From positions 313,001 through 377,000 of the forward strand of contig NZ_JAIWOU010000001.1 of assembly GCF_021295395.1 (NCBI RefSeq): a stretch of 64,000 bases of DNA, in the 5' to 3' direction. Source of the stretch: Komagataeibacter sp. FNDCR2 (GTDB taxonomy: Bacteria > Pseudomonadota > Alphaproteobacteria > Acetobacterales > Acetobacteraceae). The notes beneath the pieces were generated by a model, which saw nothing but the letters and a program-made list of their open reading frames with translations, was not told the DNA's origin and ran no database searches. Each line of letters starts with the position of its first letter. Within the stretch, counting starts at the first letter, position 1. The position numbers and the translations under genes are program-made. Below, piece by piece: positions 1 to 64,000 of the stretch.

Positions 1-557
1 GCCTGCGTACGGGCAGGCCCCTGCATTGGAATGGCAAGGTCGGAGGGGACGGGTTCGAGGTCAAGCGCCTTGCGGATGAAATTGCGCAGGGAGACGACCA
101 GATCATGCGTATGCATGCGTTGTCCGGACACCAGTTCCCGTGCCGCGTGTTCAGCCAGGCGGACATGTTCTTCAGTCCCCAGAAGAATGATATCCGACAA
201 AGCGGCCTCAACGGCGTCACGGATGCGCCGGGCCCGCTCAGACCCCGTGGCGCTGATGACATCCATTCCATCATCCATATTGGGGAAGGAAAGATCTTGT
301 GCCTGAATCGCTGTCCGAATTTCCCGGCGATGCCGTGGGTCCACGGACAGATCGCCAGTAAAGGAACCACCCAGCGTGCGATAGGCGGCAATCAGGGTGC
401 GCAGGCGTTCGTTGATCTGACGGTTCATGCGTTCACGCCGTTGCTGGATCGCAACCATCATCAACAGCCGGATGCCAACGCCGATCAGCGTAATCAGGGA
501 TAGCCCGATCATGGTGATCAGGAAGCTGTGCCACGAACTGAAATCAGGGTTGTGCAT
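1..557 (-). CDS. Conserved membrane-anchored protein, 3' end outside window
   Basis: The reading frame is open from an ATG at 557 down to the window edge, so only the first 185 residues are visible. It begins MHNPDFSSWHSFLITMIG and has one hydrophobic helix at about residues 12-36, followed by a basic stretch (QQRRERMNRQ) and a soluble region containing AAYRTLGGSFTGDL. That arrangement fits a single-pass protein with its soluble part in the cytoplasm. The YRTLGGSFTGDL segment resembles a family of conserved hypothetical proteins that I remember from other Proteobacteria; no function is known to me. It is transcribed away from the acyltransferase gene, with about 430 bases between the two starts. 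Confidence 0.75.
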   Translation of the reverse strand, partial: MHNPDFSSWHSFLITMIGLSLITLIGVGIRLLMMVAIQQRRERMNRQINERLRTLIAAYRTLGGSFTGDLSVDPRHRREIRTAIQAQDLSFPNMDDGMDVISATGSERARRIRDAVEAALSDIILLGTEEHVRLAEHAARELVSGQRMHTHDLVVSLRNFIRKALDLEPVPSDLAIPMQGPARTQ

Positions 558-988
558 GACTGGCTCCTTGCATATGGGCCGCGTATAAAACGGCATGGCT
601 ACCGTAGCCTATTGGAACCCGATTGGTGGCACGGGCATAAACCATGCAATCACCCGGTATCACCAAGTCCGGCCCGCCCGCTGCGTCCTCCCTTCCATTG
701 GCCTGTATAATAAGCAGCGCATTGAACAGAAATTATCTGGCCCATGGCAGTGTGCTGTGCGGAAACTCTTGTAGCAGCATAACGTTACGGGGACAGACAT
801 CATATGCATGATGTGTTACCGGTTCAGTATAATTCTTCCTGTCACTGACGGTATGATCATTCGTAATTGTATATAAATAGAATCGCGGTATTTATTCACG
901 CTTTATCATGCACGCATGATTTTGCGCTTCGATGAAGCATGACTGCCGATGTTTCACTTTCCGATATCAAAAAAAGAAAGTCAAATTC
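558..988. other. Divergent intergenic region without a recognised gene
   Basis: This 431-base gap separates the leftward membrane-protein gene from the rightward acyltransferase gene. The second half (from about 770) is clearly more A+T-rich than its surroundings. It presumably holds both promoters, but I could not assign a convincing -35/-10 pair. Short open frames here have no ribosome binding site or recognisable sequence. Confidence 0.5.
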
Positions 989-2059
989 ATGCGGAAACAG
1001 ATGTTCCATACAGTGGATGGACTGCGTGGTATTGCTGCGCTAGGGGTGGCGATGCTCCATATGCGAATATTATTTCCCTCAGTCTGGTATTTACAAGGGG
1101 GATATCTGGCTGTTGATCTGTTCTTCTGTCTGAGTGGATTTGTGTTGGCGGAAGCGTATTCGGCCCGACTTGATTCCGGTTTTCCGTTATCCGTTTTTGT
1201 CAAGAAACGTCTGTTACGCCTGTGGCCGCTTTACGCTCTTGGCCTGTTGATCGGTGCTTTCATGACCCTGTTGCGCATCGTTTTTGGTTATGATTCGCCC
1301 GCCAGCCTGATCTCTTTCATTCCAGCCCTGTTTTATATTCCGTGGAACGGGCCACTGGGTGAGCTTTATCCCCTCAATTTTCCAGCATGGTCGCTTTTTT
1401 ATGAGCTGGTGGTCAATATCCTTATGGTCGTTATCTGGCGGAAGCTCGATAATCGAACGCTGGTTACCCTGATAGGCTTATCCGGCGTCGCCCTTGTTAT
1501 TTCAGCATTTATGTGGGGTTCCCTGAATGCCGGTTTTTCTTGGGCCGGAGCCGGTGTGGCTATGGCGCGCGTGGGGTTTTCATTCTTCCTCGGCATCCTG
1601 CTCTGGCGGATGAAGCCAGCGCCTTCGCATCTTAGCGCATGGGTGCCTGCAATATTGCTGGCCGCCGCGCTCATGGTTGATGGCGCCGGTGTCCCGCGCG
1701 CGGTAACCGATCTGATAGATGTGATGATGGTGTTTCCGCTGATCGTGTGGCTTGGCGCCATAACCCGGCCCCGTGGTATCAGCCTGCTGTTTTTTGAAGC
1801 GATCGGGGCAGCCTCTTACGCTTTATATACCATTCACATGCCCATGCTGCGGCTGCTGGCCATGTTCATAAGCAAGGTCATGCATATTCCCCTTGATACT
1901 GTTCCCTATGTAGCCTGTCTGGAAATTCTGGCTGGCCTGCTTACGCTCGCATGGTTCCTGAACCGGATAGATATCATGGTCCGGAGAAAACTGGATGATG
2001 TCCTCAGGAAGGGTGTGCCCAACCCGCTGGAAACCGGGCTCCTGTCTGATAAGGTGTAA
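989..2059 (+). CDS. Acyltransferase 3 family membrane protein (OafA/YrhL type)
   Basis: This 356-residue integral membrane protein starts with an acyltransferase-3 signature: DGLRGIAALGVAMLHM at residues 8-23, then DLFFCLSGFVLAEAYS and a basic KKRLLRLWPLYALG loop. About ten membrane segments follow. Family members O-acylate (usually O-acetylate) sugars of surface polysaccharides or lipids on the membrane; the His of the MLHM motif is the usual essential residue. The start at 989 is preferred because the protein then opens just before the motif; a start at 932 would add a basic 19-residue leader. A second paralogue lies at 11687-12814. The gene is visibly more A+T-rich than its neighbours, and its acceptor cannot be deduced. 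Confidence 0.85.
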   Translation: MRKQMFHTVDGLRGIAALGVAMLHMRILFPSVWYLQGGYLAVDLFFCLSGFVLAEAYSARLDSGFPLSVFVKKRLLRLWPLYALGLLIGAFMTLLRIVFGYDSPASLISFIPALFYIPWNGPLGELYPLNFPAWSLFYELVVNILMVVIWRKLDNRTLVTLIGLSGVALVISAFMWGSLNAGFSWAGAGVAMARVGFSFFLGILLWRMKPAPSHLSAWVPAILLAAALMVDGAGVPRAVTDLIDVMMVFPLIVWLGAITRPRGISLLFFEAIGAASYALYTIHMPMLRLLAMFISKVMHIPLDTVPYVACLEILAGLLTLAWFLNRIDIMVRRKLDDVLRKGVPNPLETGLLSDKV

Positions 2060-2159
2060 AGGATATAGTCCCGAAGACAGGAGAGATATTTCTGCCAACC
2101 TATTCGGAATTAAGAGAAACAGCAGAATAATGTTTTGAGTATGAACTATAAAATAATAA

Positions 2160-2235
2160 AAGTTTTTGGGTGCCGCCTTTTTTAAAAAAGGCGGCGTTTT
2201 CTCAAGCTTTTTGAAAAAAGCTTCACCAAAAACTT
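2160..2235. repeat. Nested palindromic intergenic repeat
   Basis: Three inverted repeats are nested or adjacent. A perfect 24-base palindrome lies at 2172-2195 (GCCGCC, six T, six A, GGCGGC). A second hairpin at 2204-2223 has AAGCTTTTT against AAAAAAGCTT. The outer arms AAGTTTTTGGGTG (2160-2172) and CACCAAAAACTT (2224-2235) pair with one bulge. A related piece, GGTGAAGCTTTTT, occurs at 26444-26456 on the opposite strand. I remember similar elements scattered between genes in Komagataeibacter genomes. It may also terminate transcription of the acyltransferase gene. Confidence 0.75.
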
Positions 2236-2325
2236 CCAGGGACTTTATTTTCAGGTAGTCCGGAAAAAACGGCTTCGTACCATAAATTGCGCTGGTTTAT
2301 TGATGCAGTCATAAAGTAAAAGTAA

Positions 2326-2350
2326 CGGCTGAAGTTGGCTGCTTCAGCCG
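2326..2350 (-). terminator. Rho-independent terminator of the sorbosone dehydrogenase gene
   Basis: A perfect nine-base stem, CGGCTGAAG (2326-2334) and CTTCAGCCG (2342-2350), encloses a seven-base loop. Read leftward it is followed by TTACTTTTACTTT, a T-rich tract. It begins about 35 bases past the stop of the leftward gene. Confidence 0.75.
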
Positions 2351-2385
2351 CCGTTATTCCCGGCCCATTCCCACCTGCCGGCTGA

Positions 2386-3729
2386 TTATGGCTGCTGCGC
2401 GGCTGTTACCCGCCAGATCGTGTTGCCGACATCATCGGCCACCAGAAGTGCGCCTGATCCATCCAGGGCCAGACCAACGGGCCGTCCATGAACATGTTCT
2501 TCATCACCCGTCAGGAAGCCCGTCAGCACATCCTGCGGCTGTCCGGATGGCTCACCGTTATCAAAGGGAACGTAGATAACCTTATACCCGCTTTTCGGGC
2601 GTCTGTTCCATGAACCATGCTGGGCTACGAACAGGCCATGCCGCCATTGGTCGGGCAAAGCCGTCGCATCGTTCGAAAAAACTATCCCGAGCGAGGCCGT
2701 ATGGGGGCCGATGGCGTAATCCGGCGCGATCGCCCGTGCGACAAGATCCGGTCGCTGCGGCTGGACACGCTGATCGACATGCTGCCCGTAGTAACTGTAT
2801 GGCCAGCCATAGAATGCGCCTTCCTTTACCGCGGTGATGTAATCCGGGACCAGATCGCTTCCGATTTCGTCACGTTCATTGACGACCACCCAAAGCGCAC
2901 CCGTCTGGCTGTTCCATGCAAGGCCATTGGGGTTACGCAGCCCGGTCGCATACGCGCTCAGTTCCCCTGTGGAAAGGTCCAGGCGGTCTATACGCACCCG
3001 ACCCTTTTCGGCATCCATGCCATTATCGGCAACATTGCTGTTCGACCCTACCGTGACGTAGAGATACTTTCCATCAGGACTGGCCAGAATATTCTTTGTC
3101 CAGTGGTGGTTATAACCGGCGGGCAGGTCCACAACCTTCGTGCCACGGTCATGAATTCCGGTTGTGCCGTCCTGATAGGGGAATTTCACAATGGCATCGG
3201 CGTTCGCAACGTAGAGATCCGATCCGACAAGGGCGATCCCGAAGGGTGAGTAGAGATTTTCCAGAAACACCGAACGTAGGTCGGCCTGGCCATCGCCATC
3301 CGTGTCCCGCAGCAGGATGATCCTGTTTGGACTATGTTCTCCCGCCCCGGCCCGCCCCATGATGAAACGCGCCACGCGATTTTTTAACGTGCTGATATCC
3401 GTTCCCGGAGAATTGCTTTCCGAGACCAGAATATCCCCGTTTGGCAGTCTGTAGAGCCAGCGCGGATGATCCAGCCCCGTCGCATAGGCGCTGACGGACA
3501 AACCGGCGGGAACGGCAGGTTTCTGCCCGTTCTCCCATCTGCGGGGGGTGGCGACATTGATTGTCGGCATCAATGTCGCGTCGGGCGGGGGCAGTTCGGG
3601 GTGCGCGCCAAAGCCGCTGGCAAGCGGCAGGCTGGCCCGTTCCGGTCGCGCCACCATTTTCCACCCGCCAACGCCCGCCAGACCGATCACGACAAGAACC
3701 GCTATGGATACTTTCGTTTTCGTTCCCAA
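2386..3729 (-). CDS. PQQ-dependent sugar dehydrogenase, L-sorbosone dehydrogenase family
   Basis: This 447-residue protein has one N-terminal membrane helix (about residues 8-27, a likely signal anchor) followed by a six-bladed beta-propeller of the glucose/sorbosone dehydrogenase type. Recognisable blade sequences are [65 protein letters not shown] and [12 protein letters not shown]. Family members use PQQ and calcium in the periplasm to oxidise sugars or aldoses and pass electrons to the respiratory chain, a hallmark of acetic acid bacteria. The gene stands alone, with a good terminator downstream. Substrate cannot be read from the sequence; sorbosone is only the family name. Confidence 0.85.
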
Positions 3730-4448
3730 TGTCGTCTCTCCTGTTTCATCTGGCTGTTACAAGGATGAATAGCACGCGTTCGTTCATGACATTGTTATCA
3801 GTCATACGTGAAGTGAAAAAGTTGTGCCCGGCAGGGAGCATTCATAGCGGCGGGGACGGCACGTACTCCAGTTTCGATCCTCTCTTTTTCGGGTCCCGGG
3901 GGCTTCGCATCATCCGCAAGACAGCCGGGGTGGCGTATGGGTTCACCAATCCCGTCTTGTTTGTTCATGGCAATGCCCATACGTTCCGCCGTTTTGCCGA
4001 ATTCCATCTTGCCGTTATCCATAAAACAGTATGTTCCACCGGGTTTGCGCGCCTGAGGGCAATGCGGAACGCTATTGATGCGACGGAGAGGGGAGGGGAA
4101 GCTCTGGATGCGGCGATAGTCATTCCATCCAGTTATAGAATTATCGCTCTAAACGAAATTATAAGCTATCATGTCACCTGTCCGCGCGGGAAGCGGGGCG
4201 TCCGGCATGGCTGGCACCTGCATCGCAGTCCCCGCCGCCCGCTCTGGCGCTGGGCCAATGCGGCTTTTCCATCTCCCGGTGCATGATGGTCAAATACCGG
4301 TATATGCTGGGTATTGCCTATTCTTTTCGAATATAAGAATAAATGCGAAATTAATACATTAATAGAAGTTGTTTATATTCTTTTTTGTAAAAAAGAACAA
4401 AAAAACTTTTTATTGTTTAAGTATTATATGTCGGGTCAATATGGGATT
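3730..4448. other. 719-base region with no gene I can support
   Basis: This gap lies upstream of the sorbosone dehydrogenase homologue and downstream of rlmJ. Open frames occur (3798-4022 leftward; a rightward one running in from antisense of the dehydrogenase gene) but they lack ribosome binding sites, recognisable motifs and any signal peptide. The last 150 bases are strongly A+T-rich. It may contain the dehydrogenase promoter or decayed sequence. Confidence 0.4.
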
Positions 4449-5300
4449 CTATTCCGGCACGATCCATTCCACGGTGCTTTCCGTCTCGCCATCGCCCAGG
4501 CAGGGGCATAATGCCGCAAGGATATCACGCGCCTCTTCATCAAACTGAAACGGGGGATTGGCGATAAGGAGCCCACTCCCGTTCAGGCGCGCGGGATCCA
4601 GAGGGGGGCGGAGCGTCAGTTCCGTGGCCAGAAGGTTCCGCTGCCCGGCATCTTTCAGCGCATTCAGGAAGGCCCGCGTGGGTGCGCGGTGTTTGATCGG
4701 GTACCACACCGCCACAATACCGGTGGGAAACCGGCGTCGTGCCGTAATGATGGCGTCCGTTACACGCTGGAATTCATCTTTCCGTTCAAAGGGCGGGTCC
4801 ATGAAGACCAGCCCACGCTTTGCCGTTTTGGGCGGGAGCAGGGCTGTCATGGCCTCATACCCGTCGCGCCCGTGTACAGATACGCTCCGGTTGTGCCGGA
4901 ACAGCCGCCGGAGGCTCTGCTGGTCTTCGGGGTGGAGTTCACAGCATGTCAGGGTATCGCCGGGGCGCAGAAGCCGTGCGACCAGTTCGGGTGACCCGGG
5001 GTAGAACAGGCGGCCCTCATGCTCGCGGATAACTGCCCGGACAATCTCCAGCCAGTGTTTCAGGGCAGGGCTCGGGCAGGGGGCAAGGGGGGATTCAAGC
5101 ATGCGGCCAATGCCGTCGCGCCATTCTCCCGTTGCCTGGGCCTCGGGGCCGGACAGATCGTACAGGCCAATCCCGGCATGCGTATCCAGAACCGAAAAAG
5201 GGGCTGGTTTGCGGCACAGGGAATCAATCAGTGCCGTCAACAGGGCATGTTTCATGACATCGGCAAAATTACCGGCGTGGTAGCTGTGTCTGTAATTCAA
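4449..5300 (-). CDS. rlmJ: 23S rRNA (adenine(2030)-N6)-methyltransferase
   Basis: This 283-residue protein matches RlmJ, which methylates A2030 of 23S rRNA using S-adenosylmethionine. It starts with the family hallmark MNYRHSYHAGNFADVMKH. It then has an S-adenosylmethionine loop FSVLDTHAGIGLYDL near residues 36-50 and the DPPFE catalytic motif of amino-group methyltransferases near residue 168, followed by KHRAPTRAFL. Length equals the usual 280 residues. The start codon is TTG at 5300, preceded by AGGG at suitable distance; the conserved N-terminus leaves little doubt. It is a single-gene unit with about 200 bases on its left before the next leftward gene. Confidence 0.93.
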   Translation of the reverse strand: MNYRHSYHAGNFADVMKHALLTALIDSLCRKPAPFSVLDTHAGIGLYDLSGPEAQATGEWRDGIGRMLESPLAPCPSPALKHWLEIVRAVIREHEGRLFYPGSPELVARLLRPGDTLTCCELHPEDQQSLRRLFRHNRSVSVHGRDGYEAMTALLPPKTAKRGLVFMDPPFERKDEFQRVTDAIITARRRFPTGIVAVWYPIKHRAPTRAFLNALKDAGQRNLLATELTLRPPLDPARLNGSGLLIANPPFQFDEEARDILAALCPCLGDGETESTVEWIVPE

Positions 5301-5501
5301 TGCGGCCCTGCCCCGGATACTGGTCTTCTCTTATGGAACCCGCACTGGATGGCGCTTTTTTCCATCCGGGGCAAATGATTTATGCCATAACGGAGCGATC
5401 CGGACCCGGCCGCGACGGGTGACTGACCGGCATGATAGAACCATATCCGGCCCATACGGCCCGGTTATCCATATGTCCTTCACGCTGGATCGCCTGCCTG
5501 C

Positions 5502-6569
5502 CTACAGGCCTGCCTTTCTGGCCTGCCGGGCGGCTATGGCATGGAACGCCCGGATCAGATCGGCCACGGGCGCGCCCTGTGGGGTCTGGCGCATGGCCTG
5601 ACGTCGGGCCTGCGTGCAGATATGCCGTGCGCGATCGGGTTGGAACCCCAGTTCCTTACGGGTTCTGGCCAGCACGTCATCAAGCTGGTTCAGTATGGCG
5701 GCTTCATCCTCATCGCCCGGTTGTAGCCGGTCCGATGGGTTATTGTACCGTACGAATTTCTGGGCTATTGTCATCGAACTCGCCAGCATGAGGATAAAGC
5801 TGAACTCGCTGATGAGCGTATTGTCCGGGATTTCGCCACGGGCCGCCATTTCCCCTTCATACACCACCTGGGCCGCAGCACGGCTGAAGGCCCAGGCGAC
5901 AGTGCTGGCTTCGTAGCTGCCTGCCTTGTCCAGAAAGACGATGTCCGCCGTTATCCTTTCCAGGCCGGTGAGCCCGTTATGCATATCGACAGGCCGGGAC
6001 AGGGGGGACGAAACTTCATGCATCAGGCCCGTTGCCAGTTCTTCCTGCCGGTTCATGAGGTTCCGGGCGTCGTTCTGTTCGGCTCTTGTAAACAGGCCCC
6101 GTTCGTTCGTGCTGACCGCGGCCAGTGCGGTCCTGTCAAGCTGGGCCATGAGCGTATTACGGACGATGGCATAGCGTCCGTCCGGATCAAGTGATTTATC
6201 CCCGGCGGCCAGCGCCGCATAGGCAATATCCATGCTGGCCCGCGCCGCCAGGGCAATTTCCTGTGGCGGGAGACCTGATGAGAGCGACATGGCCCCCGGA
6301 TCGAAAGCCCCCAGCCCGAGGGCCGTGGCGTCGATATCGGCATAAGTGGGAAAGAACCGGGTATAATAGGCGATCTGCGGGTCCGTAGTGCTGTCCGTTG
6401 CCTGCGCCAGTTCCGTCATGGCTTCGGCGGACAGGGTGACGATATCATCACTGATACCCGATGCGGGCGCGCTGGCTGTTCCCGATGCTGATGACATATC
6501 GCGATCGTTGCCAGCCTCCTGAAGCGAGAGATAGGCGGCCTGTGGGGTCGTGGGGTTAATCGTCGTCAT
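5502..6569 (-). CDS. Unrecognised 355-residue protein
   Basis: I do not recognise this protein. It starts MTTINPTTPQAAYLSLQEAG and has no signal peptide or membrane helix. The first 60 residues are rich in Ser, Ala, Thr and Asp and look disordered. The rest is predicted mostly helical, with segments such as ITADIVFLDKAGSYEASTVA and FILMLASSMTIAQKFVRYNN. The ATG at 6569 is chosen because GGAA lies at proper distance before it; an in-frame ATG five codons upstream has none. Long coding continuity and composition support a real gene. It could be co-transcribed with the small membrane-protein gene upstream (6741-6995), about 170 bases away. Confidence 0.7.
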   Translation of the reverse strand: MTTINPTTPQAAYLSLQEAGNDRDMSSASGTASAPASGISDDIVTLSAEAMTELAQATDSTTDPQIAYYTRFFPTYADIDATALGLGAFDPGAMSLSSGLPPQEIALAARASMDIAYAALAAGDKSLDPDGRYAIVRNTLMAQLDRTALAAVSTNERGLFTRAEQNDARNLMNRQEELATGLMHEVSSPLSRPVDMHNGLTGLERITADIVFLDKAGSYEASTVAWAFSRAAAQVVYEGEMAARGEIPDNTLISEFSFILMLASSMTIAQKFVRYNNPSDRLQPGDEDEAAILNQLDDVLARTRKELGFQPDRARHICTQARRQAMRQTPQGAPVADLIRAFHAIAARQARKAGL

Positions 6570-6740
6570 GCAATATTCCATCATGGGCGGCGTAGCCGGC
6601 CCCGTTCCGCCGCTCTGCCGCCACGCATGGTTTCACACCGGATCCCGTACCGTACTCACGCGATGAAACCATCGAAACCGTCAGGCCAGCGGGTTTGTCG
6701 CCCAACCTGGCCGCTGCCGTCGCTTCAGCGCAGGTATGGC

Positions 6741-6995
6741 TTACAGCGGGTCTGTTTCCGGCAGCTTGTAATGTCCGGATGAACTTCCGGTTGCGACCCA
6801 CAGGATGAGCGAGGGGATGAAGAAATAAACCCCCATGCCGCTGATGAGCCAGGGCACCAGATAGGACATGTCGGTCTGGAGCACGAAGCGGCAGACCAGA
6901 TTGGCAATGCCCATCATGACGACGATGCAGAAGAAGACCCCGGTATTCATGAGAAGTGTTCGGCCACCGTTAAACTGCCGGATATGGTCTATCAT
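6741..6995 (-). CDS. Small two-helix membrane protein
   Basis: This 84-residue protein has two hydrophobic segments, about residues 16-39 (NTGVFFCIVVMMGIANLVCR) and 44-67 (YLVPWLISGMGVYFFIPSLI). A short polar tail ends KLPETDPL. AGGA lies nine bases before the ATG, which supports translation. Function unknown. Both ends are probably cytoplasmic because of the basic residues flanking helix one. Confidence 0.6.
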   Translation of the reverse strand: MIDHIRQFNGGRTLLMNTGVFFCIVVMMGIANLVCRFVLQTDMSYLVPWLISGMGVYFFIPSLILWVATGSSSGHYKLPETDPL

Positions 6996-7261
6996 CGCAT
7001 TGTCCTGTCATTCTGCCATTCAGCCACCGCATCTTAAGATCACCCGTGGCGAATGTCACTGACCAGGACCCCGGCGCGGACATGAAATGGCAGGGCGGAA
7101 CGGATGGGAAATACCCGGATCTGAGTCAAATATGATCAGCAGGCGGCTCATTAATCAATTACCTGCCTGTTTATAATACATTTATTGATAGGGATGCGTG
7201 AAGCGCGGTTCTTCCTGTGGTGGCGCGTGGTATGGCCGCGACCCGTCCGATGCGGAAGTAC

Positions 7262-8212
7262 TTATTTGTTCGAAAAAGGCTGCCCGTCCCACGTCACGAC
7301 TTTTCCCGGCCCGCACACGGCGCCCTGCGTGCCGCCAAATCCGTAAAGCAGGGCAGGAATCTTGAGGTTGTTGTAGGGCAGGCTTGTCTCGACAAAGCAG
7401 GGTTGTTTGGGGTGTTTGGGGTTCCACCCATCGACCGTGATGCTTGATCCGGCACTCATGTAAAGTGATCCGGCGGGTACGCCCTCCAATGCGCCGAGTA
7501 CGATTTCAGGCTTGCCGGTATCGGCGTTTTCAATGTGGCCGGTGAAGGAGGTGCCGCCGCGCAGGATCATCTGCTGGCCATTGAAATCGAAACTTGTACC
7601 TTCAAAATCAAATTCCCAGCATGATTCCTCATCAATCCCGGCAATGGAATTGTTATAGATCGTCCCGCCGGAAAATGTTGAACGCTCTCCCGCATTATGG
7701 GTGCCCGGCTGCGTATAAATGCCGATATTTCCATTTCCGATCATGACATTGAACATGTCCACACCCCAGACATTGTTTCCAAAGGAAATGCCATGATTGA
7801 AACCCTGAATTGAAACACTGAAAAGCGCCATGGCGGCATTGACGTTATAGTTGTTGTCTCCGGTATAATTCATCGTTATACCATCAATTGATCTGTTTCC
7901 ATGTAATGTGATGTCTTCCAGACGGTTCGTTTTTACCCAGTCATGGTGGGGAAACCCGTCCTGCGAAATGTAGAGGCAGGTGCCCGATGTCATCCGGCAT
8001 TCAAATGTCGCATTGCGGATCGTGACCAGTTCGGGGTTGATCTTCAATGTTCTGGTCAGATTTTTCGTGGTGCCCTGCAGATCGATAAGACAGCCCCGGG
8101 TACCTGCGTAACAGCCATTCAACATGGTTTGCAGGGTGGCGCTATCATCAGCCCGCGCGGCGGCTACCGGGGCGACAACCCCTAAAATGGCAAGAAAAAT
8201 CGGATATTTCAT
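7262..8212 (-). CDS. Exported right-handed beta-helix protein
   Basis: This 316-residue protein opens with a signal peptide (MKYPIFLAILGVVAPVAAARA, cleaved before DDS). The body repeats short strands with Asn/Gly turns, as in pectate-lyase-like parallel beta-helices: LVTIRNATFECRM, LEDITLHGNRSIDGITM, VWGVDMFNVMIGNGNIGIY, RSTFSGGTIYNNSIAGI. Such folds bind or cleave polysaccharides, and the gene borders the exopolysaccharide locus, so a role in polymer trimming is plausible. I cannot identify catalytic residues. Four or more Cys (TRGCL, FECRM, SGTCL, AVCGP) could form disulfides. The start at 8212 is chosen because the signal peptide begins there and GGAG precedes it; an upstream in-frame ATG adds a non-signal leader. 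Confidence 0.75.
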   Translation of the reverse strand: MKYPIFLAILGVVAPVAAARADDSATLQTMLNGCYAGTRGCLIDLQGTTKNLTRTLKINPELVTIRNATFECRMTSGTCLYISQDGFPHHDWVKTNRLEDITLHGNRSIDGITMNYTGDNNYNVNAAMALFSVSIQGFNHGISFGNNVWGVDMFNVMIGNGNIGIYTQPGTHNAGERSTFSGGTIYNNSIAGIDEESCWEFDFEGTSFDFNGQQMILRGGTSFTGHIENADTGKPEIVLGALEGVPAGSLYMSAGSSITVDGWNPKHPKQPCFVETSLPYNNLKIPALLYGFGGTQGAVCGPGKVVTWDGQPFSNK

Positions 8213-8313
8213 CAGTTCTTCACTCCCATGACGGATCTTGCAGGCATAGCCCGCAGATTCATGACGCCCTGGGTCAACGCCTGTTCGTGCCGATCTTTTC
8301 AGTGCGCAGTAGA

Positions 8314-8574
8314 ATGGGGGCAGATAAATTGGCATGCACCCGTGAAGTAGGCCCGTCGTTTAGAAAAGACGCCTGTACCTTCCTTGCGGCAGGAGCCGAC
8401 AAACTGGAGCAGGCCTGCCCGCCGGAAGTGACGTATGTCACGGCGCGCGTTCGCTCGGTTGCGGAAAATTATGGTATTGATAACCCGCACCTGACGGTCA
8501 CACGTGGGTATATCGCCGGGCTGATGGGTAATTCCCGCAGCATCAGGAATATCCGGGTGGATTCCAGAAGATCA
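8314..8574 (+). pseudogene. Possible remnant of a RepB-type plasmid partition protein
   Basis: In the gap between the beta-helix and flippase genes a rightward frame contains NYGIDNPHLTVTRGYIAGLM (8461-8520). This resembles the conserved C-terminal part of RepB/ParB-type plasmid partition proteins, where a YG..-L-L-ARGY-LL-N pattern precedes the end of the protein. Nothing N-terminal (ParB nuclease-like or helix-turn-helix part) is present, and downstream the frame runs into antisense of the flippase gene. I read it as a decayed fragment left by plasmid integration. The similarity is judged by eye over about 30 residues, so confidence is low. Confidence 0.3.
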
Positions 8575-8614
8575 CCGCCAGTGCGGAACAGGCGTAACGC
8601 ACGGCATTCCGGCC

Positions 8615-10159
8615 CTACCCGGCGGACCGCCGCCAGCGCAGGTTCTGCCGCCCCAGCGTCCAGACCCGTGCGATGGTGTTGCGCAGCGAAGTTCTTTCTC
8701 CATCACTCAGGCCATGCGTCCACAGGACGCCATAAAACGTAGCCAGCCCCCCCAGGGCAATCAGGCTGCTGGCCAGATAGGTGACGCGGGGCAGGGCCAG
8801 CCCCATGCTTACCAGCCCGATCAGGGCCATGGGCACAAGATGCCGCACGACCTGCGCCAGAGATGGATAAAGACGGATACCCAGCCCGATGCGTACCACG
8901 CAGTCCATGAGACTGCGGCTTGCCCATGCGAAAGCGGCGCCATTGACCCCGAACCAGTGCAGGAACACCAGCAGCAGGGGGGTATAGACCACGACTTCGA
9001 CCACCGACAGGATGGCGTTCATTTCCGCCCGCCCGATCCCGTCAAGAAACCCGGCGGCAACCGCGTCCATGCCGAAGAAGAAGACCCCGATGCTCAGGCA
9101 TTTCATGATAAGCGTGCTGTGCCGCGCGAAATCGGCCCCCACCCAAAGTGACAGGATATCATGGCTGAACAGCGCGCCCAGCAGGCAGAACGGAAACAGC
9201 AGGCCCAGAACCGTCAGGATGCTGTTGCGGTACAGCGCGGTCGTGGCGAGGGTGTCCGTGCGCCAGGAGGCGGCCATGGCCGGATAGGCCGTGCTGGTCA
9301 CCGCCATGGTAATCATGGACAGGCGCGCCACGACATCAAATGCCGTGGTGTAATAGCTGGTCACGGCGGCGGACAGCACCGTCGCGATCATGAAACGGTC
9401 CATGTAAGACAGGATGGGAAACATGAGGTTGGACAGCGTCATCCAGCCGCCGATTTTGAACAGGGGCCGCAACAGCCCGAAATCGGGCCGGGCGGTCAGC
9501 AGGCAGGGCATGAGCCGCAGGCACACACACCCATACCCCACCGTCATCGCCACCCGGCACAGTGCCAGCATCAGCATCACCCCCACCAGACTGTCCCATA
9601 GCTGCAGGATGAGCAGGGGGCCGAGATAGTACATGACCGAAATCGGGATATTGATGAGGTTGGCGGTGCGGAATGCCTGATAGGCCGACATGACGCCCCA
9701 CATCGCGGCGTTTATCATGACCAGCGGGGCCGTGGCGCACAGGACCCACATGGCCACCATGGTCTGGTGTTGCAGCCCAGCCGGAATTTTCAGGCCATGA
9801 TAGACCCATAGCCGCACACCCATTGCCGCAATGCCGCCACCCGCCAGTCCCAGCAGCCCAAGCGTGACGATACCCGTCAGCACCAGCGTGGCGCATTCCT
9901 TTTCACGCCCTTCGCCAATGCGTTCGGCTATGGCGCGGGTCAGGGCGCGGCCCAGCCCGAAATCGAATATCCCGAACGTACCCACCAGGCTGAGCGCTAT
10001 GGTCAGTACCCCCCATCGGGCAAGCCCGAGCTGGACGATCAGGGGCGGCGTAACCAGCAGGGCGATGGCAACCGGCCCGATACGGCCCAGCATGTTCCAC
10101 CCGGCATTGAACAGGACGGTCTGCATACGGGTCAGGCGTGTCAGGTCTGTGGGTGTCAT
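8615..10159 (-). CDS. Wzx-type lipid-linked oligosaccharide flippase
   Basis: This 514-residue polytopic protein has roughly 12-14 membrane segments and the polysaccharide-biosynthesis flippase pattern: the N-terminal FNAGWNMLGRIGPVAIALLV, then GTFGIFDFGLGRALTRAIAE, and LSNLMFPILSYMDRFMIATV in the middle. Such proteins translocate undecaprenyl-diphosphate-linked repeat units across the inner membrane for Wzy-dependent polymerisation. AGGA lies ten bases before the ATG at 10159. It is the distal member of the leftward arm of the exopolysaccharide locus, downstream of galE. Length and topology are normal for the family. Confidence 0.88.
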   Translation of the reverse strand: MTPTDLTRLTRMQTVLFNAGWNMLGRIGPVAIALLVTPPLIVQLGLARWGVLTIALSLVGTFGIFDFGLGRALTRAIAERIGEGREKECATLVLTGIVTLGLLGLAGGGIAAMGVRLWVYHGLKIPAGLQHQTMVAMWVLCATAPLVMINAAMWGVMSAYQAFRTANLINIPISVMYYLGPLLILQLWDSLVGVMLMLALCRVAMTVGYGCVCLRLMPCLLTARPDFGLLRPLFKIGGWMTLSNLMFPILSYMDRFMIATVLSAAVTSYYTTAFDVVARLSMITMAVTSTAYPAMAASWRTDTLATTALYRNSILTVLGLLFPFCLLGALFSHDILSLWVGADFARHSTLIMKCLSIGVFFFGMDAVAAGFLDGIGRAEMNAILSVVEVVVYTPLLLVFLHWFGVNGAAFAWASRSLMDCVVRIGLGIRLYPSLAQVVRHLVPMALIGLVSMGLALPRVTYLASSLIALGGLATFYGVLWTHGLSDGERTSLRNTIARVWTLGRQNLRWRRSAG

Positions 10160-10265
10160 GGAAATAGGATCCTGCCCGTTTCGCGACGGCCTTCGCCACG
10201 AAAGGAGAAAAGCACAAGGGCCACCTGCCGCTGCCGTGGCGTGACGGCATCATGTTTCCCGGTGG

Positions 10266-11345
10266 TCAGGGCGGGGTGGGCCGGTGCATGGCCGCCGCAA
10301 CGGGGGAAACGGGAAAAGGCGGGACGGGAAGGATCTCTTCACGGGCATCCTGCACGCAAGGGAGGGTGGCATAGCCATCGGGATGGGCCAGGCGCCAGCG
10401 ATAGGCGGTGTCCACAATATCATCCAGGGCGGTGATGTGCGGGGTCCATCCGGTTTCCTTGCGCAGCCGCTCCGATCCGGCAATCAGGATGGCCGGATCC
10501 CCCGGGCGGCGGTCAGCCCGGCACCACTCGATCCGTCGTCCCGTAACCCGCTCGACCGAGCGGACGACCTCAAGGTTTGAAAAGCCGGTTGTATTGCCGA
10601 CGTTATAGGTCACGCTGCGTGTCCCGATCTGCTCCAGCGCCGCCAGGTGGGCGTTGGCCAGATCGGTGACATGGATGTAGTCGCGCAGGCATGTGCCATC
10701 CGGGGTGGGATAATCGGAACCGAAAATGGACAGCCCCGGCCTGCGGCCCAGGGCCGTGTCGATCGCCAGCGGGATCAGGTGGGTTTCGGGGCGGTGATCC
10801 TCGCCCGCGCGGCCTGCGGGGTCTGACCCGGCGGCATTGAAATAGCGCAGGCAGGCACTGTGCAGGCCATGGATTTTTTCGGCCCAGTGCAGAACCCGTT
10901 CGATCAGGAATTTGCTTTCCCCGTAGGGGGAGCCGGGATTGACCGTGGCATCTTCCATGATCGGCTGCTGTTCAGGGGTGCCGAACAGCGCGGCGGTGGA
11001 GGAAAATACAAACCGGCGGATGGAATGTCGCACGCATAACTCAACAAGTTGCAGGCTGTTGAGGTAATTATGCCGCAGGTATGTGAACGGGGCCCGCATG
11101 CTGTCCCCGACAAGGGAGAGTGCCGCGAAATGCAGCACCGCATCAAACCTTTCGCATTCCAGAACCGCGTTCAGGAGCGCGTGGTCGGACAGGTCGCCCA
11201 CGATCAGCGGCACATCGGGGGGGAGCGCGGCCCGGTGCCCCGTGCTGAGATTGTCGAACACGACAACCGAATGACCGGCGTCGCGCAGGGCAAGGACTAC
11301 ATGGCTGCCGACAAAGCCGGCGCCCCCAGTCACCAGGTAATGCAC
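10266..11345 (-). CDS. galE: UDP-glucose 4-epimerase
   Basis: This 359-residue extended short-chain dehydrogenase interconverts UDP-glucose and UDP-galactose. The NAD-binding loop TGGAGFVGSH is at residues 6-15, the catalytic Ser and Tyr-x3-Lys appear as SSTAALFG and YGESK, and RYFNAAGSDPAGRAGED is typical of GalE. Translation should begin at the GTG at 11345 (protein MHYLVTGG), preceded by AGGA; an ATG 41 codons upstream would add a leader absent from the family. A Pro-rich tail of about 20 residues beyond the normal end is unusual. Its position beside the flippase suggests it supplies a galactose-containing precursor or balances UDP-sugar pools. Confidence 0.92.
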   Translation of the reverse strand: MHYLVTGGAGFVGSHVVLALRDAGHSVVVFDNLSTGHRAALPPDVPLIVGDLSDHALLNAVLECERFDAVLHFAALSLVGDSMRAPFTYLRHNYLNSLQLVELCVRHSIRRFVFSSTAALFGTPEQQPIMEDATVNPGSPYGESKFLIERVLHWAEKIHGLHSACLRYFNAAGSDPAGRAGEDHRPETHLIPLAIDTALGRRPGLSIFGSDYPTPDGTCLRDYIHVTDLANAHLAALEQIGTRSVTYNVGNTTGFSNLEVVRSVERVTGRRIEWCRADRRPGDPAILIAGSERLRKETGWTPHITALDDIVDTAYRWRLAHPDGYATLPCVQDAREEILPVPPFPVSPVAAAMHRPTPP

Positions 11346-11686
11346 CGTTGTTTTTCCTGTCTGTTGGTTATGGGATGGAAACAGGCGCCCTTGGTCTTTG
11401 GTCGGGTGGTCTTTGATCGGGCTGCATTTCGCGAACGATGCGGGGGGTGCCCAAGTTGCACCATGCATTGCCGGATTTCAGGAATTTATTACATGAACGG
11501 AACGGGCGGGTGTGTGTGGCAAGAAAAGCCATCCGGTATGCAAGTATTTCCGGCCCGGTGTTCAATGGATTTCATATGCCTTGGCATCGTCACAAAAATA
11601 TTTTTCCCGCATGGAAAATCTTTGTGCGTAGCGGCCTGTTTCGTCGTGGGGATCATGGGTCACATGATCCGTAACGGGAGCGGAAT
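11346..11686. promoter_or_regulatory. Divergent control region between galE and an acyltransferase gene
   Basis: The 341 bases separate two genes read away from each other, so promoters for both must lie here. GGGAG precedes the acyltransferase ATG at 11687 at good spacing. I see no convincing sigma-70 hexamers or operator palindrome, and short open frames in the region look non-coding. Confidence 0.5.
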
Positions 11687-12814
11687 ATGGATGGTCCACG
11701 GCACCATTACGCGGCTCTGGACGGGGTGCGTGGTTTCGCGGCCCTGTCGGTCATGGTTTATCACCTTGGGCACTGGCTGGATGTTCCCGGCCTTGCGGTC
11801 AATAGCGGCCTTGCGGTGGATCTGTTCTTCTGCCTGAGCGGCTATGTGCTGTCCCTGTCATATGGGGGGCGGATGGTGGGGGCCGGGTCGCTGTCCATGG
11901 GGCAGTTTTTCCGCCGCCGCCTTGTCCGGCTCATGCCCGTGATTGTTGTGGCGACCCTGATTGGCGCGGCCTATGTCATCTCCCGTGGGCGGCTCAATGG
12001 CACGGACATCCCGCATGCGGCCATTTTCATGGCGGTGGTGCTGGCGTTGCTGAACCTTCCCTATCCATGGGCGCCGCACGCCCTTGGCGGGCCGCAGGTT
12101 TTTCCGCTCAATGGTCCGCAATACTCCCTTTTTCTGGAACTGTTCATCAACCTGTACTGGTGGTCCCTGCGGCGCGTGGACCAGCGCTACCTTGCCATCG
12201 GCATGATCGCGTCATGTGTTCCGCTGCTCTATGTCACCGGACTGGGCGGGGATGTGCCCGCCACGTTCTGGAGTGGGCTGCCACGGGTGGGGGCTTCGTT
12301 TTTCATTGGGGTGGCCCTGTACCGCCTTGCCCCGTCATGCCCGGCTTTTATGGTCCACTCCGCTGTATTCGTAACCTGCATGGGGATCATGGCCATACTG
12401 TTCCTGTGGCCGGTTGAGGTTCCGCGTGGCGTGGAAATGATCTGGATAACTGTATTTTCCCCGCTGCTTGTCCTGTCGGGCGCGCGTGTGCGCCTGTCCC
12501 CCGGTCTTGCCCGGCTTTCGCTATGGGGCGGGGAAATTTCCTACCCGCTATATGCCCTGCATTACCCGGTCTTCTGCTGGGTCAATGGCCTGTTTCAGGC
12601 CGCGACCCATCACCGCATGCCCATGGTGGAGATGCCGCTGGTCGGCATAACCGTACTCGGGGTCTCGCTTGCGGTGCTCAAGGGGATCGATGAGCCGGTA
12701 CGCGCCCGCCTTTCGCGCCGACGCGGCGGTGCGGAAGCGACTGCTCCCCGGGGCCGCGCGGCTTACCCGGTGGCGGGAGCCGGTGTGACCGCGCCCGCGC
12801 GCAACGAGAGATAA
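11687..12814 (+). CDS. Acyltransferase 3 family membrane protein of the exopolysaccharide locus
   Basis: This 375-residue protein has the acyltransferase-3 opening LDGVRGFAALSVMVYHLGHW at residues 10-29, then DLFFCLSGYVLSLSYGGR and FFRRRLVRLMPVIVVA. About ten membrane segments follow. The conserved His of VYHL is present. It probably O-acetylates sugar residues of the polymer made by the surrounding genes; acetan-type polymers carry O-acetyl groups. It is related to the gene at 989-2059 but clearly more G+C-rich. The last 52 bases overlap the convergent glycosyltransferase gene, so no terminator separates the two. Confidence 0.87.
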   Translation: MDGPRHHYAALDGVRGFAALSVMVYHLGHWLDVPGLAVNSGLAVDLFFCLSGYVLSLSYGGRMVGAGSLSMGQFFRRRLVRLMPVIVVATLIGAAYVISRGRLNGTDIPHAAIFMAVVLALLNLPYPWAPHALGGPQVFPLNGPQYSLFLELFINLYWWSLRRVDQRYLAIGMIASCVPLLYVTGLGGDVPATFWSGLPRVGASFFIGVALYRLAPSCPAFMVHSAVFVTCMGIMAILFLWPVEVPRGVEMIWITVFSPLLVLSGARVRLSPGLARLSLWGGEISYPLYALHYPVFCWVNGLFQAATHHRMPMVEMPLVGITVLGVSLAVLKGIDEPVRARLSRRRGGAEATAPRGRAAYPVAGAGVTAPARNER

Positions 12815-13629
12815 CCCCTGATACGGCCAAGGAAGGTCAGGAAATAATAGCGCGCCCGGGGAATATCGCCCTTGAGCAGGTAGACAAGACCGCCCATGAC
12901 GGAGCGTAGGAGAAAGGTGCCCACGGTTGCCACGCCAACATGGTTCTTGCGCATGACATGCCCCATTCCCAACCCATAGCTGTACGCGCGTGCGGTCGTA
13001 AGGGTAACGGGCTTGTCGGGATGCATGATGTGCAGCGAGGGGACGTACAACCCCCTGAACCCCTTTTCGAGCAGGCGTAACGCCAGATCCTGCCCCTCGG
13101 CCGAGCCGAAAGTCGTGCCCGGCCCCACGCCTTCATCAAACCCGCCGGTAGCGGTAAAAGCCGTGCGGCGGATGAAGAAATTGAATTCGATAAGGCAGGT
13201 CCACACATTATGGCTGTTGATGGGGGTCTCGACCGGATGCCAGCGCCCTGATTTTCCGCGCAGCCCCTCCAGCGTGATGACGGAGCCGGTAATGAAATCG
13301 GGTTTGTCGAAGCTGGCGAACAGTTCGTTTACGGTCTGCAGCACAGTGTCGGTATAGACACAGTCGTCATCGGGGAAGGTGACAATATCGCCCACCGCCC
13401 GCTTGGCCCCGAGGTTGCGGGCGTGATTACACTGCCGGACCGTGCTGCGCAGGTGCGTGATGTTCAGCCTGTCCGTGAAATCGTTCACCACGGGCACAAG
13501 CCGGTCGTCACCATTCTGGTCGACGATGATGACCTCGAATGTCGTCAGGGACTGGCGGGTCAGGGAATCCAGTAGCGCACGCAATTCCCCGACCCGGCCC
13601 AATGTAGGCACAATAAGTGAAAAGAACAT
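12763..13629 (-). CDS. Family 2 glycosyltransferase
   Basis: This 288-residue GT-A enzyme has the N-terminal strand MFFSLIVPTLGRVGELRALL, then FEVIIVDQNGDD, the acceptor-side RNLGAKRAVGDIV and the metal-binding FPDDDC near residue 90. GFDEGVGPG and EGQDLALRLLEKGFRGLYVP form the second half. It should transfer one sugar from a nucleotide donor to the lipid-linked repeat unit. The C-terminal 60 residues contain a hydrophobic stretch that may attach it to the membrane. It is followed 18 bases upstream by the two-domain glycosyltransferase gene, so the two are probably co-transcribed. Confidence 0.85.
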   Translation of the reverse strand: MFFSLIVPTLGRVGELRALLDSLTRQSLTTFEVIIVDQNGDDRLVPVVNDFTDRLNITHLRSTVRQCNHARNLGAKRAVGDIVTFPDDDCVYTDTVLQTVNELFASFDKPDFITGSVITLEGLRGKSGRWHPVETPINSHNVWTCLIEFNFFIRRTAFTATGGFDEGVGPGTTFGSAEGQDLALRLLEKGFRGLYVPSLHIMHPDKPVTLTTARAYSYGLGMGHVMRKNHVGVATVGTFLLRSVMGGLVYLLKGDIPRARYYFLTFLGRIRGYLSLRAGAVTPAPATG

Positions 13630-13647
13630 GGAAATGGCCTCTGTCGG

Positions 13648-15663
13648 CTACAGGGTCAGTATCTTTTCAGGCGAGAGGCTGCCACGCAGCGCATCACGCA
13701 ACGCCAGCCAGTTCCCCACGATACGCCCGCGCCGGTCGATATAGGGTTCGGACCACAGGCTGCGCAGGGCGTTCATGGCGATATTGCGCCCGATACTGCG
13801 CAGCGCATGATCCAGGGGGAAAGTTCCCTTTCGCGACAGGTATAACGGGTTGGCAACCTGCGAATAACCCAGCCTTCGGCCGGGCGTGCGCCCCAGTTTG
13901 CTGCCCAGGTGGATGCCCTTGGCCCCGTTGGCCCGTACAATACGCCCCAGCCGCCCCATCTGGCGGGAAAAATCGATATCCTCATACCAGGCGTAAAGCG
14001 GCAGGCGCTCGTCAAAGCGCAGCCCCGCTTCCCTGATGACGGACAGGCGATAGGCCATGTTGCAGCCATAACCGTTCCACGCGGGCTGCAGGGCGGGCTG
14101 GGTGGTGGTGTTATTGATGCGCGGGTCAGCGAGCATGCGGCGTGCGCCGTCCACCGTAAGGCCCGGCCCCTTCGCCCCATCCGCCAGCACCCGCCCGGTC
14201 GTGCCCACGATATCCGCGGCGGAGGCGAACGCATTGGCGCAGACCGCCAGATAGTCACGGTCGGGCAGGAAATCATCATCGAAAAACAGGATGACATCCG
14301 CCTGGTCCACATGATCCAGAATGACGTTACGCTGATGCGCCAGCCCTCGTGGCCCCTGCAGGATCTCGAGATCCGGGGCGGGGGACAGCCCTGCCACATC
14401 CGCCGGTGTTGGCGCGCAGACGATGATCCGCCGGGGCGCATGGCTCTGGCGGCGCAGTTCCGCAATGGTTTCGCGCAGGATGGCGGGCCGTCCGCTGGTG
14501 GCGATCCCGACCGTGATCTTCAGGTCACGCGCGGCAGGTATGGCCGCGACGGAACTGGCGGCCTGCGCCGTTTCCCCCCGCGCAAGCAGTTCGCGTGAAA
14601 GGGCGACATGACGCAACGTGTGGGTGAATGACACCGGAAAGGAGCGGATACGCGCGCGGGCATGGCGGACCATGGCGGCACGGCGCTCGGGATCGCCCGC
14701 AAGCGTGGCGATGGCCTGCCCCAATGCAGGCGGGTCGCCCGGGGGGACATAAAACACGCATTGCGCATCCAGGTAATGCCGCAGGCCGCCGGTATTGGTG
14801 GCGATGACCGGCAGGCCATGCCGGCTTGCCTCCTCGATTACCGCAAGGTCGGCGGCATGCAGCTTTTCAGTAAGGGGCACGACAACAATATCCGCCTGAT
14901 CGAATAGGGACGGCTGGCGCGGGAAGGCACGGACATGGGCAGGAACCGCCCTGCGCCAGAGTGTGGCGACATGGACATGGCAGGCCATGTCCGGCGGCAG
15001 TAACGCCACGGCGTCCAGCACGGCGGTCCAGTCCCGCCGTGGGTCATGGCCCAATGACAGGATCCGCAGGGGCGTTTGCGGCGTACGGGGCGGCTGGTGC
15101 GGTGGTTCAGGAAGCGGGGCGGCAGACCCGACCCATTCCATTCGCTGCCCCGGAAAAAGGGCGCGGGCATATGCCATGTCTTCAGCCGAGACGAAGGTCA
15201 GCACATCCGCGCGTGACAGCAGCGAACGCAGGATCGCCCTGCGCCATGATGGTTCAAGCGCCCAGCGGTCCCCAAGCCAGTCGCATTGCGCGATAAGGGG
15301 GGGATGGAAGCGCAGCGGCGTAAGCAGGTAAAGCAGCAGAACCGCGCGGGCCTGTGCCTCCGTATGGGTCCAGATGACGCCTGCGGACAGGATCTCCGCC
15401 CGCCTGCGCCATGTCCCTCCGAAATCAAAGCCCAGGACATGATGTAACTGGTGGCGGAGCAGGCGGGAGAGGAAATTTCCGTCCTCATGCCCCAACCGGT
15501 CGGAAAGAACATCAGGCCCGGCCACGGGCGTGTTCGCGGCGGCGTAATATCGGGTGATGCCGGGTATCGTGGCCCTTGCATTCCGGGGTGGCCAGTTATG
15601 GACCCTGTATTCGTGGCCGGGCTGGGCAGGGATGCGCAAGGGGGCGGCGGTCTGCGCGGTCAT
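13648..15663 (-). CDS. Two-domain glycosyltransferase (GT4-like plus GT2)
   Basis: This 671-residue protein joins two catalytic modules. Residues 1-370 form a GT-B fold with LRILSLGHDPRRDWTAVLDA, DIVVVPLTEKLHAADLAVIE and EASRHGLPVIATNTGGLRHY, a family 4-like nucleotide-sugar site. From about residue 385 a GT-A module follows: KITVGIATSGRPAILRETIA, ILFFDDDFLPDRDYLAVC (metal-binding Asp) and RLPLYAWYEDIDFSRQMG. The protein could add two successive sugars of the repeat unit. The second in-frame ATG (15663) is chosen because GAGGAG lies eight bases before it. It sits between the small exported protein gene and the GT2 gene in the leftward operon. Confidence 0.85.
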   Translation of the reverse strand: MTAQTAAPLRIPAQPGHEYRVHNWPPRNARATIPGITRYYAAANTPVAGPDVLSDRLGHEDGNFLSRLLRHQLHHVLGFDFGGTWRRRAEILSAGVIWTHTEAQARAVLLLYLLTPLRFHPPLIAQCDWLGDRWALEPSWRRAILRSLLSRADVLTFVSAEDMAYARALFPGQRMEWVGSAAPLPEPPHQPPRTPQTPLRILSLGHDPRRDWTAVLDAVALLPPDMACHVHVATLWRRAVPAHVRAFPRQPSLFDQADIVVVPLTEKLHAADLAVIEEASRHGLPVIATNTGGLRHYLDAQCVFYVPPGDPPALGQAIATLAGDPERRAAMVRHARARIRSFPVSFTHTLRHVALSRELLARGETAQAASSVAAIPAARDLKITVGIATSGRPAILRETIAELRRQSHAPRRIIVCAPTPADVAGLSPAPDLEILQGPRGLAHQRNVILDHVDQADVILFFDDDFLPDRDYLAVCANAFASAADIVGTTGRVLADGAKGPGLTVDGARRMLADPRINNTTTQPALQPAWNGYGCNMAYRLSVIREAGLRFDERLPLYAWYEDIDFSRQMGRLGRIVRANGAKGIHLGSKLGRTPGRRLGYSQVANPLYLSRKGTFPLDHALRSIGRNIAMNALRSLWSEPYIDRRGRIVGNWLALRDALRGSLSPEKILTL

Positions 15664-15686
15664 GAACATGTCTCCTCGGCGCGGGG

Positions 15687-16070
15687 TCAGAAAATACCAA
15701 CGGTAACGATCTGGAAATTCTGGTCCGCCAGATGCGCAATCATGTCGGCATGCGCGATGGCGGCGCGGCGGGGGGTCGGGAAGGCAAGGCAGTAATTCCC
15801 CACCAGAACATAATGCAGGCCGTAGCGCATGTTCACGGTGCGGGCGAAGCGGCCACTATAGGAAAACACCGTCATGCGTGAGGTCGTGGGCAGGTGGGCG
15901 GGATCGCTTATGAACAGCCGGCGGCTATTGGCCTCGGTAATGCTGCACCATACGGACTGCGTGGCCGGATCGGCATGGGCGCGGGGCAGGGCAAACCCCA
16001 TGAGCACGCCCCCGCCGATGCACGCCCGCGCCATGTTTCGCGCCCATCCACCGCGATGATGTGGATTCAT
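15687..16070 (-). CDS. Small exported protein of the exopolysaccharide operon
   Basis: This 127-residue protein starts at 16070, where ATGA overlaps the stop of the upstream glycosyltransferase gene and GAGGAG sits nine bases before. A signal peptide covers about the first 33 residues (hydrophobic ARACIGGGVLMGFALP, cleavage after AHA). The mature part has two Cys (VWCSIT, GNYCLAF) that may pair, and no recognisable domain. I do not know its function; translational coupling inside the operon implies a periplasmic accessory role in polymer assembly. Confidence 0.75.
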   Translation of the reverse strand: MNPHHRGGWARNMARACIGGGVLMGFALPRAHADPATQSVWCSITEANSRRLFISDPAHLPTTSRMTVFSYSGRFARTVNMRYGLHYVLVGNYCLAFPTPRRAAIAHADMIAHLADQNFQIVTVGIF

Positions 16071-17149
16071 GGGGTTATGCTCCTCGCGATTTCCAGCAGG
16101 GACTGTGCCGCCCGGTCCCATGTAAAGGCGGCGGCCCGCGCCAGACCGGCCGCCCGCATCTCCTCCGCCCTGGGGGGGGTATCGAGCAGGTACGTCACGC
16201 CGCGCGCGATGGCTTCGGGGTCAAGGGGGTCGGCATATAGCGCCGCCGGGCCGCATATTTCGTGCAGGACGGGAATGTCGGCCACCACCACCGGGCAGCC
16301 GCAGGCCATGGCCTCCATGGGCGGCAGGCCAAATCCTTCGTACAGGGATGGAAACACGAAACAGGCGGCGGCCCCGTACAGCGCGCGCAGTTCCTGATCG
16401 CTGACACGCCCTACATAGGTGGCGGGCCTGGGCAGGGACTGCATGCCGCTGGCGTTGAATATGGTGGTATTCACACTGCCGCTGATCACAAGCGGAATGC
16501 CCCGCAGCGCCAGCACGCGCGCCAGCGCATCCAGCCGGGCCAGGTTCTTGTGTGGCGCCAGATTGCCCACCGCCAGCACGAAGTGCCCCGCGCTCAGCCC
16601 ATGGCGTGCCAGGATTGTCGTATCGGCGGGGACGCGCGTGATATGTTCGGCCCCTTCGCTCATGACCGCGATGCGCCCGGCGGGAATGCGCAGGTACCTG
16701 GACAGTTCCATGCGCGAGAATTCGGACACCGTAACCAGTTGCGCGCGGGTATGGCGCAGCAGGGTATGCAAAAGCCGGTACCACAGCCGGAATTTCCATG
16801 AATAGGAACCCGGCTGGCTGAAAATGCCCGCGTCATGGATGATCACGATCCGCCGCCCCCCCCATAGCGGGGCGGTGTTGCCAAGATTGAGCAGGACGCC
16901 ATCCCGCGCGGCCCGTGGCAGTTCAAGCTGTTCCCATATCTGCCCGTGCCAGCGGCCCACCACGCGCCGGGGCAGGTCCGGCGTGGCACTTTCGGTAAGG
17001 GGGGCCGCCGGGGTGAGCATGACCGGCGGCGGCTCCCCCCGCGCGCGCGTGATGCGGGCCAGCGCATGGCTGATTTCAAGGGCGAAACGCTGCACTCCGC
17101 TTAGCGGCTGGGTCATGAAGCGTCCGTTGACATAGATGGCTGGGCTCAC
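16067..17149 (-). CDS. Family 4 glycosyltransferase (GT-B)
   Basis: This 360-residue enzyme has the GT-B pattern: N-terminal YVNGRFMTQPLSGVQRFALE, then VSEFSRMELSRYL, the donor-domain LAVGNLAPHKNLARLDALAR, and PSLYEGFGLPPMEAMACGCP with the E-x7-E donor motif. It should use a nucleotide sugar to extend the lipid-linked unit. The GTG at 17149 is preferred: GGAG lies eight bases before it and it follows the Wzc-like gene by 28 bases. The ATG at 17239 would overlap that gene by 62 bases and add an unrelated leader. Confidence 0.85.
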   Translation of the reverse strand: MSPAIYVNGRFMTQPLSGVQRFALEISHALARITRARGEPPPVMLTPAAPLTESATPDLPRRVVGRWHGQIWEQLELPRAARDGVLLNLGNTAPLWGGRRIVIIHDAGIFSQPGSYSWKFRLWYRLLHTLLRHTRAQLVTVSEFSRMELSRYLRIPAGRIAVMSEGAEHITRVPADTTILARHGLSAGHFVLAVGNLAPHKNLARLDALARVLALRGIPLVISGSVNTTIFNASGMQSLPRPATYVGRVSDQELRALYGAAACFVFPSLYEGFGLPPMEAMACGCPVVVADIPVLHEICGPAALYADPLDPEAIARGVTYLLDTPPRAEEMRAAGLARAAAFTWDRAAQSLLEIARSITP

Positions 17150-17177
17150 CAGGGCACTCCAAAGGTTGCGCGGCGTT

Positions 17178-19409
17178 TCATCCGGGGGGCAGCAGTCCGT
17201 AATGGCTGTAGATGCGGAACGGATGTTTTTCCGCCTCACCCAGGCTGTTCGGCGGGGCCTGTGTCAGCACCGCCCCCAGCGTGCGCGCGTCATAGGTGCG
17301 CAGCGCGCGCATCGCCTGCACCAGCGTGGAAGGCGAGGTCCGCCCCCACTTGACCACCATGACCACGCCATCCGTCTGCCGTGACAGGACGGCGGCGTCG
17401 GGAAAGGCAAGGGCGGGGGGCGTATCAAGTATGATCATGTCATACTGTGAACGGACATGGGACAGGATCTGCCCCAGCTCCTCGGGCAGCAGCATGGCGC
17501 CCCCGCCACGGTGCAGCATCCCCTCGGGCGTGAGGATATCCACGCCGGGCAGCACGTCGCGCTCCAGCCCGGCCAGTAGCGCATCCACCGGCATCTGGCT
17601 GTTATGGAGCACGCTGATCCCCCCCATCACCCGCATGGCCGACGGGTTGCGCATGTCGCAGTCGATCACCAGCGCGCGTTGCCCGCAGCGCGCGGTATTG
17701 GCGGCGAGCGAAAGGGCGAAAGTGGTTTTGCCCTCGTCCTGCTCGGCCGATGTGACCAGCACCACCTTGGCGCGGAAACGGCTATGGCCGAATGACAGGA
17801 CGCTGCGGATGGATTCCACGGTTTCCAGATAAGCCGAACGCTCCCGGCTGACATACTGGCGGCGCAGCGGCCCGGCAAAGGCGGGCACGAGCCCAAGCGC
17901 GAAAAGCCCCGGAATGGCGTCCAGCTCCGCCGTGCTTCTGACCCCCTTGTGCATGCGGTCGATCACCAGCGCGGACCCCGCGCCGATCAGCAGGGCAAAA
18001 ATGACCGCGATGGCCATGTACTGCTTGCGCGGCGGCCCATACGGGCTGAGCGGCGTGTCCGCGCGCGAAATCAGGTCGGCTTCGGCCACTTGAAGTTCCG
18101 CCTGCGTGGAGGTCTGGGCAAAGCGGCCCAGATAATCCTGATAGACGGTACGCGCCGCCGTGGCCTCGCTTTGCAACTGGCGCAGGGTCACGTCCGCTTC
18201 GTTCTCGGCTGTGACCTGGCCCTGAAGCCGGTTGACGGCCGCCGACAGCGCGGTGACCTGCGCCTCGGAACTGGACAGTTCCTTGGCGGCGCTGCTGGCG
18301 ATACGGTGGACCTCGGCCGCGATGCGACGGCGGACCTGGGCCGCCGCCGCGCGTTCGGCCTGAAGGTCGGGGTTGCCGTCCATCACCGTCTGGCTCAGGC
18401 TTGCCGCGCGGCTGCTGATCTGCGCCTCCTGCGCCTGAAGCTGCTGGATCAGGGGGGACGAGACGGCATCGGGAATACTGTCAAGGCTGCCGTTGCTTAT
18501 GGCGGTGCGCACTTCGGCATAGCGCGCCCGGCGCGATTCCAGATCGGCGCGCGCTATGGTAAGCTGGTGGTTCATCTGGGTCAGTTGCTGGTCGGTGACC
18601 GTTGTGCCGCCATTATCGGTATTATTGGCGTTGGCGCCCGGTGCGCGCTCCAGTTCGGCGGCGATCAGGCCGTTCTTTTCCCGAAAGGCCTGCACCGCCT
18701 GTTCCGCCTTGCGCAGGCGCTCGCGCAGCGGCACGATCTGCTCATCCAGCATGGCGTTGGCCTGCCATGTGGCCGATATTTTCATGTGGCGCTTGAAGTC
18801 CAGATAGACATCAGCATAGGCATTGGCGATCCGCGCGCTGGTGAGCGCATCGCTCGTGCTGGCGGTGATGGTGATGATATAGGAGCGTCCGTCATTCAGG
18901 ATCGTGACCCAGTGATCCAGCAGCGTGGCGGTGGCCTGGATGCGGTCGTTCTGCGTCATGGGTATCTGGGGCGCGGGGGTGACGAAAAAGCTGGTTGCCA
19001 CATCCATGATACGCTTGACGAAGGATACGGAATCCAGCGTCTGGCGCACTTCGGGGTTGTTGACCAGATCCAGTTTCTGCACCACGGCCCGGGCGATGGC
19101 GGGGCTGCGCAGGATGCTGACTTCGCTGTTGACCGCCACGGTGTCCACCTCGGGCGAGGCGACGGTGGCCTGAAGGTCACGGAACGGAGCCTGCCGCGTG
19201 CCGACGATCAGGATGGAGGACGCGTTGTAATAAGGTTTGAGCGAAAAGATTCCCGCCCCCGCCGGAAGGGCGACCGCCAGCGTGACAAGTGCAATGGCAA
19301 GGCGGTGCCGGTTCATGACGCTGAAGGCATGCAAGGGTGAAACCTGTTGTATCGCCACCGGTTCCGGCGCAGCACCGTTATAGGATGACGGTAATTGGAG
19401 CGTATTCAT
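17178..19409 (-). CDS. Wzc-type polysaccharide copolymerase with C-terminal BY-kinase domain
   Basis: This 743-residue inner-membrane protein controls polymer length and export. Membrane helices lie near residues 33-53 and 450-470, with a Wzz-type periplasmic domain between them that contains long coiled coils (about 215-420). The cytoplasmic part has Walker A SAEQDEGKTT near residue 558, Walker A' ALVIDCDMRNPS and Walker B IILDTPPAL near 662. The usual Tyr-rich tail is nearly absent: only two Tyr (IYSHY) remain close to the end. Translation should start at 19409, with GAGG before the ATG. No Wzb-type phosphatase gene is seen nearby. Confidence 0.9.
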   Translation of the reverse strand: MNTLQLPSSYNGAAPEPVAIQQVSPLHAFSVMNRHRLAIALVTLAVALPAGAGIFSLKPYYNASSILIVGTRQAPFRDLQATVASPEVDTVAVNSEVSILRSPAIARAVVQKLDLVNNPEVRQTLDSVSFVKRIMDVATSFFVTPAPQIPMTQNDRIQATATLLDHWVTILNDGRSYIITITASTSDALTSARIANAYADVYLDFKRHMKISATWQANAMLDEQIVPLRERLRKAEQAVQAFREKNGLIAAELERAPGANANNTDNGGTTVTDQQLTQMNHQLTIARADLESRRARYAEVRTAISNGSLDSIPDAVSSPLIQQLQAQEAQISSRAASLSQTVMDGNPDLQAERAAAAQVRRRIAAEVHRIASSAAKELSSSEAQVTALSAAVNRLQGQVTAENEADVTLRQLQSEATAARTVYQDYLGRFAQTSTQAELQVAEADLISRADTPLSPYGPPRKQYMAIAVIFALLIGAGSALVIDRMHKGVRSTAELDAIPGLFALGLVPAFAGPLRRQYVSRERSAYLETVESIRSVLSFGHSRFRAKVVLVTSAEQDEGKTTFALSLAANTARCGQRALVIDCDMRNPSAMRVMGGISVLHNSQMPVDALLAGLERDVLPGVDILTPEGMLHRGGGAMLLPEELGQILSHVRSQYDMIILDTPPALAFPDAAVLSRQTDGVVMVVKWGRTSPSTLVQAMRALRTYDARTLGAVLTQAPPNSLGEAEKHPFRIYSHYGLLPPG

Positions 19410-19482
19410 CACTTGCGTCCTCTCGGAGTGGGAGGGGCGGAAACCCGGCCCCTGCCGGGGGCGGGCAGGGGGCGGCATCCTT

Positions 19483-20940
19483 TTATCTGGCGCCTTTTTG
19501 CGCCAGCACGGCGGGTATGGTCTTCACCAGGATCACGACATCGCGCCACAGGCTCCAGTTGCGGACGTACCAGTTGTCCAACTGGACGCGGCGGGTATAG
19601 GACGTATCGCTACGGCCGCTGACCTGCCACAGGCCGGTAATGCCGGGGCGTGTCGCGGTGTAATACGCCATGTCCTTGCCGTAATGGACTTCCTCGGCCA
19701 TTACGATCGGGCGGGGGCCAACCAGGCTCATTTCCAGCCGCAGCACGTTAAGGACCTGCGGCAGCTCATCCAGGCTGGTCTTGCGCAAGAGCCGCCCGAT
19801 GGGGGTGATGCGTGGATCGTCTGTCAGTTTGCGCGTCGCTTCCCATTCAGCCGCCGCCTGCGGGTCGTGCGCCAGCAGGTCCGCAAGGATGGCGTCGGCG
19901 TTGACGGCCATGGTGCGGAACTTCAGGCACCTGAACGGGCGTCCGTCCCGGCCAATACGCATATGCCCGAATATGGCGGGGCCACCGTCGAGCCGGACCA
20001 GCGCGTAAACCACGGCCAGAACCGGCAGTATGGCCAGCAGCACCAGTGACGCCACGAACAGGTCCAGCGCCACCTTTCCCGCGCGGTGCAGCGGGTGGTC
20101 CAGCCTGTTGCGAAACGACATCATCACGCCGTCATGGCTGAAATAGGACTGGCACCCATGGTCCAGCGGCAGCCCCCCCATTGCGGGCATGAGGGTAAAG
20201 GGCAGGCGTGTACGGGTCACATGCTCAATCACGGCCTGCCCGTGCTGGTCATATGTATCAAGCACCAGCAGCAGGCGCACCGCGCCGTGCCGGGCCAGCA
20301 GCCTGCGATGCTGCTGCGCGCCGGACATGCCCAGCAGCCGCGAGGAGGAAACGCACCCGACCGAACGCAGGCCGGGAAAGCGCTCGCTGGAAAAGATTTC
20401 TATGGCGCGCGCGCAGGCTTCCGGCTCACCGGCCAGAAGAACGGGAATACGCCACAGCCCCATCCAGTGCAGGGGTCTTTTTATGGTCTGCCGCAGCGTA
20501 ATGTCGATGAGCGGGAACACGCCAAATGGCAGCAGCGCCAGCAATACGGGCATGCTGCCCCATGACAGCACGACGGAGGCGAGTGCCGCCATGATCGCCG
20601 CGCCGACAACCTGTGCCGATTCGTTCCAGAAGGGCAGGCGGTCGGTATAGTGGCGCCGGTATGCAAAATAGCTTACCAAAATAAAAAACAGGGAGCAGGA
20701 GATGAAAAATCCGCCATCCATGTAATAAATGTTTTTTCCAAAAAACATTTCTTCCACCCCCAGTGAAAAGGTGAAAGCCGTGCAGTCCGTCGCGATCAGC
20801 GCCGTGGCGCACGAAAGATGGGGATGGCGAAGCCTGGTTGTAGGAAGGGCAACATCCTCGGCCTCAAACAGGGATTCACTGTCCAGGCCGAATGCCGTCG
20901 TGGCGGACCCGACTGCCGCATGGGAAACATGAGCATCCAT
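19483..20940 (-). CDS. Initiating polyprenyl glycosyl-1-phosphate transferase (GumD/AceA/WcaJ type)
   Basis: This 485-residue protein starts repeat-unit synthesis by moving a hexose-1-phosphate, probably glucose, from a UDP-sugar to undecaprenyl phosphate. The N-terminal half has four to five membrane helices and a nucleotide-fold linker (IPVLLAGEPEACARAIEIFS). The C-terminal transferase domain has KVALDLFVASLVLLAILPVL, GRPFRCLKFRTMAVNADAIL, LLRKTSLDELPQVLNVLR and MSLVGPRPIVMAEEV. The start at 20940 has GGAG at eight bases and gives the usual family length; a longer frame starting at 21195 would add 85 residues of unlikely leader. It heads the leftward transcription unit. AceA of acetan synthesis is the closest described role, but orthology is inferred. 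Confidence 0.9.
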   Translation of the reverse strand: MDAHVSHAAVGSATTAFGLDSESLFEAEDVALPTTRLRHPHLSCATALIATDCTAFTFSLGVEEMFFGKNIYYMDGGFFISCSLFFILVSYFAYRRHYTDRLPFWNESAQVVGAAIMAALASVVLSWGSMPVLLALLPFGVFPLIDITLRQTIKRPLHWMGLWRIPVLLAGEPEACARAIEIFSSERFPGLRSVGCVSSSRLLGMSGAQQHRRLLARHGAVRLLLVLDTYDQHGQAVIEHVTRTRLPFTLMPAMGGLPLDHGCQSYFSHDGVMMSFRNRLDHPLHRAGKVALDLFVASLVLLAILPVLAVVYALVRLDGGPAIFGHMRIGRDGRPFRCLKFRTMAVNADAILADLLAHDPQAAAEWEATRKLTDDPRITPIGRLLRKTSLDELPQVLNVLRLEMSLVGPRPIVMAEEVHYGKDMAYYTATRPGITGLWQVSGRSDTSYTRRVQLDNWYVRNWSLWRDVVILVKTIPAVLAQKGAR

Positions 20941-21321
20941 GATGTACTCCGCATAAATACAGGACATGTAGAGCCAGAATATTTGATGCTGTGGTTTTTT
21001 ACCTGGTTCAGCCATGTCAGAGGGAGCTGTATGCATGGGTGCTCGTCTGGCCGTACCACGCCCTATACGTGGCGGCGGGGATCCAAGTTTCATGAGGAGG
21101 TTAAAAAAAGAATATCGTCCGGAATAACACAAACGTGACAACCGTCGTGGCAAGAAATTATGCAAACAATACCACGCTGGAAAATTTCTATCCACGCAGG
21201 TAACAGGATTATTCAGTGCGGTCTTGAACGAGTGTAAATAAGAAAGAATACCAATGGGGTCGCTTTATAGAATGACGTTTTTTTCCATCTATCCTTCACT
21301 GAACGATCGATAGGGTTTCTG
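20941..21321. promoter_or_regulatory. Divergent control region of the exopolysaccharide locus
   Basis: These 381 bases separate the leftward initiating-transferase operon from the rightward barrel/Wza operon and must hold both main promoters. The stretch around 21220-21290 is A+T-rich. I could not assign start sites or a regulator site with confidence. Confidence 0.5.
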
Positions 21322-22638
21322 GTGCGCAAAATAATGGTCTTCCGGCTGAGCCTGACCGCTACCGCCCCTTTACTTATGGCCGATAATGCATTCGGTCAGG
21401 TTATCAATACATATTTCCCCGCCATCGGGACCGAGGCGGGTGAACTGCTGCGGGAGCCCGCGCAGGTGCAGGCCATGGGCGCCTATGCCCCGCAGGGCAA
21501 GCGTTACGGACCCCTGCGCATTGATGCCGATGGGAGCGAGTCGGAAGGATACGACAACAACGTTGACTGCAACGTGGGCGGCCACAGCAGCCCCGTCGTA
21601 TCGACACAGGGCCATCTGGCGGCCATTTCGCGCTGGGGGCAGCACGATCAGGTCCATGGCGATATCAACGTCAATGATATCCGCTATCCCTCCCGCTCCG
21701 TACAGAACCGGACGAACTGGAACGCCAATGTAGGCGGAATCCATAACTTCGCGCATGATTCGATCGGGCTGACCTATACGCATCTTACCCTGGTGCAGAT
21801 GCCGACCGACCTGGGCGCCCTGATCGTCAACCGCCCCATTTCCTATAATGTGGATGATGTCAGGCTGAGCTATACCGCCACCACGCACGGGCGGCTGAGC
21901 TTCATCCCGCAAGGTGAGATCCAGCGGTATTCCTTCGGCAGTTCGCCCGCCACCGCCTTCGTGCCCAACCAGAACTATCGCGACCGCGCCCTGATTACCG
22001 AAGGGGTGACCGCGCAGTATGAAGTAAGCCAGGACAGCCACGCCCTGCTGGTGGTGCAGGGGACCGAAATCCGGTACCAGAACAAGCTGGAAAACACGCC
22101 ATCACGTGATTCGAACGGGGCCTCGGTCATGGGGGGGTATGATTTCGGGCTGCGTGGCCCGATCCGTTTCCGCGCGCTGGTGGGCTACCAGACGCGTCGG
22201 TACCGGGGCAATGGTTACGGCACCATCAATTCCCCCATGGCGGAAGCCGAGTTCGCATGGACGCCCTCGCGCCTGACCATCGTGACCGCCAATGTCCGCC
22301 ACGGGATCGAGGACAGCGCGTTCGAAAACGTGGTGGGATATACTTTTACCGGCGCGCGTATCGGCGTTACCCATACCTACCAGCGCAATATTGTTTTTTC
22401 TGCATATGTACAGTTGCAGAAAGCGAACTATCCCACCGCTCCCGCTTTTCTACAGAATACAGTCCTCTATCAGGAACGTAACAACCAGACGTTATACGGT
22501 GCGGGCGCCAGTGCGGAGTGGCTGATCAGCCGCCACATGCGCCTGACAGCTAATTATGATTTCAGCAGCCAGAACACGGTGGGAAGTGGAGCCTTCCCGA
22601 TCCATAACTTTCTGGTCGGATTTCATATAGCGCTCTAG
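21322..22638 (+). CDS. Outer-membrane beta-barrel protein of the export machinery
   Basis: This 438-residue protein has an N-terminal signal peptide (cleavage near NAFGQ) and then alternating amphipathic strands ending in aromatic residues, for example IGLTYTHLTLVQMP, ALLVVQGTEIRYQ, MAEAEFAWTPSRLTIVTANV and RHMRLTANYDFSSQ. The last strand, HNFLVGFHIAL, is near the C-terminus as in outer-membrane barrels. Barrels of this kind are often encoded beside Wza-like genes in alphaproteobacterial polysaccharide loci and probably help secretion. The start is GTG at 21322 with AGGG before it; an in-frame ATG four codons later is an alternative. Confidence 0.82.
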   Translation: MRKIMVFRLSLTATAPLLMADNAFGQVINTYFPAIGTEAGELLREPAQVQAMGAYAPQGKRYGPLRIDADGSESEGYDNNVDCNVGGHSSPVVSTQGHLAAISRWGQHDQVHGDINVNDIRYPSRSVQNRTNWNANVGGIHNFAHDSIGLTYTHLTLVQMPTDLGALIVNRPISYNVDDVRLSYTATTHGRLSFIPQGEIQRYSFGSSPATAFVPNQNYRDRALITEGVTAQYEVSQDSHALLVVQGTEIRYQNKLENTPSRDSNGASVMGGYDFGLRGPIRFRALVGYQTRRYRGNGYGTINSPMAEAEFAWTPSRLTIVTANVRHGIEDSAFENVVGYTFTGARIGVTHTYQRNIVFSAYVQLQKANYPTAPAFLQNTVLYQERNNQTLYGAGASAEWLISRHMRLTANYDFSSQNTVGSGAFPIHNFLVGFHIAL

Positions 22639-22702
22639 CCCATGTGTCGTGGAAGTCTGGCCTGCGTTCGGGGAGGGATATGATGACAGGAGCATACGAC
22701 GC

Positions 22703-23293
22703 ATGCCGACGACCTGTTCAACGACCCGCCGCGTTGCCATCTGGCTCCCGGCGTTTACGGGTGTAATCGGGGGGCTGCTGGCAGGCTGTTCGCCCGGCTG
22801 GGATCTTCATCATATGCCCCCTTACGATCCCGGGCAGTACCGTCTTGGCGTTGACGATGAAATTCGCGTCATGACGTATGAACAGGATCAGTTCACGTCC
22901 GATTTCCGCGTCGATAGTAGCGGGAAGGTCGCTTTCCCCGTAGCCGGAAGCCTTCAGGCGGAAGGGCTTACGACCGATGAATTCGCCGCCGAGGTGACAA
23001 AGGCCCTGCAATCGGCGCGTATGTTGCGCGATCCCAACATTTCGGTCGAGGTCACGGCCTATCGGCTGGTCGCGGTGCTGGGGGAGGTGGCGAAGCCCGG
23101 GCAGTATCCCTATCAGCCGGGCATGACGTTACTGACAGCGGTTGCCGCTGGTGGGGGCTTTACCTATCGCGCGCTGGAAACAAGGGCCTATGTAGCCCGG
23201 CAGGAAGGCGGCCATACCGTTGTCGGGTATCTCAAACCCTATGACTACGTAAAGCCCGGTGACGTTATCAAGATTTACGAACGGCACTTTTAG
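22703..23293 (+). CDS. Wza/GumB-type polysaccharide export lipoprotein
   Basis: This 196-residue lipoprotein has the lipobox LLAGC about residue 29, so it should be anchored in the outer membrane. The export domain YRLGVDDEIRVMTYEQDQFT, then GKVAFPVAGSLQAEGLTTDE follows, and one SLBB domain (VAVLGEVAKPGQYPYQPGMT). It is short compared with Wza (about 380) and close to GumB, having a single SLBB domain. GGAG lies ten bases before the ATG at 22703. It follows the barrel gene by 64 bases and presumably forms the outer-membrane channel with it, docking on the Wzc-like protein. Confidence 0.9.
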   Translation: MPTTCSTTRRVAIWLPAFTGVIGGLLAGCSPGWDLHHMPPYDPGQYRLGVDDEIRVMTYEQDQFTSDFRVDSSGKVAFPVAGSLQAEGLTTDEFAAEVTKALQSARMLRDPNISVEVTAYRLVAVLGEVAKPGQYPYQPGMTLLTAVAAGGGFTYRALETRAYVARQEGGHTVVGYLKPYDYVKPGDVIKIYERHF

Positions 23294-23307
23294 GGTCGTA
23301 TCCGCGT

Positions 23308-23472
23308 TTATCTGAACAGGAAGAAGCCACCGATCACGATGGCCCATGCCGCAAGGCCCAGTAAAACGCCAATGACAACGCCCCGCGCCGGGCGCAGGCG
23401 GTCAGGGGGCGCGGCGCGGGTGTTCGCGGCGGAAGAAACAGGGGATGTTTTGTGACGGGATTCCAGGGTCAA
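23308..23472 (-). CDS. 54-residue single-helix membrane protein
   Basis: A TTG start at 23472 is preceded by AGGAG at seven bases, an excellent ribosome binding site. The protein begins MTLESRHKTSPVSS, has a basic PDRLRPARG stretch and one hydrophobic helix (VVIGVLLGLAAWAIVIGGFF), and ends FLFR. It lies antisense to its neighbours, ending 14 bases past the stop of the Wza-like gene. Function unknown. It may be a small inner-membrane accessory protein. Support is the ribosome binding site, the helix with a positively charged cytoplasmic side, and the compact fit in the gap. Confidence 0.55.
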   Translation of the reverse strand: MTLESRHKTSPVSSAANTRAAPPDRLRPARGVVIGVLLGLAAWAIVIGGFFLFR

Positions 23473-23637
23473 GGGGGTATCTCCTGCACGGGGGCGTCGA
23501 TTCCCGTGTGCTTTCAGCCACTATTGAAATATTGATGCCCGAAGACAGGAATAACGTCCAGTCCCTTAATCCGTAAAGCATAGGGGTTCATGCGCGGCCA
23601 CGAAATGCCGCCGCATAGCGAACCGGAGGGTACGACC

Positions 23638-24831
23638 ATGAATGTTGTCCATCCGTCACGTCCGGCGCATCAGACGATGCGTGTCGCCATCGTTCATGAA
23701 TGGCTGGAGCATTACGCCGGTTCGGAACGGGTGATCGAGCAGTTGCTCATCATGTACCCGCAGGCGGAGATTTTCGCCATTGTGGATTTCATGCCACAGG
23801 CGGAGCGCGCCATGCTGGGGGGGCGGGCGGTCCATACGACCTTTATCCAGAACCTGCCCTTTGCCCGGCGTTATTTCCGCTATTACCTGGGGCTTATGCC
23901 CATCGCGGTCGAGCAGTTGGATCTGTCTGGATTCGATCTGGTGATTTCCAGCAATCACGCGGTTGCCAAGGGGGTCATTACGGGGCCGGACCAGGTGCAT
24001 GTCTGTTACGTGCATTCCCCCATGCGGTATGCGTGGGACATGCAGGCCGCTTACCTGCGGCAGGGCAGGATGGAGCGCGGGATACGCGGGCTGTACGCGC
24101 GCTGGCTGCTGCACCGGATGCGTAACTGGGATGTACGCTCATCCGCCGGGGTGGATATGTTCGTGGCCAATTCCAGCTATATCGCGCGCCGGATCATGAA
24201 AGTCTACCGGCGGGACGCGACGGTGGTGTCTCCGCCGGTGGATCTGCGCCGGTTCGGGCTCTCGACATCGCCACGGCGGGATTATGTCGTGGTCTCGCGC
24301 ATGGTGCCCTATAAGCGGATCGACCTGGTGGTCGAGGCTTTCCGCCGCATGCCGGGCCGGACCCTGCATGTGGCGGGCGACGGGCCGGAGCGCGAGCGGA
24401 TTGCGGCACTGGCCGCAAACGCACCCAACATTACCCTGCACGGCCGTGTCAGCGATGCCGAGGTGCTGAAAATGATGCGCAACGCCCGTGCCTTCGTGTT
24501 CGCCGCCGAGGAGGATTTCGGGATTGCAATGGTCGAGGCACAGGCCTGCGGCACGCCGCTGATTGTATTTGGCCGGGGTGGGGCGTGCGATATCGTGCGC
24601 GATATGGATGACGCCGGTGGCCCGACCGGCGTTTTTTTTGCCGAGCAGAGCGCGGACGCCATCATCGCCGCCGTCGAGCGGTTCGAGGCCATGCACGCGC
24701 TTGTCACGCCACAGGCCTGCTGCGCCAATGCACAGCGTTTTTCGCAGGAATCTTTTCGCCAGTCCATGTTCCACGTCGTGGAGCAGGCCATGCACCGGCT
24801 GCGCGCATGCGGGCTGGAGGCGGCGCAATAG
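23638..24831 (+). CDS. Family 4 glycosyltransferase (WbaZ-like)
   Basis: This 397-residue GT-B enzyme starts after a short leader with MRVAIVHEWLEHYAGSERVI. It has CYVHSPMRYAWDMQAAYL and the donor domain YVVVSRMVPYKRIDLVVEAF, LHVAGDGPERERIAALA and FAAEEDFGIAMVEAQACGTP with the E-x7-E site. The N-terminal pattern is that of WbaZ/WcaL-like mannosyl- or galactosyltransferases; the donor cannot be fixed. GGAGG lies nine bases before the ATG at 23638. It precedes the polymerase-like gene in the rightward arm by 42 bases, so they probably share a transcript. Confidence 0.88.
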   Translation: MNVVHPSRPAHQTMRVAIVHEWLEHYAGSERVIEQLLIMYPQAEIFAIVDFMPQAERAMLGGRAVHTTFIQNLPFARRYFRYYLGLMPIAVEQLDLSGFDLVISSNHAVAKGVITGPDQVHVCYVHSPMRYAWDMQAAYLRQGRMERGIRGLYARWLLHRMRNWDVRSSAGVDMFVANSSYIARRIMKVYRRDATVVSPPVDLRRFGLSTSPRRDYVVVSRMVPYKRIDLVVEAFRRMPGRTLHVAGDGPERERIAALAANAPNITLHGRVSDAEVLKMMRNARAFVFAAEEDFGIAMVEAQACGTPLIVFGRGGACDIVRDMDDAGGPTGVFFAEQSADAIIAAVERFEAMHALVTPQACCANAQRFSQESFRQSMFHVVEQAMHRLRACGLEAAQ

Positions 24832-24873
24832 GCATGCAGGGAACTGGCGCCGCGTAAACCGGGATGACGCATA

Positions 24874-26355
24874 ATGACGGTTCCAATAGTCGGGATGATT
24901 CTGTTTCCGCTCTGCCTGCTGTTGTGGGCGCGTCCTTTCCTGATGCTCCAGATCCTGCTGCTTGTGGGGATACTGCCGGCGGCGGCGGTGCTGATCCTTG
25001 GCGGGCTGGGTGTGCAGCCCACCATGGTGCCGGCCCTGGCTTTCATGAGTTTTGTGCTGCTGCAATGGGTTCTGGGTGTCCGCTATCCCGGTGACAGGCC
25101 CGTCATGGCCCTGTGTTTTCCCTTCATCATGGTCGTGACATGGACATTACTGGCATCGTTCATCATGCCGCGCCTGTTCATGAATGAGGTCATGGTCTGG
25201 CCACAGAAAACCGATGCCGTGGGGGGGCGGGTATTACTTGGCCCCAGTTTTGGCAATATTTCACAGGATATGTACCTGATCATCAATGCCGTCTTTCTGG
25301 TCATGGCCGCCCGGTTCCTGACGCGCAGTGATATACGGATTGAAAGGCTGTACAGCACCTTTCTCCTGTCTGGCTGGTGTGTCGTCGCCATCTGTGTCTG
25401 GCAGTTCGGGCACCGGGTCGCGGGCGTGCCCTTTGCCGAAAAGTTTTTCTACTCCAATCCCGGCTGGGCGGTGCTTGATACACAGGTGGCGGGGCCTGTG
25501 CCACGCATCAACGCCTCTTTCTCGGAACCGGCGGCCTGTGCCTCGTTCCTGAGTGAAATCCTGTTCTCCAGCGTATGGATCGTGCTTCAGGGATATTCCG
25601 TGATGTGGGCCAGGTGGCTGATCCCGGCCTCCGCGCTGGCGCTGGCCTGCACGACCTCCACCACCGGCTTTATTACCGTGGGGGCGGAAATATGCCTGTT
25701 GCCGGTGGCGGCCATCGCCACGGGCGCGCACCGGGTTCTGGGCAATATCACGCGCCTCATGCTGGTGGGGGCCGCGATTTCAGGGTGCGGCATACTGGTG
25801 CTGGTCACCGTCGCGCCGCAGGTCGTGCCGGCGGCGAAGTTCGTGTTCCAGTCCACCACTGAAAAAAAGGACAGCCAGTCCTATCAGGACCGTACGCAGG
25901 TGGATCATGATTCCATGTCTTTGGTGGGGGAAACCTACGGGCTTGGGGTGGGGTGGGGCAGTAACCGTGCATCCAGTCTCATGCCCGGGCTGTTATCGAC
26001 CATCGGGCTGGTTGGCGTGCTTGGCCTGCTTGTCTTTGACTGGAAACTGCTGCGGGCGGCCATGCGGGCGCGCGCTTCCATTCCCCCCGGTCCCGAACGC
26101 ATGGTGATCGAGGGCGTGATACCGGCAATAGTCGGGCGCCTGATCGCGGCATGCCTTTCCAGCCCGACAGTGGGGTTTCTTGACTTTTACCTGCTGATTG
26201 CCATGCTGATCGCGGCCATTGCCCGGGTAAGCCTGCAGCGCGCGACGGTAGCGCCGCAGCCGCAGCTCATGCCACCGGATATGCCTGTGGCCGCGGCGGA
26301 GCATTACGCCATGGCCGAACCCGACGCATATATGCGTCGGGAAGGGGTACCTTAA
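24874..26355 (+). CDS. Polysaccharide polymerase-like membrane protein (Wzy/GumE role)
   Basis: This 493-residue protein has about ten to twelve membrane helices, starting MTVPIVGMILFPLCLLLWAR. A large periplasmic loop sits in the middle (about residues 180-225, with GPVPRINASFSEPAACASF) and a second polar stretch DSQSYQDRTQVDHDSMSLVG. O-antigen polymerase-type proteins share this layout, and no other polymerase candidate is present in the locus. It should join lipid-linked repeat units on the periplasmic face. Sequence conservation in the family is poor, so the call rests on topology and position beside a glycosyltransferase. Confidence 0.72.
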   Translation: MTVPIVGMILFPLCLLLWARPFLMLQILLLVGILPAAAVLILGGLGVQPTMVPALAFMSFVLLQWVLGVRYPGDRPVMALCFPFIMVVTWTLLASFIMPRLFMNEVMVWPQKTDAVGGRVLLGPSFGNISQDMYLIINAVFLVMAARFLTRSDIRIERLYSTFLLSGWCVVAICVWQFGHRVAGVPFAEKFFYSNPGWAVLDTQVAGPVPRINASFSEPAACASFLSEILFSSVWIVLQGYSVMWARWLIPASALALACTTSTTGFITVGAEICLLPVAAIATGAHRVLGNITRLMLVGAAISGCGILVLVTVAPQVVPAAKFVFQSTTEKKDSQSYQDRTQVDHDSMSLVGETYGLGVGWGSNRASSLMPGLLSTIGLVGVLGLLVFDWKLLRAAMRARASIPPGPERMVIEGVIPAIVGRLIAACLSSPTVGFLDFYLLIAMLIAAIARVSLQRATVAPQPQLMPPDMPVAAAEHYAMAEPDAYMRREGVP

Positions 26356-26443
26356 AAAATCAGGCCGGCGGGTTCAGGCCATTATTCCATATTCAGCATA
26401 TACTCAATCCGGGCCGCACCCGCACGGTGCAAGGAAGGTTCCG

Positions 26444-26466
26444 GTGAAGCTTTTTCAACAAGCTTC
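26444..26466. repeat. Hairpin related to the 2160-2235 repeat
   Basis: GAAGCTT and AAGCTTC (26446-26452, 26460-26466) form a seven-base stem around a seven-base loop. The sequence GGTGAAGCTTTTT here matches the reverse complement of part of the longer element at 2160-2235. It lies between two convergent genes and its last base is the first base of the leftward stop codon. It could act as a bidirectional terminator. Confidence 0.5.
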
Positions 26467-26846
26467 TAAGTGGCGCGCGCCATAAGAATAACGCCGGATA
26501 CGATTACAACCAGCCCCACGATCCGCATGGGATGGATCTGCTCCCCCAGGAAGGCGATGCCCGCCAGCACAGTCAGCACGATACCCAGCGCCACACAGGG
26601 GTAGGCCTGGGAGACATCAATGCGTGCCAGTACCAGAAGCCAGACGATGGCGCTGAGGCCAAACGCCACGAGACCCGCCACGACGGAAGGATTGAGCGCA
26701 ATGGCGAAGATGATCTGCCGCAGGTCCTCCCGCCCGGACAGGGCATTTTGCACGCGTGGCGCGGACATGCCGGTCTTGAGCAGGATCTGGGCTGATGAAG
26801 AAAGTAATACACTGACCAGAACGAGAACGATGGTCCCGAATTTCAT
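26466..26846 (-). CDS. Small DMT/SMR-type transporter, ArnE-like
   Basis: This 126-residue protein has four membrane helices. It starts MKFGTIVLVLVSVLLSSSAQ, then has QILLKTGMSAP, GLSAIVWLLVLARIDVSQAY and IAFLGEQIHPMRIVGLVVIV, the EamA half-size pattern shared by SMR pumps and the ArnE/ArnF flippase. Its start overlaps the stop of the upstream polytopic protein gene as ATGA. In this operon, with a UbiA-type prenyltransferase and two membrane enzymes, flipping a polyprenyl-phosphate sugar is more likely than drug efflux. That role is inferred from context. Confidence 0.75.
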   Translation of the reverse strand: MKFGTIVLVLVSVLLSSSAQILLKTGMSAPRVQNALSGREDLRQIIFAIALNPSVVAGLVAFGLSAIVWLLVLARIDVSQAYPCVALGIVLTVLAGIAFLGEQIHPMRIVGLVVIVSGVILMARAT

Positions 26847-28564
26847 GTTTTTATTCCTCTGGATGTCTCAAATACGCATAAACGTCCGAACCGCGCGATT
26901 GGCGTGAACGGATCGGATGGAACGCAATGATCGACTACGTAAGCTATGTCATGTTGCGCGGCGTAGCGCAGGCGGGCGGGCAGGTCCTTCAGTCGGGCGA
27001 CCTCCAGCAGCCTGTCGCGCCATGTCGGGTAATAGGCAGGCGCCCACATCACCGCTGAGCCGGAGGCCCGAATGATCCATGCCTGCCGGTGCGAAAAGTA
27101 ATTGAATACGACGGCGCCATTGAACAGTTGGTCCTGTTCGGCATCGATCGTGAAACCGGGCCGCGTCCCCCGTGATGTGCCGGGGGGAAGCAGGAACATC
27201 GCGTTTTCAGGGGTTTGCGCCCGTGCCCACAGGCCCAGCGCCTGCCAGTCGTTTCGTTGTTCGATGACCCGTCGTTCAGCGGAAAGGACGTGAACCCCAT
27301 GTACGACGCTGAACAGGACGACGGGCAGCAGCAATGCCGCCGCCACGCCATAACGCAGCCTTATGCCCGGTTCCGGCATCGCCCGGCGCAACAGCAGCAC
27401 GATAATGATCAGGGGCAGCATCCTGTCACTTGTACAGCCTGACAGGATCAGCGCGGGCGCCCATATGTAACGGTCTGATCCCGTGCGGGAAAATACCCAT
27501 CGGGTCGCAAGCCCGGCAACCGCCACGGCGGCCAGCAGGTGAACGGTGGTGCCAGAACGCAGCAGGTGCAGGTTAAGCAGCAGGCGCGAATGGGTGACAA
27601 AGGGCAGGAAAATTCCCGCAACCCAGACCGTGACCGCCCCCCAGAGTGCTACGGCAAGAAAGGATCCGGTTACCGACAACGCCGAAGACGCAGCCAGACC
27701 GCAGCAGAATACAACCAGGAAAGACCAGATATCTGACGAAGGTATCGTCCATATCAGGAAATGATACGGAAAAAACTCCTCCAGAAACGTGACGTAGTCA
27801 AAGGGGGGAACAGCCGTACTATAGGGATTGATGCGGATATTATGGATCACCGGCACGGCCAGAAGGGCAAAAATGGCCAGCCCTGCCATGGCATGGAGCA
27901 ATAGCGGGCGTAGTTGCCATTTTCCCTCGCGCCACTGGAACCACATAATGAATGCCATCGGCACCGCCGTCCAGACGGCGATGAACGCGTTGATGAAAAA
28001 GGTCACGCCATTCATCGCGAATGCGGCCGCCACGCGCCGTCGCGCCATCCAGGCAAGGGCGAGCAGGGTGGTTCCGTTGGCCAGTTCCGACTGCGTGAAA
28101 TAATCGATCAGCAGGCCACCGTCACCAGCGCGGGAATATCCACGCAGCAGGGAAGACAGTGATGCCAGCACGACGAACAGGCATTGCGCCCTGATACCGG
28201 CAACACCCACCAGCCTGGCCCAGGCCAGCAACCCGGTAAACAGTATTATCCGTGATATGATCTGGCATAATAACAGGACGGTATAGGCGTCCTGCCCATG
28301 CGCGTGACCGGCGAACAGCATCCAGAAACCGGATGCGTAAAAACGCAGGCTCTGGATGAACAGGTCATTTGCAAATTGTGGTTCGTCATACAGTCGCGCC
28401 AGAATGGGCAGGTGATAATAATTGTTTTCCTGCCCCCCGGCATAACCTGACACGACAATGGAAAACAGGGCGGCGGATATGATCAGTGCGGCCTGTACGC
28501 ACCAGTCGGGAATACGACGCGCCAACGGATGGGCCATTACCGGCGTCATGACGTGTGGCGTCAT
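26843..28564 (-). CDS. Large polytopic membrane protein, probable GT-C-like enzyme
   Basis: This 573-residue protein has about twelve membrane helices and a C-terminal soluble domain of roughly 130 residues (from VLSAERRVIEQRNDWQALGL to the end). An acidic/aromatic periplasmic loop after helix one (SGYAGGQENNYYHLPIL) resembles the loop of GT-C glycosyltransferases. I cannot place it in a precise family. Its start at 28564 abuts the stop of the HAD-UbiA gene with one base between, and its end overlaps the small transporter gene. The start is uncertain: another ATG lies five codons downstream and neither has a strong ribosome binding site. Confidence 0.7.
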   Translation of the reverse strand: MTPHVMTPVMAHPLARRIPDWCVQAALIISAALFSIVVSGYAGGQENNYYHLPILARLYDEPQFANDLFIQSLRFYASGFWMLFAGHAHGQDAYTVLLLCQIISRIILFTGLLAWARLVGVAGIRAQCLFVVLASLSSLLRGYSRAGDGGLLIDYFTQSELANGTTLLALAWMARRRVAAAFAMNGVTFFINAFIAVWTAVPMAFIMWFQWREGKWQLRPLLLHAMAGLAIFALLAVPVIHNIRINPYSTAVPPFDYVTFLEEFFPYHFLIWTIPSSDIWSFLVVFCCGLAASSALSVTGSFLAVALWGAVTVWVAGIFLPFVTHSRLLLNLHLLRSGTTVHLLAAVAVAGLATRWVFSRTGSDRYIWAPALILSGCTSDRMLPLIIIVLLLRRAMPEPGIRLRYGVAAALLLPVVLFSVVHGVHVLSAERRVIEQRNDWQALGLWARAQTPENAMFLLPPGTSRGTRPGFTIDAEQDQLFNGAVVFNYFSHRQAWIIRASGSAVMWAPAYYPTWRDRLLEVARLKDLPARLRYAAQHDIAYVVDHCVPSDPFTPIARFGRLCVFETSRGIKT

Positions 28565-28565
28565 C

Positions 28566-30005
28566 CTAGATCGCCGCAAGGACGACAAGGGTGGAAAACC
28601 CCACGGCAATCAGGCTGGTACGATCCCGTAGCGCCCAGATGACCGGGTCATCGTTCATCTGCCGCCGATGCGCCACCATGAGCGCGCGCGCCAGCAGGAA
28701 CAGAAGGATGGGCGGAAGTATCCATAAAATATAAGGACGCAAATATATTTCCCTGACTGCAGGAGAGGAAATATAAAGACAGAAAACCGTGACCGCGTTT
28801 GTGCCGCATGTGGCGGCCAGCGCGGCCAGGATGAAAAGATCATCCTTGCGATAGGCCCGCGAACTTGATTCCGGCAGGTTCCCGTCCAGACGGACCAGCA
28901 GTTCGGTATATCGCTTGATCAGCGCGAGAGAGGTGAACACGAACAGGGAAAACGCCAGCAGCCATTCCGACAGCACTATTCCCGTCGCGGTTCCCCCGCC
29001 CAGAAGCCGCGCGGTGTATAAAAGCGCAAGCCCCACGACATCACCAAGCATCTTGCGTTTGAGCCAGAAGGAATACCCCGTTGTCAGTGCCACATAACCC
29101 GCAAGGGTGAAGGAAAACAGCCATGGCAGAAACAGGCAGGCCATGACGGCGCATAACCCCAGTAACGGAATGGCCGCCAGCGCCGCATGAACCGACAGGG
29201 CGCCACTGGCCAGGGGGCGTTTCCTTTTGGAAGGGTGCTGCCGGTCATCGCCCAGATCCGCCAGATCGTTCAGCAGGTATATGGCCGATGCCGCCGCACA
29301 GAAAGCCGCAAAAGCCACGCAGCTTTCCACCATTGTATGAATACTGAAATCATGCGCGGCTAGTGCGGGCATGAAAACAAGTACATTCTTGGCATATTGA
29401 TGTACCCGCAGCGCCCGTCGCCATACTTTCAGCGACTGGCGGGGTTTTTCCATTATATCGACATTGCCGAATGTATTCAGGGTGCGCGACGATCTGGCGT
29501 CAAGACCGATCGCGTGGCAACGGTTGGCGTGACGCCAGATTGCCAGGTCGTCACGATGGTTGCCGACATAATCAAAACCCTTGTCGCCAAACCTGTCGAT
29601 CAGGACCTTCGCCTTGTTGGAGGCGGCAAGGTTGTGGTCCATATTGCTGGCGAACAGCCCGTCGAACCGGCCCAGATGGGCGGAAACGGCCTGGGCGAAA
29701 CGCTCGTTCGATGCGGTGGCGAGATAGACGGGCCGCCCCTGTGCCTTTGCCTCGTCAATCAGGCGCAGGACGGACTGGTGATAGGGCAGGGTGGCCACAT
29801 CCACCTGCGCGCGCGATGCCAGCACATCCTTCAGGCAGGCGCGTCCGCGAAAGAGCGAGAGCACGACAAGGGGCAGGCTGGCCGGAGCCCGACCGATGTA
29901 ACTGAAGAAGGATTCTATCAGAAGATCCGTTGCAATCAGGGTGCCGTCCAGATCAACGACAAGAGGATATGAGGGCTTTTCACCCGACAATGCTGCCAGT
30001 GCCAT
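28566..30005 (-). CDS. HAD phosphatase fused to UbiA-family prenyltransferase
   Basis: This 479-residue fusion has an N-terminal HAD phosphatase (DLDGTLIATD with nucleophile and acid Asp at residues 18 and 20, then YLATASNERFAQAV, and DYVGNHRDDLAIW). From about residue 200 a UbiA membrane domain follows, with NDLADLGDDRQHPSKRKRPL as the Asp-rich prenyl-diphosphate motif. Such UbiA proteins resemble the 5-phosphoribosyl-decaprenyl-phosphate synthase of arabinan synthesis, where a phosphatase removes the 5-phosphate; the fusion would do both steps. ATG at 30005 is chosen, with GAGG before it. No DprE1/DprE2 epimerase genes are seen here, so the final donor may be a ribose form. Confidence 0.85.
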   Translation of the reverse strand: MALAALSGEKPSYPLVVDLDGTLIATDLLIESFFSYIGRAPASLPLVVLSLFRGRACLKDVLASRAQVDVATLPYHQSVLRLIDEAKAQGRPVYLATASNERFAQAVSAHLGRFDGLFASNMDHNLAASNKAKVLIDRFGDKGFDYVGNHRDDLAIWRHANRCHAIGLDARSSRTLNTFGNVDIMEKPRQSLKVWRRALRVHQYAKNVLVFMPALAAHDFSIHTMVESCVAFAAFCAAASAIYLLNDLADLGDDRQHPSKRKRPLASGALSVHAALAAIPLLGLCAVMACLFLPWLFSFTLAGYVALTTGYSFWLKRKMLGDVVGLALLYTARLLGGGTATGIVLSEWLLAFSLFVFTSLALIKRYTELLVRLDGNLPESSSRAYRKDDLFILAALAATCGTNAVTVFCLYISSPAVREIYLRPYILWILPPILLFLLARALMVAHRRQMNDDPVIWALRDRTSLIAVGFSTLVVLAAI

Positions 30006-30180
30006 TTTCGCCTCAATACAGGTTGCTTTCAACGCAAGTATCGGAACCGTGGTAATGGCGCATGTCTTTGCCGCATGGGAACCGGGCCAGGCTGATAAAA
30101 GCGCCTGCCGTTGAACGGAGCAGTCCCCATGCGGTTGCTCTGCACCGTTACATATTTTTTGTCAGGAATAAGGCGATCAC

Positions 30181-31575
30181 TCATCCACGCGCGGGCCACC
30201 CCAGATCGCGACGGAGCATGAAGGCCAGAACGGCAACACCCAGCGCCGCGATGAACAGATAGGATTGTACGATATTCAGCGGCGTATCGGCCAGAAAATT
30301 AAGCGGCGCCAATGAGTTGGCGCAAAGTGTGAACGTCACGGCCAGTAAACCCCACAGCATCCCGCGCCGCGTGGTTTCCCGACCGTTCCGGAGCAGCGCC
30401 ATAAACACCAGTGAGAACAGCGGCAGCAGGATGCCATAATGGTGTTCCCATGCGACCGGGGATGCCGCCGTAAAGCACAGGGCTGCAATCATGAACGATG
30501 TTATGCCCGCCAGCGGGGTCATGGCCATCCGGGCCACCCACAGCGCGGCTGTAAGCATCGCCAGCGTGAAGAACAGGGTTAATATGTGGACGAAGGCATT
30601 GTAGGGCGCGAAATGCTGCGCATCCCATATCAGGTTGGGGCCGTTTCCGATCAGGCGGTTAAGCAGCCCGTTAAGGGACTGGTTGGCGTAAAAGCTTTCG
30701 CCATGCTGGCCGATAAAGCCCAGCACATGCAGGTAGCTGACCGGCCATGCCCATCCGTACAATACACCTGAAAGGAAATAGCCCAGGACACAACATATCC
30801 CCGCCCCGCCGATAAAAGCCAGATCACGCCGTACCGCGCCCCACAGGAGGAAAAGCGCCATCTGCGGTTTTACCAGCGCGGACAGCCCGATCAGGATACC
30901 CGCCCATCTCGACTGACCGCGTGCAAGGAAATAGCAGGCGAAAACAAACAGCGCGTCCAGAAAGATCTGGATCTGGCCCAGATAGACCGCGCGCATGAGT
31001 GGATAGAAACATAGCGTGCCCAGTGCCGCACAGGCCATGAGCCACAGGCGGCCATCGCGCTGGCCCGGCAGGGTCAGAAGCCGCGCCAGTTGCAGGTCAA
31101 GCAGCATCATGCCCGGTGCGATGGATATCCATGCCAGGACTGCAAGGATGTTGAGGAAACGGATATCGGACGTGCCACCCAACGGCAGCCACTGGAGCGC
31201 AAGCAGGGATGTCAACGGGTACTGGAACTTGGTTCCCAGCCCGAAAAAGAAGTGTTCGTAGGCATCGCTATCGGGATTGCTCCATAACCAGTCCCGAACC
31301 GCGAGCATGGGATTCCATGAATCCGTGCCGCCCAGGCGTTCAATCGCATGTAATGTAACAATATTATTGACGAAATCGGGACTTTCCATAGGAATGTCCG
31401 CCCCGCCGCGCGTCATGTACCAATGTAGTGCTGTAATGAACATGCCGATCAGCAGCATGGAAAGCGGAATGAAAATACTGGCCCGGCGCAGATTCTGGAC
31501 CAGCCGCGTGTCCTGTGGTTGCGCAGGGGCGGCATCCATATGTGCCGATGTGAGTGAATCGACAAAATCCGACAT
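30181..31575 (-). CDS. GT87-family polyprenol-phosphate-sugar-dependent glycosyltransferase
   Basis: This 464-residue protein has about ten membrane helices and belongs to the GT87/DUF2029 group. An N-terminal periplasmic loop (SWNPMLAVRDWLWSNPDSDA) and a basic, Pro/Lys segment ALVKPQMALFLLWGAVRRDL are typical; this family uses polyprenyl-phosphate mannose or pentose. AAGGAG lies before the ATG at 31575, so the first 20 residues of the longer frame are excluded. It is the promoter-proximal gene of the leftward operon; the HAD-UbiA protein encoded downstream may supply its donor. Confidence 0.82.
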   Translation of the reverse strand: MSDFVDSLTSAHMDAAPAQPQDTRLVQNLRRASIFIPLSMLLIGMFITALHWYMTRGGADIPMESPDFVNNIVTLHAIERLGGTDSWNPMLAVRDWLWSNPDSDAYEHFFFGLGTKFQYPLTSLLALQWLPLGGTSDIRFLNILAVLAWISIAPGMMLLDLQLARLLTLPGQRDGRLWLMACAALGTLCFYPLMRAVYLGQIQIFLDALFVFACYFLARGQSRWAGILIGLSALVKPQMALFLLWGAVRRDLAFIGGAGICCVLGYFLSGVLYGWAWPVSYLHVLGFIGQHGESFYANQSLNGLLNRLIGNGPNLIWDAQHFAPYNAFVHILTLFFTLAMLTAALWVARMAMTPLAGITSFMIAALCFTAASPVAWEHHYGILLPLFSLVFMALLRNGRETTRRGMLWGLLAVTFTLCANSLAPLNFLADTPLNIVQSYLFIAALGVAVLAFMLRRDLGWPARG

Positions 31576-31780
31576 ACCCGTTTCTCCTTGCCAGCCAGTC
31601 CTGTCCGACAGGCTGAACCCACGGGCGCATCGCAAGTTTCCCTTATAAATATTGCATGGTTCATCAATGCGGCTGTCCGTGTCCGTATATCGTTAAATAT
31701 TGACGTAACGGTTTTTCGTGCCTGCATCTTTCCCTGTGACACTGCGTTACATGCGCGTAATGGAATAAAATGAGCGACAT

Positions 31781-32584
31781 ATGCAGCGGCTGACCCTCTT
31801 CGCGAAAGGTAATGTCGATGTTCATGACACACTGCATTCGTGCCGGATCGGCGGTGCATTACGCTGGAACGGTATCAGTGACGTTATCCGTAAAAACTAT
31901 TCCGGATTGACGGCGCGCGTACGTCACGAAACATGGACACGTTCGGACGCCCTGCTGGCGGCAACCGGATCCGTGCCCGATTCACTGGCCGCGCGCGATG
32001 TGCCGTTGGGCAGTTATCCGGCATCCAGCCAGTTCAGCGATGCCATATTCACCACCGCATCCGACGCGGTCATCCTGTCGATCCAGCCCGATGTGACATC
32101 CAGCATGTTGCGGCACCGCACGGAAGGTTATTACCTGTACGCTCCCGATATAGCGAACTGGCGTAGCGAGGACAGGGCATGGCTGCGGCAGGATTTTGAA
32201 ACACTGGGTCTGCTCACGCCGGAACAGTCAATGTCCAATCTGGCCGCCATTGTCGAGCGCCTGCGTGCGGTGAACGACGTGCCGGTACTGGTCTATAACC
32301 TGTCCTTTATTATGCCCGGTGACGTCGTTCACTGCCATATGGGGCTGGATGAGACCTATCCGACCCGAATTCGGCGTTTTAATCTCGCACTTGTGGAACT
32401 TTCACAAGAAATAGGCATCTCTATTATTGATGTGGATGCTGTTGTCGCGCGCCATGGAACGGACAGGCTCAAACTGGATACCGTTCACCTGACGCCCGAG
32501 GGTTATGAACAGGTAACATACGAAACAGCCCGCGTACTCGACGACATTGGCGTATTTGACAGTGTGAGGAACAGGGACCCATGA
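31781..32584 (+). CDS. SGNH-hydrolase-like protein A
   Basis: This 267-residue cytoplasmic-looking protein has a C-terminal SGNH block V, LDTVHLTPEGYEQ, with Asp233 and His236. It also has the ILSIQPDVTSSMLRHRTEGY and RIRRFNLALVELSQEIGISI segments. The N-terminal GDS-like position reads KGNVDVHDTL, so the usual nucleophilic Ser is not evident. SGNH proteins act as esterases or O-acyltransferases. Two other genes here (33627-34493, 36741-38123) share parts of this sequence. The start at 31781 is the first plausible ATG after a 205-base divergent gap. Its last four bases, ATGA, start the glycosyltransferase gene. Confidence 0.72.
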   Translation: MQRLTLFAKGNVDVHDTLHSCRIGGALRWNGISDVIRKNYSGLTARVRHETWTRSDALLAATGSVPDSLAARDVPLGSYPASSQFSDAIFTTASDAVILSIQPDVTSSMLRHRTEGYYLYAPDIANWRSEDRAWLRQDFETLGLLTPEQSMSNLAAIVERLRAVNDVPVLVYNLSFIMPGDVVHCHMGLDETYPTRIRRFNLALVELSQEIGISIIDVDAVVARHGTDRLKLDTVHLTPEGYEQVTYETARVLDDIGVFDSVRNRDP

Positions 32585-33630
32585 AAGCAAGTGTCATCAT
32601 CCGGTCCAGAAACGAGGCCGACCGCCTGCGGCTGACGCTGACATCGCTTGCCTGCCAGAGCGAAGGCGCGCAGGTGGTCGTGGTCAATGACGGCTCCACC
32701 GATCACACCATGGACGTGATCGGGGCGGCGGCGGGGGAGCTGGATATTGTCGCCATCCACCATGCCCGCGCGGCCGGGCGCTCCGCCGCCGCGAATGCCG
32801 GCGCGGCAGTGGCTGCGGGTGATATCCTGATCTTTCTGGATGGCGATACCCTGGCGGGCCCCGATCTGGTGGCGGAGCATCTGCAATCCCATGTACAGCA
32901 GGCGGGCGCGGTCGCGCGGGGGGAAAATTATCACCTGCGCTGCACCCGCCCGTTCCGCGATCCACAGACAGGCACCCCGCAACCGGGGGAAGAGGAACGG
33001 GTCGCACGCATGAGCCCCGGCGAACGTGCGCGCGCGGTCGTGACGCGCCAGCAGATCATGACGGATTTCGCCGCGATTGACCGGCGCGCCCAGCCGGGGG
33101 TCTATCCCGGTTACGGGCCGCGCAAGCTTTATGAACTGGAAATGGACGCCCTGCGCCACCAGGGGGATTGCGATGTGTTGTGGGCCGCCGCAGCGGGCGC
33201 GAACCAGTCGGTGCCCCGGCAGGCTTTTGTGGAATCCGGCGGGTTCCACCCGGATATCTCGATCAACGAACACCGCGAACTCGCGCTGCGGCTGTGTCAG
33301 GCCGGGCTTAGAATGGTGCCCTGCGCCGCGCGCAGTTACCACATGATCCATCGCAGCGGCTGGCGGGATCCGCTGGAAGACCAGGATTGGGAGGCCGTTT
33401 TCTATCAGGCTCATCCGCGTGTGGATGTGGCGCTGCTTCCCATATTATGGCGCAGCCTCAGTGATACGCACAGCGTGCAGGAGCATGCCCGCATCCTTTC
33501 CCTGCCGCAACTATCCGCAATCGCCACGCGTTACCGGACGCTCGATACACCCGATGCCGTGCGTGACGCGTATATGGCGGCAATGAATGTGCCGCCGTCA
33601 CACATCATGGATGAAGGAGTGCCCCGATGA
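32581..33630 (+). CDS. Family 2 glycosyltransferase of the lipoyl-linked cluster
   Basis: This 349-residue GT-A protein starts MKASVIIRSRNEADRLRLTL and has VVVVNDGSTDHTMDVIG, AAANAGAAVAAGDILIFLDG and the metal-binding DGDT at about residue 87. SGGFHPDISINEHRELALRL lies in the second half. A C-terminal part of about 70 residues is not explained by the catalytic fold. Both ends overlap neighbours by ATGA, so it is translationally coupled between SGNH-like proteins A and B. Its presence indicates that the cluster acts on a glycan or glycosylated carrier. Confidence 0.85.
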   Translation: MKASVIIRSRNEADRLRLTLTSLACQSEGAQVVVVNDGSTDHTMDVIGAAAGELDIVAIHHARAAGRSAAANAGAAVAAGDILIFLDGDTLAGPDLVAEHLQSHVQQAGAVARGENYHLRCTRPFRDPQTGTPQPGEEERVARMSPGERARAVVTRQQIMTDFAAIDRRAQPGVYPGYGPRKLYELEMDALRHQGDCDVLWAAAAGANQSVPRQAFVESGGFHPDISINEHRELALRLCQAGLRMVPCAARSYHMIHRSGWRDPLEDQDWEAVFYQAHPRVDVALLPILWRSLSDTHSVQEHARILSLPQLSAIATRYRTLDTPDAVRDAYMAAMNVPPSHIMDEGVPR

Positions 33631-34493
33631 CGCAGCTCCATATTGCCACCTTCACCACCGAAAACGAACTGCCGGCCCTGACCCGCATGCTGGCCCTGCT
33701 GGGCGAAAGGCTGGGGGCGGAAGGTGTGACCATGTCGCACCAGGCGGCGGCGGGGCATGACGCCCTGCTTGATATGCCCGAAGGCAGCGTGCGCGTTGTC
33801 TCGCTGGCCCATGAGCTGGCGAACGCGCATGTGCCATGGGCGGAAGCGGAACGCATGCTGGAACACAGATGCGCCGCGTTATGCGAGCGCGGCGATCCGG
33901 TCGTGATCATGACGGTATTCCGGCATGTGGATCTTCCCGGCGAGGATGATCATACCCGGAGCCACGCGCTGCGCGTGCGTATCCGCCGGCTGAACTTTCT
34001 GGCCACCGAACTATCCCGTCGCCATGGCGTGTTCGTGGCCGACCTGGACCGGATACTGGCCGATACGGGGGGCGTGCCCCTGCGCACGGATTACCGTCTT
34101 GGCGGTGATGCGGCGGTGGAGCTTGCTGCGCAGGGTCTGGCGCAGGTGGTCGTCAATAACGCGCTCGACGCCGTCATGCCGTTCGAGGCGCAGGAGCGCG
34201 TCATGGCCGCACTTCTGGCCGCGTGCCCGGTCCAGCGGCATGCGGCTGATGTCATGCCACAGGAAGTGATCAGCATGGGGCGCGGACGGCGGCGGCAGAT
34301 TGTCACCACCATTACCGACACAGTGGATGAAAACCATATGGCCACAATGATCAGGCGCGTGCTCAGGGGCGAGATCCCGCCACGGCAGGCATTTGAAAAA
34401 CTGGTCAGCGCGGTGCGTAAACGCGGGCTGCGTGACAGTATCGACGCCATCACGTCGGGCATGTTCCGCCTGCTGCGCGCGAGTGCTCCATGA
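33627..34493 (+). CDS. SGNH-like protein B, catalytic His not conserved
   Basis: This 288-residue protein aligns by eye with SGNH-like protein A over LRVRIRRLNFLATELSRRHG and VADLDRILADTGGVPLRTDY. Where A has Asp-x2-His (DTVHLT), B has TDYRLGG, so the His is lost. An Asn-x-Ser/Cys nucleophile motif is not obvious. A roughly 85-residue C-terminal extension (QERVMAALLAACP to the end) is rich in Arg and unlike A. It may be a non-catalytic partner or scaffold. Start and stop overlap neighbours by four bases each. Confidence 0.65.
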   Translation: MTQLHIATFTTENELPALTRMLALLGERLGAEGVTMSHQAAAGHDALLDMPEGSVRVVSLAHELANAHVPWAEAERMLEHRCAALCERGDPVVIMTVFRHVDLPGEDDHTRSHALRVRIRRLNFLATELSRRHGVFVADLDRILADTGGVPLRTDYRLGGDAAVELAAQGLAQVVVNNALDAVMPFEAQERVMAALLAACPVQRHAADVMPQEVISMGRGRRRQIVTTITDTVDENHMATMIRRVLRGEIPPRQAFEKLVSAVRKRGLRDSIDAITSGMFRLLRASAP

Positions 34494-35416
34494 CGCCGGT
34501 TGAGATGTTGCGCGGCATGATGCTGATCCGCGCGTTCGAGGATGCGCTGGCGCGGCGCCGGGATCATGGCTTCCAGCTCCTTTCCTCGGGTGAGGAAGCG
34601 GTGGCGGTGGGGCTGGCCTCGGCGCTGGAGGAAGGAGACCAGCTTCTGACAGGGGGGCGCTCCATCGGCCCGGCGCTGGCGCGCGGCGTCGCACCGGAGC
34701 GGCTGATGGCGGAACTGCTGGGCCGCACGGGGGGGATGAACCGGGGGCGCGCGGGGCGTGGCCACCTGTCGGATCCGGCGGCCGGTTTTTTTGGCGCGCA
34801 TGCCGTGGTGGGTGGGAATATCAGCATCGCCGCCGGGGTCGCGCTGGCGCGGCAGATGGACCATGACAGCGGGATCGTCGCCATCATGTTCGGCGATGGC
34901 GCGTGTGGGGAGGGCGCCCTGCATGAGACCCTGAACATGGCGGCGCTATGGAAACTGCCGCTGCTGTTCGTGTGCAACAACAACCAGCTTTCCGTTTCCA
35001 CCGCGCGCGCGGATGCGCTGGCGGTGGCGCGGCTGTCCGATCTGGGCGCGACATTCGGCATGTGGGCGCGCACGGTTGACGGGCTGGATGTGCGTGCGGT
35101 GGCGCAGGCCGCGGCGGAGGCGGTGCTTCATGTCCGCTCCGGTCTGGGGCCTGCGTTTTTGGAATGTGTTTCCATCCGCCTGCGTTCACATTCCACAACG
35201 GCGCGCGAAACGCGCAGCCGCGCCGAACTGGCCGAACTGCAGGCGCTGTGTCCCATCCGGCGCTATGTGTCCGTGCTGATGGAACGCGGCGATCTGGACG
35301 CAGCGCAACGCGATCACCTGTCGCTTGAGGCCACGATACGCGCGGAAGGCGCGCTGGGCAGTGCCGATGCCTCGCCCTATCCGGATGCACGGGAGGTCAT
35401 GCTTCATGTTGGATAA
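34490..35416 (+). CDS. TPP-dependent 2-oxoacid dehydrogenase E1 alpha subunit
   Basis: This 308-residue protein has the thiamine-diphosphate fold of pyruvate/acetoin/branched-chain dehydrogenase E1 alpha. The GDG...NN TPP-magnesium motif is FGDGACGEGALHETLNMAAL (from about residue 134) ending CNNNQLS at 162-168. IRLRSHSTTARE carries a conserved His234. E1 alpha decarboxylates a 2-oxoacid and, with E1 beta, transfers the acyl group to a lipoyl domain. It is shorter than typical PDH E1 alpha (about 320-370). The next gene encodes the beta subunit, overlapping it by 11 bases. The 2-oxoacid substrate is unknown; housekeeping PDH is normally encoded with E2 and E3, absent here. Confidence 0.9.
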   Translation: MTPVEMLRGMMLIRAFEDALARRRDHGFQLLSSGEEAVAVGLASALEEGDQLLTGGRSIGPALARGVAPERLMAELLGRTGGMNRGRAGRGHLSDPAAGFFGAHAVVGGNISIAAGVALARQMDHDSGIVAIMFGDGACGEGALHETLNMAALWKLPLLFVCNNNQLSVSTARADALAVARLSDLGATFGMWARTVDGLDVRAVAQAAAEAVLHVRSGLGPAFLECVSIRLRSHSTTARETRSRAELAELQALCPIRRYVSVLMERGDLDAAQRDHLSLEATIRAEGALGSADASPYPDAREVMLHVG

Positions 35417-36395
35417 ACCGGAAGTCAGCACCCAGCGCCTGTTCTTTCGCGAAGCCGTGACCCGGGCGGTGCGGGAGGAAATGACGCGCAACCACCATGT
35501 CATGGTCATGGGCCAGGATGTGGGGGCGTTTGGCGGGTCCTATCGTGAATTCGACGGGCTGTACAACCTGTTCGGCCCCGAACGCGTGCGCGATACCCCC
35601 GTGGCCGAGGCCGCGAGCATTGGTATCGCGGCTGGCGCGGCGGCGGCGGGATACCGCCCCATTGTCAGCATTACCTACATGGATTTCCTGATGCTGGGGT
35701 TCGACGCCCTGATAAATTACGCCGCCAAGCTGCGCTACAAAACGGCGGGACGCCTGACCGCGCCGCTTGTGGTCAAGACCACCGCCGGCGCGCAGGGGCA
35801 GGGGGTCGCGCATTCCCAATGTATTGAATCGTGGCTCATGAGCGTGCCGGGGCTGAAAATTGTCGCGCCCTCCACTCCGGCCGATGCGTATGGGCTGATG
35901 AAGTCCGCGCTGCGTGATGACGGGCCGGTGGTCTATATCGACCACAAGCGGCTTTTCCCCACGCCGGGCGAGGTCACGCTGGCCGAAGACCTGATCCCGT
36001 TCGGGAAGGCGAGCATCCGGCGCGAGGGCACGGACCTGACGCTGGTCACGCATGGCTACATGACGCGCGTGGCGCTACAGGCGGCCCAATCGCTTGAAAG
36101 CGAAGGGATATCATGTGAAGTGGTGGACCTGCGCAGTCTCGCGCCGCTGGATATCCATACCGTAACGGCATCCGTCAGCCGTACCGGGCGGCTCCTCACG
36201 CTGGAAGAAGGCCAGAGTGTCTGCGGCGTGGGCACGGAAGTCGCCTGCCAGACATTCGAGCGGATCGGCCCCCGGCCCTGGAAACGGCTGGGCGCGTTGC
36301 GGGCACCCGTTTCATCAAATCCTGTTCTGGAGGCCGCGTGCATTCCCGACGCCACGCGTGTGGCGGCCATGGCGCGCGCCGTTCTGGAACTGTGA
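35406..36395 (+). CDS. TPP-dependent 2-oxoacid dehydrogenase E1 beta subunit
   Basis: This 329-residue partner of the preceding gene has VMVMGQDVGAFGGSYREFDG, RVRDTPVAEAASIGIAAGAA and AQGQGVAHSQCIESWLMSVP, the conserved E1 beta segments; the Glu of AEAASIG lies where the TPP-activating Glu is found. The C-terminal transketolase domain has VTHGYMTRVALQAAQSLESE and LRSLAPLDIHTV. The start at 35406 (MLDKPEV) has GGAGG at about ten bases. It should form an alpha2-beta2 tetramer with E1 alpha. The lipoyl-domain gene begins 32 bases after its stop. Confidence 0.9.
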   Translation: MLDKPEVSTQRLFFREAVTRAVREEMTRNHHVMVMGQDVGAFGGSYREFDGLYNLFGPERVRDTPVAEAASIGIAAGAAAAGYRPIVSITYMDFLMLGFDALINYAAKLRYKTAGRLTAPLVVKTTAGAQGQGVAHSQCIESWLMSVPGLKIVAPSTPADAYGLMKSALRDDGPVVYIDHKRLFPTPGEVTLAEDLIPFGKASIRREGTDLTLVTHGYMTRVALQAAQSLESEGISCEVVDLRSLAPLDIHTVTASVSRTGRLLTLEEGQSVCGVGTEVACQTFERIGPRPWKRLGALRAPVSSNPVLEAACIPDATRVAAMARAVLEL

Positions 36396-36427
36396 ACCTA
36401 CCTTATCCCTGATATTTGGAGAAAGAC

Positions 36428-36733
36428 ATGATCTATCAGTTGTCGGTTCCTGCCGCGGTCCCTGGCGTTGAGGAAATCCGGATTCTGGAATGGCACGGTG
36501 AACCCGGCACGGCATTTGAGACCGGCGACCTGATTGTCGAACTGGAAACGCACAAGGCCGTCGTGGAAGTACGCGCCGGCCAGCCGGGCGTCCTGCGCGT
36601 GATCGACGCCCAACCGGGGGACTGGCTGGGGATCGGCCTGCGCCTGGCCCTGTTTACCGACACGGCGGACGAGGCCCTGCCCGAAGGCAGGGCGCCCGTT
36701 GCGGATATTCCCGTTGATTTCGCGGTGATCTGA
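36428..36733 (+). CDS. Free-standing lipoyl domain protein
   Basis: This 101-residue protein is a single lipoyl/biotinyl domain. The sequence LIVELETHKAVVEVRAGQPG contains the E-T-x-K-A lipoylation motif with Lys43, followed by GDWLGIGLRLALF. There is no peripheral-subunit-binding domain, linker or E2 acyltransferase core, all of which follow lipoyl domains in normal E2 proteins. It would accept an acyl group from the E1 pair and could hand it to another enzyme. GGAG lies before the ATG at 36428. A similar lipoyl-like gene on the other strand (38120-38491) lacks the lysine. Confidence 0.88.
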   Translation: MIYQLSVPAAVPGVEEIRILEWHGEPGTAFETGDLIVELETHKAVVEVRAGQPGVLRVIDAQPGDWLGIGLRLALFTDTADEALPEGRAPVADIPVDFAVI

Positions 36734-36740
36734 ACCGCGC

Positions 36741-38123
36741 CTACCCGGCGGCGCTGGCGGGTGCCCGCGCCGCCGCCCGCGTGGGCCGCAGGTCCGACAG
36801 GGCATGCAGGATTTCGTGGCGCAGTTCCATCTGCATGCGACCGCTCTGATGGATCCCATCAGGCAGGTGCAGCCCGCCGCCCAGTTCAGCTCCCAGCGCA
36901 TCGACATCAATAACGGCAAGGCCGCGCGTTTCGCTTATGTCGTGCAGCATCAGGTTCTGTTCCTTGGCCGCGATGTTCGACAGCGTAGCGCTCATGGGGG
37001 CATCGAACGCGGAATAGTTCGATATGTCTTCATAGCCGGATGTGGACATCCGGTTCAGGATCAGGATACGCCCGCCCGTCGTGCGCGCCAGCGTGTCGAT
37101 CAGCCTTTCATAATCGCGCCGGATGACATCGAGCGTCCGCCGCACGGGTTCGAACGCGCCGGACAGCCATGCCCGGATTGCTGGCCCCGCGCCCGCCAGA
37201 TGGTGGCGCATGATATGGACATGATAGCCAAGCGTACGATGGCGCAGGATGGATTGTGGTTCCACATTCAGCGACATCAGCACGGCATTGGCGGGCGGCA
37301 GCCGGTGCGTTCCCGTATCCGAGAAAATATCGAGCCGGTCCTTCAGGGGGGTATGGCGCAATACCGAAAGCAGCGTGCCCGCGAATATCCAGTCCTCCGC
37401 CGTGGGGTGACTGCCGGGGCGGCCGAGGAACTGGCGCAGGTCCTCCGCAATGGCGTTGAACTGCGCTGGCGTGCGTTCGAGCTGTTCCAGCAGGATCGGC
37501 GCGCACGGGGCCAGGGGGTGATCGGGCACGAACACGCATTGCGTTGCCGCCCGCGCGGCCTCGAACATGTCAAGGAAGCCGCATTTTTCACCCAGGATCA
37601 CACCCGTGGCGTCACACACGCCCATGCTCAGTAATGTCATCGGCAGTTCGTTATCCTCGCACCACCATCCCCGGCTGCGGCTGTACCAGCCCGAAAGCAG
37701 GCCCGTATGCACATCGGCCAGCCGTGTCATCCGGCGTCCCGCCACGACCATCAGGCGCAGCCGCCCGGCGTCGGGCATGTCGGGCGGGGTGTCCGGTGTG
37801 ATCCGGGCGGCCACGGTATCGGGATCCCATGCATCGATGGCGCGGGTGTTGAGATAGCCGCCACGCGCCATTTCCGGCTGGATGGCAAGCCGCCCGGCCA
37901 CGCGCGGGGCGAAGACGACCTGAATGTCCTGCTCCTCGGCGAAGGTGGGGGCGGAACTCAAGCGCGCGCCGCTGGGTTCGAGGCTTATGTTGCAATACCC
38001 GATGGGCTGGTTGGCGCGGCAGGGCTGGCCATCTTCCACCAGCCAGCGCACGCCGGAGCGTACGATGTTGTAACTGTCGGCCTTCAGTGGGCCGAAGCGC
38101 AGGGGAATGGCGTTCATGTTCAT
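36741..38123 (-). CDS. SGNH-like protein C with N-terminal barrel-like region
   Basis: This 460-residue protein shares SLNVEPQSILRHRTLGYHVH (residues 284-303) with protein A's QPDVTSSMLRHRTEGY, and ends with a block V-like LPDGIHQSGRM, where Asp422-x2-His425 is kept. Residues 20-100 (GVRWLVEDGQPCRANQPIGY, then SLEPSGARLSSA) look like a beta-rich, lipoyl-domain-like element, judged by eye. The middle contains several Cys (RGWWCEDN, MGVCDAT, EKCGFLD). The start at 38123 overlaps the stop of the lipoyl-like gene as ATGA, with GGAGG before it. It converges on the lipoyl gene with only seven bases between stops. Confidence 0.65.
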   Translation of the reverse strand: MNMNAIPLRFGPLKADSYNIVRSGVRWLVEDGQPCRANQPIGYCNISLEPSGARLSSAPTFAEEQDIQVVFAPRVAGRLAIQPEMARGGYLNTRAIDAWDPDTVAARITPDTPPDMPDAGRLRLMVVAGRRMTRLADVHTGLLSGWYSRSRGWWCEDNELPMTLLSMGVCDATGVILGEKCGFLDMFEAARAATQCVFVPDHPLAPCAPILLEQLERTPAQFNAIAEDLRQFLGRPGSHPTAEDWIFAGTLLSVLRHTPLKDRLDIFSDTGTHRLPPANAVLMSLNVEPQSILRHRTLGYHVHIMRHHLAGAGPAIRAWLSGAFEPVRRTLDVIRRDYERLIDTLARTTGGRILILNRMSTSGYEDISNYSAFDAPMSATLSNIAAKEQNLMLHDISETRGLAVIDVDALGAELGGGLHLPDGIHQSGRMQMELRHEILHALSDLRPTRAAARAPASAAG

Positions 38124-38491
38124 GCCAGGCATCCTCCGCTCCACATGGCTTCATGGTGGATGATCCCGGCCACGGTGCAGCGCACCTGACGCGCCACCGG
38201 TCCATCCAGCGTCTCGTCCGGGTCCGTGCTGAACAGGGCGATCTGTGTGCCCAGTGCATGGTGCTGTCCGGGTGTGGCGTCCATCTGGCGCAGATAGACT
38301 GCTTCGCGCAGCACCAGCCGGTAATAGGAAACCGGCGGGCATTCCTGTGCGAAGGCGCTGCTCAGATCCACGCTCAGATCCAGCAGTTTGGCGCCCGCGC
38401 GCAGCCTGTCGCCCATGGTGGCGTAAACGCATTCGATCGTTGCGCCCGACATCTGGGGCACGATTTCCGTAAGCCTGAATTCGTACAGCAT
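38120..38491 (-). CDS. Lipoyl-domain-like protein lacking the lipoylation lysine
   Basis: This 123-residue protein begins MLYEFRLTEIVPQMSGATIE, which resembles the opening of lipoyl domains, then has ATMGDRLRAGAKLLDLSVDL. Where the lipoylation Lys would stand (E-T-D-K-A), the sequence is VDLSSA, with Ser44/Ser45 and no Lys. The second half (TPGQHHALGTQIALFS) again looks like the barrel's closing strand. It may be a non-acylated structural or docking copy. AGGTGAG precedes the ATG at 38491. It is the middle gene of the leftward three-gene unit. Confidence 0.6.
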   Translation of the reverse strand: MLYEFRLTEIVPQMSGATIECVYATMGDRLRAGAKLLDLSVDLSSAFAQECPPVSYYRLVLREAVYLRQMDATPGQHHALGTQIALFSTDPDETLDGPVARQVRCTVAGIIHHEAMWSGGCLA

Positions 38492-38588
38492 TGTATTCTC
38501 ACCTGTATTTATGAAGTGGGTTACAAATACTGGCAACGCGATGTATGCGGGAATGTTGCAGGGCAAAATACAATCAGTAATATTTGTA

Positions 38589-39833
38589 TTATGTTTTTGC
38601 CATATATCTTATTGTTTCTTTTTCCACCCTGTTTTCCGTTTCGACGGTAACGTAATCCGTGTGCAGGGAATGCCCGTCCAGATCCACCAGGTCGATCTTC
38701 ACGGCCCGGCCTTCGGTGGTCTGCAGAACGCGCCAGCCCGGGGGGATGGGTATGCCAATCGGGCCGGTACAGGCACGGGGCAGGCACTGGCTGATGAGAC
38801 GGGCATCGACCCGACCGTAAAAATAGTCGCGCCAGTTCACGTCCTGCCCCCCGCGTGAGAGATCCCAGCTCATGAAGTCAAAGGGAAGCCAGCCACGTTC
38901 GTCCATGTGGATTTCGGCCCAGTAATGCATGGTGGGTGAGCGGGGATACAGAAAATTGCCGCTGACCAGCCGCGCCGGAATCCCCCGCGCCCGGCACAGG
39001 GCCACAAGAAACGCCGATGCCAGATGGCAGTCGCAGCACCCGCTGGCCAGAACCCAGTCCAGCGGTGCATTGGCGGGAATCTGGTCATAATGCACCGGAC
39101 CGGCCAGAAAGTTATCGAGAATGAAATCCCAGAACGCGCGCACCGCACCCGCGGGTGGCTGCGTTCCGGCCAGATGCCGGGACAGTGCCGCAACCGGGTC
39201 GGTAATGCGTATCAGTCCTTCCGCCGGTTTCAGGTAAAGCGCGGGATCCGGGGGGCTGTCCTCCATTACGACCGGCCGTGGAACAAAGCCGACCCGTGCG
39301 CCAAGCCATGCCTGCGCCCTGTCCGTGGCGCGGAGTTGAAGCTCCAGCCTGCCATCGGCCAGTGTGCAGGTTTCGCCCTCCGATGCAGGCAGGGGGTGGA
39401 TATCAAGTTCGCTACAGCGGCTGGCCAGTGGCAGGGGCATGCGCAGGCGCAGGGTCCGGCCCTGCGTGGCCCCGCGCAGGCAGAAGCGGCGGCGCAGGGT
39501 CACGTCCAGCCTGCCCGGTGGCCGGGCGCGCAGATCCTCCACCAGCCGACGGCTGGTTGTAACGTAATGGGCGGCCCAGAAACCGTCCTGCCCCATGCGC
39601 CCGGCGTTTTTCAGGTGGTACACAACCTCGACCGGGTCGAACAGGCGCGTGCCCTGTGCAGTCATGCGTACGCCCAAGCCGCCCTTTACCCAGTCCCCAA
39701 GCGCCTGGCGCGCCGTAGCGCGGATGGTATCCGTTGGTTCGAAAAAGGCCCAGCCCAGAAGCATGAGGGCGTCAAGGATGCGGGGCTCATCAATCGTGCG
39801 GTAGCGATCGTGAAACTGCGGGCCTGTCGGCAT
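38589..39833 (-). CDS. Transglutaminase-like cysteine protein
   Basis: This 414-residue protein has a transglutaminase-fold core: SGCCDCHLASAFLVALCRAR followed by GIPARLVSG, then MHYWAEIHMDERGWLPFDF. By spacing from GIPAR the catalytic residues are Cys269, His303 and Asp319. Residues 1-230 form a poorly recognised helical then beta-rich region. Proteins of this fold hydrolyse, transfer or crosslink amides and thioesters; a thioester-handling role would suit acyl-lipoyl chemistry. The start at 39833 has GGAG at eight bases; a longer frame would add 49 residues. It has no signal peptide, so it should act in the cytoplasm. It heads the leftward unit. Confidence 0.8.
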   Translation of the reverse strand: MPTGPQFHDRYRTIDEPRILDALMLLGWAFFEPTDTIRATARQALGDWVKGGLGVRMTAQGTRLFDPVEVVYHLKNAGRMGQDGFWAAHYVTTSRRLVEDLRARPPGRLDVTLRRRFCLRGATQGRTLRLRMPLPLASRCSELDIHPLPASEGETCTLADGRLELQLRATDRAQAWLGARVGFVPRPVVMEDSPPDPALYLKPAEGLIRITDPVAALSRHLAGTQPPAGAVRAFWDFILDNFLAGPVHYDQIPANAPLDWVLASGCCDCHLASAFLVALCRARGIPARLVSGNFLYPRSPTMHYWAEIHMDERGWLPFDFMSWDLSRGGQDVNWRDYFYGRVDARLISQCLPRACTGPIGIPIPPGWRVLQTTEGRAVKIDLVDLDGHSLHTDYVTVETENRVEKETIRYMAKT

Positions 39834-40098
39834 TCGTGATGCTCCGCTCCGGGTGATGGGGGACGTGAGAGTGCTGGCCACTCCGTCCGTCGCGTGGACG
39901 GGTATGACGGTAATGGTGGTGAAATGGATCGGCTCCCCAAAGGGGAACAATCTGGACCATGCGGATATTGCGCCCGTCATGATAACCGTGATGTCGGCTT
40001 ACGGTCCGGGTCGCACTGGCTAACGCATGAAAAGGGCACGGGATGCCCGCACAGGGTGAAAAACCATCGGCCTTCAAACCCGGGTGGAACAGCCGTTT

Positions 40099-40704
40099 TC
40101 AGTCATGGCGGGAACGCATGGGCGAAATGACGATATCCGGCCAGTGCCTGTCATGGCCATCGGCCGGGAAGATGCGAATGCGCACGAGATCGGGCAACTG
40201 GTCCTCGCCCCATGATGCCTGCCACTGCCCACGGGCAAAGTAGCTGATTTCCATCCGCGACACCTTCGGCATGAGAACGGCCTGCCGGGGCGGCGGGCGC
40301 GGGGTAAGCGCGATGGCGTGCCGGTGTACAAGCCATGTCAGGACCAGATCGTTCCCCTCCAGTGAAAGCCGCAGGTCGGACAGGCGCTCCAGGGGGGAGG
40401 GCGCGATGCCCGCGGGCACATGGCCACGCAGGGCGAGGGCATGCGCCGTGCCTGTCAGGGTGCGCGTATCGTCCTGGCTGCCGGGTTCCGCTTCTTCGAT
40501 AAGGTGACGCAGCAACTGATCGGTTTGCGCCAGTTGGCCGCTGCTGGACAGTACGGCCTGCTGGCGCTGGAACAGGCTCAGGCCCGAGCGTGTCCCCTGT
40601 GTCAGGCCAGCCAGCAGGATGCCGAACACCACCAGCGCCACCAGCAGTTCCAGCAGCGTAAAACCGCCAGTGGGGCCGGAATGCTCGGGGGAGGGCCCGG
40701 TCAT
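40099..40704 (-). CDS. gspJ: Type II secretion minor pseudopilin GspJ
   Basis: This 201-residue minor pseudopilin has a prepilin leader ending in Gly before FTLLELLVALVVFGILLAGL, with Glu at mature position 5. The body LFQRQQAVLSSSGQLAQTDQ fits GspJ, which caps the pseudopilus with GspI and GspK. Its ATG overlaps the stop of gspI. It is the last gene of the leftward type II secretion arm, which probably exports levansucrase. Confidence 0.88.
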   Translation of the reverse strand: MTGPSPEHSGPTGGFTLLELLVALVVFGILLAGLTQGTRSGLSLFQRQQAVLSSSGQLAQTDQLLRHLIEEAEPGSQDDTRTLTGTAHALALRGHVPAGIAPSPLERLSDLRLSLEGNDLVLTWLVHRHAIALTPRPPPRQAVLMPKVSRMEISYFARGQWQASWGEDQLPDLVRIRIFPADGHDRHWPDIVISPMRSRHD

Positions 40705-41117
40705 GGCGCCGGTCCCGCCGTCGCCCCGATCCGTGCGGTGCGCAAGGTGAGCGCGCGGCGGTCGGGCGCATCGTCATCCTTTCCTTCCCCTGCCGTCGCG
40801 GACCACGATTCCGTAATTTCGATGGCATAGAGCGTCATACGCCCGTTGCTCTGGGTGGGGGTTATGCGCAACTGCCAGTAAAAGCCGCCGCCATCTTCCT
40901 CCCCTTGCGACAGGGGCCTTATGGCAAGGCCATGCCCGACCACGGCCAGATGGGACTGCGCGCGGGACAGGGCCTCCATGGACCGTTCGGCCACGCGCGT
41001 CGCGCGCCACCCGTCCACCCCGCTTTGCCACACGGCGGTAAGGGACAGGCCAGCGATGGCGAAGGCCACCATGACCTCCAGCAACGTGAAGCCTGAATCG
41101 CGTCGTCGGGCCGTCAT
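40701..41117 (-). CDS. gspI: Type II secretion minor pseudopilin GspI
   Basis: This 138-residue protein has a nine-residue leader before the prepilin cleavage (RRRDSG, then FTLLEVMVAFAIAGLSLTAV), Glu at position 5 and the short helix typical of GspI. GspI forms the pseudopilus tip with GspJ and GspK. It overlaps gspH and gspJ by four bases each, which implies coupled translation. Confidence 0.9.
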   Translation of the reverse strand: MTARRRDSGFTLLEVMVAFAIAGLSLTAVWQSGVDGWRATRVAERSMEALSRAQSHLAVVGHGLAIRPLSQGEEDGGGFYWQLRITPTQSNGRMTLYAIEITESWSATAGEGKDDDAPDRRALTLRTARIGATAGPAP

Positions 41118-41539
41118 GGGGTGATCTGCCGCGTGGTGACATGGCCGGTCAGCGCATCCACGGCAATCGCGATCCGCCCTGCCGTGGACCCCAGCACGAC
41201 CCTGCCGCCGGATGTGCTGCCATCGGGGTAGAAAATGGTTCTGGCCGGGGCGGCAATGGTTATGCCCGCCGGCAGGGCGGGGCGCGCGTGACCGTTCAGG
41301 CCATACTGCCCTGTGGGGAAGGCGGTGAACACAACGGCCCGTTCCGTGGTGGTCGCGCCCGTTCGCCCTTCACGCAGGGTGGCGGCGACCATTTCCGCCG
41401 CGACCCGCAGGTCCAGCGCGGAAGAGTGCAGCGGGCCACGTACGAGGATGAGTGAGGTCGCCAACCCGATCACCATAAGGACAATGATCATTTCCAGCAG
41501 GGTAAATCCGCCCGATCGGGCTGCTCTATTGCTGCGCAA
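41114..41539 (-). CDS. gspH: Type II secretion pseudopilin GspH
   Basis: This 141-residue protein carries a prepilin signal (SGG, then FTLLEMIIVLMVIGLATSLI) and a GspH-type body with RVAAEMVAATLREGRTGATT and GGRVVLGSTAGRIAIAVDAL. It joins the pseudopilus below the tip. Its first 14 bases overlap the end of gspF and its last four overlap gspI. Confidence 0.88.
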   Translation of the reverse strand: MRSNRAARSGGFTLLEMIIVLMVIGLATSLILVRGPLHSSALDLRVAAEMVAATLREGRTGATTTERAVVFTAFPTGQYGLNGHARPALPAGITIAAPARTIFYPDGSTSGGRVVLGSTAGRIAIAVDALTGHVTTRQITP

Positions 41540-42782
41540 GATCGTTCAGTCCAAGCATGGCGAGCAGGAGCGACGATACGATGCCCGCGATCATGGCCCC
41601 CATGAGGATGGTGATAAGCGGCACCAGCAATGCAACCAGCCGTTGCAGGCGCAGGCGAACCTGTTCTTCATGAATGGTCGCGGCCCGCAGGGCCAGCGGG
41701 CCAAGCTGCGCCGTGTCCTCCCCCAGACGTAGCAGATGGACGGTACGCGCCGGAAACAGGCCGCTTTCAGCCAATGTCAGGGAAAGCACGCCGCCATTGC
41801 GCGCGGTATCGGTCGCGCGCCCCACGGCCTGCCGGACGGCGCGATTGCCGATCACGTCATGCGCGATCGCCAGAGCGGCCAGCAGGGGCACGCCATTCAT
41901 CAGCAGCGTGCCGAGCGTACGGGTAAAATGGGCGGCCGTGATCTCCCGCGCCAGCGTTCCCATAACCGGCAGCCGCAGCCACATCCGGTCCGCCCATAAG
42001 CGTGGCCCCCGCCGCTTGAGAAGGAACCGGGCCAGCAGGACCATGCACAGCGCCCCGGCCAGCAGCACCGCGCCGTCATGTTCCAGCCAGTCACCCATCG
42101 CGATCAGCATTCGGGTCGAACGCGGCAGGGTTGCATTGTTTTCGGCAAACAGGGGCACGAACTGGGGCAGCACCTGCGTCAGCAGCAGCACGACCGAGCC
42201 AATGGCGGCCAGCATCAGCATGGCGGGATAGATCATGGCGGACTGGATGGTCGCGACCAGACCGCGCTCACGTTCCATCATGCCCGCCAGATGGTCCAGT
42301 GTGGCGGGCAGGCTCCCCCCCGCTTCCGCCGCCCGCACCAGCCCGGCATACAGGGGCGGGAAACTGCCGGGGTGATGAAGGAGTGCCGCATGCAGGCTGC
42401 GCCCGTCGCGCAGGGCGGCGCGCACACTGTCCATAACGGTCCTGACGCGCCGGTTCGGCGCGGTTTCGACCAGAAAACGCATGGCCCGGTCCAGATCCTG
42501 ACCGGCAGCCAGCATGACGGACAGCTCGCGCGTAAGATACGTCACATCCGTACGCCGCAGGTCACGGCCGCGCAAAGGCAGGTGGGCCATCAGCGCCAAA
42601 AAACGCGCCCGCCACCTGTCATGCCCGCCCCCGGCCTCGGCACGGACGGGCAGGTTGCCCTGATCGCGTATCCAGGCAATGGCCTCGTTCTGGCTAGTGG
42701 CGCTGACGGTGCCGTGTATGGTCTGGCCCGCGGGCGTGATGGCCGTAAAGTAAAACACCGCTGCGGAGGGCGCCTGCGCCAT
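41526..42782 (-). CDS. gspF: Type II secretion inner-membrane platform protein GspF
   Basis: This 418-residue protein has two GspF/PilC domains with three to four membrane helices. ELSVMLAAGQDLDRAMRFLV and SFPPLYAGLVRAAEAGGSLP lie in the first domain, ALAIAHDVIGNRAVRQAVG and FPARTVHLLRLGEDTAQLGP in the second. It couples the ATPase GspE to pseudopilus assembly in the inner membrane. The start overlaps the gspE stop by one base (TAATG). Length is normal. Confidence 0.93.
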   Translation of the reverse strand: MAQAPSAAVFYFTAITPAGQTIHGTVSATSQNEAIAWIRDQGNLPVRAEAGGGHDRWRARFLALMAHLPLRGRDLRRTDVTYLTRELSVMLAAGQDLDRAMRFLVETAPNRRVRTVMDSVRAALRDGRSLHAALLHHPGSFPPLYAGLVRAAEAGGSLPATLDHLAGMMERERGLVATIQSAMIYPAMLMLAAIGSVVLLLTQVLPQFVPLFAENNATLPRSTRMLIAMGDWLEHDGAVLLAGALCMVLLARFLLKRRGPRLWADRMWLRLPVMGTLAREITAAHFTRTLGTLLMNGVPLLAALAIAHDVIGNRAVRQAVGRATDTARNGGVLSLTLAESGLFPARTVHLLRLGEDTAQLGPLALRAATIHEEQVRLRLQRLVALLVPLITILMGAMIAGIVSSLLLAMLGLNDLAQQ

Positions 42783-44506
42783 TACGCGCCATCCGACCGG
42801 ATGCTGCGGGTGACTTCCTCGATCGTTGTGTGGCCCGCCAGCACCGCCTCAAGCCCGGCGTCGAACATCGGGACCATACCGGCATCGGTTGCCGCGCGCT
42901 CAATGGCGGCATGGTCGGCATGGGCGAAGACCAGCCGGGTGATCTCCTCATCCGGGGTCAGGAATTCGGCAATGGCAAGCCGCCCGGCATACCCGGTGGC
43001 CCGGCAATGGGGGCACCCCACCGGGTGGTACAGCATGATGGGGCGCAGGGCCGTGCGTTCTTCCAGCCCGAACCGCGTGATCAGTTCCCCCGGCGCGGGA
43101 TGCGCCACCCGGCAGTGCAGGCACAGGCGGCGCACCAGGCGCTGCGCCATCACACCGCGCAGCACGGCTGTCAGCAGGTAGTCTTCCACCCCCATGTCCC
43201 GCAGCCGCACGATGGCCGCGGCCGCCGAGTTCGTATGCAGGGTGGACAGGACCAGATGCCCCGTCAACGCCGCCTGCACCGAAATCTGTGCGGTTTCAAG
43301 GTCACGGATTTCGCCCACCATCACGATATCCGGATCCTGACGCAGGATGGCGCGCAGAAGGGTTGCGAAATTCAGCCCGATCTGGGGCTTGACCTGCACT
43401 TGGTTGATCCCGGCCAACTGGAATTCAATGGGGTCTTCAACCGTCACGACGTTACGATCGACCGTATTGAGTGTCAGCAGGGCGGAATAGAGTGTTGTCG
43501 TCTTGCCCGATCCCGTGGGACCGGTGACAAGGACGATGCCGTTGGGAAGCCGGAGGGTTTTCGTCAGCGCTGCGATCACGCCGGGGGCAAGCCCGAGCGC
43601 GGTGTAGTCGAACGTGACAGCCGAGCGGTCCAGCACGCGCAGCACCACCGTTTCCCCATGCAGGGAAGGGAGGGTCGAGACGCGAAAATCCACCTCCTGC
43701 CCCCGCACGGGCAGGCGGATGCGTCCATCCTGTGGCAGGCGGCGTTCGGCAATATCCAGCCGCGCCATGATCTTGATGCGCGAGATGATCGCCGCCGTCA
43801 GTTGGGCGGCGGGGCTTTCCGCTTCCTGCAACAGGCCGTCATTGCGGTAGCGGATGCGCAGCCGGTCCTCAAAGGGTTCGAGATGGATGTCCGAGGCCCG
43901 GCTTTCGACCGCGCGGAAAATGATCTGGTTGACCAGGCGGATAACCGGCGCTTCGGACGCCATGTCCCGCAGCCGTTCCGCGTCCTCCTCCAGCGCGCTA
44001 GCGCGATCCGGTTCCGCCGTCGGCTCCGTATCGGGGTAGAGGCGGTCGAAGGCGGCCTCGATTTCAACCGGAACGGCAACCGCCATATTGACCGCAAGGC
44101 CCGTGGCCGCTGTCATGGCGGCCCGGATAAAGGGGTCCAGTGGGTCGGTAAGGGCAAGTGTAAGGGTCGTATCCGTACAGGCCAGCGGCAGGGCGTGGGT
44201 ATCGCGCAGGAAGCGCATCGGCAGCCGGTCGGGCAGTACCGGCGTGGCGGGAAACTGGTCGGGCGTGACCAGCGGGATGCCAAGTAACGCGGCATAGGCT
44301 TCAGCCAGTGCGCGTTCGGAGACAAGGCCGAGGCGAAGCAGGGCGATGTCCGCCCGCCCGCCCATTTCCTCTGCCGCCCGCCGCCCGCGTTCCAGTGTGC
44401 GCGCATCGCACCGCCCGGTTTCATGCAACAGGTGTAGCAGGCGTTCCTCCACCAGCGGGACGACAAGGCTGCCCTCCGTCATGCTGGCGGGATGCGGCGC
44501 GCTCAT
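42782..44506 (-). CDS. gspE: Type II secretion ATPase GspE
   Basis: This 574-residue cytoplasmic ATPase drives pseudopilus assembly. An N-terminal GspE/PilB domain (about residues 20-150) precedes the ATPase: SRASDIHLEPFEDRLRIRYR, Walker A GPTGSGKTT near residue 330, the Asp box and Walker B DIVMVGEIRD near 395, and the His box STLHTNSA. A zinc-binding pair LCLHC and GCPHC follows. The ATG at 44506 overlaps the gspO stop as ATGA; a second ATG lies four codons upstream and a longer frame is antisense-like leader. Length is slightly above the usual 500. Confidence 0.92.
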   Translation of the reverse strand: MSAPHPASMTEGSLVVPLVEERLLHLLHETGRCDARTLERGRRAAEEMGGRADIALLRLGLVSERALAEAYAALLGIPLVTPDQFPATPVLPDRLPMRFLRDTHALPLACTDTTLTLALTDPLDPFIRAAMTAATGLAVNMAVAVPVEIEAAFDRLYPDTEPTAEPDRASALEEDAERLRDMASEAPVIRLVNQIIFRAVESRASDIHLEPFEDRLRIRYRNDGLLQEAESPAAQLTAAIISRIKIMARLDIAERRLPQDGRIRLPVRGQEVDFRVSTLPSLHGETVVLRVLDRSAVTFDYTALGLAPGVIAALTKTLRLPNGIVLVTGPTGSGKTTTLYSALLTLNTVDRNVVTVEDPIEFQLAGINQVQVKPQIGLNFATLLRAILRQDPDIVMVGEIRDLETAQISVQAALTGHLVLSTLHTNSAAAAIVRLRDMGVEDYLLTAVLRGVMAQRLVRRLCLHCRVAHPAPGELITRFGLEERTALRPIMLYHPVGCPHCRATGYAGRLAIAEFLTPDEEITRLVFAHADHAAIERAATDAGMVPMFDAGLEAVLAGHTTIEEVTRSIRSDGA

Positions 44507-45288
44507 GATGGGGCCCATGGGCCGGAATCCAGCAGGTACAGGACCCACAGCACCACACCCAGCCCCGGGCCGAAGGGAATGCGCAGCGTGCGTGCGGCAC
44601 CTGCGGCGGATGGCGCGATCAGGTAGGTGACGCCAGCGGCCAGCAGTGTCACGATGGCGGCCCCCGCAACCAGCACGGGCAACTGCGCGGATCCGATCCA
44701 CGCGCCAGCGGCGGCCAGAAGTTTCGCATCTCCCTGACCCAGCCCGTCATATCCCCGCAGGCTGCGATAGGCCCATGCCACCAGCCGGAAACCCGCGTAA
44801 CCCATCACGGCCGCCAGCGCATGGTCCACCAGTGCCGCGGGCTCCACCAGTTCGCATACCAGCAGTCCGCCCGGAACCAGTGGCAGTGTCAGCGCATCGG
44901 GCAGGCGCAGGGTGCGCAGGTCGATCCAGCCCAGCGCCAGCAGCGTCCAGCCCAGAATGCACCCGGCCCACAGGCGCGTCATATCGGGAGGCAATGGCGT
45001 ATGGCCCCGCAGGCCGATGACAGCCACCGCCACCATGAGCGCGCCCAGTTCCACGGCGGTATGAAAGAAGCCGATCGGGGCCTGGCAGGTCCGGCACCGG
45101 CCCCGCTGCATGCCGTAACTGAGCAGGGGCAGCAGTTCATGCGGCCCCAGTGTGACATTACAGGAATCGCAGGCCGAACGCCCGTGCAGGACGGGCCGCC
45201 GCTGGGGCAGCCGCATGATCAGTACGCCAGCGAACGAACCCATGAAAGGCGCGACCAGCAGGGGCAGCAGCAACATTTCATCCATCAT
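44503..45288 (-). CDS. gspO: Prepilin peptidase / N-methyltransferase
   Basis: This 261-residue polytopic protein cleaves and methylates the type II secretion pseudopilins. Two CxxC pairs (ACDSC, RCRTC) form the zinc-binding cytoplasmic domain. The aspartyl protease residues appear in LGWIDLRTLRLPDALTLPLV and GLGQGDAKLL. About seven to eight helices are present. The ATG at 45288 has AGGA at eight bases and follows the gspG stop by ten bases. It probably serves all five pseudopilins of this locus. Confidence 0.9.
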   Translation of the reverse strand: MMDEMLLLPLLVAPFMGSFAGVLIMRLPQRRPVLHGRSACDSCNVTLGPHELLPLLSYGMQRGRCRTCQAPIGFFHTAVELGALMVAVAVIGLRGHTPLPPDMTRLWAGCILGWTLLALGWIDLRTLRLPDALTLPLVPGGLLVCELVEPAALVDHALAAVMGYAGFRLVAWAYRSLRGYDGLGQGDAKLLAAAGAWIGSAQLPVLVAGAAIVTLLAAGVTYLIAPSAAGAARTLRIPFGPGLGVVLWVLYLLDSGPWAPS

Positions 45289-45298
45289 GCCGGGCGTC

Positions 45299-45790
45299 CT
45301 ACGGATTGCAGATCTGATGGTCGGTCCCGTCGCTTCGCCCGCCGGGGCCTGTGGAACACAGGTCGTAGTCATGTCCGGCCCGTTCCGACGGGTTGCGGTA
45401 AATATAGGGGTGGTTCCATGGGTCGAGCGGCGCGCGCCCGTCCTTTACATAAGGTCCGTTCCACGTTTCGGTATCGGGCGGGCGTGTAACCAGTGCCTGC
45501 AGCCCCTCATCGGTTGAGGGGTAGGACCCGACATCCAGCTTGTACAGGTCAAGGACCTGCCCGATCCGCTCGATTGACTGCCGCGCGATGGATGTGCGCG
45601 CACCGCCAAGCTGGCGCAGGGCCGCAGGTGCGACCAGCCCGATCAGAAGGCCCAGAATGGCAATGACGACAAGAAGCTCGATCAGGGTAAAACCGGCGTC
45701 AGGCAGGCGCGGGGCGGGAGATGGACGATATTGCCGTGAGGTCGAAATAAAACCTCGACTTTTACTTCCGCCGCAAGGAATATCGGGCAA
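45299..45790 (-). CDS. gspG: Type II secretion major pseudopilin GspG
   Basis: The pseudopilin core is clear: a Gly then FTLIELLVVIAILGLLIGLV, followed by QSIERIGQVLDLYKLDVGSY, PSTDEGLQALVTRP and DPWNHPYIYRNPSERAGHDY, all GspG hallmarks including the calcium-loop region. The start is uncertain because no ATG stands in frame near the cleavage site. A TTG at 45790 (163 residues, long leader) is given; an ATT at 45748 with GAGG just before it would give 149 residues and a leader of normal length. It is the first gene of the leftward arm, 30 bases from the divergent transglycosylase start. Confidence 0.8.
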   Translation of the reverse strand: MPDIPCGGSKSRGFISTSRQYRPSPAPRLPDAGFTLIELLVVIAILGLLIGLVAPAALRQLGGARTSIARQSIERIGQVLDLYKLDVGSYPSTDEGLQALVTRPPDTETWNGPYVKDGRAPLDPWNHPYIYRNPSERAGHDYDLCSTGPGGRSDGTDHQICNP

Positions 45791-45820
45791 CGCGCGATTA
45801 TCCCCCCCACCGGAGGCATC

Positions 45821-46237
45821 ATGGGTGTTCCCTATCTGGGTTGCATGGCGCTTGTCGCGACACTGTACCATCTGCCGCCGCGCGTCCTGCCCGCCATCCA
45901 GGCGGTGGAAGGGGGGTATCCGGGCCTGGAACACATGAATACGAACGGCAGTCGCGACCTTGGCGTCATGCAGGTCAATACCGTGTGGCTGGAACCGCTG
46001 GCGCGTTATACGCACCATTCGGCTGAAACCGTGTACAGGCGCCTGCGGGATGAGGCATGCTATAATATCGCCGCCGCCGGGGCGATCATGCGGGCGCATC
46101 TGGACAGGGCGCATGGAGTACTGCTTGAGGCTATCGGCAACTATCATTCCAATACTCCGGCCCTGAACCGGGCCTATCAGTTGCAGGTTCAGCAATCCGC
46201 CGCACGGCTGTTCGTTACGGTTGGCACCGCACCATAG
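45821..46237 (+). CDS. Small lytic transglycosylase
   Basis: This 138-residue protein has the SLT-type core: LPAIQAVEGGYPGLEHMNTN with likely catalytic Glu30, then SRDLGVMQVNTVW and EACYNIAAAGAIMRAHL, then GNYHSNTP. Such enzymes cut peptidoglycan to let envelope machines pass. GGAGG lies six bases before the ATG. A hydrophobic start (YLGCMALVATLYH) is not a clear signal peptide, so how it reaches the periplasm is unclear. It lies between the two divergent secretion arms and is probably part of the same system. Confidence 0.82.
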   Translation: MGVPYLGCMALVATLYHLPPRVLPAIQAVEGGYPGLEHMNTNGSRDLGVMQVNTVWLEPLARYTHHSAETVYRRLRDEACYNIAAAGAIMRAHLDRAHGVLLEAIGNYHSNTPALNRAYQLQVQQSAARLFVTVGTAP

Positions 46238-46341
46238 GGGCGGCGGATCGTACTCCGTGGCGCACTGTCTTCATTTCACATCATTTCAGGATAATTGCGG
46301 CAGGAACAGGAACTCCTTCATTCCCTGCGAGTTCCCGCATC

Positions 46342-47409
46342 ATGAACGCGCGCGATATTTTAGGCTGGTGGGTAAGGCAGATAAGCGATCTTCTTCCCAT
46401 CCGCTTTCGCCGCGCGGAAGGGGCAGCAGGGGGGTATCAGGTCGAATACCGTTCCGATGGCGTGATTATTCATAAAAGTAATGAACAGGAAAATATTTTC
46501 CGGACTTCCTATTTACATGGCAGGGCAGAAAAACCGGATGGCGCGTGGGTATTTACGCAGACCGCAGCAGTCCTTCATGACGCCATGAAGGAGATGGTGA
46601 GCGTGCATGGCATGAACGACGCCATTCTTTATCCCGGCAATGATGCATTGCTGGAGCGGGAGGTGACGTTTCCCCTGCCGGCGGAAAGATCGCTTGAAAG
46701 CATCCTGTCATATGAAATGGATCGGCTGACGCCATTTGCCGCGACCGATGTGGTGTTCGGCTGGACGGTGCTGCGGCGCGATGCCACGGCGGGGCGTATC
46801 CATGTGCGCCTTTCGCTCGTGCCGCTTGCGGCGTTGCGCGGCCTGCCCGATATCCTGCGCGCAGCCGGTATCGTTCCGGCGGCCATTGAAATTCCCCGCC
46901 CCGACAGCACGCGCCTGCGCCTGCCGCTAACCCGGCGGCAACCGGGTGGGGGGCGGTTGCGTACCGCCATGCTTGCGGCCTGCGTGGCGCTTGCGGTGGT
47001 GGCGCTGGTGCTGCCCTTTGCACGGCAGGCACGGGAGAATGCCCGGTTGGACCGGCAGATGGCGGCCCTGCGCCCCGCTGCCGATGCAGCGGAACGGATA
47101 CAGCAGAAATTGACCGGCGGGGCTTCGGGCCGCGCGATGGTTCGCGCGGAAGGCCAGCGCCTGGGGGATCCGCTGGCGGTGCTGGCGGCCCTGACCGATG
47201 CGCTGCCCGATGGAACCTACCTGACCGACCTGACACTCCGGCAGGGGCAGCTTCTTGTCAGCGGTCGCTCCCCCGTCAGCACGCGCGTCATTCAGGCCAT
47301 GAGCGCCAATCCGTTATTCGCCACCCCGTCATTCGCCGCCCCCGTCACGCGCACCGAAGGCAGCGAGAGCAGCCAGTTCGCCATACGGGCCGGAATAACC
47401 GCGCGGTGA
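46342..47409 (+). CDS. gspL: Type II secretion protein GspL
   Basis: This 355-residue protein fits GspL/PilN-type assembly proteins. An N-terminal actin-like cytoplasmic domain includes MVSVHGMNDAILYPGNDALL and ERSLESILSYEMDRLTPFAA. One membrane helix lies near residues 210-230 (MLAACVALAVVALVLPFA), followed by a short periplasmic part. It recruits GspE through GspM. Its stop overlaps the gspM start (TGATG). Sequence conservation is low, and the call is helped by position before gspM. Confidence 0.85.
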   Translation: MNARDILGWWVRQISDLLPIRFRRAEGAAGGYQVEYRSDGVIIHKSNEQENIFRTSYLHGRAEKPDGAWVFTQTAAVLHDAMKEMVSVHGMNDAILYPGNDALLEREVTFPLPAERSLESILSYEMDRLTPFAATDVVFGWTVLRRDATAGRIHVRLSLVPLAALRGLPDILRAAGIVPAAIEIPRPDSTRLRLPLTRRQPGGGRLRTAMLAACVALAVVALVLPFARQARENARLDRQMAALRPAADAAERIQQKLTGGASGRAMVRAEGQRLGDPLAVLAALTDALPDGTYLTDLTLRQGQLLVSGRSPVSTRVIQAMSANPLFATPSFAAPVTRTEGSESSQFAIRAGITAR

Positions 47410-48023
47410 TGACGCTCTTTCCAACAGGGCTGGCGGCGCAGGCTGCCTTGCCGGAGGGGCGGAAGGGCCGGGTACTGGCCGTCGGGCTGGGGCTGGTTTT
47501 CCTTCTCCTGTTATGGAACGTCGTGGTCATGCCGCTATGGGGCTGGTACCAGACCCGGGCGGAGGCATTGAACGCCAAGAGCGCCCTTGTCGCGCATATG
47601 GCGGCGCGCGCCGCCGCCCTGCCTGCCCTGCGCAGGCAGGCGGCCAGTGCGCCACCCGTTCCCGCATTCCTGCTCGAAGGTGCGAACGATACCGTCGCCG
47701 CCGCCGCGTTGCAGGAAAAGGTGCAGCAGATGGCGGCGGAACAGGGAACCTCCCTGTCCAGCGTGGAGACGCTGGGCGCGGTTTCCATGGGCCGTTACCG
47801 GCGCATTGGCGTAAGCATCGCAACGGTTACGTCGTTCCCGGCGCTCATTCATCTTCTGGATGCGGTGGAACAGGCTTCTCCCATCCTGCTTGTGGACGAC
47901 CTGCAATTACGCGGGGCCGAAGGCAATGCGGGCGGCAGCCCGATGCTTCAGGCCGCGATGACGGTCCTTGCCTTCCGGCGCGGGGACCAGCACGACGCCC
48001 CGCAGCCCCAGGTCGCGCCGTGA
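47409..48023 (+). CDS. gspM: Type II secretion protein GspM
   Basis: This 204-residue protein has one N-terminal membrane helix (VLAVGLGLVFLLLLWNVVVM) and a periplasmic domain with ALPALRRQAASAPPV and FPALIHLLDAVEQASPILLV, matching GspM. It stabilises GspL in the inner membrane. The ATG at 47409 overlaps the gspL stop, and its own stop overlaps the next gene by one base. Confidence 0.85.
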   Translation: MTLFPTGLAAQAALPEGRKGRVLAVGLGLVFLLLLWNVVVMPLWGWYQTRAEALNAKSALVAHMAARAAALPALRRQAASAPPVPAFLLEGANDTVAAAALQEKVQQMAAEQGTSLSSVETLGAVSMGRYRRIGVSIATVTSFPALIHLLDAVEQASPILLVDDLQLRGAEGNAGGSPMLQAAMTVLAFRRGDQHDAPQPQVAP

Positions 48024-48649
48024 TGCCGCCTGTCCCGCTGCGGCGACGGGTGGCGGAAGGGGTCGTTCCGCTTGCGCTGTGTGGGGGGGTGCTGGTCTGT
48101 ATCATCGGGGCTGAACTTTCTGGGCCGGGCGGCGGGGCGCCCCCCATCCATGCGCCATCCACCATTCCCGCCCCCTTGCGCGGCGGGAGCGCATTGGCCG
48201 GGCGGCGGCAGGCCGACTGGGTTGCGACCATTCTCGCGCGCCCGCTGTTCAGTCCGTCCCGCCGTCTTTCCGCCGATGCGGCGCAAGGCGAACAGGCCCT
48301 GCGCCTGGCCGGGATCATCACAAGCCCCGCAGGCCGGAAGGCCATCTTCGCCGCGGCGGGAACGCCGGAAAAGACAGGCGCCCAAACCAGACCCGCACGG
48401 GGCATTCCCGTGGGGGAAGGCGGGCAGGCCGGCCCATGGCGGGTGCGCCATATCGGTGTCCAGACGGTCGAGGTGGAAGGGCCATCCGGAACCCTGAGCC
48501 TGCGCCCCGAACGTGCCCATGCGGGCGGTGGAACCAGCCCGGACAGCATGGCGGACCCGTCAGCCCCTTCGCCTTCCGATGATGACATCGTGATTCCAGA
48601 GTCCCGCTTTCCCGCTGCTCCCCCCCGTCCGGACCCGCCACATCCATGA
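48023..48649 (+). CDS. GspN/GspC-like inner-membrane secretion protein
   Basis: This 208-residue protein has one N-terminal helix (VVPLALCGGVLVCIIGAEL) and then a domain with WVATILARPLFSPSRRL, LRLAGIITSPAGRKAIFAAA and PWRVRHIGVQTVEVEGPSG. The last two parts resemble the homology region of GspC and the small GspN family, which link the inner-membrane platform to the secretin. No other gspC candidate is visible, so it probably fills that role. A Pro-rich C-terminal tail ends the protein. The ATG overlaps the gspM stop; the stop overlaps gspD as ATGA. Confidence 0.75.
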   Translation: MPPVPLRRRVAEGVVPLALCGGVLVCIIGAELSGPGGGAPPIHAPSTIPAPLRGGSALAGRRQADWVATILARPLFSPSRRLSADAAQGEQALRLAGIITSPAGRKAIFAAAGTPEKTGAQTRPARGIPVGEGGQAGPWRVRHIGVQTVEVEGPSGTLSLRPERAHAGGGTSPDSMADPSAPSPSDDDIVIPESRFPAAPPRPDPPHP

Positions 48650-50976
48650 TTCATCCCCCGGTTTTAAAAACAGGAAATTTCAACCCGATGCGGAACAGGA
48701 TTAATGGCATCGTGATTTCATGCCTGCTGCTGGCCGCGTGTGACCAGAGTGACCGGCCCAAAATCCAGCCGCTGTCCGAACCCACGCTTCTCGATGGCGC
48801 GCGCGCGCCCCTCGTGAATGGCAAGGTGGGTTCTCCCGACCAGCCCCTGCCCGCGCAGGTCAGCTATGGCAGGGATACGCTGCCCCGCCTGGCACGCAAC
48901 ATAACCCAGGGGCAGGGCGGGACCATAACGCTCGATTTTGCCGAGACCGACATACGCGATGTGGTGGCCCAGATCCTGGGCGGCATACTGCATGTCAACT
49001 ACACCATCGATCCGGCGGTGACCGGCGCGGTCACGCTGCATACGGCAGCGCCCCTTCTCCCGACGGAGGTGCTTCCCACGCTCCAGATGCTGCTGGCGGA
49101 GGTTGGGGCCACGCTGAGCCGGACCGACAACCTGTACCGCGTGCTGCCATCGGGCGGCAAGGCGACGACTGGCGGTGGCTCGGGCGGGGTTGCCGGGCTG
49201 GCTGATGATGCGGCGCTGGCGGGCAGCAGCATGGTTTCACTGCGCTATGCCGGGGCGGAAGATCTGGCCAAGGCGCTTCAGCCGTTTTTGCAGTCGGGCG
49301 GGCGGGTGACGCCGGTGGCGGGTGTCAATGCGCTGCTGGTCAGCGGCGATCCGGTCACGCGCGATACGATCCTGAGCCTGGTCCATGCCTTTGACGTGGA
49401 TATTCTGGCCGGGCAGTCCTATGCCCTGATACCCGTGGCCTCCGGCGGGGCAAAGGACGCCGCCACCGCCTTGCAGGAAGCATTGCACGGGCGTGGCGGC
49501 GCGCTGTCACAGGAGGTGCGGGTCATTCCCATGGCGCGTGTCGATGCGGTGCTGGTGGTTGCGGCCTCCACCCGTTATATCGACGATGCACGGCGTCTGT
49601 TCGACCTGATCGAGCGGACCCGCCGTACGACCATGCGCAACTGGCATGTCTATTACCTTCAGAACACCAATGCGAATGACGCGGCCTACGTTCTCCAGCA
49701 GGCCTTCACGCCCGATGACGTCACGGCGCAGCCAACCCAGCCCCCGCAACCCAATATTCCCGGCGCGGGCGGTCAGCTACCCGGGCAGGGCGGCGGCGGG
49801 CTTATGGGAGGGGGCCTGACCGCCGGGGGGCTCGCGACCGGGCAGGGTACGGGCGGTGGTGGCCTGATGGGGGGGGGCATGGGGGCTTCATCCCTGCTGG
49901 GGCAGCCCCAGCAGCCCGCGACAGGCACGGGGCAGGCGGCGAACCAGAACCCGCTGCTGGGCGGGCTGGACACCAGCGCGGGTGGCGGGGGCGGCAGGCA
50001 GCACGGCATGCGGATCATCCCCAGCCAGCAGCATAATGCCCTTCTGATCTACGGGACCGATCAGGAAAACGATACGGTGGAGGACATGCTGCGCAAGATC
50101 GACATCCTGCCCATGCAGGTCCGTATCGACGCCGTGATCGCGGAGGTGCAACTGAACGACGCATTGCGCTATGGCACGCAGTTTTTCTTCAAGTCCGGGG
50201 GGATCAACGGCGTGCTCAGCGGCAACAGCCAGACCATCACCACCGGCACGCTGGCCACGGCCGCATTCAGCCATACATTGCCCGGGTTCATCATTGGCGG
50301 GGCGAGCGGCGGCGGGGCTCCCTTCGCCATAGATGCGTTGCAGAACGTGACCAAGGTGCAGGTCCTGTCGTCACCCCAGATCATGGTTCTGGATAACCAG
50401 CCCGCGCGGCTGCAGGTCGGGCAACTGGTACCTATCCAGACCGGATCGCAGTCCAGCACGATCGGCACATCCATTTACAACCAGTTCACCTACCAGCCCA
50501 CGGGGGTCATCATGCAGGTGACGCCACGGGTCAATAATGGCGGGCTGGTCACGCTGGATATTTCGCAGGAGGTCAGTTCCGTCAACGCCACATCCTCCAG
50601 CACCATCAACCCGACATTCAACGACCGCTCCGTCACGTCCCGCGTGGTCATACAGGACGGGCAGACCGTCGGGCTGGCGGGGCTGATTACCGATAACTCC
50701 TCACGCAACAACAGCGGCGTTCCGTGGTTCAAGGACATACCGGTTCTGGGTTTCCTGGCGGGCAACCAGAGCAATAACCACCAGCGCACGGAACTGCTGG
50801 TGCTGATAACCCCCCATGTCCTTCACGACCAGCGCGACGCGCAGGCCCTGACCGAGGACATGCGCGAGACGCTGACCACCGCCGCCGCCGTGCCCGCGGA
50901 TCTGGCCCGGATGCATTCAAGCGGCAGCGCCGACCCGCAGGCGCGCATAAGGCGGGGCGTGGGCCTTGGACCATGA
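48646..50976 (+). CDS. gspD: Type II secretin GspD
   Basis: This 776-residue protein forms the outer-membrane channel. A lipobox LLLAAC near residue 32 suggests a lipoprotein. N0-N3 domains follow (ITLDFAETDIRDVVAQILGG; ALLVSGDPVTRDTILSLV; RNWHVYYLQNTNANDAAYVL) and the secretin core includes VQVLSSPQIMVLDNQPARLQ, VGQLVPIQTG, LVTLDISQEVSSVN and GLAGLITDNS near the C-terminus. An unusual Gly/Gln-rich insert lies around residues 370-455 (GGGLMGGGLTAGG, GGGLMGGGMGASS). The start at 48646 overlaps the upstream stop; an ATG 14 codons on is an alternative that gives a shorter signal peptide. Confidence 0.93.
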   Translation: MIHPPVLKTGNFNPMRNRINGIVISCLLLAACDQSDRPKIQPLSEPTLLDGARAPLVNGKVGSPDQPLPAQVSYGRDTLPRLARNITQGQGGTITLDFAETDIRDVVAQILGGILHVNYTIDPAVTGAVTLHTAAPLLPTEVLPTLQMLLAEVGATLSRTDNLYRVLPSGGKATTGGGSGGVAGLADDAALAGSSMVSLRYAGAEDLAKALQPFLQSGGRVTPVAGVNALLVSGDPVTRDTILSLVHAFDVDILAGQSYALIPVASGGAKDAATALQEALHGRGGALSQEVRVIPMARVDAVLVVAASTRYIDDARRLFDLIERTRRTTMRNWHVYYLQNTNANDAAYVLQQAFTPDDVTAQPTQPPQPNIPGAGGQLPGQGGGGLMGGGLTAGGLATGQGTGGGGLMGGGMGASSLLGQPQQPATGTGQAANQNPLLGGLDTSAGGGGGRQHGMRIIPSQQHNALLIYGTDQENDTVEDMLRKIDILPMQVRIDAVIAEVQLNDALRYGTQFFFKSGGINGVLSGNSQTITTGTLATAAFSHTLPGFIIGGASGGGAPFAIDALQNVTKVQVLSSPQIMVLDNQPARLQVGQLVPIQTGSQSSTIGTSIYNQFTYQPTGVIMQVTPRVNNGGLVTLDISQEVSSVNATSSSTINPTFNDRSVTSRVVIQDGQTVGLAGLITDNSSRNNSGVPWFKDIPVLGFLAGNQSNNHQRTELLVLITPHVLHDQRDAQALTEDMRETLTTAAAVPADLARMHSSGSADPQARIRRGVGLGP

Positions 50977-51812
50977 TGCGCGGGGCACGCCCCGGGCATG
51001 ATGAAAAGAGGGAGGGGGGGTTCGCGTTACTTATCGTTTTATGGACAATGGTGATGCTGTCCTTCCTCGCCTTCGCCATTGTCACGTCGGGACGGCGGCA
51101 GGTGCGGATGGCGGCGGTGGAACGCCTGCATGCGCAGCTTCAGGCGCAGGCCGATGGCGGCATATGGGAGGCCGCTTTCCACCTGCTTGATACATCACGC
51201 GCGCACTGGCGCGCGGATGGGCGGATCCATCGGGTGCGGCAGGGTCGGGTCACGGTGGAGTACCGCATTGTCAGTGAGGCGGGCAAGGTGAACCCGAACC
51301 TCGCCTCCCCCGACCTGCTGGCCGCATTGCTGCGCGCCGTGGGCACGCAGGCCCGCATGGCGCAGGAAATCGCCGCCAATATCCGCGCATGGCGCTTTCC
51401 ACTCCAGCAGGGGAGCGCGCCATCCACCGGGAGTACCGCCGCCTACGCCGCCGCCGGCCTGGGCTACGGACCACCCGGCGCCCCGTTCCAGACAAACGGG
51501 GAAATTGCCCTGGTCCTGGGCATGACGCCCGTGCTTGCCCAGCAGATCCTGCCCTTTCTGAGCGTGTACTGGGATGCGGACCCCGTGCCGTCCCTTGCCG
51601 GGCCGGTCGTACGGCAGGCACTTGCCATGGCGGGCGGGACCCTTACCCCGGATGATGAAGCCCGTAGCCAGACCATTGTGGGCATAGATGTCGTGGTGAG
51701 CGACATATCGGGCACGCGCGCCCTGCGCCATGCGGTCATAACGACACGGCAGGGGGAGGGATATGGTTCTTCCATGAGAATTCTGCAATGGAACAGGCCG
51801 GAAGATTATTGA
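50973..51812 (+). CDS. gspK: Type II secretion minor pseudopilin GspK
   Basis: This 279-residue protein has a prepilin signal (KREGG, then FALLIVLWTMVMLSFLAFAI) and, as in GspK, no Glu at position 5. The large globular part includes YRIVSEAGKVNPNLASPDLL, the GspK-conserved Asn-containing segment. It caps the pseudopilus with GspI and GspJ. It overlaps gspD by four bases and is the last gene of the rightward arm, 288 bases before lsdA. Confidence 0.9.
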   Translation: MMRGARPGHDEKREGGFALLIVLWTMVMLSFLAFAIVTSGRRQVRMAAVERLHAQLQAQADGGIWEAAFHLLDTSRAHWRADGRIHRVRQGRVTVEYRIVSEAGKVNPNLASPDLLAALLRAVGTQARMAQEIAANIRAWRFPLQQGSAPSTGSTAAYAAAGLGYGPPGAPFQTNGEIALVLGMTPVLAQQILPFLSVYWDADPVPSLAGPVVRQALAMAGGTLTPDDEARSQTIVGIDVVVSDISGTRALRHAVITTRQGEGYGSSMRILQWNRPEDY

Positions 51813-51922
51813 TTCGGTAATACAGCCAATACATTCATGAAAAATATTTTTACAATAAAGAAACTTGCCAGATCTCTCCCCGTTCGAGCAGCGAGCGCTA
51901 ACTGATGTACCAGGCATTGCTA

Positions 51923-51941
51923 CGGAAGATGACATCTTCCG
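51923..51941. promoter_or_regulatory. 19-base palindrome upstream of levansucrase gene
   Basis: CGGAAGATGACATCTTCCG is a perfect nine-base inverted repeat around one central A, about 160 bases before the lsdA start. There is no following T-run, so it does not look like a gspK terminator on the plus strand (GAAAAATGG follows). It may be an operator or an mRNA stem-loop. The surrounding 51813-52100 region has no gene and should contain the lsdA promoter. Confidence 0.5.
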
Positions 51942-52100
51942 GAAAAATGGCATCTAGCGCGATAAATGCTTCATATTTTGAAGATGTTGAATGAATCCTG
52001 GGAAATATAGTGTGTTCTCAAAAGTAACGTTGGATCCCTGAACCTGTTCTTTCGGCCATATGTCCGAAGGCAGGACGTGCTTGATGCCGGAGGACGTAAA

Positions 52101-53801
52101 ATGGAAATTACAAATAAAAAATCTGCTACGGTTAAAGAACAGTCTTTCCGTTCCAGTAAGCCCTTGCGAAAAATGCGATGGCTCCTGCTCGGGGCGGCCG
52201 TGTTATCCGCCACCATGATGGGCGGCAGGCCCGTGGCGAAGGCCCAGAGCGCCGGTTCGGGTGTGTCGGGCTATCCCCTGCCCACAATCCATACCCAACA
52301 GGCCTACAGCCCGTTCGATACGTTTACATCGCGCTGGACCCGCGCCGATGCGCGCCAGATCAAGGCGCGATCCAGCCTTACCAACCCCACCGGCGGCAAC
52401 TCCCTGCCAGCCCGGCTGACAATGCCCAGTATTCCCGCCAATTTCCCCCAGACCAACCCCGATGTATGGGTATGGGATACATGGACACTGATTGACGCAC
52501 AGGCCAATCAGTTCAGCTATAACGGGTGGGAAGTCATCTTTTCCCTGACGGCCGACCCCAATGCGGGCTATACGTTCGATGACCGGCATGTGCATGCCCG
52601 TATCGGATTTTTCTATCGCAGGGCAGGAATTCCGGCTGCGTTGCGGCCACGCAATGGCGGGTGGATCTATGGGGGCCACCTGTTCCCCGATGGGTCCAGT
52701 GTGAAGGTGTTCGGCTCGACAACCCTGACGAATAACGCGGAATGGTCCGGTTCGACCCGACTGGTGCGCACGGGCGACAACCATGTAAGCGTGTTCTATA
52801 CGGCGCTGGGTTTCAACCGCACGGCGGATGGAACAAATATTACGCCGCCTGTCGCCATTATTTCAAAAGCGAACGGCACCATCCATGCGGATTTGCGGCA
52901 TGTATGGTTTACCGGTTTCAATAACCACACGCCCCTGTTGCAGCCTGATGGGGTTTATTACCAGACAGGGCAGCAGAACGAGTTCTATTCCTTCCGCGAT
53001 CCGTTCACGTTTGTGGACCCCGCCCATCCCGGTTACACCTTCATGGTGTTTGAGGGGAATACGGCAGGTGAGCGTGGCGCGCGCGACTGCACGGCGGCCG
53101 ATCTGGGCTACCGCCCCGGCGACCCCTATGCCGAAAACCTTGATGATGTCCTGAATTCGGGAGCGACCTACCAGAAAGCCAATATCGGGCTTGCGGTCGC
53201 CCTGAACAAATCATTGAGCAAATGGCGCTTTCTGCCGCCCCTTATTTCCGGCAACTGCGTCAATGACCAGACCGAGCGACCGCAGATATATATAAAGGAT
53301 GGTAAATACTATCTGTTTACCATAAGCCATCGTACCACCTTTGCCGCCGGGATTGACGGGCCGGATGGATCTTACGGGTTCGTGGGCAACGGTGTCCGCA
53401 GTGATTTCCAGCCCCTGAACTGGGGCAGCGGGCTTGTTCTGGGCAACCCGACCGACCTGAACCAGGCGGCCGGTTCCGATTTCGACCCCAACCCGTTGCA
53501 GAACCCGCGCGCATTCCAGTCGTACTCGCATTACGTGATGCCGGGCGGCCTGGTGGAATCGTTTATTGATACGGTCGAAAACCGCCGTGGCGGTGCGCTT
53601 TCGCCTACGGTCCAGATCAATATCAATGGCGCGAACACCGCGATCAACCTTGCATATGGGCGCAATGGTCTGGGCGGATATGGTGATATCCCCGCGAACC
53701 GGGCCGATGTGGATGTCGTTGCCTTCCTTCAGGATCTGCGTTCGGGCAATGACTCCAGCGTGACCAATCCCCTTGTCGCTCTTGCATCGCTGGGGCAATA
53801 A
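52101..53801 (+). CDS. lsdA: Levansucrase (GH68)
   Basis: This 566-residue secreted enzyme converts sucrose to levan, fructo-oligosaccharides and glucose. The signal segment is KMRWLLLGAAVLSATMMGG. Catalytic residues are visible: nucleophile Asp126 in VWDTW, transition-state Asp300 in SFRDPF, acid/base Glu392 in DQTERPQIY. All three are nine less than in G. diazotrophicus LsdA (135, 309, 401). Cys330 and Cys386 match the disulfide pair of that enzyme (339, 395) by the same offset. GGAGG lies before the ATG at 52101. It sits just downstream of the type II secretion genes, whose described role in Gluconacetobacter is to export this protein. Confidence 0.96.
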   Translation: MEITNKKSATVKEQSFRSSKPLRKMRWLLLGAAVLSATMMGGRPVAKAQSAGSGVSGYPLPTIHTQQAYSPFDTFTSRWTRADARQIKARSSLTNPTGGNSLPARLTMPSIPANFPQTNPDVWVWDTWTLIDAQANQFSYNGWEVIFSLTADPNAGYTFDDRHVHARIGFFYRRAGIPAALRPRNGGWIYGGHLFPDGSSVKVFGSTTLTNNAEWSGSTRLVRTGDNHVSVFYTALGFNRTADGTNITPPVAIISKANGTIHADLRHVWFTGFNNHTPLLQPDGVYYQTGQQNEFYSFRDPFTFVDPAHPGYTFMVFEGNTAGERGARDCTAADLGYRPGDPYAENLDDVLNSGATYQKANIGLAVALNKSLSKWRFLPPLISGNCVNDQTERPQIYIKDGKYYLFTISHRTTFAAGIDGPDGSYGFVGNGVRSDFQPLNWGSGLVLGNPTDLNQAAGSDFDPNPLQNPRAFQSYSHYVMPGGLVESFIDTVENRRGGALSPTVQININGANTAINLAYGRNGLGGYGDIPANRADVDVVAFLQDLRSGNDSSVTNPLVALASLGQ

Positions 53802-53829
53802 TGTTTCTTGAAATGATCGGGTAGAGTCA

Positions 53830-55446
53830 TTGATAAAGAAATGGGTGATGGGCATGTCTCTTTTCTGCGCTGCGATGACGGGATCAGGCATGGCAGCGCA
53901 GAAAGCCGACGCCGCACAGGATGCGGCGCAATCGGGTGGAACACCCCAGTGGCGCCCCTTATTACATTATACACCGCATAAATACTGGATGAATGACCCG
54001 AATGGACCTGTTTTTTATAAAGGGGTCTATCATCTTTTTTATCAGTACAACCCCATGGCGGCTGAATGGGGCAATATGTCCTGGGGGCATGCCACCAGTA
54101 CGGACCTGCTGCATTGGCACGAACATGAAGTCGCCATGGCGTCCCGTCATGACAGGGACATTTTTTCCGGATCGGTCGTGATCGACCGCAATAATACATC
54201 TGGATTGGGCACGGCGGAAAACCCGGCAATGGTGGCGCTCTACACCAGCGTGTTCAAGGCTGGCACCGGCCACAGGCCGGGCATTCAGGCGCAGTCCCTG
54301 GCCTACAGCCTTGATGGCGGTTCCACATGGCGGATGTATCAAAAAGACCCGGTACTGACACTTTCCCCCGATTCAATGCAGTTTCGTGACCCCGGTGTGA
54401 GCTGGTATGAGCCGGGGGGATACTGGGTCATGACAACGGTCGTGGCGGACGCGCCTGTCATCAAGCTTTACAGATCCGACAACCTGATCGACTGGACGTT
54501 CCTGAGCGATTTTGGCCCGGCGGGTTTCATACGGCCCGGCATGCTGTGGGAAATGCCGACCCTGTTCAGCCTGCCGCTGGATGGCGATCCGTCGCGACGG
54601 AAATGGATCATGATGGTTGGCGTGAACCCGTGGAGCATCGCGGGCGGATCAGGAACCGCCTATTTTGTCGGGTCGTTTGATGGCCGGACATTCCATGCGG
54701 AGGACCTGCCCCCGGACGGATCTGATCCTTCCTTATATGACTGGGCCGATCACGGGGCTGACCATTACGCGGCCATGCTGTTTTCCGACCGGCCGGGCAG
54801 CGCGCCACTTACCATCGGCTGGATGAATAACTGGGATTACGCGAACACGGTTCCAACCGAACCATGGAAAGGCCAGATGACCCTGCCCATGACGCTCGCA
54901 TTGAAATCCATCGACAGCCGCCCCCGGATCTGCTTTACGCCCGATGCCCATTACACCGCATTGGTGGCCGGTCGCCGGGCCTATTCATTCAATGCGACAC
55001 GCCTGTCCGCCGAGCGGCGGATACTGCCTGACAGCACACGCGGCGAGGTGCTGGATATTGACCTGCAAATACATGGGAAAGGCGCGCGTACAGCCGGTAT
55101 CATCCTGCGTGCCTCGCCCGATGAGAAGACGGGCACGCGGATTGTCTATGATTTTGAGCATCATACCCTGTCGGTGGACAGAGCCCGCTCGGGGCGGACA
55201 GATTTCTCCCCGCGCTTCAGCGCTCAGCACATAGTCAACATGCCGCATGCATCAAGTATATCGGTGCATATTATTGTGGACCGGAATTCGGTCGAGGTTC
55301 TGGCATTGGAAGGTTCGGTCGTCATCACGGACCTGATTTTTCCCCCGGCGGATGCGGATCATGTGATCGCCTTTGCCGAGGGCGGTAGCGCCGAATTTAC
55401 AAAATTGCAGGTTACGCCGCTCGATGACCACGGCACACATGATTAG
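53830..55446 (+). CDS. lsdB: Exo-levanase (GH32)
   Basis: This 538-residue exported enzyme releases fructose from levan. GH32 motifs are present: WMNDPNG with nucleophile Asp56, QFRDPG with Asp187, and WEMPTLF with acid/base Glu241; GH32 enzymes more often read ECP at that site. A C-terminal beta-sandwich follows (SISVHIIVDRNSVEVLALEG). A signal peptide covers about the first 28 residues. A TTG at 53830 is taken as start because it keeps the basic IKKW before the hydrophobic core; an ATG at 53848 is possible. It follows lsdA by 28 bases, so the pair forms an operon for making and degrading levan. Confidence 0.94.
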   Translation: MIKKWVMGMSLFCAAMTGSGMAAQKADAAQDAAQSGGTPQWRPLLHYTPHKYWMNDPNGPVFYKGVYHLFYQYNPMAAEWGNMSWGHATSTDLLHWHEHEVAMASRHDRDIFSGSVVIDRNNTSGLGTAENPAMVALYTSVFKAGTGHRPGIQAQSLAYSLDGGSTWRMYQKDPVLTLSPDSMQFRDPGVSWYEPGGYWVMTTVVADAPVIKLYRSDNLIDWTFLSDFGPAGFIRPGMLWEMPTLFSLPLDGDPSRRKWIMMVGVNPWSIAGGSGTAYFVGSFDGRTFHAEDLPPDGSDPSLYDWADHGADHYAAMLFSDRPGSAPLTIGWMNNWDYANTVPTEPWKGQMTLPMTLALKSIDSRPRICFTPDAHYTALVAGRRAYSFNATRLSAERRILPDSTRGEVLDIDLQIHGKGARTAGIILRASPDEKTGTRIVYDFEHHTLSVDRARSGRTDFSPRFSAQHIVNMPHASSISVHIIVDRNSVEVLALEGSVVITDLIFPPADADHVIAFAEGGSAEFTKLQVTPLDDHGTHD

Positions 55447-55538
55447 CCAGTATTGATGCTGTTTGGACTTGGTTATTTTACAAAAAAGAAAAACCCGTTG
55501 TAAAGGAACGACGGTAGAATAGTCGTTTACTTTCCGCC

Positions 55539-55579
55539 ATATTCCAGTATCTGGTTCATGTTGATTGATATTGGAATAT
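55539..55579. terminator. Long inverted repeat between convergent lsdB and porin genes
   Basis: Two 13-base arms, ATATTCCAGTATC (55539-55551) and GATATTGGAATAT (55567-55579), pair with one mismatch around a 15-base loop. It lies in the 166-base gap between convergent genes and is A+T-rich, so it may terminate both transcripts. A weaker six-base stem (AACGAC/GTCGTT) lies at 55507-55527, followed by TTACTTT. Confidence 0.5.
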
Positions 55580-55612
55580 AGCGGAATTACTGTATGATTA
55601 CTGATATATGGG

Positions 55613-57262
55613 TTAGAATGTAATATTGCTGTGCAGGCCGAAGATCGCTTCATCCCCCACGCGACGCAGGCCGGTCCAGTCCGGCGTGCCGCCTGAAGGG
55701 TGCCACACATACTGGAAGTCCGGCTGCATCACCATCCATGGCGTCACCTGCGCCTGATAGGTCAGTTCCAGGTGGTTTTCATTGCCCTGCACCATCGTCT
55801 GGCTGTCCCGGTCGAACTGGCGCAGTCCCGAACTGGCGCGGCCGATGCCCCAGCCCAGCCCGATCGTGTCGTTGTCCCGCCCCCTGAACGGGGCCTTGAG
55901 GTTGATGCCCGCATCGATGGCGAAGCTGATCTGGTTACGGTCGCCGCCATTGCCCGTGGCGCGCGCGAACACACCCACCGAGCGGGGGGAAGTGAGCGAG
56001 GGCCGCCAGATCATCTGGTCGATGATGCCATAGACCATCCAGTTGCCCCGGTCCCAGCGCGGCGTCAGGTCGGACTGCGTGGGGCTGGCGGCCAGTGTGG
56101 CGGCCCCCAGCGAGCCGCCATGCTGGTTGTAGCGGTAATCGGGGAATTTGGCCGTATCGTAATACCCGCCCAGCTTGTAGATGCCCGGCAGGCCGGGGTT
56201 CTTTGTCGTGTTGGTCATGTCGGCGGGCTGGGGATTGAGCGCGTATTGCAGTTCGGTGATCAGCAGCGCGCCGTTGCCCATGTTGAACTGCGTGCCGCTG
56301 CCATCGTTGGTGGTCTGGCTGGTCGGGTCGGGATTATAGCCGCTGATGGAGCCGGTGGCCTGCTGGATGGGAATGGAGTTGTAGCGGTTGCCCGGGGGGT
56401 TGTCGTCGGCTGCGGCGAACATGAAGGTGAACTTCTCGCTGGGCCGGTAGCGGATGCGGATGGCGGGGGACGACAGCGGCCATGACGGGCCGCCGCCATA
56501 CAGGTTGACCGAAGGCGCCATGGGCCAGCCGAAATTGGCGTTGAGGTAAAGCGAGGCGTAATCGCTGATCAGGAATTCGGTATCCAGATCCTGCTGCCCG
56601 ATCTTTACATCCAGCTTTCCGTTCAGGAAGGACTGCTGGTACCACAGCTCGAACAGGCGGGTGGAGCGATCGGCCTCGAACCCGCTGACGGGGTTGAAAT
56701 TGGCCAGATGATCCTGCGAGATCGAGCGCCCGCGTGTCTGGAGCGCGCTGACATTGAACAGGCCCCCCCTGAGCCCGAACAGCTTCTCGGTATCGACGGT
56801 CAGGGTGGGCATGGTCACGCCATCATAGGACGGGCCGGTGCCCGATCCGCCCGCGCCATCATTGCCCGATGCCGAACCGCCGGTGCCATTGCCCCAGACT
56901 TCGTCCACTTCCTGAATATCGAAAGTAATGCCGTGTTTATACAGCCATGGGCGCGCGCCACCCATGTCGCCCAGAAGATTGCCGCTGGTGTCCAGCTTGC
57001 CGTCGCCAGCTTCCTGTTCTTCCTTGGCGGCCTGGGCGCGTTCTGAATCCCGCAAGGTCGCGGGGTCGGTTTCATTGAGCAGGGGGGTCGAATTACCCAG
57101 TCGCGCCCGGTCTTCCTCAATCTGGGTCTGGGCATGGCCCGTTTCGGAAAGCACCAGCCCGAAACACAACATGCACGACCCGCAGCAAAGCCGGATCATG
57201 CTGTTGAAAGGCCGGTCTTTCCACGATGGCGCACACAGAGTGGACCCGCTAATGGCTTGCAT
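55613..57262 (-). CDS. OprB-type carbohydrate-selective porin
   Basis: This 549-residue outer-membrane protein has a long signal region (core LCCGSCMLCFGLVLSETGHA) and a central soluble N-terminal part. The OprB barrel follows: RGGLFNVSALQTRGRSISQD, FELWYQQSFLNGKLDVKIGQ, DLDTEFLISDYASLYLNANF, PAIRIRYRPSEKFTFMFAAA and LELTYQAQVTPWMVMQPDFQ; its last residues HSNITF end in Phe. OprB-type porins admit sugars, which suits the neighbouring levan genes: fructose released outside would need uptake. The ATG at 57262 follows AGG; the preceding GTG is an alternative. The Asn/Gly-rich insert GNGTGGSASGNDGAGGSGTG near residues 120-140 is notable. Confidence 0.88.
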   Translation of the reverse strand: MQAISGSTLCAPSWKDRPFNSMIRLCCGSCMLCFGLVLSETGHAQTQIEEDRARLGNSTPLLNETDPATLRDSERAQAAKEEQEAGDGKLDTSGNLLGDMGGARPWLYKHGITFDIQEVDEVWGNGTGGSASGNDGAGGSGTGPSYDGVTMPTLTVDTEKLFGLRGGLFNVSALQTRGRSISQDHLANFNPVSGFEADRSTRLFELWYQQSFLNGKLDVKIGQQDLDTEFLISDYASLYLNANFGWPMAPSVNLYGGGPSWPLSSPAIRIRYRPSEKFTFMFAAADDNPPGNRYNSIPIQQATGSISGYNPDPTSQTTNDGSGTQFNMGNGALLITELQYALNPQPADMTNTTKNPGLPGIYKLGGYYDTAKFPDYRYNQHGGSLGAATLAASPTQSDLTPRWDRGNWMVYGIIDQMIWRPSLTSPRSVGVFARATGNGGDRNQISFAIDAGINLKAPFRGRDNDTIGLGWGIGRASSGLRQFDRDSQTMVQGNENHLELTYQAQVTPWMVMQPDFQYVWHPSGGTPDWTGLRRVGDEAIFGLHSNITF

Positions 57263-57294
57263 CACGCACCTATGAAATTAATAATCGGTATCAT

Positions 57295-57309
57295 TGATAT
57301 TAATTATCA
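57295..57309. promoter_or_regulatory. Palindrome in the porin promoter region
   Basis: TGATATTAATTATCA is a five-base inverted repeat around TTAAT, 33 bases before the porin start, in a strongly A+T-rich stretch. It could be an operator or part of the promoter. The low-complexity composition makes chance likely. Confidence 0.25.
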
Positions 57310-57532
57310 GTTATGCGGCAACCTTTTCGCGGTCAAGTGATTTTGCAAGTCTTTCGCAATAAGAGCCCGCATCTGAAATCTGAAAATCAGGTTTGTGACG
57401 AAAATGCCACATATGCTGGGGCAGGGCTGTGGGGAAAGGGGTATTTCACCTCACTTCGCGCCTCACTTCGTGCCGCTTCTCTGAAACAGCTTCCGGTGGT
57501 ACCATGGCCCAAGCAGGATAAGGTGGAACGGG

Positions 57533-57874
57533 ATGCCCCGACAGAAACAGCCGGCGAAGGAAGCCGCCAGTTGTCATCATTGCACGCCGGAGCCCGAGGC
57601 CAGAAAGGTCGAGCAGCCGCACAAGAAGGCACTGGTCAACCGTATCCGCAGGATCGAGGGGCAGGTCGGTGGTGTTCTGAACATGGTCGAGGATGATCGC
57701 TACTGTGTCGATATCCTGACCCAGATTTCGGCGGTGAAATCCGCGCTGGACGGGGTGGCGATCCAGATTCTGTCCACCCATGTCAGTGGATGCGTGCGCA
57801 AGGCGGTCATGGAAGATGGGGGCAGCACCGAGATCAACGAAATTCTGGGTCTCATACGCAAGATGATACGATGA
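57533..57874 (+). CDS. csoR: Copper-sensing CsoR-type repressor
   Basis: This 113-residue all-helical repressor of the CsoR/RcnR family has NRIRRIEGQVGGVLNMVEDD and the ligand set Cys58 (DRYCVD), His83 and Cys87 (STHVSGC). A Cys-His-Cys set marks copper(I) sensors; RcnR-type nickel sensors have His-Cys-His. Copper binding releases operator DNA. An extra N-terminal CHHC (residues 14-17) may add metal affinity. Two 17-base operators with the usual ATACC...GGGTAT form lie downstream, before copZ and before the His/Cys-rich protein gene. No such site is evident before csoR itself. Confidence 0.88.
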   Translation: MPRQKQPAKEAASCHHCTPEPEARKVEQPHKKALVNRIRRIEGQVGGVLNMVEDDRYCVDILTQISAVKSALDGVAIQILSTHVSGCVRKAVMEDGGSTEINEILGLIRKMIR

Positions 57875-57960
57875 ACCGCAGGACGCACCCGGCAGGCCCG
57901 GTACATCAATCCGGTACATAAATGTTGCATATCCCCACGGCAATGATATCGGATTATGAT

Positions 57961-57977
57961 ATACCTATATAGGGTAT
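57961..57977. promoter_or_regulatory. Probable CsoR operator before copZ
   Basis: ATACCTATATAGGGTAT has inverted ATACC/GGTAT arms with the layout of known CsoR operators. It lies about 95 bases before the copZ start and overlaps a TATATA stretch that could be the -10 box, which would suit repression. It is an imperfect match compared with the second site at 58317. Confidence 0.65.
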
Positions 57978-58070
57978 GGACGCATCCTTTCGGCCTCCAT
58001 GGTGTTTGAGCGGTTCCGGTGCCGCTGGTCACGCAGGGCGCGCGAAGGTGGGTGGAAAAGGAATATGATA

Positions 58071-58280
58071 ATGGCAAGCACGGCACACCTAACGGTTGAA
58101 GGCATGTCCTGTGGCGGATGTTCGAGCAAACTCAAGGCGGCGCTGGAGGCTGTTCCCGGTGTCTCCGCGGTTGAGGTGCTGCTGGAGGGGGGAAAGGTGA
58201 CGGTGGAGTACGATCCCGATACCGTCGATGTGTCCCGGCTGGTCAATACGGTTGAGGATACCGGCTTCGACGTTGTCTGA
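58071..58280 (+). CDS. copZ: CopZ-type copper chaperone
   Basis: This 69-residue heavy-metal-associated domain has the copper motif GMSCGGC (Cys14, Cys17) in VEGMSCGGCSSKL and the typical ferredoxin-like fold with VTVEYDPDTVDVSRLVNTVE. It shuttles copper(I) in the cytoplasm. AGGA lies eight bases before the ATG at 58071. No CopA-type P-type ATPase is adjacent, so its partner pump must be encoded elsewhere. Confidence 0.9.
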   Translation: MASTAHLTVEGMSCGGCSSKLKAALEAVPGVSAVEVLLEGGKVTVEYDPDTVDVSRLVNTVEDTGFDVV

Positions 58281-58316
58281 CGACACGGCCCATACCGGGA
58301 AAAAACACTTTCCATC

Positions 58317-58333
58317 ATACCCCCAAAGGGTAT
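58317..58333. promoter_or_regulatory. Probable CsoR operator before the copper-exported-protein operon
   Basis: ATACCCCCAAAGGGTAT has perfect six-base arms ATACCC/GGGTAT around CCAAA, nearly the same as copper-operon operators described for CsoR in Bacillus. It lies about 48 bases before the gene at 58382 and just downstream of copZ. Confidence 0.75.
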
Positions 58334-58381
58334 AATGGCCGTCATGTCTGGATGTGGTTCATCTGTGCACGGGAGCCCTGA

Positions 58382-58753
58382 ATGGTCAGGACGCATGGCC
58401 GGATACTGATTGGTTTCCTGGCCTGCCTGCTCATGCAGGCGGGGCTGCTGATCAGTGCCTTCCCTGTGTCGGCGCAGGCCCACTCCCATCCCGCCATGGC
58501 GGGGTGTCACGACATGGCCCCGACGCATTGCACGCCGTCCCCTCATGTCGTGCCTGTGGGGCACGCGCATCATCAGGATCCGTGCTGCCATGTCCATCTC
58601 TGCGCATCCGACCTGTCATCTCCCGCGCCAGTCCAGCGGCTGGGCCAGCCGCCGGGTGTGAATACGCAGGCGTTCGGGTTCCACGAACAGGTGCGTCCCG
58701 TCGGGGGTGACTGGCTGCCCCCCCTGCGTCCCCCAAAATTCCGGAATGGCTGA
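58382..58753 (+). CDS. His/Cys-rich exported copper-island protein
   Basis: This 123-residue protein has a signal peptide (RILIGFLACLLMQAGLLISA, cleavage about SAQA) and a mature part crowded with metal ligands: AHSHPAMAGCHDM, HAHHQDPCCHVHLC. It probably binds periplasmic copper. GGAG lies seven bases before the ATG. It follows the CsoR operator and precedes copA by 79 bases, so all three genes downstream could be one copper-induced unit. I do not know a family name. Confidence 0.7.
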   Translation: MVRTHGRILIGFLACLLMQAGLLISAFPVSAQAHSHPAMAGCHDMAPTHCTPSPHVVPVGHAHHQDPCCHVHLCASDLSSPAPVQRLGQPPGVNTQAFGFHEQVRPVGGDWLPPLRPPKFRNG

Positions 58754-58832
58754 AGGGCCACAGGCCCCGCATCGCGCCGCGCTGTCCCACGTTGGATAGT
58801 GTTTTCGCCAGCTTTATTTCCGGATTTTTCAT

Positions 58833-60620
58833 ATGTTCATACCGTCTCGTATCCGGGGCGGCCTGACACGTCGCCGTTTTGTCACGGGCCTTGGGGCCGG
58901 TGGCGTGATGGCTGCCTTGCCCTGTCCATCGCGTGCCAGCCGGGTTGTGTCCGGTACCGTGCCGCCTGCGTCCAGTGCATTGTGGAACATGAGTGTCAGC
59001 CGAAACCGCGTGGAAATCGAACACAAGGTTCTTCACCCAGCCTGTATGGGGGGGAGTGTTCCCGGGCCCATCCTGCGGTGGCGGCAGGGGGATACGGTCA
59101 CCATCAACGTGACCAACACCCTTCGTGACGAGGACACGTCCATCCACTGGCACGGTATCCGCCTGCCAGCGAACATGGATGGCGTGCCGGGCCTGAGTTT
59201 TACCGGAATTCAGCCCGGTGAGACATTTACCTACCGCTTTCCCGTCCGCCAGAGTGGAACCTACTGGTACCACAGCCATTCCGGCATGCAGGAGGCGCAG
59301 GGGCTTTACGGCGGCATCGTGATCGACCCTGCACAGGCGGATCCCAATGCGTGTGAGCGCGATTACGTCATCCTGCTGTCCGAATGGACGGATGTCTCCC
59401 CCGCGGACATCATGAACAACCTCAAGATGCAGGACGACTATTACGTCTTCCGCCAGCGTACAGCGGCCTCTTTCCCGCGTGAGGCCCGTGCCGCCGGAAG
59501 CGCCATGGCCGCCCTCAGGGACCGTCTGGCCTGGTCACGCATGCGCATGGCCGCCACCGACATCGCTGATGTCACGGGTATCATCTACACCTATCTGCTC
59601 AACGGCCATGCGCCGGACATGAACTGGAATGGCCTGTTCCGCCCCGGTGAGAAGGTGCGCCTGCGGTTCATCAACGGATCCTCCATGACCTTTTTCGATG
59701 TCCGAATTCCGGGCCTTGAGATGCTGGTGGTGCAGGCGGATGGCAATGATATCGAGCCGGTGCCGGTGGATGAATTCCGCATCGGGGTGGCGGAAACCTA
59801 TGATGTAATCGTCCAGCCCATGGATAACCGGGCCTATAGCATTTTTGCCCAGAGCGAGGACCGCACCGGCTATGCGCGCGGCACGCTTGCGCCGCGCGAG
59901 GGCATGGCCGGTCCCATCCCGCCCATGGATCCCCGCCCGGTACGCACCATGGTCGATATGGGCATGGGGAACATGAAGCCGGGCGAAAGCATGAAGGGCA
60001 TGGATATGTCCGACATGAAACCGGATGATGACATGGCGGGAATGGACATGAAGGACATGGATATGTCCCACATGTCCTCCATGGATCACCCGCCGATGGA
60101 GGTGGATGACCCCGGCCCGCCGCCGCTGAATGTCGAAAACCAGAATGTCGCGAAAATGCCCGTGGACCGTCTCGGCAGCCCCGGCGACGGGCTGGAGGCC
60201 AACGGCCGTCGTGTCCTGAACTACCGCCAGCTTCGCGCCATTCGCCCCGGGGCGGACCAGCGCCCGCCCACGCGGGAGATCATCCTGCATCTGACCGGAA
60301 ACATGGAGCGGTATATCTGGGGCTTCAACGGGCGGAAATTTTCCGAATCAGGGCCGATCCGCCTCCGCAGGGACGAGCGGGTGCGCTTTACCCTCATCAA
60401 CGACACGATGATGGAACACCCCATTCACCTGCATGGCCTGTGGAGTGAACTGGAGAACGGGCAGGGCGCGTATCGCCCATACAAGCATACGCTCATTTCC
60501 CAGCCCGGCTCGCGCATGAGCTATCTGGTCACGGCCGATGTACCGGGCATGTGGGCCTATCACTGCCATCTCATGCTTCATATGGAGCTGGGCATGTTCC
60601 GCACGGTTATCGTGGCATGA
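58833..60620 (+). CDS. copA: Periplasmic copper-resistance multicopper oxidase CopA
   Basis: This 595-residue protein is exported by the Tat route (TRRRFVTG signal at residues 12-19). The three cupredoxin domains carry the copper-binding His clusters: DTSIHWHGIRLP, GTYWYHSHSGMQ, HPIHLHGLWSE and HCHLMLHMELGMF. A Met-rich segment of about 50 residues (about 380-425, with MDMSDMKPDDDMAGMDM and MKDMDMSHMSSMD) is the copper-storing region of CopA/PcoA. It oxidises or sequesters periplasmic copper(I). The name copA here means the multicopper oxidase, not the ATPase. Confidence 0.93.
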   Translation: MFIPSRIRGGLTRRRFVTGLGAGGVMAALPCPSRASRVVSGTVPPASSALWNMSVSRNRVEIEHKVLHPACMGGSVPGPILRWRQGDTVTINVTNTLRDEDTSIHWHGIRLPANMDGVPGLSFTGIQPGETFTYRFPVRQSGTYWYHSHSGMQEAQGLYGGIVIDPAQADPNACERDYVILLSEWTDVSPADIMNNLKMQDDYYVFRQRTAASFPREARAAGSAMAALRDRLAWSRMRMAATDIADVTGIIYTYLLNGHAPDMNWNGLFRPGEKVRLRFINGSSMTFFDVRIPGLEMLVVQADGNDIEPVPVDEFRIGVAETYDVIVQPMDNRAYSIFAQSEDRTGYARGTLAPREGMAGPIPPMDPRPVRTMVDMGMGNMKPGESMKGMDMSDMKPDDDMAGMDMKDMDMSHMSSMDHPPMEVDDPGPPPLNVENQNVAKMPVDRLGSPGDGLEANGRRVLNYRQLRAIRPGADQRPPTREIILHLTGNMERYIWGFNGRKFSESGPIRLRRDERVRFTLINDTMMEHPIHLHGLWSELENGQGAYRPYKHTLISQPGSRMSYLVTADVPGMWAYHCHLMLHMELGMFRTVIVA

Positions 60621-61396
60621 AGCGGACGTTTTTCCTGGCGGCGTTCGTGCTGTCCGGCATGGGACCGGCGGCGCGCGCCCAATCGTCCGGCACGCTTTAC
60701 CGCGCGGCGGATGCCCCTTCCGCCACGCCTGTCGTCTATCTGGGCGGTATGCGGCCCGTCATGGATCAGGCCAGCTATTTCCATGGGATCCTTGATGAAC
60801 TGGAGGGACGTTACGCACCCGGCGGCTCGGATTTCCGCTGGGATGGCGAGGCATGGTACGGCACGGATTACAACAGGGTCTGGCTCAAATCCGAAGGGAC
60901 CTTGGAACATGGTCGCCTGCATGACGGGGATCAGGAACTGCTCTACAGCCGTGCGGTCTCGCCCTATTTCAATGTGCAGACGGGGGTGCGGGCGGATATT
61001 GACGATGGCCCGACGCGAACATGGGGTGCGCTGGGCGTGCAGGGGCTTGCCCTTTACCAGTTCGAGGTTCAGGCCACGGCCTATGTCAGTGATCGGGGAC
61101 GGTTTGCCTCCCGTCTTGAGGGATCGTACGATTTCCTGCTGACCAACCGGCTGATCCTTCAGCCGCAGGCGGAATTCAATCTCTATACCAAGTCCGATCC
61201 CGTCCGGCAGGTGGGTGCCGGCCTGTCCGATGTCGATACCGGGTTGCGGCTACGCTATGAAATATGGCGCAAATTCGCACCCTATGTGGCCGTGACCTAT
61301 TCTGGCTACCTGACACAGGCCCGGCGGATCGTCCATGACCAGCGTGGCGAGACCGGCTCGCTCAGGTTCAGCTTCGGCGTGCGAAGCTGGTTCTGA
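60617..61396 (+). CDS. copB: Outer-membrane copper-resistance protein CopB
   Basis: This 259-residue CopB/PcoB protein has a signal peptide ending RAQ and an outer-membrane barrel: DFRWDGEAWYGTDYNRVWLK, EGTLEHGRLHDGDQELLYSR, FNVQTGVRADIDDGPTRTW, FEVQATAYVSDRGRFASRLE and RIVHDQRGETGSLRFSFGVR with C-terminal Phe. The Met-rich N-terminus of many CopB proteins is missing. Its ATG overlaps the copA stop by four bases, so the two are coupled. Confidence 0.9.
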   Translation: MKRTFFLAAFVLSGMGPAARAQSSGTLYRAADAPSATPVVYLGGMRPVMDQASYFHGILDELEGRYAPGGSDFRWDGEAWYGTDYNRVWLKSEGTLEHGRLHDGDQELLYSRAVSPYFNVQTGVRADIDDGPTRTWGALGVQGLALYQFEVQATAYVSDRGRFASRLEGSYDFLLTNRLILQPQAEFNLYTKSDPVRQVGAGLSDVDTGLRLRYEIWRKFAPYVAVTYSGYLTQARRIVHDQRGETGSLRFSFGVRSWF

Positions 61397-61579
61397 AAGC
61401 GCACCTGTAAATTCGGGCTGGGGGTAAGGCCGCAGGCAGCGGCCCGCGCGCTGGTGGCATGTTGCTGCCAGGCTTCAGGATGGTTACGGATTGTTTCTTT
61501 CCTGTTGACCTGACTGTTTTTCAATGACAAAGAATTGTGGATAAACGGTCTAAATTAAGCGTGAGAAGCATACCCGACT

Positions 61580-63322
61580 ATGAAGGCAATCCGCCTGGAC
61601 GATATTCCCAGATTCTGCCGGCGGGTCTGGCAATTCAAGTGTCAGTATGCCGGGCTGGGTTTGCGGGGCGGGGGGCTTATGCTCCTTTTTCTCATGTATT
61701 GGATCGTTTTCAAGTATATTGATCCGGTGGGGCTGGAAAGCGCGACCAAATCGGCATCGGGTCAATTTTTCTCCGCCATTACGGAGCCATTTTACGGCTA
61801 CGGCTCTCACGGGCGGTCCCAGTCACATATCGCGGTTGTGGAAATATCGGATGATTCCCTCAGTTATTTCGGGGAAGCCTGGCCGATTTCCTATCGCCAC
61901 CATGCCTATCTTCTCAAGCAGATACTGGATGCGAAACCTGCCGCTATCCTGGTTGACATTTACTTCAATGGTGAACGGCAGAACGATGACCTGCATGCCC
62001 TGGACGGCGTGCTGGCACAGGCGCGCCAGATGCATGTACCGATCTTTTTCGTCCATGGCATTCCCGGTGACCCGACCGCCATGCTGCCGGCCCCGCTGAC
62101 CCCGTATCAGGTCTATTCGGGCTGGACGGGTGAAAAGCCGGGCATGTACCCCCTGCATGTAAATGTGCCGGGCAGTCGTGAAAAAACCGCTCCCACCGCG
62201 GCCTTCGCCATGTACAGCGCGCTCTGTGCCGATCAGTGGCGCAATCTGTGCCATGTGGATGAGGCGTTTGAAGAACCCGCCTTCGTGCGCTGGGGCGTTT
62301 ATGTCGATCCGGTCCAGAAACAGGTTTTCAACAGTTCCGGCGGCTGCGTGGATGCAACGGCCGGGGGTGCCTCGCGTGTGTGGCGCGCCGTGCGTACCGG
62401 CGTTGATGCATTATGGGGGCAGTGGGTTCCGCCGAGGGAAAACGCCTGTTTTTATCCGCTTACCATGGATGCGGCATTGCTGGATGGCATATCCCCGCGC
62501 ACGAACCGCCCCTATACGGATGTGCTTCAGGGGCGTGCGGTCTTTTATGGGGGCGATCTGGCCGCCATGCATGACGTGGTCAATGCTCCGGCCATCGGGC
62601 AGGTTCCCGGTGTCCAGTTGCACGCCATGGCGTTCGATAACCTGCTCACCTATGGGCAACAGTATTTTCACGAGGCGCCCGAATTCATAAAAACCCGCTA
62701 TCTCTCGCTCGATAAGGCGGAGATGGTGGAACTGGTGCTGTGGATGGCGCTCAGCCTCAGCCTTGTCATAAAGCATCTCAGAACCCTCGGGAAAAACAGG
62801 ACATCTTCCCATACGGGTCATGAACAGGAAAACAGGGCGACCGAAAAGGAATCCAGCAGGCGCGGACCGACCCGAAAACATGATGGGATCACCCGCCACG
62901 CGGTGTTCAGCCGCACCAAGATCATGGCGGGCGCCCTGTTCTGCAGTGTGTGTTGTGTCCTTGATCTGGGATCGCGGCATGTATTCTCGCCAGTTCTTAT
63001 CGGGCTGTACGGATTTGTATTTATATTGATCGTACTTATGCCCATCGAGTTCGAGACGCGGACCTACCTGAGAAAGCTGCGGCAGGTTTTATGCATCAGC
63101 GCCGTGGCCTTCTGTGTCAACGAACTGTTTTTTCACTGGCCCAATACCGACTGGATCGGTCTTGCGCTGCTGTGGTTCACGGTGCCGGAAGTCAATGAAG
63201 ACAACAGTCCGGTACAGAGTATGTCGAATTTCTGTTCGTCCATCTGGCGCAGGCTTGTTCTCAGATATGAAAGAACAAAAACATTCATGAACTTCGGTCA
63301 TAATATAGGTCGGGATAAATGA
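61580..63322 (+). CDS. CHASE2-domain membrane protein without an output domain
   Basis: This 580-residue protein has an N-terminal membrane helix (GLMLLFLMYWIVFKYI), a periplasmic CHASE2 sensor of about 330 residues (IAVVEISDDSLSYFGEAWPI, AILVDIYFNGERQNDDLHAL, DVLQGRAVFYGGDLAAMHDV), and then several C-terminal helices after residue 380 interrupted by a basic loop. CHASE2 normally precedes a kinase or cyclase in the same chain. None follows, so signal transfer would need a partner. Two small exported proteins follow at close spacing (36 and 18 bases). Confidence 0.82.
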   Translation: MKAIRLDDIPRFCRRVWQFKCQYAGLGLRGGGLMLLFLMYWIVFKYIDPVGLESATKSASGQFFSAITEPFYGYGSHGRSQSHIAVVEISDDSLSYFGEAWPISYRHHAYLLKQILDAKPAAILVDIYFNGERQNDDLHALDGVLAQARQMHVPIFFVHGIPGDPTAMLPAPLTPYQVYSGWTGEKPGMYPLHVNVPGSREKTAPTAAFAMYSALCADQWRNLCHVDEAFEEPAFVRWGVYVDPVQKQVFNSSGGCVDATAGGASRVWRAVRTGVDALWGQWVPPRENACFYPLTMDAALLDGISPRTNRPYTDVLQGRAVFYGGDLAAMHDVVNAPAIGQVPGVQLHAMAFDNLLTYGQQYFHEAPEFIKTRYLSLDKAEMVELVLWMALSLSLVIKHLRTLGKNRTSSHTGHEQENRATEKESSRRGPTRKHDGITRHAVFSRTKIMAGALFCSVCCVLDLGSRHVFSPVLIGLYGFVFILIVLMPIEFETRTYLRKLRQVLCISAVAFCVNELFFHWPNTDWIGLALLWFTVPEVNEDNSPVQSMSNFCSSIWRRLVLRYERTKTFMNFGHNIGRDK

Positions 63323-63358
63323 CCTGAAAACCGGACCGGATATATCAGAGGAATTGAA

Positions 63359-63742
63359 ATGAAGCGTTATTTTTATCCTGGTTTGTTTGTTGGTGTTCTG
63401 ATGGCGGGCGTTACGCTTGTTTCCCTGCCGGGGCATGCGGCCAAAACCAATATGGTTACCGATGTATTTGCCGATTCCGTAACCGTTTTCGGGCCCGACC
63501 ATAAGCCGATGGGCAAATTGCCCGCCGCCGCCCTGCTGCACCGCCCCGTGGTGGGGGAAGACCCGACAACCGGCCTGCTCAGGATCCAGACGGATACGGG
63601 CGTGGTCATGGTCAAGCCGGGCAAGGTCGGGACCAGCGCCAAGGTCGACCTCCCGGCCGAGGGAGACTGCCGGCTTCTGCGGCCAGCTTCCGCCAGTCGT
63701 GAGGACAGTTCCACCTCCGGTCTGGCGTCTGGTTGCAACTGA
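63359..63742 (+). CDS. Small exported protein downstream of the CHASE2 gene
   Basis: This 127-residue protein has a signal peptide (YFYPGLFVGVLMAGVTLVSL, cleavage about GHA) and a mature part with FADSVTVFGPDHKPMGKLPA and TGLLRIQTDTGVVMVKPGKV, a beta-rich segment resembling small SH3-like domains. GAGG lies before the ATG. It lies 36 bases past the CHASE2 gene, probably in the same transcript. Function unknown. Confidence 0.7.
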   Translation: MKRYFYPGLFVGVLMAGVTLVSLPGHAAKTNMVTDVFADSVTVFGPDHKPMGKLPAAALLHRPVVGEDPTTGLLRIQTDTGVVMVKPGKVGTSAKVDLPAEGDCRLLRPASASREDSSTSGLASGCN

Positions 63743-63760
63743 TCCCAAGGTCAAGACAGC

Positions 63761-64000
63761 ATGAAATACCGTTGTGGTTTTGGAAATCTGGCGCTCTCCG
63801 TGCTGGCCTGTACCGGCCTTATGGCCGGGCATGCCGCAGCCGCGCCGGATGTTCCGGGCAAGGGCAAGTACATCTCCGTCATTACGCCTGTCACGTCCTA
63901 TCCCGCCATGCAGCCCGGCCCGGAACTGCTTGACCCGAATAACAAGATTCCGGTTGGCGTGCTGTCGGAACCCGTGACCGTCGCCTACCTGAAAAAGATA
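63761..64000 (+). CDS. Exported protein cut by the window end
   Basis: The first 80 residues are visible. A signal peptide covers MKYRCGFGNLALSVLACTGL and cleaves about AAAA. The mature part starts APDVPGKGKYISVITPVTSY. The frame stays open to the window edge. It follows the preceding gene by 18 bases and probably shares its operon. No family is evident from this fragment. Confidence 0.6.
   Translation, partial: MKYRCGFGNLALSVLACTGLMAGHAAAAPDVPGKGKYISVITPVTSYPAMQPGPELLDPNNKIPVGVLSEPVTVAYLKKI

Follow-up and report, generated by a model that had tools for sequence, protein, structure and literature searches.

Gene content of the cluster

The window, a 64,000-nucleotide stretch of the Komagataeibacter sp. 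FNDCR2 genome, carries nine open reading frames at positions 31781 to 39833 (C1:344781-352833 in genome coordinates), as the preliminary description had claimed. Pfam families were found for six of the products (A, GT2, E1alpha, E1beta, Lip, and TG). The forward strand encodes the SGNH-like protein A (31781..32584; 267 aa; PF13472, 2e-8); GT2, a family 2 glycosyltransferase (32581..33630; 349 aa; PF00535, 9.9e-19); SGNH-like B, a divergent paralog of A recognized by a profile match to it (33627..34493; 288 aa); E1alpha, of the TPP-dependent 2-oxoacid dehydrogenase type (34490..35416; 308 aa; PF00676, E1_dh, 1.3e-55); E1beta (35406..36395; 329 aa; PF02779 and PF02780, transketolase pyrimidine and C domains, 5.3e-37 and 4.8e-31); and Lip, a free single lipoyl-type domain (36428..36733; 101 aa; PF00364, Biotin_lipoyl, 3.7e-9). 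The reverse strand encodes C, which has a C-terminal SGNH-like domain matched to A by hhalign (36741..38123); LipL, a lipoyl-like protein matched to Lip by hhalign, with a loop carrying Cys51 in place of the hairpin (38120..38491); and TG, a transglutaminase-fold protein (38589..39833; PF01841, Transglut_core, 9.9e-17). Starts are given as read for E1beta (35406), Lip (36428), C (38123), LipL (38491), and TG (39833), and residues of C are numbered from the ORF that begins at 38144.

ATGA overlaps, earlier described for most of the junctions, occur at four of the seven junctions within the two groups (A/GT2, GT2/B, B/E1alpha, and LipL/C) and not at the remaining three: E1alpha and E1beta overlap by 11 bases, and neither E1beta and Lip nor TG and LipL overlap. 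Across three related loci, dN/dS values of 0.06-0.23 show purifying selection on each of the nine genes. Among the best matches in titles and abstracts of the openly licensed PMC literature, none concerned this gene set.

Three neighboring reverse-strand genes were not counted as core members. They encode a HAD-UbiA fusion, probably a polyprenyl-phosphate ribose synthase with its phosphatase (28566..30032; PF01040, 3.7e-20; PF12710, 6.8e-9); a candidate GT-C membrane glycosyltransferase, suggested by context, with a sub-threshold DUF6798 match as the sole family hit (26843..28609); and a small EamA/SMR-type protein, a candidate lipid-sugar flippase (26466..26846; PF00892, 6e-8; PF00893, 1e-6). 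The candidate GT-C gene is conserved beside the HAD-UbiA gene, the latter sits inside the cluster in Gluconacetobacter johannae (locus L004), and homologs of the small EamA/SMR protein were found in five other loci.

Distribution and genomic setting of the gene set

Distribution of the gene set was analyzed by profile searches. Strong matches to the C profile were obtained in 14 of 397 genomes of the family, two weak matches (G040, 5.5e-4, and G701, 8.1e-4) being left out of the counts, and A was found in the identical 14 of the 397. Lip of the cluster type (131-182 bits) was present in nine of 317 genomes, all nine of them C-positive; the other 37 genomes with a match to Lip all scored 57.7 bits or less. 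One further genome with the gene set lies outside the family, and at phylum level the C profile matched the source genome alone (1 of 398). The set thus recurs in 14 genomes besides its own, and the recurring set is found in some acetic-acid-type bacteria.

The preliminary description had proposed looking for co-occurrence elsewhere, and this was borne out: C, A, and cluster-type Lip were found in one shared set of genomes, and the complete nine-gene set was present in 12 of 15 loci. Two of the three incomplete loci end at contig ends, and the third (G323) lacks the E1 pair at its expected position, with Lip adjoining B where the pair would lie between them. Recurrence of nine genes together with purifying selection is more than chance.

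Plasmid records gave no match to C and none to LipL. TG matched one record, over 23% of its length, and A matched one, from Planktothrix, where AMP-binding and ACP genes are neighbors. Matches to E1alpha came from 344 plasmid records, none reaching 60% identity and the best-ranked at 43.1%; among five of these E1alpha neighborhoods, an E2 gene lay by the E1 gene in two, none was annotated in one, and two records were unannotated there.

Polysaccharide genes adjoin the cluster in the window and also, as scanned, at two other loci (L033 and L035). Scanned neighbors of the more divergent clusters were mixed, including genes for sulfotransferases, a hydroxylase, an amidohydrolase, and HlyD-type and Rieske proteins, so the gene set does not generally reside in a polysaccharide locus.

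Conserved and missing residues in the encoded proteins

The E1 pair retains its catalytic residues. E1alpha keeps the GDGA...NN TPP motif, its loop residue His234 is present in all 10 aligned rows that reach it, and His135 of E1beta is invariant (13/13). Cluster E1s formed one clade relative to seven other E1s in both trees. The E1 scores lay below the NCBIfam PDH cut-offs (254.8 versus 393.85 bits and 301.2 versus 321 bits). Leu30, Ile59, and Pro61 of the cluster E1s stand where six of the seven other E1s have histidine; since these pocket-side histidines of most compared E1s are replaced, the enzyme may well use a substrate other than pyruvate.

A search of the cluster for a CAT-type E2 core (PF00198) and an E3 found neither, in agreement with the preliminary description. 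The two PF00198 E2 genes of the genome (C1:869323 and C1:2120691) and its three Pyr_redox_dim (E3-type) genes (C1:867930, C1:2122832, and C1:2626959) are all more than 500 kb away. Another E1 pair is encoded at C1:2948761, and neither PF00198 gene is anywhere near it. That description had named two findings that would refute it, namely genes that do not co-occur in other genomes and a dedicated E2/E3 partner nearby, showing an ordinary dehydrogenase; neither objection holds, as the genes recur together in other genomes and the E2 and E3-type genes are all distant.

The hairpin of Lip reads ETHK in all 15 loci, followed by alanine in 14 and by valine in G323, and its lysine lies in what is predicted to be a lipoylation context. 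LipL had no match in the Pfam search, but its designation as lipoyl-like was right, as it matched Lip by hhalign (97.0%, E 1e-10). The companion claim that LipL is lysine-less holds for the hairpin, which has lost its lysine, and not for the whole protein, which contains K35. Residues C51, P52, and P53 are invariant in 12 of 12 aligned rows, and Cys-Pro-Pro also occurs in the other three loci (15/15). Judged from these alignments, LipL is a lipoyl homolog in which the hairpin has turned into a cysteine-bearing loop, which is a new observation; the cysteine may be structural. Against solved structures, an 11-sequence LipL profile matched lipoyl-bearing E2-type chains at 0.12-0.55. AlphaFold2 models from two-row alignments (the window and L004) had mean pLDDT values of 39.5 for LipL and 33.1 for C.

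SGNH hydrolases are marked by the serine of a GDS block and by the Asp-x-x-His of the last block. Three SGNH-like proteins had been described for the cluster, correctly so given the Pfam match of A and the profile matches of B and C to A. All 11 aligned rows of A relatives matched PF13472 at E up to 1, and the last block of A is largely kept, with H236 in 11 of 11 rows and D233 in 10 of 11. B had a sub-threshold Pfam match alone (0.089) and a profile match to A of 97.4% over 74 columns, and in the alignment its last-block histidine is not kept. C had no Pfam match of its own, and its C-terminal third matched A by hhalign (99.3%); six of 12 C members matched PF13472 at E up to 1 (best 1.3e-4), and D429 and H432, the Asp-x-x-His pair, are invariant (12/12). 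A GDS motif was absent from all 11 A rows and all 12 B rows; the only one among the 12 C rows occupies a column in which no other row has it. A sequence GN(V/T/L)D was found near the N-terminus of A in 12 of 12 rows reaching that region, one row being truncated. Since no GDS serine is conserved, and B also lacks the histidine, A, B, and C may be binding proteins; serines are kept at other positions (S291 of C in 12/12 rows, S100 of A in 10/11), so a nucleophile in C and A is still conceivable.

The N-terminal part of C, ahead of a middle part of unassigned fold, is perhaps lipoyl-like: PF13533 (Biotin_lipoyl_2) was matched by one of 12 members at 0.005, and the N-terminus gave hhalign probabilities of 5.8% to LipL and 2.6% to Lip. 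A 12-row C profile found no solved relative up to E 1, and A gave three chance-level matches to solved structures, one of them a GDSL lipase at 0.75.

In TG, the Cys-His-Asp triad (C279, H313, and D329 in the numbering of alignment A8) shows no variation across the 12 aligned rows. Two solved relatives of TG were found, one a protein-glutamine gamma-glutamyltransferase and the other a putative cysteine protease. The acyl-lipoyl modification system postulated in the preliminary description is upheld in part. E1 and Lip keep the residues for placing an acyl group on lipoate and TG keeps its triad, whereas the lack of a conserved GDS motif speaks against a plain SGNH acyl-enzyme route. The Cys loop of LipL, the E2-like arrangement of LipL and C, and the pentofuranose-type cassette nearby go beyond that description.

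Possible acyl transfer, its alternatives, and known systems

We see the chances as evenly balanced that the nine genes encode a single E1/lipoyl acyl-transfer machine in which LipL and C replace the E2 core and a glycan precursor is the probable target. Such a machine, apparently soluble, would resemble a 2-oxoacid dehydrogenase complex minus its E2 core. As the intact motifs suggest, E1 would use TPP to decarboxylate a 2-oxo acid or split a ketose phosphate and would acylate the lipoyl arm of Lip. Acyl-Lip would then dock on LipL and C, which together would stand in for E2; the two are translationally coupled, and the pair begins with the lipoyl-like protein and ends, where E2 has its CAT-type core, with an SGNH-like domain. 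At this point, a thioester could form between the acyl group and the conserved LipL cysteine, or direct transfer could be assisted by the Asp/His pair of C, acting as a general base in the manner of the E2 histidine. The final acceptor would be a glycan precursor on which GT2 works, acylated at a sugar hydroxyl or at an amine; A/B and TG would be proteins of the acceptor side, and a housekeeping E3 would reoxidize the spent dihydrolipoyl arm. More tentatively, and with real doubt, we suggest a new class of acyl-transfer machine, in which E1 loads Lip and the acyl group is relayed by LipL and C via a protein thioester to the glycan precursor.

Acyl transfer could also be the work of TG rather than C, with the acyl-lipoyl group passed to an amine. 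In andrimid synthesis, the transglutaminase homolog AdmF transfers a carrier-bound acyl group to an amine; AdmF-type amide synthases share with TG the fold and the full triad in a set with a thioester carrier, which here would be lipoyl and not ACP. In favor of TG, its triad is complete in every aligned row and none of the SGNH-like proteins has a GDS serine that is conserved. Its solved relatives, a transferase and a putative protease, do not discriminate between transferase and hydrolase, a protease or deacylase role is equally possible, and we hold transfer by TG to be unlikely. Our expectation is lower again for an E1alpha/beta pair that adds a TPP-bound two-carbon unit to a ketosugar, yielding a branched sugar, with the lipoyl protein as an accessory. 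The PDH E1-like pairs AviB1/AviB2 and Pau11/Pau12 have been proposed to do so in avilamycin and paulomycin sugar biosynthesis (PMC4425429), and the set includes GT2 and is adjoined by a polysaccharide locus in the window. A carbon-carbon addition would, however, have no need of a free lipoyl protein, which the cluster has, with its ETHK hairpin, in 15 of 15 loci, whereas the main text of the paulomycin paper presents no lipoyl protein and does not contain the word "lipoyl" (PMC4425429).

An ordinary 2-oxoacid dehydrogenase that borrows housekeeping E2 and E3, with the other genes as unrelated, co-traveling glycan genes, is improbable. E1 pairs apart from E2 do exist, as at C1:2948761, E2 and E3 are encoded elsewhere in the genome, and in G323 the set occurs with no E1 where it is normally found; yet A, C, and cluster-type Lip were found only in one shared set of genomes, several of the genes are translationally coupled, and LipL is a dedicated lipoyl paralog. 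The cluster shares with pyruvate and other 2-oxoacid dehydrogenase complexes the E1 alpha/beta families, the TPP motifs, and a lipoyl domain, and differs from them in that it lacks the E2 CAT core and E3, its lipoyl protein is free, and its E1 proteins form a clade of their own. Least probable of all is a role in sensing or regulation, where the SGNH-like proteins and LipL would do no more than bind and glycans would receive no acyl group. The missing GDS serine and the missing LipL hairpin lysine would suit it, but a Pfam/family search of the nine proteins found no regulator or receptor family above cut-off, and catalytic residues are kept in E1, Lip, and TG.

The role for which lipoate is chiefly known is that of a swinging arm in a small number of central complexes. 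If the acyl group is indeed relayed through a thioester on LipL, this would be, to our knowledge, the first glycan acylation to depend on lipoate, and LipL would be the first protein of the lipoyl fold in which a loop cysteine takes over from the lipoyl-lysine. A set of conserved genes in which E1 and a lipoyl arm supply an acceptor other than CoA would tap 2-oxo acids or ketoses as a new source of activated acyl groups, bypassing acyl-CoA and ACP, and would offer a testable role for a lipoyl-fold protein whose lysine is gone but whose cysteine is conserved. The gene set is small and is present in a deposited strain, Gluconacetobacter johannae LMG 21312, making it directly testable.

There is precedent for the loading of a non-CoA acceptor by E1 and a lipoyl protein. 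As described in PMC6335953, the QncN/QncL/QncM and SclQ1-4 systems combine E1, lipoyl, acyltransferase, and ACP functions to form a glycolyl unit from a ketose phosphate. These systems resemble the cluster in their separate E1-like proteins (SclQ2, 305 aa; SclQ3, 338 aa), lipoyl arm, and non-CoA acceptor (PMC6335953). They differ, as described there, in the acyltransferase domain of SclQ4/QncL and the ACP of SclQ1/QncM, neither of which was found among the nine proteins, and the nine-gene set adds LipL, three SGNH-like proteins, TG, and GT2. The neighboring genes recall a further system, the three-component addition of pentofuranose by a polyprenyl phosphoribose synthase, a flippase, and a GT-C enzyme (PMC11127046). 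The HAD-UbiA fusion and the small EamA/SMR protein beside the cluster, both with clear family matches, and the candidate GT-C are putative counterparts, although this cassette is a neighbor in some genomes, outside the nine genes, and its flippase would be of the SMR type as opposed to the MATE type (PMC11127046).

Gene content of the cluster and position of E2 and E3 genes

The window corresponds to C1:313001-377000 of the 3.29-Mb Komagataeibacter sp. FNDCR2 genome, and two convergent gene groups occupy its positions 31781-39833. The plus-strand group consists, in order, of A (SGNH-like protein), GT2 (family 2 glycosyltransferase), B (SGNH-like), E1alpha, E1beta, and Lip (free lipoyl protein), and the minus-strand group of TG (transglutaminase-fold protein), LipL (lipoyl-like protein), and C (SGNH-like). 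Four of the seven junctions within the two groups are ATGA overlaps. Pfam supported A, GT2, E1alpha, E1beta, Lip, and TG and did not recognize B, C, or LipL. By profile comparison, LipL matched Lip (97.0%, E 1e-10), C matched A in its C-terminal part (99.3%), and B matched A across 74 columns (97.4%). The parts list of the preliminary description was thus correct in its components, except that LipL, described there as lysine-less, contains K35 and lacks the lysine of the lipoyl hairpin.

The cluster had also been described as having no E2 acyltransferase core and no E3, and the positions of such genes agree with this. The genome encodes two PF00198 proteins. The one at C1:869323 has an E1 paralogue (871992) and an E3-type gene (867930) beside it, and the one at C1:2120691 is accompanied by an E3-type gene at 2122832; a third E3-type gene is located at 2626959. 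All are far from the cluster (C1:344781-352833), and no dedicated partner, which would have pointed to an ordinary dehydrogenase, was found nearby. An additional E1 alpha/beta pair (L003, C1:2948761-2949675) has no PF00198 E2 gene near it.

Recurrence of the gene set

A close relative of the cluster is carried on a contig of Gluconacetobacter johannae. A profile of C built from two rows gave 14 strong matches and one weak match among 397 genomes of the family, taken to be Acetobacteraceae, and an independent A profile matched the identical 14. Searching 317 genomes with a Lip profile returned nine cluster-type proteins (131-182 bits), every one from a C-positive genome, followed by a gap down to 57.7 bits; the five remaining C-positive family genomes are absent from the rows of this search and were presumably outside the genomes drawn. 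Weaker Lip matches occurred in 37 genomes, all but one in an open frame of at least 367 aa, as expected of E2 proteins. A lipoyl-type match of 54 bits at G041:C93:18877-19131 is perhaps another free lipoyl protein, its open frame being short (166 aa). One further strong C match, in a genome from a different family (G662), was found among 385 genomes at class level, and no match beyond the own genome among 398 at phylum level. The single C sequence, searched against 100 relatives, matched its own genome alone and none of the 18 listed genus fellows, indicating that the set is patchy.

The genes recur together, and all nine were present in 12 of 15 loci, the own genome included. Contig ends cut the G250 and G223 loci, with A of G250 on a separate contig, and the G292 set is divided between two contigs. 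In G323, B directly adjoins Lip, the E1 pair being missing from its usual place, and C and Lip are separated by a transposase gene; in G301, GT2 spans two frames. Because the 15 loci were picked via C, this linkage is conditional on C, and the independent tests of co-occurrence are the A and Lip searches (the E1alpha search covered the own genome). Altogether, 1,997 overlapping genome scans sampled a subset of species. In three related loci (L033-L035), dN/dS was 0.06-0.23 for all nine genes.

E1, Lip, and a candidate replacement for E2

E1alpha keeps the TPP motif and, in each of the 10 rows reaching that far, the loop histidine; E1beta has H135 in 13/13, and Lip has ETHK in all 15 loci, with A as the next residue in 14 and V in G323. 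Judged by these motifs, E1 could load Lip. Trees that included seven other E1s (five plasmid-borne, two encoded by the own genome) set the cluster E1s apart with support of 0.999 and 1.0, and the cluster E1 scored under the cut-offs of the NCBIfam PDH models. E1alpha carries L30, I59, and P61 at positions where six of those seven have His, suggesting an unusual substrate pocket.

In the profile alignment against Lip, the hairpin of LipL is replaced by a loop ~15 residues longer, and Cys51-Pro-Pro is present in 12/12 aligned rows and in the three loci outside that alignment. The TG triad is likewise kept in 12/12. A and C retain the SGNH His and, bar one A row, the Asp; B lacks this His. No GDS serine is common to these proteins: it was not found in the 11 A rows or 12 B rows, and the single C row of 12 that has one carries it at a column where the others do not. 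Serines are conserved elsewhere (C S291 in 12/12, A S100 in 10/11), so a different nucleophile is possible. The first part of C weakly resembles lipoyl domains, and no solved relative of C was found by sequence.

In the general scheme, E1 would load an acyl group onto Lip, and LipL-C would stand in for E2, with an E2-like layout in which a lipoyl-like protein comes first and a transferase-like domain last, the SGNH-like domain of C occupying the place of the CAT core. An ordinary E2 uses histidine as a base and forms no acyl-enzyme, and an SGNH domain with Asp/His could therefore act likewise; alternatively, the acyl group could be borne by the LipL cysteine. The acceptor would be glycan-related, with GT2, A, B, and TG acting on the acceptor side. 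We consider the chances of the general scheme, whose steps past Lip loading we infer, to be about even; its boldest form, with a thioester on the Cys loop of LipL, appears unlikely.

QncN/L/M and SclQ1-4 are nearest to the cluster in logic but have an acyltransferase domain and an ACP (PMC6335953), both of which the cluster lacks. For the E1-like pairs AviB1/B2 and Pau11/12, a role in making branched sugars has been proposed; unlike the cluster with its Lip, they are described in the main text of PMC4425429 with no mention of a lipoyl protein. There is precedent for the chemistry as far as acyl-lipoyl, and none was found for the acceptor side of this gene set in the openly licensed PMC literature searched.

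On a Planktothrix agardhii plasmid (L032, 13651-15111), an A homologue (28% identity) forms a fusion with an annotated methyltransferase. Its neighbors include AMP-binding and acyl carrier protein genes, which hints at A-type proteins acting together with carrier-bound acyl groups. Sulfotransferase and glycosyltransferase genes are also on this plasmid.

Sugar-related neighbors

Located 5' of A on the opposite strand are a GT87 gene and genes for an HAD-UbiA fusion, a candidate membrane glycosyltransferase, and an EamA/SMR protein. The last three (26466-30032) probably form a pentofuranose-adding cassette and correspond to the parts list of the three-component pentofuranose pathway given in PMC11127046. 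In G. johannae, the three genes are located between Lip and TG. An HAD-UbiA gene adjoins the set in seven of 15 loci, one at 39% identity; in the surrounding DNA covered for other loci, the set occurs without this gene, and set and cassette are thus separable. The two may serve one glycan. L037 and L038 have a duplicated candidate membrane glycosyltransferase, the middle cassette gene.

Upstream in the window are Wzx-like, Wzz/kinase, export, initiating sugar transferase, glycosyltransferase, and acyltransferase-3 genes. Among the relatives scanned, glycosyltransferase, Polysacc_synt, or acyltransferase-3 genes adjoin the set in L033 and L035, and Polysacc_synt gene homologues are near it in L036-L038. 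The neighbors scanned around the more divergent clusters were mixed (sulfotransferases in L043, a hydroxylase and an amidohydrolase in L041, Rieske-type in L053, HlyD-type in L045), and GT2, within the set, is therefore the more general pointer to sugars.

A second small gene (225-271 aa) adjoins TG in L040, L042, L043, L046, and L053, where no HAD-UbiA gene was seen; in the two scanned loci, L040 and L053, it is GT2. The stretch at 8615-26355 is a large exopolysaccharide-type locus that, besides its Wzx-like, acyltransferase-3, Wzz/kinase, initiating sugar transferase, and export proteins, encodes an epimerase and a BBP2_2 barrel. Type II secretion/pilus assembly-like genes, with prepilin-like N-termini and PilN, are found at 40099-48649.
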